A stretch of 64,000 nt of DNA from Aphelenchoides besseyi (Eukaryota; Nematoda; Chromadorea; Rhabditida; Aphelenchoididae). Position 1 is the first letter of the stretch. Every line of letters begins with the position of its first letter. Where the stretch lies: assembly GCA_024699855.1 (NCBI GenBank), contig JAMPIQ010000003.1, forward strand, positions 4,030,001 to 4,094,000, in the 5' to 3' direction. The position numbers were made by a program, and so were the translations under genes. Below the pieces are notes generated by a model. The model was not told the DNA's origin. It ran no database searches and saw only the letters and a list, made by a program, of their open reading frames with translations. Below are positions 1-64,000 of the stretch, piece by piece.

Positions 1-16
1 ATCATATTCGATTTAG

Positions 17-305
17 ATGTTATACAAACAGTTTATGACTGAAAACGATGATCGTGAGCAAAAACATCGTGACAAAATACACAAGAATGTTGGTGAAATG
101 TCCGATAAAGCCCAAGAGCAATTTGCCAAGGTTTGTAGTGAATTGATGTTTTCTGAACGCTTTTGTTCAGATCTCTGCACTTCTTCGCAATCCCGCATTG
201 CCCAACACCGATCGATGGACGCGAGTTTTATCGGTCTATGAAAAAATGGATCCAAACTTACGATCAGAGTTCGAAGACAAATTCGCTAATTTTAGCGCCA
301 GCTAA
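17..305 (+). CDS. SXP/RAL-2 (DUF148)-like protein, 3' part
   Basis: Two exons, 17-130 and 171-305, join over a canonical 40-nt intron (gtttgt...ttcag) and end at TAA 303-305. The product is about 83 residues, hydrophilic and helical. It contains the stretch MSDKAQEQFAKISALLRNPA, followed by RWTRVLSVYEKMDPNLRSEF. That pattern (SxKAQ..., a short NPxL-type spacer, then a helix ending in a charged LRxEFE segment) resembles the nematode SXP/RAL-2 family of small secreted helical proteins. Members normally have a signal peptide and none is visible here. The bases just before the ATG (gatttag) look like a splice acceptor, so the N-terminus probably lies left of the window. Family assignment is by eye. 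Confidence 0.5.
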
Positions 306-429
306 TTTATTTCTTAACCATACGCAAATATCACACGTAAAATAAAAACTGACTAAGACTTAGGAGTGAAATCGACAGACATACTAACCAATCGAAACGC
401 CTACTGACTAGTGATCATAATCGTCAAAA

Positions 430-1773
430 TCAAATAGCACTTGATCCTTGAGTTTTGTAGACAATTTTGAAGTACATTGCATTCATTTGTTCCAAGATGA
501 TGAACGTCAACACCGTGTGCGGTCCCAAACGCAGGAAGTATGGAGTGAATCCTTTCCTGAAATGAGCAAATTTCTTCAATCTGAAGTTCGAAAAACTAAC
601 CAAAGACTGAAGACTCCTTCGGTTTTTATGACACGTCCAAGAACGTCCAACATTCCCTAAAAGAAGAGCGGGATAATAGAAGCTAACTGTGAATTACCGA
701 GTATTCCGGCTTGCCATCAATGATTCTCATGTTTTGAATTCTAAACAATGGAGACATTAAATAAGCTAATAAATTGAAACCAACCGTGTTTTTGCGATAT
801 CAACCGGCATCGATGCAATTGTTGTAGCAAGACCGGAGACCTAAAGAACATCAAACTCTTATGAACAGCACAATAACTAACCATTGAGGCACAGAAATGA
901 CATAAAATTCCGTCTTCGATGTATTTCGTGGACAAAATCGCTTGTTTCGCTTGTGAGTACGTAGCTAGTTGAGCGGCATTTACGACCATAGCACGACTAA
1001 ATAATCCAATACATTTGAACAACATTCCAATTTACCCAATGGTTGGAACACAACCCTAAAAACACGTAAATACAATAAGATAACGGTTGTGATAGCCACT
1101 TACCCGCCACAATGCAAACAGTCCTTCTTCGCTGTAGATTCGACCAATTGCATTGAAAACGTTTTTGTAATTCCGACGTTGCTCTACTGGCAATCTTCCA
1201 TCTCCGGTCATGCGAATTAGAGCAACCTAAACATCGAAGTCATTAACAAATTGACATTAGAATGCTTATTTCGCACGGGGTTCCAATGAAACTGCCCACA
1301 GCTCCAGCCGTCATTCCCAATGCACATTTGATTGCAAATGAGGGCGCTTGATCGGGACTAAAATTCGAACATCCGAAAAAACAAGTCAAAAACAATCGAA
1401 TACCTCGAGAACTTTTCGAATAGCCACGTGTAGATGCCTAACCGTGTTGTTGTGTACGATGCTTGTCGAGCCAAACCAGCCGAGAGTCCCGTGTAGACGG
1501 TCAAGAGCCCCTCATTGGCGATTATACTTCGGAGTGCATGAAAGGAAGAGCGATATTCCTTTTTGCCGGTTGTTCCGGACAATTGCATTCGATTTTTAAC
1601 CAAATCAAGCGGCTGCACGAATAATGTGGCTCCCATTCTAAACAGTTTCAATTAGCAACAATTAAAAATCAAATTTGATGCCCAGCAGTTCCACCGAAAA
1701 TGAATTTGACTCCATTCGGAATTCGTTTGACGGGCGATGGAATATCCGCGTTTGAACTGACCATTGTAGCCAT
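430..1773 (-). CDS. SLC25A11: Mitochondrial 2-oxoglutarate/malate carrier
   Basis: Exchanges 2-oxoglutarate for malate across the inner mitochondrial membrane (malate-aspartate shuttle). The gene reads from ATG 1773 to TGA 430 over about nine exons. Residues match the animal carrier closely: FVQPLDLVKNRMQLSG (first Px(D/E)xx(K/R) signature), YTGLSAGLARQASYTTTRLG, VALIRMTGDGRLP, VVNAAQLATYSQAKQ, ILCHFCASM, SMPVDIAKTRIQNM (third signature) and RLGPHTVLTFIILEQMN. All three carrier repeats are present, so the protein looks complete. Most introns are 40-50 nt and GT-AG. Intron 1 (1638-1681) starts GC. The intron at 1227-1269 starts ATAAGC if the conserved reading VALIRM is kept. Neighbours are the SXP-like gene and a broken IMPDH copy. 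Confidence 0.93.
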
Positions 1774-2149
1774 GTTTCCTTAAAGAATGAATGCTCGTCA
1801 AACACTTTCCAGTTGCTTCCCGACAAACACACGCGCAGAAAGAATGAAAATCACGTTCAAATCGAGTTCTGAAGGTCGTTTGGGTTCTCCGGTACACGAG
1901 CGACGGAAAAAATCGGCAAATCAACCAGAAAACGTTTGGAATCTTCAATTAAGAAAAAAGAACGACAAATGTTGCAAAAAATATTTTCACTAAACAAAAA
2001 TAGCCGTTGAATTGGCGCTAAGTCGTGGCTAAGTGCAAACAAACAAACGATCAAATTCGTCTTTTGCCGAAACAGTTTGATTCGATGGATATAAGAACAA
2101 GTTTATTAACAAAAATACAACAACCTTTGAATTAACGACTCAACGACGA
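1774..2149. other. Spacer between SLC25A11 and the IMPDH pseudogene
   Basis: Short open frames occur on both strands, but none reads as a recognisable protein and none joins well by splicing. It probably holds the upstream region of SLC25A11 and decayed sequence after the IMPDH fragment. Confidence 0.4.
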
Positions 2150-2994
2150 GGAACTTCGTACTCCACAGCTTCACTGATTAGGAAAACCTTCAATCGAAAG
2201 TCGTCGGTGCTTTGTCAACAATCAGTTCGTCTCGAGTGGAACCATGACATTTTTGTCGAGTAGTCTTCGTATTCGATGAAGTTAATGTCTTGTGACGTTA
2301 CCAGACCTGCAAACAAATGAACTTCAAAAGAACAAATCGAAAAGAAAAGACACACCGAGCAATTTAAAGCTACAGGTTTCGTCCGAGGTCACTGGTGTTC
2401 CCGTGAATCCGTGTTTGTTTTTGATCTGAATGAGCGTGTGAACAGTGTCTTCGGGCCCGATGCATTGGGGATTTGTAATAAAGCCCGGCTTGTACCGTTT
2501 CACCTTCCGCACCTCCTCCGACTGTTCGTCCAAAGTCGCGAAGTTTGCATGAACAATTCCAATTCCTCCGTGCAACTAAAAGACATGGTTTCAAAGACAA
2601 AAGCGAGTTTAACTCACCGCCATTCCAATCGCCATTTCACTTTCGGTTACCGTGTCCATTGGCGCTGAGATGAGGGGAACGTTGAGTTTGAGCTTCCTCG
2701 TCAAATTGGTGCCGAGTGTCACGGCTGAGAGCGCAAAATCGGTCTGCCGCGGGAGTATTGTGAAGTCACTGAAATGCAAAACTCAAAACTCAAAATCCGA
2801 TTCTCGAACTTACTTGTACGATGTCCCAACACTCGAGAAGAGTTGATCAATTGTGATACCGTTTTCTGTGGTTCCCCACATGACTTCCAGATGCTGAAAC
2901 GGAGGATTTAACGCAAAAGAAGTGTTCTTACCTCGTAGTCCCAACGCAGGGACACGTCCTCAATTGAGGCGTATTCGTTTTCCGAATACGCCAT
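2150..2994 (-). pseudogene. IMP dehydrogenase fragment, 3' truncated
   Basis: Starts at ATG 2994 with the same first exons as the two complete IMPDH copies: the N-terminal segment, [18 protein letters not shown] and the first part of the CBS domain. From about 2386 toward 2150 the sequence diverges. The intron, the exon beginning GLVTSQDINF and the following CBS residues have changed. The frame breaks: a VMVPLE-like segment is still visible but out of frame and followed by stops. The whole catalytic C-terminal half is missing and SLC25A11 follows instead. From 2386 rightward it is nearly identical to the other copies. This suggests an old fragment at the edge of the array whose 5' part was made uniform with its neighbours. 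Confidence 0.8.
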
Positions 2995-3254
2995 CTTCAA
3001 AACGCTAAGTGACGATTCCTAAACGCTCGACGACTTCGCTGAAACAGAACGCCAAGAGTAAACTGCCAAAACATTTTTGTCGAGATAGCTACTGTACCGT
3101 ATATCAGAATTCAGTAGCTTGATGTTTTTTTAAGCGTTTATCGATGATAAGCAGCTAAACTACAGAATTGCTTGCAACAAACTGGCCCCAGAAGTCGCGG
3201 TCAAAAGATACATCAACAAAGTTTACTATTTGGAAGCAAAGAGACCCATTGGAG

Positions 3255-4433
3255 TTAAGGCTGTGAGATCGGACATTTCTGTTTGAAGTTTGCAGGTAGT
3301 TGGCTGAGAATGAAGTCGTAGGACGAAGGTAGAGCGTCAAAAATACGTTTCAGTCGTAACCACGCCAAATCACAAAGCTTGTCGGGTTGACTGAAGATGT
3401 TTCTGCTTCAATTTACGTGTCAATTCAACTTACTTGAAGACAAGACGATAAACGTTGAACTCGTCTGCATAATCACTCTTCGTCCAAACCACAAGCATTC
3501 GTTCTCCATCGCTGCTGATTGACCTTACTGAATGAGTAAAGTCGAAAGCTGCTTGCTTCCACTCTTTCGTATCCAAATCCAATGATATGATCTTACATTT
3601 CCCAGACTGTTCAAAATAACTGCAGTAAAAAAAGGTCCTTCCGATGCAACACATATCAATTGAGAATCGACATGCATCAAACTACAACATAAAATTGGGT
3701 TATTACTGTTCAAAGTAATGATACTGACATGAAAGGGACTCGATACTATTGCTTGATTGGTCGTTTTCTCGCGAACACTTTTACCAGTTGAAATCGAAAA
3801 CTTAACCAAATCAAGCGATCGGCCGCTATCGTTGTCGCTGTTTCTATCGTAATATAAACCATACAAAAAGCCGTCAAAACACGCGACAGCTTTCATCGCT
3901 CTTGGAACAGCAAGTTTCGATACCCGAAGTCGGTTGTCGGTTCCCATTTTAACGATGAAATAATCCGGAATTTCTAGTAAAGAAGATGAGGCAAGTATGA
4001 ATCCTTCGTGCAAGTTTGGCGGATGAGATGTTGGATACCATTCATAACTATGGCATCCGATTGGCAAAGTAACGGCCTGTTTGACGACCATCATTGAGCG
4101 TTCAAGGTCGATCTCTCCAATACCCAAATAGGGTGAGTTATCATTTCCAAAGACTAACAGTATTGTGTTCAAATTCAGAACATAGAAGCTACGCCTGAAA
4201 ATGCCGCTTTTCCTCGGTGAAACGTCAATTTTGAGTTCCCTAAAACAAAAGCTCAAGAAAGTGGGTTCGTAGATTTACCGTGTTTTTGTGTGGAACAAGT
4301 CAGTAAGAGTGAAGCAAACGTCGGTTTTCGAGATTAAAAAACGACCATCAATAAGACTAGGATAATAGCAACGACATTCTGGGAATACTCCCATCCAATT
4401 GCGATCGCTTTGTAAGTCCTTTCTTTCAATCAT
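3255..4433 (-). CDS. Unknown protein, propeller/F-box-like architecture, copy 1
   Basis: I do not recognise this gene. It reads from ATG 4433 (MIERKDLQSDRNWMG...). A short intron lies at about 4240-4278. A long exon follows, interrupted by a canonical 47-nt intron (gtcagt...gttgtag, about 3680-3726). Then come the segment SLDLDTKEWKQAAFDFTHSV and a last exon ending at TAA 3255. The product is about 370 residues, rich in aromatic residues and short beta-strand-like stretches such as VPRAMKAVACFDGFLYGLYY, as in kelch- or WD-type propellers. The tail contains KLCDLAWLRLKRIFDALP. The gene at the right edge of the window (63265-64000) has a similar composition. The exon structure is preserved in all three copies. 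Confidence 0.6.
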
Positions 4434-5190
4434 CGTCGACGTCCAAACACTGACAAAGAAACTAACTTCAGTTGCTACTCGCTATTCACGCACGTTATAG
4501 CTCCAAATTTGCACCGAAAGCTGCGAAGAGCTTTTGCCGCAAGCACTGACGTGGAGATATGTGCACGCAAGTTCCCGTTAAAACCGCGCATTTTCGGACG
4601 CTCGTCCTTCAATCAGGCAAAGTCTAGCCAAAAAACTTCCCTCGATGTTCATTTTCTGCTCGGATGCGACCAGGTTGTCGAATTCGGACGCTCACCGTAT
4701 AATTTGTCTTGACCGTAAGGCGCACGCGCAAAAATTGCGGCCGAATCGTCGACTTCGATTTCCGATCTGCTCAATCAAATCGCTTAATTCAATGCAGATC
4801 GTTGCGTCATACTAGCAACTAGTTCGAGAGGTCATTTTGCCCACTTAAATCTAATCAGCCACAGGACGCGCACTTCTTCCAAAAACAGTTCTCCCGACTC
4901 TGCGTCCAATTGCAAAAAAGCGTCAAAAATTGGCTCAGAACACGCGTTTTGCGGGAGTTTCCGTGGGCCGCATCTTCATGAAGAGTAGAAGTAGATTTTA
5001 GCAATTCTTTGCAGCTTTCGGTGCAGCGTTCAAAGCTTCTGATATGCAATAACGATGTTAATCGACACGAAAGTCAACAGACAACAAAGGGTCCTGGAGT
5101 AGTCGAATGCATTTTGACTGCTGTCTACTGGACAGCACCCAACTCGACGGCACCTAACCCAATGGAACGCTCTTTGCGCACTCGCATTGG

Positions 5191-5495
5191 TCAGCGGAAA
5201 CCAAGAGAAATCTTCGCTTTGCCACCCAAAAACCCGCCGAAAATGTGAAAACAAGCGTTCTCAACGATTACAGCTTTGTGTCGAATGCCATGGCCTTTAC
5301 AAGCCTCGAACAAACCTAACAGCCCTTCTAGCATTGCGACCACCATCCAAAAAATTAACTTACGTTGTGGATTCTCTGTCAAAAGATCCAAAAAGTGCGG
5401 AGCAAAATGTCGCGAGCGGCGAAAGCAAACGCGAGACTGAACGTGTGTCTCTTCGATTGGGTGGTCTCTTGCGACCCGGTGTCCACACTTGTTAG
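5191..5495 (-). CDS. Unknown protein, last two exons, copy 1
   Basis: A canonical 47-nt intron (gtaagt...gttag, about 5318-5364) joins an exon carrying HFAPHFLDLLTENPQ to a last exon reading RLFEACKGHGIRHKAVIVEN and ending GGKAKISLGFR. I cannot find a convincing first exon upstream. The stretch is also open for about 100 codons on the plus strand, so the coding strand is uncertain. It could be the downstream end of the tuberin-like gene, but I see no tuberin GAP motifs. In copy 3 a 3-nt deletion (NACFHIF becomes NACHIF) keeps the frame. Confidence 0.35.
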
Positions 5496-6054
5496 AAAGT
5501 TTTTCTTCTGTACGTTAAACTGAATCTCCGACGGCTGTTTGCATCCACAAACGATTGTGAACAGCGACTAATTGTACATTGACTCTCTTAATTGACAAGC
5601 CTTAAGAACGCCTTTTGGCCGTGAGAATGGTCAGTGAGCTACAACTCGGACTTCCAATCGTTCGACGGCGGACATCGCCGATTCAGGCGCAATATTGCAT
5701 TGCCCATACGTCAATGACCACGTCTAGCGTTGTTTCGAACAACAGGATACAAGAGTTGTTCGACTTTTCAAGAATTATGACGGAGCATGTCTCGAAATGC
5801 GATTGGCGTTTCCATTTGTTGCATGAAATTGTTTGTGCAACAAATTAGATTCACGGAAAGCTGTCCTCGAAACGTTGAATTTGAAATGAAATGGGGTGCA
5901 ATGGTCCGAAATTAGTCACAAGGACAACGACTGCGCGCGTCTTTCGATTGCATCCTTTGAGTTGCTTTTGGTATCAATGGACAAGGATTTAATGGGCTAT
6001 CTTCTATGTTGACACCAATTGAATGCGAACAGTTTAATTGACAAGTACTTAAGA

Positions 6055-8045
6055 CTACTCCAACTCGCGACCACAGATCTTCTGATCATTAGGATTAGGA
6101 CAACATCTCACTACGGTGGTTAAAATTGACCAAACGAATCGATTTGTTTGTAATTTGCAAAGTGAACGGGCAAAATCGGCAGGTTCCGGCGATTTGGTTG
6201 CTCGTGGAGTTGCAGTCGGAAACAAACCATTGGCATTCGCGAACGAACCAAACATGTGAGCCGCTAGAATGACTCGTTCATTCAACGGAACACACAAATA
6301 CCATCTGTAAAGTCGTTACACAAAGCCGTTTAGCTACTCGCACATACCGCATTGCCGTTGAGTAAACGGGTGTAGCAATGAAAGAATTGTATCGTCGAGC
6401 ATTTGAATACGGAGCCAGTACGTTGACAAGACCTTTGAAATGTTTGGTAAGATAAAAACCGTGAAATTCGGTCACATCTGCTGCGTCGTTTAGTGCTCGA
6501 CGATTGGAACGGTAAGTGAAGTGGATGCCTTCAAACCGACCAAGTATTCGAGTAGTGATCGATTGAAAGCTGCCATTTTATCGGGAAGAACCTGAAGTTG
6601 ATCGTTGAACAAGAACTTTTATTTCGACTGACCTGAATCGCTGCATCACAAGGCATGATTGCTTGTGGGCATCCAGTTCGAACTAACTCGACAACGATTC
6701 GACAAATTTGACTGTCGTGTGTGTTCTCGCTCAAACCGAGCAGCTTTCCAAGCACCGGACACAAATAACGAGCCAATTCGGTGCGCGACAAAAACGGAAA
6801 TCGTTCATCCATTTTTGGCACTATTCCAAGCACCGCATTTACAAGTTCATTCACGGCTTCATCTCCTGTCGTGTAGACCAATGAACGAGGTTCGAGTGCA
6901 CCGCTCAAAAACTCGAGAATTCGTTCCAACACCGGCCAATGCCGTTCGTTTTGCAAACCCAACGTACAAACTTTGCAAATGCCAGTCCAGTAAAACCCAT
7001 CTCTTGTTGCTGAAAATGTTTGTAATCGCCGAATACTCCCTCAACTCCTGAGTTGCCAACCAATGGCGGCCCATTAATTCGTATGATTCGAGGATTATAG
7101 ATTGGTTCAAATTGAGTTGGTGGTCGTATTAACACACGCCCCGATTGGCCATTAGTCGGATGTGAAGCGATGAGCAGTAGTGACTCGAATAAACGCATAC
7201 GAACATCACAACCCCTAGTAAGCGAAGTCATTTCACGTAATGCAACTCCGGATGCGTGATTATGATCTTGAAGATCGTTTCGACCATCACCAAATCGAAA
7301 GCTGTCCATCGCTCATCCAACAGCTCGTTGATGCCGGCGGCCGCGACTTCGAGATTGTCGTTGTCAACCGGAAGTCAAGCAAATACCATAAAGCGAAAGA
7401 AATGTTACGATTGATTCCTCCGTTAAGTGTCGTGTTAACCACGGTCAGAACACATGAAAAAATCATTCGAACCGTTCGGATTTATGGTTGTGGTTTTTGC
7501 AACTTCGAATAATACGTGAATCAAAAAGTACTAAAAGAACCTCGTAAAAGGTTATAATTGGTTGTATACCTGAATCTGTGGTTGCCGTTCATTCACCACA
7601 GTATTACAGATGGGCAGAATTACTTTTCGTAGCAGTGGAGCTTCATGTAGAACTCGATTTCTTTTCAGCGTATTTTCCATCACGTAAATCGCTTTTTCAC
7701 GTTGCACCAACGAAACTCCATCGTAAAGATATTTGGGCAACAATCCATGCAGCTGCTGAATCCACTTGTCTTTGTCAGGTGTCAAAGCCTTAAAATCAAT
7801 TTCAATGGTAAAACCAAAACAACTACCAACCGCAACACGTCAATCGATTAATCGAAGAGCTGAGCTATCGGGACGATCAATCACACAATCTTCGATTACT
7901 CAAAGAACTCATCAGCTGAACCGTTGTATTCCCCACGATCGACTAGAGATTCAATCAACGACAATATGCTGTGTAGGACACTGCGAATAACTGCGGCCGT
8001 TTCACCGTCATCACCACACAAAACAATCGCAGCTCGAAGCCGTTT
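6055..8045 (-). CDS. TSC2: Tuberin (TSC2)-like N-terminal HEAT region, copy 1
   Basis: Tuberin with hamartin restrains Rheb and TORC1. In order on the minus strand, several segments align with the first 900 residues of animal tuberin. SVLHSILSLIESLVDRGEYN matches human [38 protein letters not shown] matches PAKDGWIQNLQALMERF. Then come VMVETIFKIIITHPELHY, RMRLFESLLLIASHP, ERHWPVLERILEFLSGAL, and AMRWYLCVPLNERV (human AMWFIRCRLPFRKD). The frame then ends at 6055 (ICGRELE stop). I cannot find the C-terminal Rap/Rheb-GAP domain in the following 1.5 kb, so the gene may be truncated. Two junctions (7789-7831 and 7865-7901) need GG and GA donors. The join near 7240 needs a very short intron or is a frameshift. 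The first exons are not resolved. Confidence 0.65.
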
Positions 8046-8844
8046 GTTTAGACGAACTCAAGTAAACAACGTCAACGTTTTGTCTTGTTTAATTGAATGA
8101 CAAGTGAAATAGCTAAACGCGAACGTTTCTTACCAACTAGTCGACAAGTTGCGTGCATCACTTGTTTGACAACCTAAATAGCGGAGTTCATGCCGACCAT
8201 CTCCACTCACTCAACACGAAAAAGCTTGAGGCGCAAACATGTTGTCTAACAGAAGCAGTCAGCAGAAATGCAAATGACGTCGAGTTGAAATGTGAAGTCG
8301 ACCGTGAAAGATCTGCGCCTTTGCGGATCGAATTTGGGTTGTTGTTTGTGTCCATGGGTACAAATCAACACGCTGATAGCTACGTATCAGCAGTTGATAG
8401 TCACAAAGAAAGTTGACAAGCCGGTGAACGAGAATTGCTCTCCAACAGCGCTGCTGAGAAACAAAATTGCGAGATACAAGTCGTGCATCTGGTTCGTCAA
8501 CTCGAGTGACTTGAAGCACATCACGAACTATCAAGTCCAACAAGAAGCACGTTCGTCGATGAAAATCCACGCTCCAGATGTTGCAATCGTTGCGCTCTCG
8601 CTCCCCCACTTGACTTTCACTCCTGCGATTTGGAACACGAACCGCTCAACAAAAAGAGTTGAACGAAAGCGTCAATCAAATGGTCTAATGAACAGAAACA
8701 ACAAAAAATTTATTTAACATTGTGAAAAACAACGAAAAAATTAAATAGTTAACAAAAACTGAAGATATTTCAATGACGATCGAAATACTTGAAGACATCG
8801 AAATAACCAAAGGTTACAAAAGGGACAAGAAACACAGTGACCAA
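8046..8844. other. Unresolved stretch upstream of the tuberin-like gene, copy 1
   Basis: Open frames of 110-140 codons lie on both strands (8292-8717 plus, 8259-8609 minus). Neither starts convincingly nor matches a family I know. The first tuberin exons should lie here, but I cannot place them. An A-rich tail (8690-8760) separates it from the stop codon of the membrane-protein gene. Confidence 0.4.
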
Positions 8845-9513
8845 TTAGTAGACTTGTTTTGGATCATTGACCACGACAACAATCTTCTTGCACAAAAGCT
8901 CTTGATAACGTCGACAGATGTAGTAGGCAACGAAGGCGACGATAATCATGAAACCGAAGACAACCAAATAAGTTGTGATCATGTTCTCGGCAAACCAGTC
9001 GCCCATTCGATTCAGGAACGTGAACTCTTGAAGTTTGAGATGTCCAATTCGTCCGGCAGCAATGTAGCTCGTCTCAGCGTCGATGGCTTCTTCTTCGATT
9101 TCCGTCAAATGAACTTTTTCCTGAAACTGCAATCTTATTTTATCCCCAGAGTTCTGAAACTTACCATTGGTTGGAAGACTTGGTGAACGACTCCTGATCC
9201 GGGAATCTCCTTGGTGCCAATCGCGATCTTCGAATGCGGAGGAGTTGAGAGGTAGAAGACTCCGCCTTTCGGGACATCATATTTGTATGTTCCGGTATCG
9301 TTGCGAATTTGATAAGTCTGAATGTTACTATTTCTTATGAATAGATTGTTGATGAGCATACTTTCACAGTGGTTGCAATGTAAGTACTGTGAACGAGTGG
9401 TTTTGTCAAAACGAACGAGGATTTAACGTCTTTTACGACAACCGCACAACCGCCTAAAGTTCCTGGATTGCACAAAGATGCCGAGTGAACTTGATCTCGT
9501 CCACAGATCGTTG
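8845..9513 (-). pseudogene. Envelope-fusion-like membrane protein, 5' truncated, copy 1
   Basis: Contains only the C-terminal exons of the gene that is complete at 26827-28641: a cysteine-containing ectodomain part, a juxtamembrane segment, one transmembrane helix (about residues VVFGFMIIVAFVAYYIC) and a short basic tail ending at 8845. At 9513/9514 the sequence switches abruptly to the next unit, so the signal peptide, cleavage-like site and glycine-rich hydrophobic segment are lost. There is no promoter or start of its own, so it is probably not functional. Confidence 0.7.
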
Positions 9514-9939
9514 CCTTCCGGTTGTTTTCCTTGAACAAAACCAAAAGCCAATAGATCATCTAACCGTTTTTCATGACTCCGTTCGCTGTCACACGCGACT
9601 ATCGAAAGCAACTGAACTGCGGATTGTTTTTCCTAATGCGCAATGTTACCGCAACTTCTCGTCGACCATATCCTTTGCTGCTGCATTGGATTCAAAGTCT
9701 GTCAGTGGCACGAAGGCTTTGGAAACAAGTTGATCCAATTTCCGTCACAGTTGCAAAGAATCTCTTCTGTAAGCAACGACCGAAAACTTAATTTGAGGGC
9801 TCTTTCCACAAGCAACAGCCAAATTCTACACTCGACTTACGAGACAAGAACTGGAGCTTGTCGACGAACCATCTCTCTTCTTCCTCACAACAACCTGTCT
9901 GTTCGAATCGGATTAAGTTGTAAAATTTAGCGTTGGATG

Positions 9940-9945
9940 TTTATT
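9940..9945 (-). promoter_or_regulatory. Polyadenylation signal AATAAA for IMPDH copy A
   Basis: AATAAA on the minus strand about 40 bases past the IMPDH stop codon. A second AATAAA-like motif overlaps nearby on the plus strand. Confidence 0.55.
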
Positions 9946-9983
9946 GAAATCCAATAAATAGAACTTTAAACTTAAGCGGAGAT

Positions 9984-11981
9984 TTACTTGCGAGAAGAAT
10001 GCCGTTCAAATCGTATACGACCAACGTATGCGTCGCTGCTGAAAAATACGACCATTTTAATCGAAGATGTTTGAACTTACTGTAGCTCTTGAATGCTCCG
10101 TACTCCCATGCGTTGGAATCCGTGTTGAAGGCCACGAACGATGTACGGCACGAACTGATGAACACTTTCGCGGTCTCGCATGGTCGCCGAGACTCCTTGA
10201 GCCAGTTTGATTACATGCAATTCGCTGAAAACATAAGTTGGAATGTTGAAAGTTCTCGTCGCTTACTTTGTCAAATAACGTTCTTGACCTGTCGTGCTTG
10301 CGTTCAAGGATCCCATTCCTCGGCATCTGTAAGTGCAACGAATTATTTCGCATTAATGGGCACTTACTTTTTTAACCGAACGCCAGAAGGTCCCCAGAAG
10401 TATTCACCAGGTGCTTCATTCGTACCGGCCAACAAACCGCCCATCATGACAGTCGAAGCGCCGAGAGACAACGCTTTCGTAATGTAACCGACGTCTCTGA
10501 AATTAAACGTTCAATGTAGAATGTGAAATATTGAAACAAACCGAGTTCCACCATCCGCAACGACTGGAATACCACGAGTACGAGCATATCGAGCGACTTG
10601 GTAAACCGCTGTTCCTTGAGCTCGACCCACACCAAACACTAAATTTTCGTTTAGTTTCGTCGATTTCAATGTTCTTACCTTCATGTGTAGAAATCGATTC
10701 ACTGCTCATTCCAACTCGAAGAGCATCAGCTCCGGCATCGATTAGGACCTTTGCTTGCTGCATAGTCACCACATTGTCGGCAATCACTTGCGGACCATCG
10801 GGGTATGTTGCTTTGATCCATTTTAATAGCTGGACTTGGTATTCGCTAGAGCCATTTGACGAGTCCTGAAAGAACAATAGTCTATCAAGAATCTGCAACT
10901 TACAATCACAAGCACGTCCACCTTCGCTCCCACAAGCTTTTCGACCGCTTCCCTTGCCGTTTCACCTGTGTTGACCGCCGCACCGACCATGAGTCGTCCC
11001 TTGGAATCGTAGCTTGAGAGTGAAAATTCACGAGCTTTCTTCAGATCCGTTCGGGAAACTAACGAAACCAATTCGTTTTGATCATTTACGATCGGTAACT
11101 TTCCTGAAAGACGTAAAAAAATCAAACGAACGCAAAATCTGCTCACCTTTTTTTAGTGTCCTCAAAGTCGATACTGCGTCTGCGAAAGTTGTCGGTATTC
11201 TTTCCACCACCAGATGCTCAAGGGGAACCATTACATCGGCTATTTTTTTTGAGAAGTCTTTTTCGTCCATCAAATCGATGTCTTTTGACGTTACCAGACC
11301 TGCAAACAAATGAGGTTCAAATGAACAATCGCAAAGACTCACCGAGCAATTTAGAGCCACAGGTTCCGTCCAAGGTCACTGGTGTTCCCGTGAATCCGTG
11401 TTTGTTTTTGATCTGAATGAGCGTGTGAACAGTGTCTTCGGGCCCGATGCATTGGGGATTTGTAATAAAGCCCGGCTTGTACCGTTTCACCTTCCGCACC
11501 TCCTCCGACTGTTCGTCCAAAGTCGCGAAGTTTGCATGAACAATTCCAATTCCTCCGTGCAACTAAAAGACATGGTTTCAAAGACAAAAGCGAGTTTAAC
11601 TCACCGCCATTCCAATCGCCATTTCACTTTCGGTTACCGTGTCCATTGGCGCTGAGATGAGGGGAACGTTGAGTTTGAGCTTCCTCGTCAAATTGGTGCC
11701 GAGTGTCACGGCTGAGAGCGCAAAATCGGTCTGCCGCGGGAGTATTGTGAAGTCACTGAAATGCAAAACTCAAAACTCAAAATCCGATTCTCGAACTTAC
11801 TTGTACGATGTCCCAACACTCGAGAAGAGTTGATCAATTGTGATACCGTTTTCTGTGGTTCCCCACATGACTTCCAGATGCTGAAACGGAGGATTTAACG
11901 CAAAAGAAGTGTTCTTACCTCGTAGTCCCAACGCAGGGACACGTCCTCAATTGAGGCGTATTCGTTTTCCGAATACGCCAT
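9984..11981 (-). CDS. IMPDH: IMP dehydrogenase-like protein lacking the catalytic Cys, copy A
   Basis: The IMPDH family oxidises IMP to XMP, the committed step to GTP. The gene reads from ATG 11981 ([20 protein letters not shown]) to TAA 9984. Conserved blocks in order: [18 protein letters not shown]; both CBS halves ([10 protein letters not shown] and [20 protein letters not shown]); [34 protein letters not shown] (catalytic-site Asp present); [31 protein letters not shown]; and [20 protein letters not shown]. The length is typical for the family. The active-site loop, normally GSGSxCxT with the catalytic Cys (Cys331 in human), reads [18 protein letters not shown]. It has no cysteine and appears one residue shorter. 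The enzyme is therefore probably inactive in the normal reaction, or it uses another mechanism. Introns are about 40-55 nt. Confidence 0.93.
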
Positions 11982-12240
11982 CTTCAAAACGCTAAGTGAC
12001 GATTCCTAAACGCTCGACGACTTCGCTGAAACAGAACGCCAAGAGTAAACTGCCAAAACATTTTTGTCGAGATAGCTACTGTACCGTATATCAGAATTCA
12101 GTAGCTTGATGTTTTTTAAGCGTTTATCGATGATAAGCAGCTAAACTACAGAATTGCTTGCAACAAACTGGCCCCAGAAGTCGCGGTCAAAAGATACATC
12201 AACAAAGTTTACTATTTGGAAGCAAAGAGACCCATTGGAG

Positions 12241-13422
12241 TTAAGGCTGTGAGATCGGACATTTCTGTTTGAAGTTTGCAGGTAGTTGGCTGAGAATGAA
12301 GTCGTAGGACGAAGGTAGAGCGTCGTCAAAAATACGTTTCAGTCGTAACCACGCCAAATCACAAAGCTTGTCGGGTTGACTGAAGATGTTTCTGCTTCAA
12401 TTTACGTGTCAATTCAACTTACTTGAAGACAAGACGATAAACGTTGAACTCGTCTGCATAATCACTCTTCGTCCAAACCACAAGCATTCGTTCTCCATCG
12501 CTGCTGATTGACCTTACTGAATGAGTAAAGTCGAAAGCTGCTTGCTTCCACTCTTTCGTATCCAAATCCAATGATATGATCTTACATTTCCCAGACTGTT
12601 CAAAATAACTGCGGTAAAAAAAGGTCCTTCCGATGCAACACATATCAATTGAGAATCGACATGCATTAAACTACAACATAAAATCGGGTTATTACTGTTC
12701 AAACTAATGATACTAACATGAAAGGGACTCGATACTATTGCTTGATTGGTCGTTTTCTCGCGAACACTTTTACCAGTTGAAATCGAAAACTTAACCAAAT
12801 CAAGCGATCGGCCGCTATCGTTGTCGCTGTTTCTATCGTAATATAAACCATACAAAAAGCCGTCAAAACACGCGACAGCTTTCATCGCTCTTGGAACAGC
12901 AAGTTTCGATACCCGAAGTCGGTTGTCGGTTCCCATTTTAACGATGAAATAATCCGGAATTTCTAGTAAAGAAGATGAGGCAAGTATGAATCCTTCGTGC
13001 AAGTTTGGCGGATGAGATGTTGGATACCATTCATACTTATGGCATCCGATTGGCAAAGTAACGGCCTGTTTGACGACCATCATTGAGCGTTCAAGGTCGA
13101 TCTCTCCAATACCCAAGTAGGGTGAGTTATCATTTCCAAAGACTAACAGTATTGTGTTCAAATTCAGAACATAGAAACTACGCCTGAAAATGCCGCTTTT
13201 CCTCGGTGAAACGTCAATTTTGAGTTCCCTAAAACAAAAGCTCAAGAAAGTGGGTTCGTAGATTTACCGTGTTTTTGTGTGGAACAAGTCAGTAAGAGTG
13301 AAGCAAACGTCGGTTTTCGAGATTAAAAAACGACCATCAATAAGACTAGGATAATAGCAACGACATTCTGGGAATACTCCCATCCAATTGCGATCGCTTT
13401 GTAAGTCCTTTCTTTCAATCAT
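12241..13422 (-). CDS. Unknown protein, propeller/F-box-like architecture, copy 2
   Basis: Same structure as the gene at 3255-4433. Compared with copy 1 it carries several substitutions (for example HSYEWYP becomes HKYEWYP and IITLNS becomes IISLNS). An in-frame 3-nt insertion near 12324 adds one Asp in the tail (DALP becomes DDALP). All exons stay open, which fits a gene still under constraint or a very recent copy. Confidence 0.6.
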
Positions 13423-14178
13423 CGTCGACGTCCAAACACTGACAAAGAAACTAACTTCAGTTGCTACTCGCTATTCACGCACGTTATAGCTCCAAATTTG
13501 CACCGAAAGCTGCGAAGAGCTTTTGCCGCAAGCACTGACGTGGAGATATGTGCACGCAAGTTCCCGTTAAAACCGCGCATTTTCGGACGCTCGTCCTTCA
13601 ATCAGGCAAAGTCTAGCCAAAAAACTTCCCTCGATGTTCATTTTCTGCTCGGATGCGACCAGGTTGTCGAATTCGGACGCTCACCGTATAATTTGTCTTG
13701 ACCGTAAGGCGCACGCGCAAAAATTGCGGCCGAATCGTCGACTTCGATTTCCGATCTGCTCAATCAAATCGCTTAATTCAATGCAGATCGTTGCGTCATA
13801 CTAGCAACTAGTTCGAGAGTCATTTTGCCCACTTAAATCTAATCAGCCACAGGACGCGCACTTCTTCCAAAAACAGTTCTCCCGACTCTGCGTCCAATTG
13901 CAAAAAAGCGTCAAAAATTGGCTCAGAACACGCGTTTTGCGGGAGTTTCCGTGGGCCGCATCTTCATGAAGAGTAGAAGTAGATTTTAGCAATTCTTTGC
14001 AGCTTTCGGTGCAGCGTTCAAAGCTTCTGATATGCAATAACGATGTTAATCGACACGAAAGTCAACAGACAACAAAGGGTCCTGGAGTAGTCGAATGCAT
14101 TTTGACTGCTGTCTACTGGACAGCACCCAACTCGACGGCACCTAACCCAATGGAACGCTCTTTGCGCACTCGCATTGG

Positions 14179-14483
14179 TCAGCGGAAACCAAGAGAAATC
14201 TTCGCTTTGCCACCCAAAAACCCGCCGAAAATGTGAAAACAAGCGTTCTCAACGATTACAGCTTTGTGTCGAATGCCATGGCCTTTACAAGCCTCGAACA
14301 AACCTAACAGCCCTTCTAGCATTGCGACCACCATCCAAAAAATTAACTTACGTTGTGGATTCTCTGTCAAAAGATCCAAAAAGTGCGGAGCAAAATGTCG
14401 CGAGCGGCGAAAGCAAACGCGAGACTGAACGTGTGTCTCTTCGATTGGGTGGTCTCTTGCGACCCGGTGTCCACACTTGTTAG
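14179..14483 (-). CDS. Unknown protein, last two exons, copy 2
   Basis: Identical in structure to 5191-5495: an exon with LDLLTENPQ, a 47-nt GT-AG intron and a last exon ending KISLGFR. Coding strand and 5' end are uncertain. Confidence 0.35.
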
Positions 14484-15042
14484 AAAGTTTTTCTTCTGTA
14501 CGTTAAACTGAATCTCCGACGGCTGTTTGCATCCACAAACGATTGTGAACAGCGACTAATTGTACATTGACTCTCTTAATTGACAAGCCTTAAGAACGCC
14601 TTTTGGCCGTGAGAATGGTCAGTGAGCTACAACTCGGACTTCCAATCGTTCGACGGCGGACATCGCCGATTCAGGCGCAATATTGCATTGCCCATACGTC
14701 AATGACCACGTCTAGCGTTGTTTCGAACAACAGGATACAAGAGTTGTTCGACTTTTCAAGAATTATGACGGAGCATGTCTCGAAATGCGATTGGCGTTTC
14801 CATTTGTTGCATGAAATTGTTTGTGCAACAAATTAGATTCACGGAAAGCTGTCCTCGAAACGTTGAATTTGAAATGAAATGGGGTGCAATGGTCCGAAAT
14901 TAGTCACAAGGACAACGACTGCGCGCGTCTTTCGATTGCATCCTTTGAGTTGCTTTTGGTATCAATGGACAAGGATTTAATGGGCTATCTTCTATGTTGA
15001 CACCAATTGAATGCGAACAGTTTAATTGACAAGTACTTAAGA

Positions 15043-17033
15043 CTACTCCAACTCGCGACCACAGATCTTCTGATCATTAGGATTAGGACAACATCTCACT
15101 ACGGTGGTTAAAATTGACCAAACGAATCGATTTGTTTGTAATTTGCAAAGTGAACGGGCAAAATCGGCAGGTTCCGGCGATTTGGTTGCTCGTGGAGTTG
15201 CAGTCGGAAACAAACCATTGGCATTCGCGAACGAACCAAACATGTGAGCCGCTAGAATGACTCGTTCATTCAACGGAACACACAAATACCATCTGTAAAG
15301 TCGTTACAAGCCGTTTAGCTACTCGCACATACCGCATTGCCGTTGAGTAAACGGGTGTAGCAATGAAAGAATTGTATCGTCGAGCATTTGAATACGGAGC
15401 CAGTACGTTGACAAGACCTTTGAAATGTTTGGTAAGATAAAAACCGTGAAATTCGGTCACATCTGCTGCGTCGTTTAGTGCTCGACGATTGGAACGGTAA
15501 GTGAAGTGGATGCCTTCAAACCGACCAAGTATTCGAGTAGTGATCGATTGAAAGCTGCCATTTTATCGGGAAGAACCTGAAGTTGATCGTTGAACAAGAA
15601 CTTTTATTTCGACTGACCTGAATCGCTGCATCACAAGGCATGATTGCTTGTGGGCATCCAGTTCGAACTAACTCGACAACGATTCGACAAATTTGACTGT
15701 CGTGTGTGTTCTCGCTCAAACCGAGCAGCTTTCCAAGCACCGGACACAAATAACGAGCCAATTCGGTGCGCGACAAAAACGGAAATCGTTCATCCATTTT
15801 TGGCACTATTCCAAGCACCGCATTTACAAGTTCATTCACGGCTTCATCTCCTGTCGTGTAGACCAATGAACGAGGTTCGAGTGCACCGCTCAAAAACTCG
15901 AGAATTCGTTCCAACACCGGCCAATGCCGTTCGTTTTGCAAACCCAACGTACAAACTTTGCAAATGCCAGTCCAGTAAAACCCATCTCTTGTTGCTGAAA
16001 ATGTTTGTAATCGCCGAATACTCCCTCAACTCCTGAGTTGCCAACCAATGGCGGCCCATTAATTCGTATGATTCGAGGATTATAGATTGGTTCAAATTGA
16101 GTTGGTGGTCGTATTAACACACGCCCCGATTGGCCATTAGTCGGATGTGAAGCGATGAGCAGTAGTGACTCGAATAAACGCATACGAACATCACAACCCC
16201 TAGTAAGCGAAGTCATTTCACGTAATGCAACTCCGGATGCGTGATTATGATCTTGAAGATCGTTTCGACCATCACCAAATCGAAAGCTGTCCATCGCTCA
16301 TCCAACAGCTCGTTGATGCCGGCGGGCCGCGCGACTTCGAGATTGTCGTTGTCAACCGGAAGTCAAGCAAATACCATAAAGCGAAAGAAATGTTACGATT
16401 GATTCCTCCGTTAAGTGTCGTGTTAACCACGGTCAGAACACATGAAAAAATCATTCGAACCGTTCGGATTTATGGTTGTGGTTTTTGCAACTTCGAATAA
16501 TACGTGAATCAAAAAGTACTAAAAGAACCTCGTAAAAGGTTATAATTGGTTGTATACCTGAATCTGTGGTTGCCGTTCATTCACCACAGTATTACAGATG
16601 GGCAGAATTACTTTTCGTAGCAGTGGAGCTTCATGTAGAACTCGATTTCTTTTCAGCGTATTTTCCATCACGTAAATCGCTTTTTCACGTTGCACCAACG
16701 AAACTCCATCGTAAAGATATTTGGGCAACAATCCATGCAGCTGCTGAATCCACTTGTCTTTGTCAGGTGTCAAAGCCTTAAAATCAATTTCAATGGTAAA
16801 ACCAAAACAACTACCAACCGCAACACGTCAATCGATTAATCGAAGAGCTGAGCTATCGGGACGATCAATCACACAATCTTCGATTACTCAAAGAACTCAT
16901 CAGCTGAACCGTTGTATTCCCCACGATCGACTAGAGATTCAATCAACGACAATATGCTGTGTAGGACACTGCGAATAACTGCGGCCGTTTCACCGTCATC
17001 ACCACACAAAACAATCGCAGCTCGAAGCCGTTT
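15043..17033 (-). CDS. TSC2: Tuberin (TSC2)-like HEAT region, copy 2
   Basis: Same segments as copy 1. A 3-nt insertion at about 16324 changes the alanine-rich spot before GINELLDERW without breaking the frame. The short intron near 15300 has lost three bases compared with copy 1 (cacaaagccg becomes cacaagccg region), which is harmless inside the intron. No GAP domain is seen. Confidence 0.62.
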
Positions 17034-17832
17034 GTTTAGACGAACTCAAGTAAACAACGTCAACGTTTTGTCTTGTTTAATTGAATGACAAGTGAAATAG
17101 CTAAACGCGAACGTTTCTTACCAACTAGTCGACAAGTTGCGTGCATCACTTGTTTGACAACCTAAATAGCGGAGTTCATGCCGACCATCTCCACTCACTC
17201 AACACGAAAAAGCTTGAGGCGCAAACATGTTGTCTAACAGAAGCAGTCAGCAGAAATGCAAATGACGTCGAGTTGAAATGTGAAGTCGACCGTGAAAGAT
17301 CTGCGCCTTTGCGGATCGAATTTGGGTTGTTGTTTGTGTCCATGGGTACAAATCAACACGCTGATAGCTACGTATCAGCAGTTGATAGTCACAAAGAAAG
17401 TTGACAAGCCGGTGAACGAGAATTGCTCTCCAACAGCGCTGCTGAGAAACAAAATTGCGAGATACAAGTCGTGCATCTGGTTCGTCAACTCGAGTGACTT
17501 GAAGCACATCACGAACTATCAAGTCCAACAAGAAGCACGTTCGTCGATGAAAATCCACGCTCCAGATGTTGCAATCGTTGCGCTCTCGCTCCCCCACTTG
17601 ACTTTCACTCCTGCGATTTGGAACACGAACCGCTCAACAAAAAGAGTTGAACGAAAGCGTCAATCAAATGGTCTAATGAACAGAAACAACAAAAAATTTA
17701 TTTAACATTGTGAAAAACAACGAAAAAATTAAATAGTTAACAAAAACTGAAGATATTTCAATGACGATCGAAATACTTGAAGACATCGAAATAACCAAAG
17801 GTTACAAAAGGGACAAGAAACACAGTGACCAA
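17034..17832. other. Unresolved stretch upstream of the tuberin-like gene, copy 2
   Basis: Same as 8046-8844. There are open frames on both strands without a convincing start or family match. Confidence 0.4.
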
Positions 17833-18502
17833 TTAGTAGACTTGTTTTGGATCATTGACCACGACAACAATCTTCTTGCACAAAAGCTCTTGATAACGTC
17901 GACAGATGTAGTAGGCAACGAAGGCGACGATAATCATGAAACCGAAGACAACCAAATAAGTTGTGATCATGTTCTCGGCAAACCAGTCGCCCATTCGATT
18001 CAGGAACGTGAACTCTTGAAGTTTGAGATGTCCAATTCGTCCGGCAGCAATGTAGCTCGTCTCAGCGTCGATGGCTTCTTCTTCGATTTCCGTCAAATGA
18101 ACTTTTTCCTGAAACTGCAATCTTATTTTATCCCCAGAGTTCTGAAACTTACCATTGGTTGGAAGACTTGGTGAACGACTCCTGATCCGGGAATCTCCTT
18201 GGTGCCAATCGCGATCTTCGAATGCGGAGGAGTTGAGAGGTAGAAGACTCCGCCTTTCGGGACATCATATTTGTATGTTCCGGTATCGTTGCGAATTTGA
18301 TAAGTCTGAATGTTACTATTTTCTTATGAATAGATTGTTGATGAGCATACTTTCACAGTGGTTGCAATGTAAGTACTGTGAACGAGTGGTTTTGTCAAAA
18401 CGAACGAGGATTTAACGTCTTTTACGACAACCGCACAACCGCCTAAAGTTCCTGGATTGCACAAAGATGCCGAGTGAACTTGATCTCGTCCACAGATCGT
18501 TG
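17833..18502 (-). pseudogene. Envelope-fusion-like membrane protein, 5' truncated, copy 2
   Basis: The C-terminal ectodomain exons, transmembrane helix and basic tail are kept. The gene is cut at 18502/18503 at exactly the same base as copy 1. One extra T in the intron near 18320 separates it from copy 1. No start of its own is seen. Confidence 0.7.
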
Positions 18503-18974
18503 CCTTCCGGTTGTTTTCCTTGAACAAAACCAAAAGCCAATAGATCATCTAACCGTTTTTCATGACTCCGTTCGCTGTCACACGCGACTATCGAAAGCAA
18601 CTGAACTGCGGATTGTTTTTCCTAATGCGCAATGTTACCGCAACTTCTCGTCGACCATATCCTTTGCTGCTGCATTGGATTCAAAGTCTGTCAGTGGCAC
18701 GAAGGCTTTGGAAACAAGTTGATCCAATTTCCGTCACAGTTGCAAAGAATCTCTTCTGTAAGCAACGACCGAAAACTTAATTTGAGGGCTCTTTCCACAA
18801 GCAACAGCCAAATTCTACACTCGACTTACGAGACAAGAACTGGAGCTTGTCGACGAACCATCTCTCTTCTCCTCCTCACAACAACCTGTCTGTTCGAATC
18901 GGATTAAGTTGTAAAATTTAGCGTTGGATGTTTATTGAAATCCAATAAATAGAACTTTAAACTTAAGCGGAGAT

Positions 18975-20972
18975 TTACTTGCGAGAAGAATGCCGTTCAA
19001 ATCGTATACGACCAACGTATGCGTCGCTGCTGAAAAATACGACCATTTTAATCGAAGATGTTTGAACTTACTGTAGCTCTTGAATGCTCCGTACTCCCAT
19101 GCGTTGGAATCCGTGTTGAAGGCCACGAACGATGTACGGCACGAACTGATGAACACTTTCGCGGTCTCGCATGGTCGCCGAGACTCCTTGAGCCAGTTTG
19201 ATTACATGCAATTCGCTGAAAACATAAGTTGGAATGTTGAAAGTTCTCGTCGCTTACTTTGTCAAATAACGTTCTTGACCTGTCGTGCTTGCGTTCAAGG
19301 ATCCCATTCCTCGGCATCTGTAAGTGCAACGAATTATTTCGCATTAATGGGCACTTACTTTTTTAACCGAACGCCAGAAGGTCCCCAGAAGTATTCACCA
19401 GGTGCTTCATTCGTACCGGCCAACAAACCGCCCATCATGACAGTCGAAGCGCCGAGAGACAACGCTTTCGTAATGTAACCGACGTCTCTGAAATTAAACG
19501 TTCAATGTAGAATGTGAAATATTGAAACAAACCGAGTTCCACCATCCGCAACGACTGGAATACCACGAGTACGAGCATATCGAGCGACTTGGTAAACCGC
19601 TGTTCCTTGAGCTCGACCCACACCAAACACTAAATTTTCGTTTAGTTTCGTCGATTTCAATGTTCTTACCTTCATGTGTAGAAATCGATTCACTGCTCAT
19701 TCCAACTCGAAGAGCATCAGCTCCGGCATCGATTAGGACCTTTGCTTGCTGCATAGTCACCACATTGTCGGCAATCACTTGCGGACCATCGGGGTATGTT
19801 GCTTTGATCCATTTTAATAGCTGGACTTGGTATTCGCTAGAGCCATTTGACGAGTCCTGAAAGAACAATAGTCTATCAAGAATCTGCAACTTACAATCAC
19901 AAGCACGTCCACCTTCGCTCCCACAAGCTTTTCGACCGCTTCCCTTGCCGTTTCACCTGTGTTGACCGCCGCACCGACCATGAGTCGTCCCTTGGAATCG
20001 TAGCTTGAGAGTGAAAATTCACGAGCTTTCTTCAGATCCGTTCGGGAAACTAACGAAACCAATTCGTTTTGATCATTTACGATCGGTAACTTTCCTGAAA
20101 GACGTAAAAAAATCAAACGAACGCAAAATCTGCTCACCTTTTTTTAGTGTCCTCAAAGTCGATACTGCGTCTGCGAAAGTTGTCGGTATTCTTTCCACCA
20201 CCAGATGCTCAAGGGGAACCATTACATCGGCTATTTTTTTTGAGAAGTCTTTTTCGTCCATCAAATCGATGTCTTTTGACGTTACCAGACCTGCAAACAA
20301 ATGAGGTTCAAATGAACAATCGCAAAGACTCACCGAGCAATTTAGAGCCACAGGTTCCGTCCAAGGTCACTGGTGTTCCCGTGAATCCGTGTTTGTTTTT
20401 GATCTGAATGAGCGTGTGAACAGTGTCTTCGGGCCCGATGCATTGGGGATTTGTAATAAAGCCCGGCTTGTACCGTTTCACCTTCCGCACCTCCTCCGAC
20501 TGTTCGTCCAAAGTCGCGAAGTTTGCATGAACAATTCCAATTCCTCCGTGCAACTAAAAGACATGGTTTCAAAGACAAAAGCGAGTTTAACTCACCGCCA
20601 TTCCAATCGCCATTTCACTTTCGGTTACCGTGTCCATTGGCGCTGAGATGAGGGGAACGTTGAGTTTGAGCTTCCTCGTCAAATTGGTGCCGAGTGTCAC
20701 GGCTGAGAGCGCAAAATCGGTCTGCCGCGGGAGTATTGTGAAGTCACTGAAATGCAAAACTCAAAACTCAAAATCCGATTCTCGAACTTACTTGTACGAT
20801 GTCCCAACACTCGAGAAGAGTTGATCAATTGTGATACCGTTTTCTGTGGTTCCCCACATGACTTCCAGATGCTGAAACGGAGGATTTAACGCAAAAGAAG
20901 TGTTCTTACCTCGTAGTCCCAACGCAGGGACACGTCCTCAATTGAGGCGTATTCGTTTTCCGAATACGCCAT
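18975..20972 (-). CDS. IMPDH: IMP dehydrogenase-like protein lacking the catalytic Cys, copy B
   Basis: Essentially the same gene as 9984-11981, from ATG 20972 to TAA 18975, with all IMPDH and CBS blocks open. The active-site loop again reads SSESISTHE with no cysteine. The change was therefore present before the duplication and is not a sequencing error in one copy. The phosphate-binding and flap motifs ([13 protein letters not shown]) are kept. Confidence 0.92.
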
Positions 20973-21231
20973 CTTCAAAACGCTAAGTGACGATTCCTAA
21001 ACGCTCGACGACTTCGCTGAAACAGAACGCCAAGAGTAAACTGCCAAAACATTTTTGTCGAGATAGCTACTGTACCGTATATCAGAATTCAGTAGCTTGA
21101 TGTTTTTTAAGCGTTTATCGATGATAAGCAGCTAAACTACAGAATTGCTTGCAACAAACTGGCCCCAGAAGTCGCGGTCAAAAGATACATCAACAAAGTT
21201 TACTATTTGGAAGCAAAGAGACCCATTGGAG

Positions 21232-22410
21232 TTAAGGCTGTGAGATCGGACATTTCTGTTTGAAGTTTGCAGGTAGTTGGCTGAGAATGAAGTCGTAGGA
21301 CGAAGGTAGAGCGTCAAAAATACGTTTCAGTCGTAACCACGCCAAATCACAAAGCTTGTCGGGTTGACTGAAGATGTTTCTGCTTCAATTTACGTGTCAA
21401 TTCAACTTACTTGAAGACAAGACGATAAACGTTGAACTCGTCTGCATAATCACTCTTCGTCCAAACCACAAGCATTCGTTCTCCATCGCTGCTGATTGAC
21501 CTTACTGAATGAGTAAAGTCGAAAGCTGCTTGCTTCCACTCTTTCGTATCCAAATCCAATGATATGATCTTACATTTCCCAGACTGTTCAAAATAACTGC
21601 GGTAAAAAAAGGTCCTTCCGATGCAACACATATCAATTGAGAATCGACATGCATTAAACTACAACATAAAATCGGGTTATTACTGTTCAAACTAATGATA
21701 CTAACATGAAAGGGACTCGATACTATTGCTTGATTGGTCGTTTTCTCGCGAACACTTTTACCAGTTGAAATCGAAAACTTAACCAAATCAAGCGATCGGC
21801 CGCTATCGTTGTCGCTGTTTCTATCGTAATATAAACCATACAAAAAGCCGTCAAAACACGCGACAGCTTTCATCGCTCTTGGAACAGCAAGTTTCGATAC
21901 CCGAAGTCGGTTGTCGGTTCCCATTTTAACGATGAAATAATCCGGAATTTCTAGTAAAGAAGATGAGGCAAGTATGAATCCTTCGTGCAAGTTTGGCGGA
22001 TGAGATGTTGGATACCATTCATACTTATGGCATCCGATTGGCAAAGTAACGGCCTGTTTGACGACCATCATTGAGCGTTCAAGGTCGATCTCTCCAATAC
22101 CCAAGTAGGGTGAGTTATCATTTCCAAAGACTAACAGTATTGTGTTCAAATTCAGAACATAGAAACTACGCCTGAAAATGCCGCTTTTCCTCGGTGAAAC
22201 GTCAATTTTGAGTTCCCTAAAACAAAAGCTCAAGAAAGTGGGTTCGTAGATTTACCGTGTTTTTGTGTGGAACAAGTCAGTAAGAGTGAAGCAAACGTCG
22301 GTTTTCGAGATTAAAAAACGACCATCAATAAGACTAGGATAATAGCAACGACATTCTGGGAATACTCCCATCCAATTGCGATCGCTTTGTAAGTCCTTTC
22401 TTTCAATCAT
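21232..22410 (-). CDS. Unknown protein, propeller/F-box-like architecture, copy 3
   Basis: As copy 2, including the shared substitutions HKYEWYP and IISLNS, but without the 3-nt insertion in the tail. All exons are open. Confidence 0.6.
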
Positions 22411-23170
22411 CGTCGACGTCCAAACACTGACAAAGAAACTAACTTCAGTTGCTACTCGCTATTCACGCACGTTATAGCTCCAAATTTGCACCGAAAGCTG
22501 CGAAGAGCTTTTGCCGCAAGCACTGACGTGGAGATATGTGCACGCAAGTTCCCGTTAAAACCGCGCATTTTCGGACGCTCGTCCTTCAATCAGGCAAAGT
22601 CTAGCCAAAAAAAACTTCCCTCGATGTTCATTTTCTGCTCGGATGCGACCAGGTTGTCGAATTCGGACGCTCACCGTATAATTTGTCTTGACCGTAAGGC
22701 GCACGCGCAAAAAATTGCGGCCGAATCGTCGACTTCGATTTCCGATCTGCTCAATCAAATCGCTTAATTCAATGCAGATCGTTGCGTCATACTAGCAACT
22801 AGTTCGAGAGGTCATTTTGCCCACTTAAATCTAATCAGCCACAGGACGCGCACTTCTTCCAAAAACAGTTCTCCCGACTCTGCGTCCAATTGCAAAAAAG
22901 CGTCAAAAATTGGCTCAGAACACGCGTTTTGCGGGAGTTTCCGTGGGCCGCATCTTCATGAAGAGTAGAAGTAGATTTTAGCAATTCTTTGCAGCTTTCG
23001 GTGCAGCGTTCAAAGCTTCTGATATGCAATAACGATGTTAATCGACACGAAAGTCAACAGACAACAAAGGGTCCTGGAGTAGTCGAATGCATTTTGACTG
23101 CTGTCTACTGGACAGCACCCAACTCGACGGCACCTAACCCAATGGAACGCTCTTTGCGCACTCGCATTGG

Positions 23171-23472
23171 TCAGCGGAAACCAAGAGAAATCTTCGCTTT
23201 GCCACCCAAAAACCCGCCGAAAATGTGACAAGCGTTCTCAACGATTACAGCTTTGTGTCGAATGCCATGGCCTTTACAAGCCTCGAACAAACCTAACAGC
23301 CCTTCTAGCATTGCGACCACCATCCAAAAAATTAACTTACGTTGTGGATTCTCTGTCAAAAGATCCAAAAAGTGCGGAGCAAAATGTCGCGAGCGGCGAA
23401 AGCAAACGCGAGACTGAACGTGTGTCTCTTCGATTGGGTGGTCTCTTGCGACCCGGTGTCCACACTTGTTAG
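23171..23472 (-). CDS. Unknown protein, last two exons, copy 3
   Basis: As copies 1 and 2, with a 3-nt deletion at about 23228 that removes one Phe (NACFHIF becomes NACHIF) and keeps the frame. It stays uncertain which strand is coding. Confidence 0.35.
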
Positions 23473-24031
23473 AAAGTTTTTCTTCTGTACGTTAAACTGA
23501 ATCTCCGACGGCTGTTTGCATCCACAAACGATTGTGAACAGCGACTAATTGTACATTGACTCTCTTAATTGACAAGCCTTAAGAACGCCTTTTGGCCGTG
23601 AGAATGGTCAGTGAGCTACAACTCGGACTTCCAATCGTTCGACGGCGGACATCGCCGATTCAGGCGCAATATTGCATTGCCCATACGTCAATGACCACGT
23701 CTAGCGTTGTTTCGAACAACAGGATACAAGAGTTGTTCGACTTTTCAAGAATTATGACGGAGCATGTCTCGAAATGCGATTGGCGTTTCCATTTGTTGCA
23801 TGAAATTGTTTGTGCAACAAATTAGATTCACGGAAAGCTGTCCTCGAAACGTTGAATTTGAAATGAAATGGGGTGCAATGGTCCGAAATTAGTCACAAGG
23901 ACAACGACTGCGCGCGTCTTTCGATTGCATCCTTTGAGTTGCTTTTGGTATCAATGGACAAGGATTTAATGGGCTATCTTCTATGTTGACACCAATTGAA
24001 TGCGAACAGTTTAATTGACAAGTACTTAAGA

Positions 24032-26023
24032 CTACTCCAACTCGCGACCACAGATCTTCTGATCATTAGGATTAGGACAACATCTCACTACGGTGGTTAA
24101 AATTGACCAAACGAATCGATTTGTTTGTAATTTGCAAAGTGAACGGGCAAAATCGGCAGGTTCCGGCGATTTGGTTGCTCGTGGAGTTGCAGTCGGAAAC
24201 AAACCATTGGCATTCGCGAACGAACCAAACATGTGAGCCGCTAGAATGACTCGTTCATTCAACGGAACACACAAATACCATCTGTAAAGTCGTTACAAGC
24301 CGTTTAGCTACTCGCACATACGCGCATTGCCGTTGAGTAAACGGGTGTAGCAATGAAAGAATTGTATCGTCGAGCATTTGAATACGGAGCCAGTACGTTG
24401 ACAAGACCTTTGAAATGTTTGGTAAGATAAAAACCGTGAAATTCGGTCACATCTGCTGCGTCGTTTAGTGCTCGACGATTGGAACGGTAAGTGAAGTGGA
24501 TGCCTTCAAACCGACCAAGTATTCGAGTAGTGATCGATTGAAAGCTGCCATTTTATCGGGAAGAACCTGAAGTTGATCGTTGAACAAGAACTTTTATTTC
24601 GACTGACCTGAATCGCTGCATCACAAGGCATGATTGCTTGTGGGCATCCAGTTCGAACTAACTCGACAACGATTCGACAAATTTGACTGTCGTGTGTGTT
24701 CTCGCTCAAACCGAGCAGCTTTCCAAGCACCGGACACAAATAACGAGCCAATTCGGTGCGCGACAAAAACGGAAATCGTTCATCCATTTTTGGCACTATT
24801 CCAAGCACCGCATTTACAAGTTCATTCACGGCTTCATCTCCTGTCGTGTAGACCAATGAACGAGGTTCGAGTGCACCGCTCAAAAACTCGAGAATTCGTT
24901 CCAACACCGGCCAATGCCGTTCGTTTTGCAAACCCAACGTACAAACTTTGCAAATGCCAGTCCAGTAAAACCCATCTCTTGTTGCTGAAAATGTTTGTAA
25001 TCGCCGAATACTCCCTCAACTCCTGAGTTGCCAACCAATGGCGGCCCATTAATTCGTATGATTCGAGGATTATAGATTGGTTCAAATTGAGTTGGTGGTC
25101 GTATTAACACACGCCCCGATTGGCCATTAGTCGGATGTGAAGCGATGAGCAGTAGTGACTCGAATAAACGCATACGAACATCACAACCCCTAGTAAGCGA
25201 AGTCATTTCACGTAATGCAACTCCGGATGCGTGATTATGATCTTGAAGATCGTTTCGACCATCACCAAATCGAAAGCTGTCCATCGCTCATCCAACAGCT
25301 CGTTGATGCCGGCGGCCGCGACTTCGAGATTGTCGTTGTCAACCGGAAGTCAAGCAAATACCATAAAGCGAAAGAAATGTTACGATTGATTCCTCCGTTA
25401 AGTGTCGTGTTAACCACGGTCAGAACACATGAAAAAAATCATTCGAACCGTTCGGATTTATGGTTGTGGTTTTTGCAACTTCGAATAATACGTGAATCAA
25501 AAAGTACTAAAAGAACCTCGTAAAAGGTTATAATTGGTTGTATACCTGAATCTGTGGTTGCCGTTCATTCACCACAGTATTACAGATGGGCAGAATTACT
25601 TTTCGTAGCAGTGGAGCTTCATGTAGAACTCGATTTCTTTTCAGCGTATTTTCCATCACGTAAATCGCTTTTTCACGTTGCACCAACGAAACTCCATCGT
25701 AAAGATATTTGGGCAACAATCCATGCAGCTGCTGAATCCACTTGTCTTTGTCAGGTGTCAAAGCCTTAAAATCAATTTCAATGGTAAAACCAAAACAACT
25801 ACCAACCGCAACACGTCAATCGATTAATCGAAGAGCTGAGCTATCGGGACGATCAATCACACAATCTTCGATTACTCAAAGAACTCATCAGCTGAACCGT
25901 TGTATTCCCCACGATCGACTAGAGATTCAATCAACGACAATATGCTGTGTAGGACACTGCGAATAACTGCGGCCGTTTTTCACCGTCATCACCACACAAA
26001 ACAATCGCAGCTCGAAGCCGTTT
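24032..26023 (-). pseudogene. Tuberin-like HEAT region, copy 3, frameshifted
   Basis: Same segments as copies 1 and 2, but with two changes that break the reading. An inserted CG at about 24320 lies just before the donor after STAM and shifts the next exon (WYLCVPLNERV). Two extra T at about 25977 fall in the exon before SVLHSILSLIESL. Either this copy has decayed or the assembly has homopolymer errors. Confidence 0.55.
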
Positions 26024-26826
26024 GTTTAGACGAACTCAAGTAAACAACGTCAACGTTTTGTCTTGTTTAATTGAATGACAAGTGAAATAGCTAAACGCGA
26101 ACGTTTCTTACCAACTAGTCGACAAGTTGCGTGCATCACTTGTTTGACAACCTAAATAGCGGAGTTCATGCCGACCATCTCCACTCACTCAACACGAAAA
26201 AGCTTGAGGCGCAAACATGTTGTCTAACAGAAGCAGTCAGCAGAAATGCAAATGACGTCGAGTTGAAATGTGAAGTCGACCGTGAAAGATCTGCGCCTTT
26301 GCGGATCGAATTTGGGTTGTTGTTTGTGTCCATGGGTACAAATCAACACGCTGATAGCTACGTATCAGCAGTTGATAGTCACAAAGAAAGTTGACAAGCC
26401 GGTGAACGAGAATTGCTCTCCAACAGCGCTGCTGAGAAACAAAATTGCGAGATACAAGTCGTGCATCTGGTTCGTCAACTCGAGTGACTTGAAGCACATC
26501 ACGAACTATCAAGTCCAACAAGAAGCACGTTCGTCGATGAAAATCCACGCTCCAGATGTTGCAATCGTTGCGCTCTCGCTCCCCCACTTGACTTTCACTC
26601 CTGCGATTTGGAACACGAACCGCTCAACAAAAAGAGTTGAACGAAAGCGTCAATCAAATGGTCTAATGAACAGAAAAACAACAAAAAATTTATTTAACAT
26701 TGTGAAAAAAACAACGAAAAAATTAAATAGTTAACAAAAACTGAAGATATTTCAATGACGATCGAAATACTTGAAGACATCGAAATAACCAAAGGTTACA
26801 AAAGGGACAAGAAACACAGTGACCAA
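26024..26826. other. Unresolved stretch upstream of the tuberin-like gene, copy 3
   Basis: Same as 8046-8844, with extra A bases near 26677 and 26707. Confidence 0.4.
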
Positions 26827-28641
26827 TTAGTAGACTTGTTTTGGATCATTGACCACGACAACAATCTTCTTGCACAAAAGCTCTTGATAACGTCGACAGA
26901 TGTAGTAGGCAACGAAGGCGACGATAATCATGAAACCGAAGACAACCAAATAAGTTGTGATCATGTTCTCGGCAAACCAGTCGCCCATTCGATTCAGGAA
27001 CGTGAACTCTTGAAGTTTGAGATGTCCAATTCGTCCGGCAGCAATGTAGCTCGTCTCAGCGTCGATGGCTTCTTCTTCGATTTCCGTCAAATGAACTTTT
27101 TCCTGAAACTGCAATCTTATTTTATCCCCAGAGTTCTGAAACTTACCATTGGTTGAAAGACTTGGTGAACGACTCCTGATCCGGGAATCTCCTTGGTGCC
27201 AATCGCGATCTTCGAATGCGGAGGAGTTGAGAGGTAGAAGACTCCGCCTTTCGGGACATCATATTTGTATGTTCCGGTATCGTTGCGAATTTGATAAGTC
27301 TGAATGTTACTATTTCTTATGAATAGATTGTTGATGAGCATACTTTCACAGTGGTTGCAATGTAAGTACTGTGAACGAGTGGTTTTGTCAAAACGAACGA
27401 GGATTTAACGTCTTTTACGACAACCGCACATCCGCCTAAAGTTCCTGGATTGCACAAAGATGCCGAGTGAACTTGATCTCGTCCACAGATCGTTGCGTTA
27501 AGAAGGTCCTAAACTCGTGTCATTACTTTGTTCTTCTGTTTCTTTCAACAAACCATTTTCGTGCAGCGATCGCGATCAACTGCCAACCATCCCTTGTGAG
27601 TGTGAATCCAAAACGGTTTCATGTTGAATTCCAAGAAATAAGTTTGCGTTGGTGAGAACTGACCGCCCGGATGAACCTACAAACAAGAACGTGAATGCTA
27701 ATATTGTTTCGGCTATCAAAAAACTTACACTGTAAAGTGGATACTCGGTTGCAGTACTTCGAATATGTACGATGCCTTGGATTTCGAGAAGATTGCCCAT
27801 TTGAGGAATTCTGCGCATCAAGTTCATGATCTCAACGTCCACAATTCGACCACTTCCAACATGAATGCTTGCGGCCTAAAAATAAGTCTAAGTTCTATTA
27901 AACGACAATAAAGCTACTTTGGCGACATCATCGTCGTTGAGAACCAAAGGTTGACGAAAACGATCAAGGATGACGTTCAGCTTTTGAGTGTACTCACGAA
28001 TTCGAGCATCGGTGAAAAGACGAAGATTGAATTCTAACGATCGCCTAAAGGTTATTATAAACTTGTGTACTGCAATTTCGGACTTGCAGCAATGTGTCTT
28101 CACGAAATTGTTCTCGAAGCTCCTGAAGACGAGATTGAGCTAAGGCATTGCCAACAGCCGCACCAAGCAAACCGCTTCCGAAGCCAACGGCGCCGGAGAC
28201 AATGATGACTATCAAAGGAAGAGCTCGTTTCTGACGACCTGAAAGAAGCAATTTAAAAACCCTGTTAGTATAGTCAGAACTTACTCTCGGATATAGCAAT
28301 CGTTGGAGGAAGCTGCGCTTGAAGAGATTGGACGATTCGTTGATTACTTTCTTCGATCCAAAGGTCGATTAGTTTGTAGACGTGATGCGAGTTTTGAAGA
28401 ACGCTAGGAACTTGAACGATTGAGCTATTGAGTGCACGAAATTCCCAAACGACACTGAGAGCTTGATAGTGAGTTTCATCGTCAAAACTTAAAGTCTAAA
28501 TATTTCAATTGAAATCGTTCTTACAACTCACATGAAACTTCCGATTGTTTCATGATGCGCAATCGGTTTGTCGTCAATCAAATGGCTGACCCCACTCGTA
28601 GAAACCAACGCCATCAAGATGGCGATGGCGAGAAAATTCAT
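26827..28641 (-). CDS. Type I membrane protein with envelope-fusion-like layout, complete copy
   Basis: Reads from ATG 28641 (signal peptide MNFLAIAILMALVSTSG) over several short introns to the stop at 26827. Domains in order: signal peptide; an N-terminal part of about 110 residues; a basic KR site; immediately after it a glycine- and alanine-rich hydrophobic segment (28140-28240); a helical heptad-like segment (LQELREQFREDTLLQ); a middle region; a cysteine-bearing region (27380-27470); then a juxtamembrane region, one transmembrane helix and a short basic tail. This order is typical of class I viral or retroelement envelope fusion proteins. I do not recognise a specific family. The presence of spliceosomal introns points to a host gene, perhaps a captured envelope, and not a young element. 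I see no reverse transcriptase, gag or LTR nearby. It could instead be a host membrane protein with a chance resemblance. Confidence 0.5.
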
Positions 28642-29969
28642 CCTGAAATTCGAATTGTAACATCTTGATTGTTGAAACGACAATCAAAACGTAATGTACA
28701 AGTTGTCATATGACTGGTGGATTTGGAAACGAATTAAACTGTTTGGGGACCACGATAACAAATGTGAAACAATGCGCACAAAGAAGACACGTGAGCAATC
28801 ATTTCGATGGAGCATACGATTTTGGTTGAAAGATCGCAATAACAGAGATAGATAGAGGTAACGATATAAACAAAAGACGGCAGTTTAAGTGAAAAAGCTC
28901 GAAACGAAAGTTTGAGTGGTTGCAATGGACGAGACTTAGATTCTCGACTCAAAACTTCGCGTTTCTACAAGCTTCCTTCCCTTAGCTAAGTGGATATGAA
29001 TTTGGAACCATGCAAGTAACTTGTTGGTAAACAATTACGAAATTGCATGCAAATTACGGTCAGGCGCAACGACAGGCGTTGAAATACACGACAGAAAAGC
29101 ACGAACTGAAGGCGCTAACTGTGCTCGAACGCTGAGAAAGGAGTGTGTTTATGCTAAGGCGGACGAAAAGCTGAGAACTTTACAACGAACATAAGGGCCG
29201 ATTTCATTGTTCCGATTGGTGCTGCCGAGTTGAGAAATCACAACACTCTTTCGAAGCAGACAGTCCATTCTAAGCGTGTTGATTTGTTGAGTCTATAGCA
29301 AATTTTGGTTCTTCGAAACTCCGCCTTGTTGAGTCTTAGAACGATTCGTTGATGATTAGGTCGATTGAGATTTCTGGAATCATCTTTACGGATAGCGGTA
29401 AATTTAAAAGCAACAATAAGATGAGATTTATGCTCATCAGTTGACTCTTTGTGGTCAAAAGATTCTATTATCGAATATTTGTGATGATTCAACTAAGATT
29501 GAGGATTTGAATTCCTTAATCATACTCGACATGATTCCTTTGACATCTTTGTTTTGTAGTCGATAGACGCGTTCGCTTCATTGTTTAGACTCCAAATTTG
29601 CTATTGTGAATCTGGAATGTCGACTTTATATCGGTTAATGAAACAAAACTCATTTATATCCTTCTATGTTGTTAAGCAAAAGTGCCATGTTCTGATAGTT
29701 AAAACAATCGATTGGCGTGAATGGTACTAAGAGCGAGCTCATAACAAGATGTTGTTTTTGTTGTTCATCGATGGTCACACAAAGAGCGCGCATTGATTTT
29801 ATGCCAAATGTTGTTAGCCATTTGAGAGGAATTCTAAATTGTTTGGAAACAGTGAGGCCATTAGGTCATATGCACGACCGATTCGTTTCCTTAATGCGAT
29901 TCGCAGTTCTTTTGCTTTTCGATTTCTTTCGTGTGCTGCCATTTGAGTATTTTGCTTGTTTTTCAGGAC
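28642..29969. other. 1.3 kb without a supported gene
   Basis: Upstream region of both divergent neighbours (membrane protein to the left, four-helix protein to the right). A minus-strand frame at 29238-29492 is open for 84 codons but resembles nothing I know. The last 20 bases (ttgcttgtttttcag) look like a splice or trans-splice acceptor just before the next start codon. Confidence 0.5.
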
Positions 29970-31575
29970 ATGGTTCTTCGACAGCGCTGTTCGCGCGGTC
30001 TCTTGGGCCTAATCGCCTTAATCTCCATGATTGGAGTTGTACTTCAATTGCTCAACTACGATCAACAAACTTCGCCGAAAAAGGGACACTATTATGTTGT
30101 TGTTCTTTTAGGTAATGATCGAAGTTGAACGAACCTAATCGTTTTCTTTATTTCAGCCCTGATTGTGTCCAGTTTCTGTGGTGTCATCGGAATGTTTCAG
30201 AAGTCCGATCGTGCTCGTTGCATTTTCAGCATCTTCTCGTTGGTTGCTCCGTTTGTTTTGGGTTGGAGTTTGTGGGAAACGCGCAAACTCAGCAAAAACT
30301 CGGGTGTCAGTACGGCCAATGGTTCGTGAAGACGTCGAGAAGAAAACAATTCGACAACACTTTCAGTTTTTATTGTTCTTTTCTTGACGTCGATTGGAGC
30401 TCTGAACGTCGCGTTGACTGTCCAGTGCGGAAAAAAGCCGAAAACTAAAAGTAAACAGTTGGTTTAACAAATAAATTGGTTGCACATTTTAGATCGTCGA
30501 TTGAAATCCCAAAAGCCGGAAGTGATCGTAAAAACCAAAGACGATAACGGAAACATGATTGAACTTGACGAGATCAAATCCCATTACATCTCAACGTCCA
30601 ACAAACACGATCACGATCAGAAAAGCAACTGCACTGATTACGATTATTCGAATTCCAGTGGCAATCAGCGTAAACTTAATGTCTTTGTGGCTGCGAGTAA
30701 TCGAATGTTTTCAGGACTTTCAAGCATCATTTCCACAACCACTCTTCCCGTTTCACGTTGTCAGAATTTTGCAGATCGTCGTCAGTGCGAAGATGTTGAG
30801 CGAAATATGCACGAGACAATGGACGGATTGCGTCAAATTGCCACTGAATCCGAAAATGATGGAAACGATACGCGTCGTAGCTGTCCGACTTACCATTACA
30901 CGAATACGACTAATGGATCGAACTACTCGGGTATTTCACACGCCGATCCCCAACCACGTGCCAACTCAACCGCTGCAGTCATGCAATCGGCAATGTATCC
31001 ACACGTCAACGGTCATTAGTAAGGAAAACGGGAAATTGACGACTTCAAATCTCTTGTTTTCAGTCAAAACTTTATTTCCACAAACATGTCAATGACGCCG
31101 TCGATGGCAGAATCTCCGATGCCGCCGATGCTTGATCCCTCTTCATTGAGCGCATTGAACACTGCTTATGGAATTAAGTTACCGAACTTCTCTGTTCCAC
31201 ACTCAATGGTTTGTTGAATGATCAAACATACGAAATAGAAGTTGATCCTAGTGTGATCGTACGTTGACTCCGAATTTCTCTGCTGAGGCAAAGTCTGTGA
31301 GTCCGATGATGTCCGGAAACGTCGGTGTTTTCCGTCAACCGTTTCCCATTCGTGCCGGTGATTTGTTTTATCCACAAACCACGCAAAAATACGTTCAACC
31401 ACCGCACGGACATCCATCGATTCATTCGCATATTCAAATGGTTCGTTTGTACTTGAAATCAACTGGAACAGCTTTTCAGAATCAACAATCAGCTTCGCAC
31501 AATCTTCCGCCAAACGTTGGAATGACCACAAGCGCCTTCTCGCCCGTGATGAGCGACAAGATGGAAGTCGATTAA
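29970..31575 (+). CDS. Four-transmembrane protein with long polar tail
   Basis: The start is ATG 29970, two bases after an acceptor-like tttttcag. Four hydrophobic helices are spread over the first exons: LLGLIALISMIGVVLQLL, YYVVVLLALIVSSFCGVIGM, IFSIFSLVAPFVLGWSLW and FIVLFLTSIGALNVALTV. They match a tetraspan or claudin/MARVEL-like layout, but the claudin W-GLW-C-C pattern is not clear. A long cytoplasmic tail follows, rich in Asn, Ser, Thr, Met and Pro (30480-31575), reading AMYPHVNGH, then SMAESPMPPMLDPSSLSALN and ending SDKMEVD. The tail frame is confirmed by an in-phase junction at about 31014-31064. The product is about 420 residues. I do not recognise the family. Confidence 0.65.
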
Positions 31576-31740
31576 TGACCATGAGACTGTTTCCTCTGTT
31601 GATGAACTTTTCAACCTCTCAATTAGCAGCTTTAGCTCTGTTGCTTTTGTTAATTAGATTTCTTTGAACTATCATCGTATGTTTGAAGACTTCTATTGTT
31701 AACTTTTAATTGTTGTTTTTATTTTTGCAACTTTATTGGT

Positions 31741-31746
31741 AATAAA
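31741..31746 (+). promoter_or_regulatory. Polyadenylation signal AATAAA
   Basis: AATAAA about 165 bases past the stop of the four-helix membrane protein, preceded by T-rich sequence. Confidence 0.5.
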
Positions 31747-31759
31747 CATTTTTGGTTGT

Positions 31760-32170
31760 ATTCCACGGTCAACAAAAGTTTCTGCCGACACTTAACAGCG
31801 TTGGGTCCTACGAATCTGTGGTATCAACAACTGGGCTATGAATAACTGAAGACAACTACTCGAAGTACTTGAGGAGCTTCATTTAAATAACAATTCGATT
31901 CAAGGATGTTCCTCAAAAATTGGTGTTCGAATCTGCATCCGAGCGAATTCTCTGCAACCTTTTGGGCGCAGTTCTTTTGGCTCGCTAACGCCGCCATTCA
32001 CTGACTCCCTATTCGAAGCCGAGCGCACATTTTCTCGGTTTCATTCTTTATTTTCACATTTTCAAGACACTTATTTTCTGAAAACGTACAACCGCGAACA
32101 TTTTTGTCGTCAGATCACTAACCGATTTATTTCAGCTCGCTTCTTCGATTTGAGACCACTTCGACTCAAC
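31760..32170 (+). other. Intergenic and 5' region of SNU13
   Basis: No supported gene. A T-rich acceptor (ttatttcag, ending about 32134) lies just upstream of the SNU13 start and may be a 5' UTR intron or trans-splice acceptor. Confidence 0.5.
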
Positions 32171-32594
32171 ATGACTGAAGACAATCCCAAAGCAAATCCG
32201 ATGGCAAATCCGCAATTGTCACAGAAGATTCTCGACCTGGTTCAACAAGCAATGAACTACAAACAACTGAAGAAGGGAGCTAACGAAGCGACCAAGACGT
32301 TGAATCGTGGAATCTCCGAGGTAAATCTTACGCTTTCAATTTTGATGTTACGACTTTCTTTAGATTGTTGTTATGGCGGCCGATGCCGAACCGTTGGAGA
32401 TCATTCTTCATTTGCCGTTGTTATGCGAAGACAAGAACGTTCCGTATGTTTTTGTCAAGAGCAAAGCCGCGTTGGGACGTGCGTGTGGTGTGTCGAGAGC
32501 CGTTGTTGCGGCTTCGATAACCCAAAACGAAGGCTCTCAACTCAAATCTCAAATTCAAACGGTAAAAGAAGAAGTGGAAAAGCTTTTGATTTGA
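32171..32594 (+). CDS. SNU13: U4/U6.U5 snRNP and box C/D snoRNP protein SNU13 (NHP2L1, 15.5K)
   Basis: Binds kink-turns in U4 snRNA and box C/D snoRNAs, so it acts in splicing and rRNA methylation in the nucleus and nucleolus. ATG 32171; one canonical intron at 32321-32363 (43 nt); TGA 32592. The protein of 126 residues is nearly colinear with human NHP2L1. It has a short N-terminal tail, then [20 protein letters not shown] (RNA-binding face), [57 protein letters not shown] and a lysine-rich end. All landmark L7Ae/Nhp2 residues are present. Together with the unusual intron ends in this window, it is a good anchor for RNA work. It converges with a PLGRKT-like gene. Confidence 0.97.
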
Positions 32595-32673
32595 ACGTTC
32601 CCAATTGGGTTTACGGCAAACTTTTGTTGTTTCTCGTTTGTTATTCACTGTTGTTGTTGTTTTTTATATTTTC

Positions 32674-32679
32674 AATAAA
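32674..32679 (+). promoter_or_regulatory. Polyadenylation signal AATAAA of SNU13
   Basis: AATAAA 80 bases past the SNU13 stop codon, only 55 bases before the stop of the convergent PLGRKT-like gene. Confidence 0.65.
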
Positions 32680-32733
32680 GTATTTGAATTAATAGTTTCA
32701 ATAGTCGTTTTATTGTGCACATCTCCAAACAAT

Positions 32734-33271
32734 CTACGATTTAATCAACGAGACTTCGTCTTTGCATTGCCAACGTTTTCTTCGTTCGTCCAATTCGGTC
32801 AAAGTGATTGGACCGCCGATTAAACGAAGGTTATTTAGACCGCTAAGACGATCATTTTTGAGCACATCTTCGGCGGTTTTACGAATAGTGTCCGCATATT
32901 CCTGAGTTGTTTGATCGGCATGAAATCCAATTGCCATGAACATCGGAATCAACGGTACAAGAATCATTTTGTTCTGCGCTTTTGCACTGTAAAACACAAT
33001 GCACGATCCAATAGTTGTTGCTGCGAAAAACTCCCAAAGCAAAAGGTTCTTTCGCGTTGCCAACTGAAATTGAAATCAGAATGTCAAGTTCTCACCTTCG
33101 GTTACCTTTAGAGCTTCTCGTTCTGACACAGCATCCGCTGCAATCACGATTTGACGTTGCAGCTGAAATTCGTTGTTAGAAAGCTTTGAATCGTAAAGTC
33201 CAACTCACTTGTTTCTCGTACAGTCGTTCAATTTCCGAGACGTCGACACTACGAGAAAATAAACCGCCCAT
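32734..33271 (-). CDS. PLGRKT: PLGRKT-like mitochondrial/plasma-membrane protein 1
   Basis: ATG 33271 (MGGLFSRSVDVSEIERLYEK) to stop 32734, with two short introns. The layout matches the plasminogen receptor (KT) family (DUF2368): an N-terminal MG(G/F).FS motif, a charged helix (LQRQIVIAADAVSEREALKV), two hydrophobic helices (LLLWEFFAATTIGSCIVFY and MILVPLIPMFMAIGF), then a charged C-terminal part (YADTIRKTAEDVLKNDRLSG...PITLTELDERR). The human protein has the same order and a similar ITFESIEKARK end. It lacks the C-terminal lysine needed for plasminogen binding in mammals (it ends IKS), so that role should not be inferred. Confidence 0.75.
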
Positions 33272-33388
33272 TTCTAAACACAAATTCAATGGCATTCCAT
33301 TTCGTTCTTGAAATAATCATTGAACGACCAACAAATTGGGAAGAGACATCAAACGAACAATAATGTTTATTGGCTTAAATAACGACAG

Positions 33389-33909
33389 CTAATCGAGAAT
33401 CTCGGGTGAACTAATGATTTCCGTAATTCGGGCGTCTATCTCTTTTATGCTCACGGATTTCAACGACAATTTCTGCCGGGTATCTTGAAGAATCGCTTCG
33501 GCCTCGGCTAAATTAAAACTATTATCATAAGAACAGAATTCGAAACAAACATAGAATGATGTTCATCTTGTTACCAACGGCTTGATGAGCTTCATATCCG
33601 ATGTAACTGGCAATCGGAATTGAGGGCAATGAATAGAAAAAGTTTTTGTGATAGAAAGCCGCAGCCAAACTCATTCCGATCGTTAGAACGCCCGTTGCTG
33701 CTGCCCATTGAAAACGTTCACGTGCCTCAGCAATCTAAAATTAGTTGATAAACAAAAATACCAAACTTTTAACTCAACTTATACGCATTTTTCCGTTCGA
33801 CAATCGCTTCTTTTAACGCCAACTCTCGTTCGATTCGTGTTTGTTCCAATCGTCGAACAATATCTTCAACTTCTGCATTCGAAGTTCCACCAAACCAACC
33901 GCCAAACAT
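33389..33909 (-). CDS. PLGRKT: PLGRKT-like protein 2 (neighbouring paralogue)
   Basis: ATG 33909 (MFGGWFGGTSNAEVEDIVRR) to TAG 33389, in the same order and orientation as its neighbour 118 bases away. A charged N-terminal helix (RIERELALKEAIVERKNAY) is followed by two hydrophobic helices (WAAATGVLTIGMSLAAAFY and SLPSIPIASYIGYEAHQAVG) and the tail KSVSIKEIDARITEIISSPE. Similarity to the first copy is in the layout more than in residues, so the duplication is old. Short introns lie at about 33738-33780 and 33505-33555. Confidence 0.68.
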
Positions 33910-34867
33910 ACCGAATCGTTAACTCAAAGTATCCAAAAGTTCTCTAAAATATCTTCAAGAAATTAACTTGTTACCGCGAAGTTTTGCTATCGAATTTTCG
34001 TTTCTCAATCCAGAACTGATAAGTGACTTTACAAGGAATTCAGTTCATCTTTTATTCTTTCAACTTCTACAACTTTCAAAACGTGAAAAGAAGTCGATTT
34101 ACCCTTGATAGTAAAACAAGGTCTACAAAATAAAATAGCTCCGGCTATTTTTACGCTAAAGAGAAAATAGAAAACCGACGTTTGATAGTTCGGAATTGAA
34201 TGAGCCAAAAATTAGGAAGTTGGATACAGTCGTATTTGCAGAAAAAAACATCTATGCAACGTAAATGCCCAAAATACGATATTTTAAGGTTCGATCATGA
34301 GATCTCTAGGGACATTCAGAAACAGTAATCAAAACATTTTTACTTGAATCAATTTCAAGAAGACTGATGAGTAAAGAATCCTAATTGTACATTCACTTTG
34401 CTTAGGAGAATACTTGAAAATGTGCAGATGAGGTATCTCAATGGAGTTGGTCACGAATGTGTTGACCAACGCCAAGAAATTCTAAGACGATCATTTGAAA
34501 AAGTTTGCAATCAGCTGCACGATACGACGGTGGTAAGAAACACCGTCGGGTATTTTTTGGTCACTTGACAGCCACTGATCGCCGCTTCAAATTTACAACC
34601 CAAATTGCTAGTGTTTCACAACTCGACCGTCTTTTTATCGACTCGATGGTCGCAATCATAAATTGTGACAACAATGCCACTAACCAACAGTCGTTCCTTG
34701 GGGACATTTTGGGTTGCAAACGTCTATTTAGAATTCAAGCTGAAAATACCTCGAGGTCCCAATTAATTTGATTATATGAAGTGATGCGTGTCAACTGACA
34801 GATCGGAAGCTACATATAAACCACATCCATCAGTGTCGAGAGCAAGTCGTTTTGAAGTTTAGTCAAC
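33910..34867. other. Intergenic region, no supported gene
   Basis: AT-rich. One plus-strand frame (34505-34771) is open for 88 codons without recognisable content. It holds the upstream regions of the divergent PLGRKT-like and bHLH genes. Confidence 0.5.
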
Positions 34868-35276
34868 ATGTCCAAGTGCCACAACGATTCAAACGATGAG
34901 CCTCATCATCCAAAGGTAAGTAAAATTTTCTTTTAATTTCTTTTAAATGTGTAAAAGTGATCGCGAAGCGATTTGCGTTCATCGACTCCAATTGCACTAC
35001 AAGGAGCTTCGAAGTGTCATCGAAGAGATTGAGTTTTACCCTGAAGTTCAGATGCAAAAAGCCGACATCCTGGAGCAAGCAAGAAAACTGATTAAAAAGA
35101 TTCAAAAGAAAACTCTGGAACTGAAAGCGAAGCACCTTTTGGCAGAGACACAAAGTAAATTATTATAAATTGATTAATCTTATCTTTTAGAAGTTCAAGC
35201 TTTTAACACCGGACGACAAACGCTCTCAACTGAGCTTTTGCTCACACAAATTGCGTTATACACTATTCTGCAATAA
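34868..35276 (+). CDS. Small HES-like bHLH protein with degenerate basic region
   Basis: ATG 34868 (MSKCHNDSNDEPHHPK), then an intron, then a helix-loop-helix: helix 1 CVHRLQLHYKELRSVIEEI, a short loop, and helix 2 MQKADILEQARKLIKKIQKK. The KADILE motif at the start of helix 2 is typical of HES/Hey repressors. A further short intron (about 35154-35191) leads to a C-terminal helix (FNTGRQTLSTELLLT) at the place of the Orange domain. The basic region (SDREAIC) lacks the usual arginines and the Pro of HES proteins, so it may not bind DNA and could act as a dominant partner. The C-terminal WRPW motif is missing. The first intron must begin one base before GT (34915). Canonical splicing would create a stop at once. 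Confidence 0.6.
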
Positions 35277-35672
35277 CGACCGCCTTCACAACCGTTCCAA
35301 GATGGCAACTCAGATGAAAACAACCAAACATCTTGCAGCAAATTAAAATTCCATTTTTTGTTTCTTTTTGATTGAATTGCTATAAAAAAGATTGTCTACT
35401 CTCAGAAAGTCTTGAATTAGAGTTTTTCTTATGTTCTATAAACGTTTAAAGCAGCGGGTTGATTTTCTGCTCCAACGATTACTGTTGAATTTTAGTTTGT
35501 CAGAGTTGAGTATGTCCTGAAGTTTTCGGTTGAAAAATGTTGCAATTTTAATCTTCTTGTGAATCTTATAACTACAATAGACAACGATCACACTATTGAA
35601 ACTCATGATAGCGAGCACTCTAATTAGGACGAAAATTATGAAGCCGTTTTGCTAAAAGAAAAGGTCAAATCG
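35277..35672. other. Intergenic, no supported gene
   Basis: A minus-strand frame (35436-35618) is open for 60 codons. Nothing recognisable is seen. Confidence 0.5.
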
Positions 35673-36183
35673 ATGCTACAGATGCGAGAAAACGTGGCTC
35701 AATCCGCGCAGTTCCTTCTTCCCCGACCACTAAGACTCGAAATACTTCGGATGGCCGTTGAGTTTGTGAGGTTTGGTTGAAATTTTTGAGTTGTCAAAAC
35801 GTTTTTTGTAGGTTGAAAAATTTCGACCGTCGGAGGAAAATTCGCACGTCGACTCGTTGTTCCACGAACAGCGAAATGGTCTAAGCTCCAATGACTTCTT
35901 CTATTCCGATCAGTCGACGTCGACCACTTCAAGTGTTGGAGCGGCTTCAGTTAACAGAATCCAAAGATCGTCAATATTGCATCCGAATCAAGATTATTGT
36001 GCGATTTGTGACAAGAAGATTGCCACTCAACAACCGGCTTTCATTGTCATTCGACCTCCGGCTTGTCGTCCATGTTCCATGCAGAAAGCGATGTTCGTCG
36101 AAGAAACCCAGATATTGAGCGAGCAGAATTTGAAGAACATTCAGAAAGTTAAAATCCAGTTACGAGATCGAACTTCAAAATGA
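35673..36183 (+). CDS. Unknown protein with a C-x2-C...C-x2-C zinc-binding-like motif
   Basis: ATG 35673 begins MLQMRENVAQSAQFLLPRPL. After an intron the frame continues VEKFRPSEENSHVDSLFHEQ, then a serine-rich stretch and the motif YCAICDKKI...CRPCSMQ, which could bind one zinc ion. It ends at 36183 with the tail KIQLRDRTSK. It has about 155 residues. The long reading requires the intron 35769-35811 to start AG. Canonical use of the GT two bases later shifts the frame and ends the protein before the cysteines. I do not recognise the family. Confidence 0.5.
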
Positions 36184-36567
36184 CTTTATAATTTTTATAT
36201 AGTTATTCTATTCGTCATTTATTCTGTTTTGTTTACTTCATAAAACAAGAAGCGTTCTAACCATTTCTTATGTAAACAACCTTCGAATCAAACTAAAGCG
36301 ATTGAAATTAGCTACAACGATTTTATTTCGTTTAAGTGAACATAGCAGAAAGTTGTGTTGAAATGATATCCAAGAGCCAGAGCCAACACTAGTGAGAAGT
36401 TATTTTAACGGATTTTTTTAAACAAAAAGACAAAAAATGGCTTTAGGTAACAATTGACGTACGGTTGGATAAACGATTGACTTAGAAGCATTTGTGGTGA
36501 GCACTAGAGGGACCAAATTCTACGGGTTCTTGTTTAGAGATTCATCGAGCACAAACTTTGGACTCCA
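36184..36567. other. Intergenic, no supported gene
   Basis: AT-rich with short open frames only. Confidence 0.5.
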
Positions 36568-36976
36568 TTAATGGTGCCAGTCCCCTTCGTTACCCGGTCC
36601 ACGCCTACAAGCGCCGAGGCAATTCTGTTCAGCTAAATTTTGACATTTCACTTTGCCATTCAATCTCAGTTTCAACATCCCAACCAGAAAAAGCGTTTTT
36701 AGTAACCAGTTGAATGTCCCGGGTGCACAAACCCAGTTTTTTAACATGGAAGTTCCAATGAGTCCGCTCCGCACGCTGTGTATTTACAATGCGAACAGAA
36801 GCCGAACGAATTGCGGATGCCATTGGAACTTTCGTGTAAAACTTACCGTTTCCAGATTCTTTGATTTTAGATGCAACATTTTTGGACCATAAGTTGTACT
36901 TCTTTTCCAGATGCGGCATTGTTGAAAATGAACCTTTTGTCCGATTTATTAGCCAGACCAAAGGTAAAAGACTCAA
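36568..36976 (-). pseudogene. Partial paralogue of the coiled-coil gene next to it
   Basis: The minus strand reads HLEKKYNLWSKNVASKIKES before a canonical donor (gtaagt), and after the intron ERTHWNFHVKKLGL. This matches the start of the neighbouring gene at about 38060-38120 (NKKLDLLSKNVASQERGLKT). The rest of that gene is absent here, so this looks like a truncated tandem copy lying downstream on the same strand. Confidence 0.45.
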
Positions 36977-37021
36977 ATCACGGTGGTCAATGTATTTGTT
37001 GCGGCCGATTCTGGGAAAAAT

Positions 37022-38154
37022 TTATCTTTCCTGCTCGACCTCGGCGCGAAGACGCTCAAGTTCTGCGATCACATCCGGATTGGTCGACGCAGCTTCAACG
37101 ACAGCCGCTTGCTTCTGAAATGTGATCGGTGACTTACCTCCTGGGGTTTCAGGGTCGGCAATTGGACGGCAAGTACCGGAATTTTGGCGACTTTTCCGGC
37201 CTCTACCGTCAATCGATTGGCTCGTTCCTGAGCAATAGCGCTGGCCGACGAAGATTGCAGAAGGGCGGCTATCTCCGCGCTGGCGTCGAGCTCTTTAATG
37301 GATGGAGCTTTTGGCTGTTTCTTGCGTAAAGCCGCAACTTGTTCACGAAGTTGGGCGAGTTCAGCGACATCGGACTTTCGCTTTTTCTCCTGTTCTACCT
37401 TCGCTTCGTGCCACTTTCGGGCCAATCCAAATCGCCAAAACAGAAGTGTTTTGTAAGAAGCAAAGAGGGAAGAAAATTACCGCCTATGGTCCACTTGTTT
37501 GTGTTCCCCAAGTTCGAAGCCGCGAAGAACCAAATAGGCGGCAATCAACCTGTCAATATTGGACGTTCCTCCGACGTTGATTGGGCGTTTAACATTCTTC
37601 TTCAATTGCGATCCCACTTCCCGTCCGCGTTGAATGTTCGACAAGCGATAGTCGGCGTCGTGAGCGCTTCCCTCTGAAATTGGTCGAGTTATTCAAAAAG
37701 AAGGCAAACAAACTTACTGAACAACCCCATGACCATAGTTTCGGCTTGATGCCGCTGATCTTCGGTGAGTCGATTCTGCAAATCGGTGTCCACGTATATC
37801 GTTGGGATGCCCAATTTTTGCGGAAAAACATCCCGGCTGAAATCAAACGATAAGAAGCTGAATCTCATTAAGTCACTTACGTTGTTGCATTGAATCGGTT
37901 CGTAGAAACCGATACCTAACAGCGTTGTTGGCTTGTGTTCCGATCGTGATTTCATTCCGAACTTACAACTTCGAGCTTCTCTAAGAGCGCTGTCCTTCAA
38001 TAGTTGTTCAACGCGCCGTGATGTATGCTAAAGAAATTTTTAAACCAGTGTTAACGGTTTAACTTACCGTTTTGAGGCCGCGTTCTTGGGAGGCCACATT
38101 CTTGGACAGCAAGTCCAGTTTTTTATTAGGATGTAGTATCATAAAAATGAACAT
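37022..38154 (-). CDS. Unknown coiled-coil protein
   Basis: Exons in order: KKLDLLSKNVASQERGLKT; TSRRVEQLLKDSALREAR; a segment ending RDVFPQKLGIPTIYVDTDLQ; LTEDQRHQAETMVMGLF; GSAHDADYRLSNIQRGREVG; SQLKKNVKRPINVGGTSNID; LVLRGFELGEHKQVDHRR; then a long coiled coil (HEAKVEQEKKRKSDVAELAQ...LREQVAALRKKQPK) and the end VIAELERLRAEVEQER. The last intron (37115-37137) is only 23 nt, and splicing it is needed to keep the coiled-coil frame. The start is uncertain (first ATG in frame about 38154). One junction in the middle (about 37865-37890) does not fit simple GT-AG phasing. I do not recognise the family. Confidence 0.55.
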
Positions 38155-38761
38155 TAAAAAATTCGATTGCACGGTAAAAAAAGAACACGAAGGGTTTAAC
38201 CTCAAATAGGAGAAAACAACATGCCGATCGTTCGGCAGACGACGTAAACTCGACTGTTGCATTCGCGTCGATTGAGACGCAAAGATGTTTTCAGGTCGCA
38301 CACAAAAACAACTACAACATTCGAAGCTGTTGCATGAGAATAGTTTGAAGTACTGAATTTGAACGGGAAAAACACAGTATGATAAGATTGTTGCCAAGTA
38401 TCATTTAGGGTCCGGCGATTTGCTCCGCGAGGAAGTTAAATCGGGATTGAGAACTTGAGTTTCACTTAACCAGATAATGGGATCCGGTGACTTAGAACTG
38501 CCCAACTCCACGGCATTGTGGAAGACTGATAATCGTTGGTGTCAATGATCAGTTCATCAGTGGCTTGTTAAAGTAATTTGCTTGTGGTTTGAAGCGACTT
38601 CTATGAAGAATTAGAAGACAGTTCTTGAGCTGATTGACGACGTTTGCGATAGTCGTCAAATTCAATTGATATCGTTGAAATATGTGGTTGAAGTCAAGGA
38701 GTTACAGTAGCCGACGGAGTGGACTGTTTCGGCCGTGGCATTGAACAATTAAAACGACCAT
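38155..38761. other. Upstream region, no supported gene
   Basis: Minus-strand fragments reading LRRLPNDRHVVFSYLRL (38190-38250) may belong to a 5' exon of the coiled-coil gene. Otherwise nothing is seen. Confidence 0.4.
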
Positions 38762-39230
38762 TTGCAGCAACAGCAGCTCTGCTGGCTTTTGCCGATGAGT
38801 TCGATTGCGCAGTTGCCGGAGCGCCTTCTATCGTCATTGCCTAAGTATTCGCTCGCAAGTATTGGAGTTGGCGGGCTTGTTAAGGACGCAAATCTTCGAA
38901 TTTTGCTCATGAAAAAACGCAGTGATCTCTATCTTGATTGCAACTTTCCGGGTGAGTGAACTCTGTTTCAAACGAATCGATTGCTGACGGTTCACCTATT
39001 CCAACATAATGATCGAATACAAAGAGTTTTTAGCTGTTGTTCGCGAGTCCTTGAAGAAATGGGCATAGAAATGATCTTCGATTGAGTTCTTATGTTTTGA
39101 CATTTAAAAACAACTCCGTTTCATAAAGACACTTGTGATTTGTATTTCGTTTGCTACTTGAAACCCGACGATAAATTTGAATTTGAGACAACACTTTGTT
39201 CAAGTGAAGCTGCAGTAGCTAGCGATTAAA
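38762..39230 (+). pseudogene. Nudix hydrolase (NUDT6-like), broken
   Basis: The exon at about 38800-38951 reads YSLASIGVGGLVKDANLRIL then LLMKKRSDLYLDCNFPG, the beta-strand run before the Nudix box. After an intron the box itself is recognisable as REVLEEMGIEM, but it lies across a frameshift: the bases give REs-lkk in one frame and LEEMGIEM in the next. A stop codon follows each frame. The C-terminal part (CDLYFVCYLKPDDKFEFE) is also preceded by stops. The order resembles NUDT6-type Nudix proteins. I read it as a pseudogene. An unusual splice pattern is a less likely alternative. Confidence 0.6.
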
Positions 39231-40071
39231 ACGATAACAAAAGCTGCATCAATACTTTTTGCTAATCATTAGGTACAGTGAGCAAGTTACAGAGCTTCCG
39301 AGTAGCGGAATTCGCAAGTTCCATTATACGATTCTCGAGCCATTGATGCAATGAAGAGAAGTGGTCGTTAAGGCTGCTATCTGAAGTCGTTTGATCTAAA
39401 TGAACGGAATGAAAGCCTAGGATGACTTGTACAAGAACGGAAATTTGCATTCACATTCCATTTGTTCTTACCAAGTATTACATCTTGTAATCACTTAGTT
39501 GACATTAATGCTCTTTGCAGGATAACTGTTAAAATCTTTAATCCTTATGAATGCCACGAACCGTGCATCTGAAGCAATAAACGATGCGGTGCGAAAACCG
39601 AAGACTTGAATCATTACTTCAAAGACTTTGTCGTTTAATCGACGATTATCTCCGTTATTGCCGACCGTTTGTCGTCGAGAAGTGTAGTCAAGATGCATTG
39701 CGTTTGGTTTCACAAGTGAGTTTCTTATATAAACAAGAATTCCTATGAGTTGCCCATTAGCTTCTGAATGTTGCAAACTGCAACTTCTAATGCAAGTCTT
39801 GCCTGCAGAACAAATCGTACTAGACCACTTATTATAACTTTGCGTTAACGTCGATTTGCTGCAAAGTTGAGAACTGTTGGCTTTCGAAAAACGGTTTCAT
39901 TTAACATCTCACAATTCAAACGGCTATGTGGAAAGTAGTCATTAAAAGCAAATTTGCGTAATCAGTGTAATGTCAAGTGTTGTCCGTAACTTTTGGCACT
40001 TATCCACAAAGGCATCCTGAAAACCTTGTGACCAATAATCCGCACTGGTCAGCTTGGTCATTTGAACCAAA
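39231..40071. other. Intergenic, no supported gene
   Basis: A minus-strand frame (39495-39776) is open for 93 codons but has no recognisable content. It may hold further decayed Nudix sequence. Confidence 0.45.
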
Positions 40072-41526
40072 ATGTCTAAACCACAATTAACTACCTACTC
40101 GAAAGCAATTTTGCTTATGCATCGACACGAATATGTGTGTAAGCGTCCACCAGATAATAAGATGTCAGCTCTTGAGTTTTTCAAATACTTGGTTAGTATT
40201 GCTATAACGTGTGTTTATAATAATACTCTTTAGTTGATATCACGACAATTCCTTCAAGCATCTCAGTTGCACCAAGTATATGAATTTGCAATCTTCAGAT
40301 ACAATAGCGACGACAAGAAATTCTATGTCTCATCAATGAAAGGAAAATTTTATAAACACTGGGCAGCAGAGTTTAAGTTAACGTTGGAAGAGATTCGAAC
40401 TTGGAATCAACTCCTGGATGTACAGTATGTACGTCTTTATGGATACCAATACAAATATGCGGATGAGTTCTCAGCTTTTAGCAAGCTCTTCATGGGTTTG
40501 CTTTTGTCGTTATATCTAAAGTCACTGGTATTTTAGGGCACATTGCACTGAGTCTTTATTGGGATATAAAAGAGGCTGAAAACCACAGTGCTATAATCAG
40601 GCAAGTACAAAAACAGCTATATTCTGTTTATGGTCATGCAAAATCAATGATTGGTTTATCGGAAATGCCTCGTCTAAATTTAATGAGTTCTTCTTTGCGC
40701 ATCGACAACCTTTGTATGTTTCCGGATAGTTCAAATCAAATTTTGCTTAGATGAATTCAAGCACGTGCTAACCAAACATCAAATCAAAGAACTGATAGTG
40801 TTCTGCATGTACCCTGAAATTTTTGACCGTAAGATTCTTGACACTAAAACATTAATTAAAGCTTTTAGCGACTATTGACGACAACTTCTTTGATGATTTT
40901 CCTACATGTCCTTCTGTTAAGAAACTGAACTTTACTTGGATGGATTCGAACGAAACTCATAATCTAGTCCCGAAAGTTACTAAGATAATGCCGTTTTTCC
41001 CTAATTTGTGCGAATTGTACTGTCGTTTTAAAGTTCGGTTTTATGCACACGAAGAAGTAGATCATCTTTTAAGAGCAAACGTAAATGTCCGACATTTTAG
41101 TTCAGTTTGCAAAAGCTGGTCGTTTGGATACGAGACGAATGCAGAAAAATTGAAGAGCTGCAAAAAGCGAGTCTATCCATCACTGATGTGACACTTGTTT
41201 ACAAGTTCGAAATACGCAACGTGGAGTCAAAAAAAGTGAAATCTTTTTAAGGCCCGATCTAAGATCATTTTCAGGTCGTAAAGCAACTAGTGAAAGAGAT
41301 ACTCAAGACTACAGAGTTCAAGGTGCTGCGCTCTGCTAAGAACATCATTCCAGGAACCGCAAACTATCCATATAGCCAGTTTTTTCCGATAGATTGGGAA
41401 GTGGAAGTATGGCGAAAGCAACCAAATTGTCTTGTCGCTTTAAAACTTATACTCTACGTGGATTCAGATCCACTGAATGATGATGATGAATCGGAAGTTG
41501 AATCGGCTGAACATAACGACAATTAG
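40072..41526 (+). CDS. Unknown multi-exon protein
   Basis: ATG 40072 (MSKPQLTTYSKAILLMHRHE). A canonical intron (gttagt...ctttag, 40191-40232) leads to ISRQFLQASQLHQVYEFAIF and WAAEFKLTLEEIRTWNQLLD. Later exons read AHIALSLYWDIKEAENHSAI, LDEFKHVLTKHQIKELIVFC and LNFTWMDSNETHNLVPKVTK. The last exon reads WEVEVWRKQPNCLVALKLIL and ends with an acidic tail DDDESEVESAEHNDN. The repeating beta-turn and leucine pattern in the second half recalls the LRR-like FTH part of nematode F-box proteins, but I cannot confirm an F-box. Some exon borders are uncertain. Confidence 0.5.
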
Positions 41527-41925
41527 CTTGGTTCTACTTGTACTCGCCAAGTCCTTTATTAACGAACTCCATTTACAATCCACTGACAGACATTCTCGAA
41601 AACATAGTTGTAACAGCATTAAGGACCACAACTCTTTCACGATCTCATTCTTTGATTCACGACTCCAGTCTCAAGTCGCACGGTCGCTCCGGAACAGCCT
41701 CCGTTCGTAGGTCATATCAATTGTGTTGAGATAATAAAACAGTTTGCTTGAACACGCTACCTCAGATAGCTATCGAATAAAGTGCTACAAAGAAAGACAA
41801 AAGAGCATTTTAATGGTTCATTTTCTTAAATCTTGCACCAAACAAGTCGATGAAAGATTGCACCGCGAAGACGCAACATCAAGTGCCATTAGATGCTACA
41901 ACCGCTTCCCAACGATCAATCAAGT
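41527..41925. other. Intergenic, no supported gene
   Basis: A plus-strand frame (41744-42064) overlaps the next gene and looks like its shadow. Confidence 0.4.
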
Positions 41926-42790
41926 TCAGGATGCCGCGCCTGTAGAACTTGTCTTTGAATTCGGCTCCTTCTTCTCTGAATCGCTTAAACCAGTCTCCTG
42001 CTGTACTTCTTGTGACTGTCCCTTCTCCATAAGCAAGACAAATTCGATGAACCCGCGTTGCTGATTGACAAACCGTGTACGATCTCGTAATGGAGCAACA
42101 ATCGAACTTGTTCGCGATCCAATTTCATTGTAAAGTGACGACTTAACACTCACAAGTTTTAAACAACCAACAAAAACAAAAATTGGACAAAAATTTTAGT
42201 CTTTTGGCATAATACAACTGTCCGAAAACTTTCTCCCCACCCTAATATTCCTATTTTTTTTGAATTTAAGGCAGGAAACTTGAAATGCGTTGATTAATGT
42301 TTCAAAAACTAGTTGACTTACTGGTGTGTCACTGCGAGTTGGTTCAATTTGTAAAAGTCGTCTAGAAGATGCAATTCAATTTGATTTACGTTGTTCATGA
42401 CGGCAATAGATTGGCCATAGATATCGGTGGTAGAATGAACGAGTGCAAAGTTTGTATTGCTATCTTCGTTTTCTGATTGCTTAAGTTGAATTGTAAATCG
42501 AATTCGCGTAGTATTGAAGATGTCCAGCATTCGGGCTTGTGTCGAACAACGTTGAATTTAAATGGATCTTTTGGTTATTTAACACAAACTTCCACAACAT
42601 TAAATCGTTGAACAACGTCAATCTATGATCATGGGCGTCTTCATGATTGATTTCGATGTTGAGGACTAGAGTTTGACAAAATGAATTCTTGAAATCTTTA
42701 GAACCGTAAAGAAGTGCTTCTGAAATAAGGTCATTGATTCTGATGTAAGCAGTTAATTGTTTTGTTACAAGTAAGAAAATGATCACGAGT
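41926..42790 (-). CDS. Unknown protein, several exons
   Basis: The minus strand reads LISEALLYGSKDFKNSFCQT and HRLTLFNDLMLW. After an intron it reads RMLDIFNTTRIRFTIQLKQ and NNVNQIELHLLDDFYKLNQL, ending in a donor (gtaagt, about 42323). The last exon reads NEIGSRTSSIVAPLRDRTRF, RGFIEFVLLMEKG and an acidic Ser/Lys tail ending at 41926. The alternating strand pattern could be an NTF2-like or similar alpha/beta fold. I do not recognise it. The start is not located. Confidence 0.4.
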
Positions 42791-43213
42791 GACTTTTTTG
42801 GCTTGAAAGCTGCTGATCAACGTGAATGATTGACTGTTAAGCAAGAAGTCGATGACGCTTTGCCTGAAAAAAGATTGCGAATAAATCGGTTGTTTATTTT
42901 GAAATCAAAGGTTAATGGAAAACGTGGATGACTTCGAAGGTTCTGAGAAACTCACGAATCAAGCAGTTGGAACAGAAAACGAATATTCAAAAGCGCAAGA
43001 GTAATAGTGACTTTAAGGTTATAACTTGTCTCAAACTCAAAATGAATTAGAATTGTTGATTCGTATAAAAACGTTAAGCCACTTATCGAAAACGTTGTTT
43101 CAGATTATGACTAGCTGGAACTTTGTTTGGGCACATTTCTTCAATTACAATAACACGCTTTAGACGTGGTTGTTGATTTATTCGATCAAACACTATTTGT
43201 AACAAGAAGCTTG
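42791..43213. other. Intergenic, no supported gene
   Basis: Short frames only. It contains the 3' side of the ABC transporter gene and the upstream side of the unknown gene to the left. Confidence 0.45.
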
Positions 43214-46200
43214 TCAATGACGTAAATCCTGCTTTGCAATCATTGAAGCATAATGACCGCTTTCCTGACTTATAAGTTCGTTGTGTGTACCCGCTTCGAC
43301 AACTCGTCCGTTTTGAATGAAAAAGATTTGATCAGCATGTTGAATTGAAGATAAACGATGTGCAATTGATATCACTGTTCTTCCTGCAGTATTACACTCA
43401 AGAATGTCAGTCTACATATGCTTCTTACCATCACTTGCCGAATCCAAAGCTCGTTGAACAGCCCTTTCACTTTCCGAATCTAAGGCCGAAGTTGCTTCGT
43501 CCAACAGTAATATCTGTGGTTTTCTTGCTATTGCTCTGGCTATCGCGACTAAATAACAACCTAACTATTAATCTGATCAATACATTACTTCGTTGCTTTT
43601 GTCCTAAAATGAATCCGTTTTGTTGTTTAGTACGTTCAATACTTAACTCCTGACAATCGACTGCCTTTATCTCCGATTTCCGTTTGATAACCCTGAGGTA
43701 AGCGCTCAATAAACATCGCTGCATTGGCCAACTTTGCGGCTTCAAAAACATCTTCTTGAGTTGCATTGGGAATCCCTAGTCGAATATTCTCGTAAATTGT
43801 TCCGGAGAATAGAACCTGTGAATTTAAACGAAATAGTCGTATGCGAACAACTAACCGGTTCCTGTGATACCAAGCCGATTCTAGTTCGCAAATAGGATAA
43901 AGAGAATCGTCGAATTGGACTTCTATCGACGGTCAGTTGACCGTATTTTGGTTCATAAAAACGTTGCAGCAGTTGGATCACCTAGAACCGGAGTTTGGAA
44001 ATCGAACATCAATTAATCGTACAGTCGACTTGCCACAACCGCTTTTTCCAACTAAAGCAATGCACTGCCCACATTTTGCTCGAAGAACCAAACCATTTGC
44101 TACATTTACTTGTGGTCTCGTTGGGTACGCAAAGACCACTCTTTCGACGGCGACATCGCCTTTGACTTCCTGAATGTCATTATTCAATGATAGTTTCTTA
44201 TTAGATTACCGGTTCAATTCCATCATTCTCATGATCATCAACGATTGATGGAGCATCTACAATGTCGAGCAGACTATCAATAGCCGGAATTGCATGAAGA
44301 ATCTCATTGAAAGAGATCGAAACAAACAAAATCGCCCAACTCAACGTCGCAAGTGTCTGTGATGAAATAAACACTTGTGTTGAACTTCGATAGTTGTGAT
44401 AAACAAGATACAGGCCAACGGAATAACAAAAAATGTCGGAAAAGTAGATAAAGCTTTGCGTAAAAGCAAACATTAGAGCATCGCAAATTGCGATACGTTT
44501 CTCAAATTCTCGAAACCGAAATAGCGAGTTATCAAAACGTCGACAGAAATGTTCTTCGCGAGCGAGCAGTTGAATGGTTCGTGTTTGTTCGATAATTTCA
44601 ACAGCAAACTAAAATGACAAGTGTACTGTAGCTAGTGGATTCTAAATAAACCTTTGCGGAATCATCCAAATCGGTCACTTCTTTCATTGCTTTTTTCATC
44701 TGACGAGCAAGATAAGCAAGGAGTACGAACAATGCACAGTAGATGGACATTCCCGATATTGTAACTAAACATACACATTAAATACAAGTATCGTACAACC
44801 GACCTTCCCAACATGCAATTGCTGCCATTAGAATTTGAATAAGTGAACAGAAACAGTTGTTGATCAAATGGTACAATCTGGTGTCCAGCCCCGCTTTCAA
44901 AGCTTTAGAGTTGGTTATAATTCGTTGCAATAACTAAAAAACGTGATTAGTGTAAGATCAATCATCTAGTTAATACCTTTGCATTAGAAGTATTTGGCCA
45001 ATCAAAGAATTCTGCCGATTGTCTTAAAACATTTGAAAGAGCGCGAATTTTCAGCGTATCAGTCACGCATTCAGCAGTCCATCCGAAGAAACTTACAGCG
45101 CCAAATATCGTCGCCCATGAGTATATTCCGACCAGAATCGTGACGACAAGAAACCAAATCATTCGATTTTTATAGACTTCGAAGTCGACACTATTGTCCT
45201 TAAAAGCCACGAATCCAAGAGTCATAATGAAAACATATAACGGCAGTTCGGTTCCACGCAAGAGCGAAAAGATGGTGCCAGCGATCATCTTTCCGTAGTT
45301 GTTTTGACAGTTTTTAAACAAACGTAGTAATCCACTTCCAAATATGATGTTCCAAAGACTAACGGATTGATCATTCGTTTTTGTTTCGCCGTATTCCTTT
45401 ACAACAGATTGATCGCGTAAAGACGAACGAGCAATCGAACTTTGTAACGAGTCGTGAGGTTGAAATTCTTCACTTTCACTTTGATCTTTATCGCCAGTCG
45501 ACTTCCGCTCATCGACATCTGTTTGTTGAAATTGTTGAGCTTCGATTAATTTCGCATAAGCGCCATTGGGTTTGTTCACCAACTCAGAGTGTGAGCCCAT
45601 TTCCACGATTCTTCCATTGTCTATGACAATAATCTTGTTCACGTCGCGAAGGGTGGAAAGTCGATGAGCGACGATGATTGTCGTTCGGCCTTTGGAGGCA
45701 TCTTGCAGTGCTTTTTGAACACGAATCTCAGATTCAGCGTCGAGTGCTAATCAACATGTCAATAGTTTGTACATTCAATTTTACCTGAAGTCGCTTCGTC
45801 TAACAACAAGATTGGAGGCGAGTGAACGACTGCCCGAGCAATCGCAATTCTAACCAAAAAAGTCTTATTTAAATTGTTATTGTTTACCTTTGTTTTTGGC
45901 CTCCACTCAAAGCAATTCCACCACCCGAACCCAAAAGAGTGTTGTAGCCATTTTCCAGTTTTACGATGAATTCATGCGCATGTGCTGCGATGCAAGCTTG
46001 TTCAACTTGTGTCTGTGAAATCGTTGGATCACCAAGAGTGATATTCTTAAGATATAAAATTTAATTGATCTTTGTTTTCAATTAAACCTAACCTCAAATA
46101 TTGTGCCAGAAAACATGCACGGCTCTTGATTTACGACTCCAATACATTTTCGCAATGATTGGATGTGTAAAGATCGAACATCAACTCCGTCAATGCACAC

Positions 46201-47942
46201 ACGCCCTCCTGTAGCTTCGTACAATCGAGTTAACAGCAAAATGGAAGTTGATTTGCCACAACCACTGATAAGACGCTTGTTGAAAGTTTTCTTCGTATCT
46301 CACCTGCTGCCAACCAAAGCGACAGTTTCATTTGGTTCTGCTACCCATGATATGCCCTTTAGAACTGGACGATTCGATCGTGTAGGATAAGAGAAATACA
46401 CATCTTGAAATTCGATTAAACCGCGAGGTCGTTCGAGACGAACACCCAATTCCGACGCACTATCAATTTTTGGCACCTTAAGATTACAACTTTAAATCCC
46501 TTTTCAAGCAATAACAAACAAACTCTTTCGATCTGTTCGTAGATTAGTGCAGCAGCAACTCGCGCTTTCAGGATCACCATAATGTGCTTAAGAACAATTC
46601 ACTTCGATTGTTACAAATAACATACCGGGCTGAGCATCCCAATGAAATAAGCTCCCATCGTTATCGAATTTGCAATAATAAAGACATCGCCAGCCTCCAT
46701 TTGACCGTAGTAGAACTGAATTCCACCGTAGTAGAACCCGAGTGCAAAGAACAAGTAAACTGAAAGCATGAATGCACCAAGAGTAAAACGAAAAACTTAC
46801 TGAAAAAGAAGAACAAACCATCGAAGAATCCATTCCAAAAATACGAAAGAACACCGTGAATTCGACCAGAATCCAACTCTGTCTTGAGTTTATTGACCAT
46901 CTCTGATTGCCCATTACATGATTGAATGGTTTTAACGTTCATAATCGATTCGTGTAAAATCGCTGTTGCTCGTTCGGACGAACGCATTTGCTTCTTCGTT
47001 GCATTGCTAATCAAACGTGCCATAAAAGACATTACGATACAACACACGGGCGAAGTTGCGATCATAATCATGGTCATTTTCCAGTTTATTAAAAAACTCA
47101 TAACTGTCGTCGTTATGAGCATCGATACACCGCGAATCATCATCCCAATCTTATCTCCTGAAGTAATCAATTTAAAAAAGTCAATAGTATCGATGAATTG
47201 CCTATTCCATCGCGAATCTGATTAATCGATCTAAATTTCAGAAGTCAAATTTTGTATTCAACTATTCAATCAACTCATTCAGTTGGTTGTTAATTTCACC
47301 GGATTTGTGACAATCGAAATACGATGCATCTTGGCGAAGTACTGAACGAATGAATCGAGAACGTAGTGTGTTTGTGATATTTCGACAGGCCAATCGAAGG
47401 CAGTAGTATTGAATGAAAGTGATTAGAACCACAGTAACTCCGACAATCGCATTTATCATTACAATTTGGTAACCGTCGTGCCACAACTTGGCTTTGTCTC
47501 CATGCTAAAATCCGAATTGAGATCACAGTGAACGGTTATACCTCGCCGTTAATTAAAGTCGTCGTCATTTTACCACCGAGATAATTAGAGAATGGTTGAC
47601 CTAAGACCTAATTGATGTTTCTGTTTTCGTTCTTACCGCATCCCGTAACAATTGCGAATAGAATTCCAAGAGCGACAAGCAGCTTGTCATTTCGAGTACC
47701 GTATTTAAACTGAAATCAATTGGGAAGAGCCACAAAAGATAACTGACTAATTCAACGAATGAGACAGGAGCTGCGTCCAGTGATTCGTGTGCCAAATCTC
47801 CGCGGCATAAAAGAATGTTGAACCATTTTTCGATTCCCGTCTGCACGTAGGCGCTTTTCTGACGGGAATCGGAAGTAAAATCAAGAAACGAATGAGGCGA
47901 CTTATCATTTTTGGTTGTTGACTCCGTTTCTTCGGTCATCAT
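43214..47942 (-). CDS. P-glycoprotein, ABCB-type multidrug exporter
   Basis: A full ABC transporter (two membrane domains, two ATPase domains) that exports lipids, peptides or drugs through the plasma membrane. ATG 47942 ([20 protein letters not shown]) to TGA 43214. TMD1 lies at about 47500-46590 with helices such as [22 protein letters not shown]1 has Walker A SSGCGKST (46250-46320, split by an intron), the signature LSGGQKQR (about 45900), Walker [10 protein letters not shown] and the H-loop VAHRLST. A charged linker lies at 45420-45560. TMD2 spans 45300-44200. NBD2 has Walker [10 protein letters not shown] (44030), the signature split over 43604-43646, and [12 protein letters not shown]. 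All catalytic motifs are kept, so it should be active. Nematodes carry many such genes. I cannot name the subtype. Confidence 0.93.
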
Positions 47943-48629
47943 AACAACCGAATGGAAACGGTGTCGATGGAAATGCTGAAAGGTATTCAAGAACCCAGTG
48001 AAATTTAAGAGCCTTCCAATTTGTTCTCATAAAAATGCAAATCTCAATGTGACGCTCGCCAGTGTCTGAGTGATTATGCGTTTTTGTCGTCGAATTCGAC
48101 GCGGATCCAACTGCAAAAGTTCAACTTTCGTTGCTCCTTTTGTCGGATCACTCTAATTGAAGGGTTATCAGTCTCGGTAGTTCGTTTACGTCTTATCTAC
48201 GAGACCCGATAGTGTTCTCTGAATTCTCTCAATGTTTGTAATTCAAAGTTAGGAAATTGAATATCGATAAGATTGGTCTATTAGTCATCTGTTTAAGCTC
48301 ATAATGTATTAAAAGACCGTTCAATAAACACTTAATTTTTTAGCAGATCTAAAGTTCAAACAAAGCATGTACACATCAGATTTCCGAAAACAATCTTCAA
48401 ATACAAACATCATCTCTTGAGTCATCCCATTTTTCATTTGCCTCCCGTTTTCGCTGTGACTGAAACGAAGTCAAATGATTGGCGGCCAAGCGAATGGTCA
48501 GCTGATCGAGCGAACGAGAAGGTGGAAAAGTCGCCAATCGAACTCCAAAAAAACCTTTGATCTCAAATCTGTTAGTTGGATGACTCAATTGCAACGGTGA
48601 TTTTACTCGGAAGCGATCGATTCAATTGA
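47943..48629. other. Upstream region of the ABC transporter, no supported gene
   Basis: A minus-strand frame (48397-48594) is open for 65 codons. Its upstream frame runs into a stop, so I do not call a gene. Confidence 0.4.
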
Positions 48630-48890
48630 GTGACTGCACATCTTTTTTGGTTCGACTGCTGTCGCGGTATTTTCACTTTCACGGCGACGGAAGCGAAGAT
48701 GCGCAGGTTGAAGCGAGAGATTTCCGATCATATCCCGTGGATGCTTGGCGGAGAATTTTGGACAAAACGTGCGGAAGTGGAGCGTTTTCAATTGGATTGT
48801 AAATTTCTCGCATTTGCGGTCGATGATGACGGCAAATTTGTTTCGGTCGAGTTCCGCGCTGTTTTTGATGTTAACCCCCGCTCGCAATGA
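48630..48890 (+). CDS. Possible small protein
   Basis: Open from before 48699 (ATG: MRRLKREISDHIPWMLGGEF) to TGA 48888, about 63 residues after the ATG. It has alternating hydrophobic and charged residues (CKFLAFAVDDDGKFVSVEFR). The minus strand is also open across the same interval for about 100 codons, so coding strand and reality are uncertain. Confidence 0.25.
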   Translation: MTAHLFWFDCCRGIFTFTATEAKMRRLKREISDHIPWMLGGEFWTKRAEVERFQLDCKFLAFAVDDDGKFVSVEFRAVFDVNPRSQ

Positions 48891-49199
48891 ACAGTCTTTT
48901 GCTTCCAATTGAGTTCATTTCGATCTTTCATTACACTCACTTCTTACTATCGTTCGAAATACTTCACGAATTTGGAAAGTGTTTTCGTTCTATAGTCTAG
49001 GAAAACAAGTCGTTGTGGTGTTTGATTTCGGTGCAACTCATCAACGTCAACAACTTGCGCAATTTGTTCGACTGCTGTACTTCTTGTGCGATAAAAATGC
49101 GCTTACTATTGACGTGTTCGAAGTAGTCTATGTGTTCAATCATGATGCTCTGTAATCACGTAACTTGTACGCGTGTGTGAACAAACAATTTTGTGATCA

Positions 49200-50291
49200 A
49201 TGAACTCGAAATTTCAGTTGCGCCATTTGAACGCGATGATTTGGGTCGTTGGTTTTGCTCTGCTTTTCGTACTCAGTTCAGCTCATCCACTGAGCAATTC
49301 GAGTCACGAAACGACAACCGAAGACGACAATTCGCAATGTAGAGATGGTGTTCATAATCTCATTAAAGCTCAATCAGACCTAACCAGTAGGTTTCGAATC
49401 GTAGACCTCTTAATGTTCGATTATAGAACCTAAACTTGCTCTCATCAAAAACTTCTCTGGCACCGTCTATACACACGACTCACTTGAAGCCTCATGTCAT
49501 CAGAAGCGACCGACCGTCCTCTTGCCCGGATTTGTCAAACTAATAGGCGGTAAGCAATTAACTGCTCTTAACCAACAATGAGCAACGATATTTAGGCGAG
49601 TTACATGTTCCAAAGAAATTCGATTTACTCAAGTCCAGTGTTATGAAGTTGGATGTGAAGAGCGCGTCGTTTGATGATCTTTGTATCAATGGTTAGTAAT
49701 TGGCGAGTTAACAGAGTCAAAAACGTTTACTTTACGTTATTGAAAATAAAAAGGGAATAATTAATCTTTTGGGCTTCTAAACATAATCAATAATTCAACA
49801 CTTTTAGGTGAAAGCCAATACATCGCATTACCGAATTCCTTCTGGTCAGTCAAATGTCAAGATGTATATTAATAGAACAATCTGTTTAGTACCGTCGATT
49901 TGTGCAAATTCATTGGCAATGATAAATGCGAAATTCTGCAGGAGCCCGGAGTTCACACGATCGCTGAACTTGAGGTAAAGACTGTGATTGCTCGTGACCT
50001 ACTTTGTTACAGGACAAACTCGGGTTCAATTCGACATTAGAACTGCCTGAACCTCCTTCGTTGCTTGGAATCTCTTTGCTCGATCTCTTCTCGGTTTGTT
50101 TTCCGCATTCAACCAATTTGAATGAGTTAATTGAAGGGCGAGTTTTCATTTGGCTTTACAGTCGAGTCAGAAGGAGTTCCCATTCTCGACGTACAGATTC
50201 CGGTCAATGACAAGTACCTGCAGGTAAATTAATGTGTTCAGCAAGAGTTAGCCAACTGTTTGGTTTATAGATTGGCGTTACGGACGACTGA
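49200..50291 (+). CDS. Secreted ML-domain-like (lipid-recognition) protein
   Basis: ATG 49200. An N-terminal signal peptide or anchor (MIWVVGFALLFVLSSAHPLS) is followed by short exons. Segments in order: KLALIKNFSGTVYTHDSLEA, CHQKRPTVLLPGFVKLIG, GELHVPKKFDLLKSSVMKLD, SFDDLCINGESQYIALPNSF, CTVDLCKFIGNDKCEILQEP, LDKLGF-type linker, GISLLDLF, then GEFSFGFTVESEGVPILDVQ and the end IGVTDD (TGA 50289). The paired cysteines, the two C-terminal amphipathic strands and the size (about 220 residues) fit an MD-2-related lipid-recognition or GM2-activator-like fold. The assignment is tentative. Introns are 40-130 nt. Confidence 0.45.
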
Positions 50292-50787
50292 AGACAATTC
50301 TACCTTTGTACATAATCAACCTTTTTTTGCAATAACTTTTCATTAGCATTTCATTTGCTCTTCACACTTCTCATTTAGTTTCTCGTTTAAAACTCGAAAA
50401 TCGGGTCGCAACTCTTCCAATACGGCAGTTAACTTATTTTGTAGAAAGTGATAAACTTGTCGACACAATCGAATGCGTCATTTTATTCATCGATTTCATT
50501 AGAAGGTTTTGTGCACTTGACTCATAGGAGTTTGCAAATTGTCGTTGGTGTGTTGGAAACGTCGAAATGTAAATTAGAAGCAATTCAACGCGTGCCATGC
50601 ACTCTATTAAACGTTGCTAAGCACTGTCTCGGTTCTTTTTTCGCAGAACAGCTTGGATCAGAGTTGTTACGGTCACGCGAACACGCCCCGTAACGACGGA
50701 CTAAAAGTCATGTTCTTTTGGCAAACATGATAAACGCTTGTGAAATAAGAAGGTACGGATGAACCGAAGCTGTTTTGTTGTTTCAAC
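50292..50787. other. Intergenic, no supported gene
   Basis: A plus-strand frame (50448-50693) is open for 81 codons without recognisable content. It holds the upstream region of the claudin-like gene. Confidence 0.45.
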
Positions 50788-51429
50788 ATGTGTACCTCGT
50801 TGATTTTGAAACCGATATTTATAATCGTTATCATCATTGCGATTGGACTGACTGCCGCTTCGTTGTTTTCTCCTGGGTGGCGATCGATTAAAAATGGACA
50901 GGATATTAACATGGGACTGTTTTCCAAGTCTTGCGGCTCCAACAACTCGTCTTTCGATGGAGATGCATGTCAATCCTATTGGAATGTAAGCGAAAAACTA
51001 CAATCATTGAACTGAATGCTGAGTGTAGAGTAGACCAACTTGGGAAAAATGGGTTATTGCACTGATGTTTGTGGCTCTGATTCTTGAGCTGGTCGTTTTG
51101 GTTTGGTCGGTTTTCAGTTGCTTCTGCTTTTGCTTACCTTCATGCTTCTCATTGGTTACGCTAATTGCGGCGGTTTCTACGGTTTGCTTGATCGTTGCCG
51201 TATCCTTGTATGGCGGAAAGAATTCCGAACAGATTGGTATTTATGATTTAAATGTCGAAATTTTAAGTTTCAACCTTTAGGCTCAATTCCCAATAGCACG
51301 TCCGATTGGAAGACAGAAAGCAACGTTGGTTATTCGTTTTGGTTGGCTGTTGCTGCCGCTGGAACTATGTGTTTGGCTACTTTGATTGGCTCAGTAACTT
51401 CACTGATCTCCACATTGACACCGTTTTAA
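50788..51429 (+). CDS. Claudin-superfamily (clc-like) four-helix membrane protein
   Basis: ATG 50788 (MCTSLILKPIFIIVIIIAIG). Helix 1 is followed by SLFSPGWRSI and GLFSKSCG...CQSYW, which matches the claudin W...GLW..C..C pattern with Phe for the second Trp. Helix 2 is IALMFVALILELVVLVWSVF. Helix 3 is SLVTLIAAVSTVCLIVAVSL. A second loop (NSTSDWKTESNVGYSFWLAV) leads into helix 4, ending ISTLTPF at TAA 51427. It is about 180 residues, with introns at about 50987-51028 and 51234-51281. Proteins of this kind build epithelial junctions or act as channel subunits. The nematode clc-like group is the nearest match by eye. Confidence 0.65.
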
Positions 51430-51976
51430 ATTATGCGAACTTTCTAATCTCCCATTCATGTCCTTTTCAACTCAATAAACGTCGAACATGCCGGTGTTCA
51501 GTTTTGATTTAAAGACCGCGGTAAGGTGTCAATTGACAACAAAATTGAACGTTTAAAATTTGAGGTTCCAATCAAAATGAACTATTGCATCGAGTAATTA
51601 AAGATAATAAAAATATGTTAATTGTACGTACCTTGACGCTCTTCAACGGACCTCAACCGAAAATCAACGTCTAAAAATAAAACGAAATTTATTGTTAACA
51701 TCAGGTCTTACTGTAGGGTTATATTCGGTACGAGACTACGAAGTCGAACAATACGAATAGTTCGTTAACACGATTCTAGCCACTTGCTGATGTCAAAGTA
51801 TCGGGTAAAAAACAACGGTTATCTTCTGTATTAAACACGTTCAATTTGAAATGTTCTTTTAAACCTTTTCGTCCTCACTGGTGTGCAAAGTCGCAAGCTT
51901 TTGAAGTGGCAGTTGTTCTCACGTTCTCCGATTTTTTCAGGATCCACAGCCAACTGAGCTAAAAAGATTGGCGACA
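51430..51976. other. Intergenic, no supported gene
   Basis: AT-rich. An acceptor-like tttttcag (about 51942) precedes the next gene and may be a trans-splice or 5' UTR acceptor. Confidence 0.5.
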
Positions 51977-53364
51977 ATGAATGTATTTCAAATGGCTCAA
52001 GATGTTTGGGCGGCGAACGAGAAAGTTATCCACACGACCATTGATCTTGGACAATCGATGTTTAATGTTGGTTTATTGAACTCGAACGTGTTTAGTTTTT
52101 TGACTTCAGAAGATGACCGACATAGTTGGATTGACGCCAAAACAACAAGCGGTTATTCCCGCCGCTCCACCAATCCAAATCACTACGACAACCAACCGTT
52201 GGCCACAAATGAAGAACGTGATTGTCGTTGGAATTGTTAGTCTTGGCGTCTATTACATTTACCGACGATTTCGACGACAAGCACACGATACTTTCGTGCC
52301 TTATGTTGAGAGATTTGAAGCAGGTTTGTTAACAGATTATTTCTTGTTCGATTGTTATCACTTAAGATGTGGTCTACGTATTCCAATTTCCTCGTTCGTT
52401 TGCGCTGCCCAATCTCTCACCATACGCTTTGAAATTGGAAACATGGTGAACGAAAATTCTGTCCGACTGTGTGATTGTGTATTTTAGGCTTCGATTTGCT
52501 GACATCAACTACAAAGTTGTTGAAGATCTTTCGCTTTGGCATCGCTCTTCCGAAGGTACACTGCCGTACGTCGAAATGGTAAGCGTTTCTTCGTCAACTC
52601 CAATAATTTTGTTTAAGAATGGCGAGGAAATTGTTGACAGCGCGAATATCATCGATGTTTTGCCAATGAAATTGAAACGCAAATCCACGGAAATGCATTT
52701 GACTGTCGAACAAAAAGCCGTAGTTCGAGCTTTCGATACGATGATCGAAATGTCTTTGAATTATTGCACCGCAAAATATCGCTATGAGCACATCAGTGAA
52801 CGTAAGTCTAAACTATTGAAAAAACGACCAAAAAGTCTTCAGTGCTTCAATTAACTCCTCCACACTTTGGAGCTTTGCAACCAATAATCAACTTGATCCT
52901 TCGTTTCTACCTTCCAAGTATGGCAGCTAAAAAGATTCGAAGTATGGGAATTGGCAAACACTCCGACGCGTTGATAGAGAAGATTTCATTCTCTGATCTT
53001 CAAGCTCTTAGCGATCAATTGGGTTCTCAACATTACTTAACAGGAGTGAAACCAACTCGCGTATGTTGAGGCTCATTTGAACTTTTGAGTTCACGTTTCA
53101 GGTTGATGCAACAGCCTTTTCTGCTCTTGCTTTAATTCTATATGTGCCATTCAACACCCCACAACGCGGATACATCAATGAGCATTGTCCGAATCTTCGC
53201 GATTATTGTGATCGTATTCGAAATCGGTTGGTCCACTCAATATTCTTGTATTTATAGTTTCTAGATATTGGCCTGATTGGGTTGAATGCACTGCTTTGTT
53301 GAAGAACAATACCGATTGGAAACGACGTCGTCCGGCATCAAGAGCCCCATCGTCGGTTTATTAG
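51977..53364 (+). CDS. Failed axon connections / CDR-like GST-fold protein
   Basis: ATG 51977. An N-terminal leader of about 70 residues is followed by one membrane helix (NVIVVGIVSLGVYYIYRRF). The metaxin/FAX-type GST fold comes next: FQFPRSFALPNLSPYALKLE, LRFADINYKVVEDLSLWHRS, EGTLPYVEM, NGEEIVDSANIIDVL, then the all-helical domain (MAAKKIRSMGIGKHSDALIE, DQLGSQHYLTGVKPTRVDAT) and RNRYWPDWVECTALL, with stop 53362. The P-NLSP-(FY)-LK-E motif and the GIG(K/R)-S-E block are hallmarks of FAXC and of the C. elegans cadmium-responsive CDR proteins. It has about 330 residues and the family's full length. The intron borders are GT-AG where I could check. The role is unknown: axon development in flies, metal stress in worms. 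Confidence 0.85.
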
Positions 53365-53495
53365 ACTCCCAAATAATCTCACAATTTGAAATGCCACCAC
53401 TCTTTTTATAATTCTAGTTTTATTTTTGATAACCTGGTGCATATAAACTTTGTCATTGGCATTCACTGACCGTATAGAAACCGTTAAGTTTATTC

Positions 53496-53501
53496 AATAA
53501 A
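53496..53501 (+). promoter_or_regulatory. Polyadenylation signal AATAAA of the FAX/CDR-like gene
   Basis: AATAAA 130 bases past the stop codon, in the spacer to the convergent PLC gamma gene. Confidence 0.55.
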
Positions 53502-53671
53502 CCGAAAGCATAAAAACATTACACATCACAACTAACACAATCGACGGTGAGATTCAATTTTATTTTCCGAACCTGAAGAACTTCTTCAATCCTCCCTTTT
53601 TAGTCGTGTGATTACTGGACTGTGCACTTCTGAAACAAAATCGTAAGTTAAGTCCACGATTCCAATAAAGC

Positions 53672-56600
53672 CTACTCTTCGGACTCCATACTCGTTGACC
53701 GCGATTCGATAGTCATAGCTGAGAGTCTGGCCGCAGAGCCAGGCGATCGAGGTGAAATAATTGGAGAGTTGGAATTCGAGTCAAGGGATTGGTTTAAGGA
53801 AATTTTGCGATCGATTGCTTTCGGTGGAGTTCCCGTAATGTTTTCGCCGTCCAACGATAATCGTGGAATCGGTCGGGTTGCTGCCGCTTCAGTTGATGAT
53901 TGAGATCCGTCGTCTTTCAACATTTTCTTCTTTCCTTTGTAAGTTGATCGTCCCGCTTGCAACTGAGCATGAAATTGTTCGGGTGTCATAGCCGATGAAA
54001 CTCTTTCCTCTTCTTCAATCATTGGTCTAAATTAAGGATATAATCGATGCATAAATCTCATCAAACTACTTGATTTCAACGTAAACTAAAAGCGATGAAA
54101 CTTCGAAGGGTTCACTGAACTGATTCAGAAGTGGAACCGATCGGTATCCCGGTCGAATACAATCAACAGGAAAGCCGGCTTGTCCGATGAATGGATCGGT
54201 TTTTGGTCCAACAAAATCTCCGTCTTCAACCGTGAAACGCAAAATTGCCAATTCGGGTCTGTAGATTTGAAAAACGAATGTTTCGTTCCAATGTGGATTA
54301 AGACCATTTGAAGCTGAAATAGAAGGATTTTCCAATAATCAAACGTCAGCTCTTACTTATTGACTCAGTACGATAGAGCAATGAATCGGTCGGTAAGCCG
54401 GCGATTTCAACTTCGACAAATGGAGAGCAAATACCTTTGTTGTGGTCTTTGCGTGACAAATGTTTTCCCGCAATCACTTGAACTGTCAGAACAATGGGAC
54501 ATGAGTTTGCACACGGAGTATCATTCGCTAGATCGGGACGAAAAGTTTCGTCCATCAAATACAACGGCTTCAGAACATAACCGCAACGACCGTTAGCCAA
54601 AAACTTGGCGTCGTTCAGTTGCATGGAACGATCACCAGTCTGGTAATTCAAAGCTACCTGAACTCATCGGTTGTAAATCAATTTTAGAGCGAAATACCAA
54701 CTTACCATATGACATCCGCTATTCCAATAAGGTACTGGATAGAAGTTGGTTGAAGTTAAACGACTGGCTTGTGGATAAACACGCGAAAGTTGACGTGCAT
54801 TAACTGGCCTCTGGTCTTTAATTTCGTGTGATAAAACAACTTACATAAAGTGAGTCCTTTTTCGAGCAATTTCTCGTGTTTGGTTTCGCTGAACGAACAC
54901 ATTTCGTAGAAGGTTGTCTTCGGATCTTGGAGTGCAAAGTCGGGATTAAACGGAACTGCTTGACAATAAACAACGAGACTTGACAATTCGTTTGCAATTC
55001 GCAGTTGTTTTTCTTTGCTGCGAAGCAAAGTGATCTTGTCGTTAACAGTTCGCGTCAATGAGTGCAGCGTGTTCAACCAATCATCCATTTCTTCACGTGT
55101 TTCTGCAGCAATAATCACTTCTTTCACTTCCCAATGTGATGTGTTTTGACTGATACGAAAAGCATGAGGATGATCTGAATCCGTTTTATCGATAATCGAT
55201 CCGGCCAATTCGATGGTCGTGTATTTCATCTCGTCAGTCACATCCGAATCGATTTCTTTGACGAAATCGGGCGGAAACCAACCGACACGACCATCACAAC
55301 GTCCCTTCCACAAATCAGGATCCTTGCATACAATCGACAACCGAGTACCAATTTGAAAACTAAGATCATCGGGACTTGTTCCATCGAAATCTTTGATTGC
55401 TACAGCTTCAATCTGAAACCATTTTGTTACGATCAGGTGCTAAACAGATCAAAACCTCTTTTTCCAAATCTTTCAGTTCCATGTAATAACCGGCTTGTGT
55501 TGATGAGATTTCGCCTGTGGAATAGATTCCCACGGTCTTCTCGTTGACCGGAAGTTTGAGACAAATTCCTCGAATAAAATCACGACTTGAATAGTAGTCG
55601 ACGATTTGATTGAGGTTTTCGAAAACTGTTTGATTCACAACGAAGATACGACCATCTCGTTTTAGTCGGTAATGCCAAAACTCGCCATCGACTCGAAGCG
55701 AAAGAACGAAAACGTTCGGATCCGTACTGCTGTAACGAATCAAAAAAGCGCCGTTATCTTTGACGGTGTTCAACAATTCTTCTGCTCGCTTCTTATCCGC
55801 TTTTTCATCGAACCAACTAAAACAAGTGACTACTTGGCATACATAACGAATAACTTACGGTTCGTTCAAATGAGGTTGAGGTTGTGGGCATGGAGTGATG
55901 AGATACGAACGGAATGCTGGTGTGTCCAATGTGTGTTTTGTATAGTAACTGAGATCGAAACATCATGTTTTTATGGTGTTGACTCACCTAATCAACTCAT
56001 AGAGTGTATCCTTTTTGTTGTTTTCAAGAAAGAAGTATTTCTTTTCGCCATTAATCATTGAGGTTTTGATTCGACAGTGATGAACCAGTTTGTCGTGTCT
56101 AAATTGAAAAATAAACTTTTTCAATTCGATTCTTACAAGAATGAAAGAGTGTAATCGCCGATAAAGGTTCCGGATTCACGAACCAAATAGACCCCATTGC
56201 CTTTGCTTATTTGTTCCAGCAAGCGTTCTTTTGCGACCTAAACCTTTGATTTAACGTATCTAATTAGAGACTACTTGCCTCTCTGTTTACACGTCCATGA
56301 AACCATCTAAAAACTAAAATTGATTTTCCCTCTATCGAATCAAACAAACTCTTCGGTCACGTGCATCTCTTCGGGTCGAACTCCGAATCCAGTCGGTGTG
56401 CTCTCTTCCTAAAACCATTGTTATAATAAAAAGAATGCAAACGAACAGAGATTTCATCGTCGCCAATTTGGCTCAACGTATCTTCTTTGATACTCGTGGT
56501 CTCATCCTCGACTGTGTCCGAAATGTAACAGAGACGATCTTCGAACAAAACAAAAACATGCTTATGCCAATGCTAAAGTTTGTCTGGAGATAAACTTATC

Positions 56601-58952
56601 AGAGATTTCACTTACTCCTGTTACATCGTCTCTCAAATACAAAACACCTCGTTTTGTACATTCTTTAGAGAGAATATCCGAATCGTTTTCTTCGTCGTTT
56701 CCGGATAGATTAAGACCTTCGTTTTCCAGTTGTAACTTCTTGTGTTTGAGTATGATTTTGTGCCGAAGCGAAGCAGGAGATGGCAATTGAATCTCATCAC
56801 GTGAAACGGGAGTAGTTAGAAGTAAATCGCCGAGAATTTCTTTGATCTCTTGAGCCATCAATCGTTGAGCGGGCTAAAAATAATCATTGAAAATTGACCA
56901 ACTAATACGCAAACAAACCACCGAGCAGTTGTCTTCTATTGATAAAATAACTGGAAAATCACTCGTTTGAAATGCGTAGTGTTTGATCGTGTACAGAACA
57001 TCGCGCAGGTTGAGTTTACTTGTCATCGTGTAACCTAAGATACGAAACGAAGTCTGCTAATCGTGAATAACCAATTACCATGGTAGATTACAATTTCCGC
57101 GAATTCTCCGTTACTTTTCTTCTGCCCATCCCAACAATCAACTGAAACCCGGAACTGATAAGAGACTACGCGTCAAGGTTTAAACTCACGTTCAATACAC
57201 CGACAACCCATCATTAAGGCCCGAGAGTAAGCATCAAGCGAAGACTCACTTTTGAGTTGATCACCAGTTAAATAACTTAAACATACTATTCACATTACTA
57301 ATTAACAGGAAACAACTAACGTGTTGTGTGAAGAACTGAAATTGACATAAGTTTTGTTCAATTACGATATTCACTTACGCGATCCAGTAGTGAGTCAATG
57401 GACGGTTCATGTCGTGAACAACTCTCGTATTCACCGGATCGAAAATCGAGTTTTCAGCCGAGAACAGGAAGTCAACGAACTCATCGGTACTCATCGACGG
57501 TTCGGGTACATCGCGAGAAATGTCGCATTCACGGAAATAGCGTCGCAGAAACGCACTTGTTTCTTCGCGTGTTTGTCCAAAGTCGTACTAAAAAAGAAAT
57601 GAATAAGAGAATCGTTGATGCGAATTACTCCATGCTCGTTGACGAACTTGTAAAAGTTGAAGAATGTGACCTTTTGGTCATCTTCGCTCAAATGACGGAA
57701 ATATTGTTGGAACAGAGCATTCAAGTTGAGTAATCGCTTGTGTGCCAATGCAAAAGCTTCGAATCCCATTTCACCCTGAAAGGTTTAAATTGACATCAGA
57801 TCAAATCAACTTACTTCCGTGATTTCTTGAAGTTGTCGCGATTGAACTTTGTATTGCAGCGTCTAAATTCCTTTTTATGTTGCTTGTCAAAGAAAGTTAC
57901 CGTTTGAACGAATGGTTTCATATGTCGAATAGTAACTCTAAACCCCGGAAATTTATGTCGCACTTTTCTGTTAACTCACGTTGCAGAATCCGGATTTACA
58001 ATGTTGTAGAATTGTTTTCGTAGCCATCTTTCCATAATCAGAAAATGAGATGCGTCAGCAAGCTCCATGCGAAGATAGTGAAGTCCTTGACACCAAAGAC
58101 GACAGGCCTCAGCGCCATCGACTAAACTGATGTTTAAGCATCTAGCATTTACACAACTTACACAAAAACAACCAATGATTAAGAACGAACGATGAGCCAA
58201 AACTAATAACCAAAATCCAATCGGCTTGAAATCGTTGAAGTTCTTTGTCCTTCTTCCATTTGTCTTGAATTTTCATTTTGTTCATCTTGTAACCGGCAGT
58301 GTGAACGTCTTTCACTAACATCAGATCCAAACACTGCGGTTTCGCCAGTTTGTTTATTGATGCAATGTTCGGATCATTTTTCGATAGAATGATTTGACGA
58401 GTTTCTCGACTGAAACTTAGACGTTTGTATGTCGGCTCCCATTTTTTGAGTAACAGTAATTTACAGACCTGAAATAAAACAGTCAAAGCGATCAACTGGG
58501 AACCTACTCGATGTCCTTTTTCCATCGCCAAAAGGACCTTTTCGATATCAAGCTCCTGAGCTCGCGTACCCGGTCCTCGGCTACCATAAGTGCCGCTTGC
58601 ATTTCGTGGACCATGTCGATGATGTCCGTGACGAGCGGATGGTAATCTCGAAGAAGTCGTGCTTCCAGTGCTTTGACTGCTCATGAACAACGCGGACAGC
58701 GAGGAGCCGCTACCGACGCTTGACTTGTGCGAATTCACTGTTGAATGTCCACTGCTCGCATAAAGACCACGACGATGATGGGCGTCTTGGCCGTTCGACT
58801 ATAATATCATTGATTAGTTCGATCAGCAACAAAACAAACACAAATACACGACAAACGGACGAGACGTACACTTCAAAGAAATGCTGGGACAGACGTTCAC
58901 AATTGAAGTCATCAATTTCTGCTTGTTGAGAAGTAGAAATCTTTTCATTCAC
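53672..58952 (-). CDS. PLCG: Phospholipase C gamma
   Basis: Cleaves PIP2 to IP3 and diacylglycerol downstream of receptor tyrosine kinases. Domains in order on the minus strand: N-terminal Ser-rich lead (58950-58560); PH domain ([19 protein letters not shown]...); EF-hands ([20 protein letters not shown]); X domain with the catalytic His in [15 protein letters not shown] (57240-57340, split by an intron) and [20 protein letters not shown]; split PH; N-SH2 ([25 protein letters not shown]); C-SH2 ([20 protein letters not shown]); SH3 ([20 protein letters not shown]); second PH half; Y domain from [21 protein letters not shown]2 ([29 protein letters not shown]); then a Ser-rich tail ending SMESEE. 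The order and length equal animal PLC gamma, and the active-site His is kept. The start codon is not resolved (first in-frame ATG of the main exon at 58685). One intron (56238-56278) is GC-AG. Confidence 0.94.
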
Positions 58953-59477
58953 GACACACGTTAAATGAACAATTCGAGTCGACGTTTATATTTCAAACCC
59001 GGGACATTAGGCGACGAAGACAAACAAAAAAACGTTGAGGGTTTTGGCGCGTGTCCGTCTGACGGCATTCGGTTCCTACAACAGCGACCGCTCGTGTCGC
59101 TTGTATCTACAAATTTGCTGAACCGTCAGAAGGATTAACGGCCCGAAAACACGAAATAAATTCAAAAACAAACAAAACCCAAAACAGCCATGATAACCCA
59201 TACCTTTTCCAATGAATGTCTTGACATCCTGAAGACCGTAGAACTACAACAAATCCAAGTATTCAACTAACTCGAACTGTTCAGCTCTAGTCGACAATTT
59301 CAGTAGTCAATAGAACGGAATTCTAATCCGAATTCATAATCAAACAGATCATCTAATCAATTGTCTGTTCCGATGGTTGACGTCAGTCGGGATTAAAGTC
59401 GGGTTGAAGTGTGACGTAAAGTCTAAAATAACGAGTTGACTTGATAACCACTTTGCTGTTGTTTCCTTTTTTTCAAA
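58953..59477. other. Intergenic, no supported gene
   Basis: Upstream region of PLC gamma. A G/C-richer stretch at 59050-59140 is followed by A-rich sequence. No frame is worth calling. Confidence 0.5.
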
Positions 59478-59834
59478 TCAAAATAAGTAGACTGGAAACT
59501 CACCGGCCTTCAGATGCGCAACCTCCAACTTCTTCGTGATGACAACAAAATCACCAACGTGAAAAAAGACGGCGGGAAGAAGTTTTGTTATGCGAACGGC
59601 CCGCACTTTTTGTCTGTCTTCACAATCGTGATCACTTGTGCTATCTGCTGTTTCCATAATTGCATGCTCACAAGAAAACTTTCCCGCTCTCTTCTTTCGT
59701 CCAACGGTGCGAACAAGAAACTTGCGGCTTTGCATTCTTATCATCATCTCAATGAGCCATTAAATGAAAGAAAAAGAACGACTGTTAGAGATCTCCGATT
59801 AATGTCGAAGACAACAAATTCGGAAAACCGCTAA
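59478..59834. other. Open on both strands, gene uncertain
   Basis: The plus strand (59514-59834) encodes 106 residues with one hydrophobic helix (LSVFTIVITCAICCFHNC) and a basic tail. The minus strand reads LPAVFFHVGDFVVITKKLEV before a canonical donor. I cannot decide between them. Confidence 0.25.
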
Positions 59835-59861
59835 TCGAACAAAACATCTGAGACTCTGAAT

Positions 59862-60281
59862 TCAAAACGTCATCGAGTTTATGGCAATGGATATTTGAAT
59901 ACGACTGTTCGTAGGTTCAAACCGTTTTTGCAAATCAACTCGATCCAACAAGTTCATCTGCCAAACAGCAGCACACAAGTAAATCACTTGAGCAGAAGCT
60001 GCCCAATAAAAGTTTCCGTCCAAAACGAAGAGGAAGGCGGTCGCCTCCGTTGAGTTCTCAGTGAGTAGGCGGAGCAAAAAATAGGACGATCCAGAAGACG
60101 AACTGTGTACGTTTGGTTGGATGTAAATCATCAGATGTGAGGTTGGTGGTCGACAATAAACAGGAACAACGTACTTATCCCTCACGGATACCACGCGTTT
60201 GGTAGTTGTGATTTGCGCAATTACTGTACAATCACAAGCTGTTTCATCCATTGATTTTATGTTTAGAATTTCCATTAGCAT
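59862..60281 (-). CDS. Unknown protein
   Basis: Open for 139 codons from ATG 60281. The sequence alternates strands and polar turns (KRVVSVRDKYVVPVYCRPPT, SYFLLRLLTENSTEATAFLF, LDGNFYWAASAQVIYLCAAV). There is no signal peptide. It lies head to head with the secreted-protein gene at 60390. The family is not recognised. Confidence 0.35.
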   Translation of the reverse strand: MLMEILNIKSMDETACDCTVIAQITTTKRVVSVRDKYVVPVYCRPPTSHLMIYIQPNVHSSSSGSSYFLLRLLTENSTEATAFLFVLDGNFYWAASAQVIYLCAAVWQMNLLDRVDLQKRFEPTNSRIQISIAINSMTF

Positions 60282-60389
60282 TTTAAGCAGTCAATTTGTT
60301 TATAAACGGTTTCTTATACGTTTTTTCGTTCCATCGCGTCCGCGTTCGCTTCCTAAAAACACTCGTGATTCGATTTACATTTCAGCGTG

Positions 60390-60978
60390 ATGCTCAACAT
60401 ATTTTGGCTGCTAATTGGAATCTGTGGTCCGATGATCGTTGCGCGTCCGATCGATGAGGACGAAGCTCTGGCAAAGATTCCGGTTCTTGAATTCGGCTCC
60501 ACGATTCGTTTTTATGCCAACGAAACATGGCTCCATAAACGTACGGATCTCATCGATTTGGACCATCGACATTGTGTTGAGGGCCGAGTTCGTGTGGAAG
60601 GGAAACGTACGAGGCAAGTAATTGACCGTTCTTCCTTACAATCCGCTTTCATGACGAATGAAAGCATTTCCAGAGCTCTCTGTTTGTTTTATCGCATCGA
60701 GTCCAAATTGTCCTTCAAGTCGTTTCCTATTCCGACTTTCGCATTCGAAGTTATGAGCAATCAAATCGGTCTCGTGTCAAACACGCAATCACTTGTTGTC
60801 AATCAGTTTAATCGGCAGTCGTTTTTTTCTTTCGGCAGTTTTTCTTGACGTTGACCGTAAAATCGAGGGTTGTTATCGAACTGCGATGGTGGAATTCGAA
60901 GCGATTGAAGACCCAAATTCTGCCGCTCTTGGCGCCTCCAATCATAAATGTCGACGTATTGGGAAAATCGAATACTGA
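60390..60978 (+). CDS. Small secreted protein with four cysteines
   Basis: ATG 60390 right after a ttcag acceptor-like site. The signal peptide is MLNIFWLLIGICGPMIVARP. Three exons (60390-60613, 60674-60768, 60839-60978) give 152 residues. The mature part contains FYANETWLHKRTDLIDLDHR, HCVEGRVRVEGKRTR, ALCLFYRIESKLSFKSF, VFLDVDRKIEGCYRTAMVEF and HKCRRIGKIEY, so four cysteines that could form two disulfides. One N-glycosylation site (NET) is present. The first intron is GC-AG with a strong AG|gcaagt donor. The frame stays open only when it is used. It could be an immune or signalling effector. The family is not recognised. Confidence 0.6.
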
Positions 60979-61186
60979 ACATGTTTGTGTTCTCTGACAC
61001 TTCCGGTTTCCGTGTCAATCACAGATCTCCGATTCGCAACAAACAATGTTTTTTGTTGTTGCAGTTGTTTATTGTCGCGCATTGGCGAAAATACTCGGAG
61101 CTACAAACTTTGCAGTCGGAAAATTCTATTTTCGTTCCCCTACGAATTGAGAAAAGGAGGCCAATTTGCCCTCGCCGTTTGCCGCC

Positions 61187-61790
61187 TAATGATTTCGGTT
61201 TGGGCTTCGTGACTGTACGGGCAAATGAAACGTGACGGAACGTGCATCGAGGGGTTCATGTTTGAAATTTGCGCGAATTCTCACATACTAATGGCTGATT
61301 GAATTGGAGGTCGATGTTCGTAATGACAAGCGATGACTTCTTTGGTGGGCGGCCCAGAGACCTTTGCCGCAATCTTCGCCAACCTTTCCGAAAGGTCGAG
61401 TAGTTGGTGAAAATTCTGCTCGAACGATAAGTGTCGTTTCGATGATCCGTTGATCGTAATGGAAAAACAACGTCAAATGTTTTCGTTTCGAACTTTCGGT
61501 TTACTCACGACATGAAGACATACCGTGAAATGCGTTCGCAGTACGGTTCGTGAATTGTTGTGTTTCCGCTCTTTTGTTTTCGTTTGCGCTGACTCGAAGA
61601 TGTTCTTGATGATGGCGCCGTAGTTCGTAAGAAAAAACGTTGAGCGTGAATCATCATCACCCCGAGGGGACGACGATAAGCCGGAAAACGGGTCGAGCGA
61701 AGTGGCCAAAGCGTTTGAAAGGGAATTCCGTTTTCTATTTTATAATTTTTGTTTTGTTTTAAAAGACCGAAATAGCTAATCATTGGGCTG
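61187..61790 (-). CDS. Possible basic protein, 5' end unresolved
   Basis: The exon starting after an acceptor (aaaatag, about 61733) reads LATSLDPFSGLSSSPRGDDD and LTNYGAIIKNIFESAQTKTK. It joins over a 31-nt GT-AG intron (61464-61494) to FETKTFDVVFPLRSTDHRND and LGRPPKKSSLVITNIDLQFN. A final short exon would end at about 61187. Phases agree, but another frame is also open in the second exon. The family is not recognised. Confidence 0.3.
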
Positions 61791-62184
61791 AAGCGAGCGA
61801 CCGCACAATAAAATGTGCGTTAACAACAACGAAGATGCACATTCTTCCGCTTAATATAATCACGACCAATCCTTTTTTCACAAACATCATCATCGTATTG
61901 AATACGCAAAAGGTCGTTTGTTGGACAATAAAAATGGTCTGTTGCTTATGACTAAACGGTCAGCAATCGCCACTTCTTCCATTAGACGAATTCATGTCCC
62001 TACGGGTTTAGACGTCAAAATTTGAAATTTTGTGACAAAAACTAAATTGCAAACCAAATTTCACGAAACGTGTTAGAAATTGAATCAAACAAAGAAGCTT
62101 ATTGGTTTTTTTCAGAGTCCGTTTGTATACCTGCAGCATGATCGAAGGTCGATTACCCTTTATTTCAACTAACAATCTTGCTGT
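61791..62184. other. Intergenic, no supported gene
   Basis: AT-rich with no long frame on either strand. Confidence 0.45.
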
Positions 62185-63262
62185 TTAGGTGGTACTTGTC
62201 TTATGGACCAATACAAGTCACTTCATGGCAGCGAATATTGCCATCAGTTCTATCCCTTCTATCGCCAAAGGTACGTTGAATGAAGTCGACATAAACAGGT
62301 CTCTTATTCAGCATCCCGTATACTTTGCACGTGCAATTCGAACGTCGTCCACGCAAATTCCATGATTTGTTTTCTGAACTTCGCTATAAACGTCATCGTT
62401 TCGGTCGATCTGCTTTGCGCGAGGTTGCTTCCTTTCATTTCGTTCGTACTGCAAGTTGTGACTCCGTTTGTCGCTCTGGTTCTGAACATTACACCACTCA
62501 AGTTCCACTCAAAGTAAGTTGACTGCTCATACGGTACGCGAAGACGACAAATTTGTTTCTTTTGTTTCGCATAAGCCACGAATTCCCACGTAGTTGACCA
62601 CTCGATTCATGATCCAGAAACTCGCGGAAAAGAAGAGTGGAATCTCGTTTTCATAAGCGGGAGATCGGATTTCCAAAACTTCCGTCGCTTTTCCGGAAAA
62701 ACTGCGCGCATCTTTTCGTTGGCTGAAAATGAAACACAACTCTACAGAAATGGGAGAAACACAACAAAATGCCTAACAATAAACTCAGGATCACTGATTT
62801 CAGACGTAAACTCATCGTCGAGTTCGCCGGTTCGTTTGCCGTCCAGAGTTTTGCCAAACAATCTGACTGCCGAAATCTATTTTCCCGAAGTCTTCCAAAA
62901 CTTCTCACGTGTAATTCTGTGTATTCATAGCGTATCCACTCTGATTTTTCTTCTTTCAATATGCAATTCATTGAACGAAATTCAAGTGTTTCGATTTCAA
63001 ATTCTTTTCAGTTTTCGGTCTAAATTCCCAGGTGCCATCTTTTCTTAATCTTAACTGCGGGTTGCATTTCTCACAACAAAATTTCCGATCTTTGCGGCCA
63101 ATTCGCCGTGCTGGTCGATTAGCACAAACGCCCTCTGATTCGATGGTCTTTCCATTGTTCTTTTGCCATCTCACTTCTACCACCCGCACGAATAAATTTC
63201 TTAAACGACCTCTTCGATCGTTCACATTAGCAATTCTAAACGACCAAAAAAGAAACAACTGA
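62185..63262 (+). CDS. Possible multi-exon protein, low confidence
   Basis: The exon after an acceptor (gctgtttag, 62188) can be read GTCLMDQYKSLHGSEYCHQF. It joins over a canonical 40-nt intron to LHVQFERRPRKFHDLFSELR and FHFVRTASCDSVCRSGSEHY. A later exon reads HDPETREEWNLVFISGRSDF and LISDVNSSSSSPVRLPSRVL. The last exon reads LNCGLHFSQQNFRSLRPIRR and ends at TGA 63260, three bases before the stop of the convergent gene. The link between the second and third exon is not solved. Parts are also open on the minus strand (62527-62971), where a signal-like helix can be read. Confidence 0.3.
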
Positions 63263-63264
63263 GA

Positions 63265-64000
63265 TTACGCGGCAACAAAAGAACTTCGATCCGTTGAATT
63301 GAATGTAACAAGTTTGCCGTTTGTTGTTGTTGCTGCTAAGTAATTGTCGGCGTAATCCAACTGAAAATAAAGGTGAGTTCGTTGATTCGAAAGTAACGAG
63401 TTTACGTTTAAAAATGAATCCCCAGTTAATGGATCACCACTCCAAAGTTGGTTGGTAGTTATTCCGCCCGAGAAAATACGAACGACATCGTTCGTGATCA
63501 AACCAAATGTCGCATTAGACGAAGCAATTCGACAAGGTCCTACGCCTTCTAATTTCAGTTTCTTAAATCGAGATTTTAATTTTGATAAGATCAAAGATAC
63601 TCACTGGTAATTTTTTATGAATCGACATGTCGATTGAAGTGATACACGTGTGTTTCCGGTCGTTGTCCAGGCCAACAACATACAATAACTCATGGCATTT
63701 TGCGATCGATCGTTTTGGAGTTGACCAACGAAATTCGTTCAATTTTGCCCACATTCTTATGTCGCCGATTGCCAACGATTCCTGACTCAAAGTGCTGAAA
63801 TAAACGGACGTATCCTAAAATCAATTGAGTAAAAGGAAAGATCAACGGATACCTCAACAACACAGTCGATTGCCGGAGTGGAATGAAAAGTCAATCGACG
63901 AATCACATCATTCCAATTTCTTTCATCCATGACCACAACTTTCGAATCGCACGTTCCAGAAAACATCATACCACGAGCTAACTTGGACCACAAAACTGGT
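63265..64000 (-). CDS. Unknown propeller-like protein, C-terminal part (runs off the window)
   Basis: Exons in order from the right edge: WSKLARGMMFSGTCDSKVVV; a segment with LTFHSTPAIDCVVE; SLAIGDIRMWAKLNEFRWST; HELLYVVGLDNDRKHTCITS; after a canonical intron (gtgagt...tttaag) KLKLEGVGPCRIASSNATFG; and after another (gtaaac...ttttcag) LDYADNYLAATTTNGKLVTF, ending FVAA at 63265. Repeated short strand patterns with G-K-V-V and N-G-K-L-V motifs suggest a WD-like beta-propeller. The composition recalls the triplicated gene at 3255-4433, but I see no clear homology. The N-terminus is outside the window. Confidence 0.55.

Follow-up and report, generated by a model that had tools for sequence, protein, structure and literature searches.

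IMP dehydrogenase (IMPDH), a drug target, is rate-setting for guanine nucleotide synthesis and forms filaments in vertebrates. IMPDH tetramers are stable and pair into octamers via their nucleotide-binding Bateman domains, and the human filament interface uses a vertebrate-specific N-terminus (PMC7018514); filament mutants of IMPDH are dealt with in PMC12265856. The potassium ligands are main-chain carbonyls, supplied by two glycines and the cysteine of the catalytic loop and by the C-terminus of the neighbouring subunit, and the flap arginine has a role in hydrolysis (PMC4594927). In one fungal IMPDH the ten C-terminal residues pack into the finger domain of the neighbour and complete its finger sheet, and their removal markedly cut activity (PMC4660370). 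PMC numbers refer here to the extracts of these papers that we drew on.

Catalytically altered paralogs have been described in other enzyme families. For PRPS, a preprint (PMC13252144) claims 37 independent events and gives optimisation of complex assembly and activity as their main role; in trypanosomatid deoxyhypusine synthase a dead paralog and an active subunit form a heterotetramer whose activity is raised 3000-fold (PMC3663545). Among the titles listed in searches of open PMC text, none concerned an IMPDH pseudoenzyme. Here we describe a candidate in Aphelenchoides besseyi, a nematode that feeds on plants and fungi.

Results

Tandem copies of an IMPDH-like gene

The window, meaning the whole 64,000-base stretch that was analysed, comes from a genome of 47.4 Mb in 31 contigs. 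An initial sequence-only reading had described an IMPDH gene duplicated as part of a 9 kb unit, and we found tandem units with a repeat period of ~8,988 bases whose joints sit within the IMPDH-like gene itself.

C3:4030001-4094000: analysed window, Aphelenchoides besseyi
2195..11182, no strand: tandem unit 1
11183..20173, no strand: tandem unit 2
20174..27499, no strand: tandem unit 3, incomplete, stopping short of another IMPDH 3' half
9984..11981, minus strand: IMPDH paralog copy A; 12 exons, 512 amino acids, GT..AG at 11 of 11 introns
11981-11919, 11880-11801, 11755-11605, 11562-11343, 11299-11147, 11103-10904, minus strand: copy A exons 1-6
10865-10679, 10638-10542, 10496-10368, 10326-10267, 10224-10081, 10038-9984, minus strand: copy A exons 7-12
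18975..20972, minus strand: IMPDH paralog copy B; coding sequence equal to that of copy A, 12 exons, 512 amino acids
2195..2994, minus strand: truncated copy 1, with exons 1-4 plus a broken part of exon 5 and stopping before the catalytic loop

Exon edges of copies A and B were picked by hand. Exon 1 is the least certain exon of copy A, and the public copy-1 model begins at an internal Met in exon 2. That public protein (P0231, 176 amino acids, 'IMP dehydrogenase', Aphelenchoides besseyi) corresponds to the fragment at 2195-2994; no public model for the full-length copies was present among the matches listed in protein searches.

Copies A and B show no differences over 1539 coding bases and 100% identity across 2221 bases. 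Because they are identical they count as one observation, and their use as two independent pieces of evidence was rejected. Comparison of 9518-18506 with 18509-27499 revealed 18 small events, 14 of them small indels and none within the IMPDH gene, which indicates that the duplication is very recent; the likeness of A to B therefore says nothing of constraint. Units 1 and 2 differ at 56 positions, 40 of which fall within 2202-2385.

Elsewhere in the window, part of a gene with a Tuberin match (PF03542, 29.4 bits, cut-off 27) lies at 15519-16025 on the minus strand, within the duplicated unit, and open stretches of similar size are present in all three units. The minus-strand regions 44965-47170 and 54759-55340 gave ABC-transporter membrane region matches (one of 89.6 bits and one slightly below cut-off) and a stretch matching PH and SH3, in which PI-PLC-Y scored below its cut-off. 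Rfam and tRNA (bacterial code) scans of the window gave no match.

An ordinary IMPDH and related loci elsewhere in the genome

The sequence-only reading had proposed a search for a second, normal IMPDH, and one is present. This ordinary gene (L009, C1:17.61 Mb) has the full loop GSGSICITQE, ends in EGGVHSLHSYEK and encodes a protein 98.8% identical to public A. besseyi P0002. It apparently finishes across a GC-AG intron (L009 2700-2645). The genome profile scan scored the best candidates only, so there are at least as many IMPDH-like loci as are counted here.

The further PF00478 matches found were five GMP reductase loci with their cysteine and one short match on C2 to another barrel. The GMP reductase loci (L010-L014; C1 7.38, 7.32 and 7.63 Mb, C3 5.39 and 5.32 Mb) all keep PGSVCTTRR, with GIDPGSVC in L014 where the others have GIGPGSVC.

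A remnant of a second IMPDH paralog at C2 7.081 Mb was found by DNA and was not among the PF00478 matches. At this locus (L016, C2:7078500-7085000, ~2900-3250) an N-terminal exon ENEYASID...RWNYE and a GYIDF in exon 3 can be read, and the gene is unrecognisable beyond; an open stretch nearby looks chromodomain-like in our reading of the letters. By eye, the window gene shares its N-terminal exon, ENEYASI...RW(D/N)YE, with the C2 remnant and not with the ordinary gene. A search with the C2 N-terminal exon returned the C2 locus itself as its sole match.

The catalytic loop has no cysteine

Both complete copies had been said to lack the catalytic cysteine in a loop apparently one residue short, and direct reading bears this out.

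10680..10706, minus strand: Cys-less loop SSESISTHE, copy A
19671..19697, minus strand: Cys-less loop SSESISTHE, copy B

There is no in-frame Cys codon within the loop of copy A or copy B, so that the cysteine of GSGSxCxT, our criterion for IMPDH as a catalyst, is absent from the window paralog. Where relatives have GMGSGSICITQEV, the paralog has Ser in place of Cys, two altered glycines and one residue fewer; against the ordinary loop the changes are G330S, G332E, C335S, deletion of I336 and Q338H. Alignment over relatives, which the earlier reading had suggested, showed Cys at this position in 228 of 229 among the matches listed (by pattern match), and the remaining one, P0042, is a gene model missing the whole stretch. 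The loop substitutions are residues absent from all 114 compared relatives.

A hidden exon supplying the cysteine had been named as a possible refutation. The loop is followed by a GT-AG intron and then by VFGVGRAQG in the next exon; the intron is 40 bases long and leaves no room for another exon, and in copy B the Cys codon that opens the next exon is in a different frame. A hidden exon was therefore ruled out on the loop and intron reading and the splice sites.

Other changes in the active site, tail and CBS region

Three further features set the paralog apart from the ordinary gene.

10323..10325, minus strand: TGC (Cys) where KKYRGMGS has its phosphate-binding Tyr (PMC4594927 for the contact made by this Tyr)
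9984..9986, minus strand: stop codon, earlier than in the ordinary gene, with no EGGVHSLHSYEK tail
11147..11299, minus strand: exon 5, second CBS motif (CBS2); 29 of 51 compared codons amino-acid-changed, the most diverged among exons 2-11

Ligand contacts were taken from a bacterial IMPDH and transferred by motif (PMC4594927). The paralog retains the phosphate Ser, Thr, ribose Asp, three phosphate-site glycines, Met, Gly, Gln and the NAD Asp. It also retains the flap pair R443 and Y444 (window protein numbering), the Tyr being the partner of the flap Arg, in a flap region three residues shorter than in the ordinary gene. Ser69 of SSPMDT, which presumably has a role in IMP binding, is changed to Ala. 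At the K+ site, G330S, G332E and C335S are joined by the absence of the three EGG tail positions. We take the EGG tail to be the animal counterpart of the C-terminal K+ ligands; because these ligands are main-chain carbonyls and the EGG role is assumed, the case for loss of the K+ site is strong yet indirect. Altogether 19 of 129 near-invariant columns are altered, the lost tail counted.

At the GTP site, in alignments judged by eye, the counterparts of human IMPDH1 Arg224, Asp226, Leu227 and Arg231 appear retained, and those of Asn198 and Lys238 differ already in the ordinary nematode gene (sites from PMC4660370); PMC10407431 yielded no passage on these residues. Homology to PF00478 (363 bits), PF00571 (47 bits) and the IMPDH1 chain 7rfe (508 bits, PDB) makes an IMPDH fold clear for the predicted protein. 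Outside the loop, the sequence-only reading had called barrel, flap and CBS domains well kept. This stands for the barrel and the flap Arg-Tyr pair, but not for CBS2, the shortened C-terminus, the Tyr now Cys, the Ser69 now Ala, the shortened flap or the altered near-invariant columns.

The window gene is a fast-evolving relative of the ordinary gene

A 17-protein tree groups the window protein with both A. besseyi IMPDHs (support 99/95), A. fujianensis having split off earlier. Weaker support (89/77) places the branching of the window protein before the two A. besseyi IMPDHs parted. Of trees built on half-proteins, the N-terminal half recovers the trio (98/93) and the C-terminal half alone is unresolved. 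From the shared fork, the window branch measures 0.43 against ~0.01 and ~0.02 for the two ordinary proteins, and is thus 20-45 times longer. Polarisation of the 113 amino-acid differences from the ordinary copy with four outgroups assigned 91 derived states to the window gene and 4 to the ordinary gene, and left 8 ambiguous and 10 undecided. The two proteins are 77% identical and their exon layout is common from exon 3 onward. By these sequence comparisons, the window gene is a young, fast-evolving paralog of the nematode IMPDH. It is thus a descendant that has lost catalytic residues, from an enzyme whose activity we infer from the sequence of the ordinary copy.

Base differences from the ordinary gene amount to 68 of 417 in introns and 237 of 1491 in exons, 16% each. 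The divergence is patchy: introns 2-11 range from 7% to 43%, exon 5 reaches 39%, and exon 9 (10496-10368) has a single difference from L009 in 129 bases. The near-identity of exon 9 suggests gene conversion, which could also have erased lesions.

Evidence for and against selection on the protein

Constraint on the gene had been claimed from the start. The resemblance of copies A and B is uninformative on this point, but tests against the ordinary gene tended to favour some selection on the protein. None of the 497 aligned codons is a stop, whereas random placement of 118 to 237 differences left the frame stop-free in 1.3% to 0.02% of cases (5000 trials each); measured against the ordinary copy the gene does have a single premature stop, at its extreme end. 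Gaps in exons 2-11 are of 3, 3, 3 and 9 bases, all four multiples of three, and those in introns are of 1, 2, 1, 4 and 2 bases, none of the five a multiple (p 0.008; the count excludes the remodelled N-terminus and shortened C-terminus). Amino-acid changes numbered 113 against a shuffle mean of 158.

We also asked how often changes led to residues present among relatives, using a homolog alignment of 114 of the 120 listed proteins (six outside 480-660 amino acids were left out). This was so for 62 of 96 changes in exons 2-11, against a mean of 36% and a maximum of 48% in 1000 shuffles, and for 50 of 84 (60%) when all 12 possibly ancestral changes (4 + 8) were dropped. The Cys-bearing P0004 of A. 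bicaudatus scored 79 of 81 in the same test, which makes the window gene intermediate between that protein and the shuffles. Conserved columns were mildly spared (26 changes against 34.2 expected, z -2.1). Exon by exon, amino-acid changes fell below the shuffles at the 5% level in exons 3, 4, 5 and 7 only; exons 2, 6, 8, 9, 10 and 11 showed no deficit in this test. The shuffles place all differences on one branch and are in this respect generous to selection.

Pairwise dN/dS against the ordinary gene was 0.49 by NG86 (0.1455/0.296) and 0.54 by YN00. Since nearly all polarised changes lie on the paralog branch (91 versus 4), dN/dS on that branch may be near 1. The matches listed in protein searches included no ortholog from other species or strains. 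With its open frame, in-frame gaps, kept splice sites and tolerated changes, the gene does not look like a neutral pseudogene, and it is probably still selected as a protein.

A possible concentration of changes at catalytic positions

Several comparisons, picked after the loop had been seen, point to catalytic positions. Of the 6 changes in exon 7, 5 are to unseen residues, compared with 29 of 90 in the other exons (p 0.02), and the 9-codon loop holds 4 of the 6 (p 0.003). Among ligand columns 6 of 16 are altered, versus 13 of 113 equally conserved ones (p 0.014); the enrichment weakens to 4 of 14 versus 12 of 112 when the C-terminus is left aside (p 0.08). Clustering of base differences was also considered as proof of selection on the loop. 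A 36-base scan of exons 6-9 placed the densest cluster at the start of exon 6 (11 differences, p 0.004) and not at the loop, and clustering was therefore not used as evidence.

Discussion

The lack of the cysteine, the replaced loop glycines, the absent tail and the lost phosphate Tyr, in a protein whose barrel and other contacts stay, mark the window protein as a probable pseudoenzyme, and it is very likely incapable of the IMPDH reaction. The dead-enzyme part of the initial proposal of a pseudo-enzyme thus appears likely from the active-site losses. A changed chemistry, in which Ser348 or another group replaces the cysteine or a related reaction is catalysed, could appeal to the Ser at or beside the Cys position and to the retained flap Arg-Tyr pair. 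We regard it as highly improbable, given that the loop is one residue shorter, Gly332 has become Glu, both halves of the K+ site are altered or absent, and Cys mutants of IMPDH are not known to be active. An artefact of assembly, sequencing or gene modelling has a negligible chance of explaining the locus. The differences between 9518-18506 and 18509-27499 are indeed mostly small indels (14 of 18), but the 16% difference from the ordinary gene affects introns and exons alike and is far above read error, and the loop is the same in copies A and B, with sound splice sites; on these grounds the artefact was rejected.

The alternatives that carry more weight concern what the protein is for. A duplicate on its way out, under relaxed selection and with its enzyme function gone but an internal stop or frameshift yet to arise or fix, would account for the long paralog branch (0.43 versus 0 and 0.012), the changes in 19 of 129 near-invariant columns and a branch dN/dS possibly near 1; copy 1 is already broken, and the C2 relative is recognisable in its first exons only. 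The open frame, intact splice sites, in-frame gaps and bias towards tolerated residues speak against such decay, which we consider unlikely though well within reach. Moderate confidence attaches instead to a protein that is dead as an enzyme yet selected, in whatever role, a stand-alone one included. That particular role, a homo-oligomer outside the IMPDH complex that would bind IMP/XMP/GMP or ATP/GTP as a sink or sensor, or bind nucleic acid, is suggested by the retention of most mapped substrate contacts (Ser, Thr, Asp, Gly, Met, Gln) and by the persisting CBS match; the lost phosphate Tyr and replaced loop glycines should weaken IMP binding, and we think it unlikely.

Within the reading of a dead but selected protein, we tentatively put forward mixed assembly with ordinary IMPDH. 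The window protein would go on assembling into IMPDH-like tetramers or octamers, in which ordinary subunits would most likely also take part. As each subunit normally lends K+ ligands and its C-terminal strand to the next, a well-folded but tailless dead subunit should impair or retune the subunit next to it, which would receive neither. The likeliest outcome would be an IMPDH activity lowered or reset, the altered Bateman domain could change the response to GTP and ATP, and guanine nucleotide synthesis in the nematode would be reset through a dead partner. The more specific proposal of a regulatory IMPDH subunit in mixed octamers, in which selection dismantled the loop and kept the fold, is a doubtful one. 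We rejected a filament reading for the window protein, because the human interface rests on a vertebrate-specific N-terminus and is not transferable to a nematode paralog.

If the paralog is what we propose, IMPDH would join the nucleotide enzymes that have dead paralogs. A protein with no cysteine, loop glycines or C-terminal strand would also be a natural test for telling the parts of IMPDH that serve chemistry from those that serve assembly.

Comparison with known systems

With eukaryotic IMPDH (PF00478 with a CBS pair; TIGR01302; L009/P0002) the window protein shares the fold family, the CBS insertion and the flap Arg-Tyr pair. It scores 513 bits against the NCBIfam IMPDH model (cut-off 481.5), so that an annotation pipeline might label it IMPDH. 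It differs from ordinary IMPDH in lacking the cysteine, the K+ loop glycines, the phosphate Tyr and the C-terminal tail, and in its different N-terminal exon and diverged CBS2. GMP reductase has the barrel family in common, and its five loci in this genome keep the cysteine in PGSVCTTRR; a GMP reductase identity was rejected, since the best GMP reductase model gives 183 bits against the 513 for IMPDH and the Cys of PGSVCTTR is missing. The PRPS pseudoenzymes are likewise catalytically altered paralogs beside an active enzyme of nucleotide synthesis; they belong to another enzyme family, and the duplications counted in the extract of that preprint needed at least two orthologs, where the window paralog so far has none among the matches listed. 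In the deoxyhypusine synthase pair, as its source extract describes it, the dead partner activates, whereas the window paralog, in its proposed assembly with an active partner, would be expected to inhibit.
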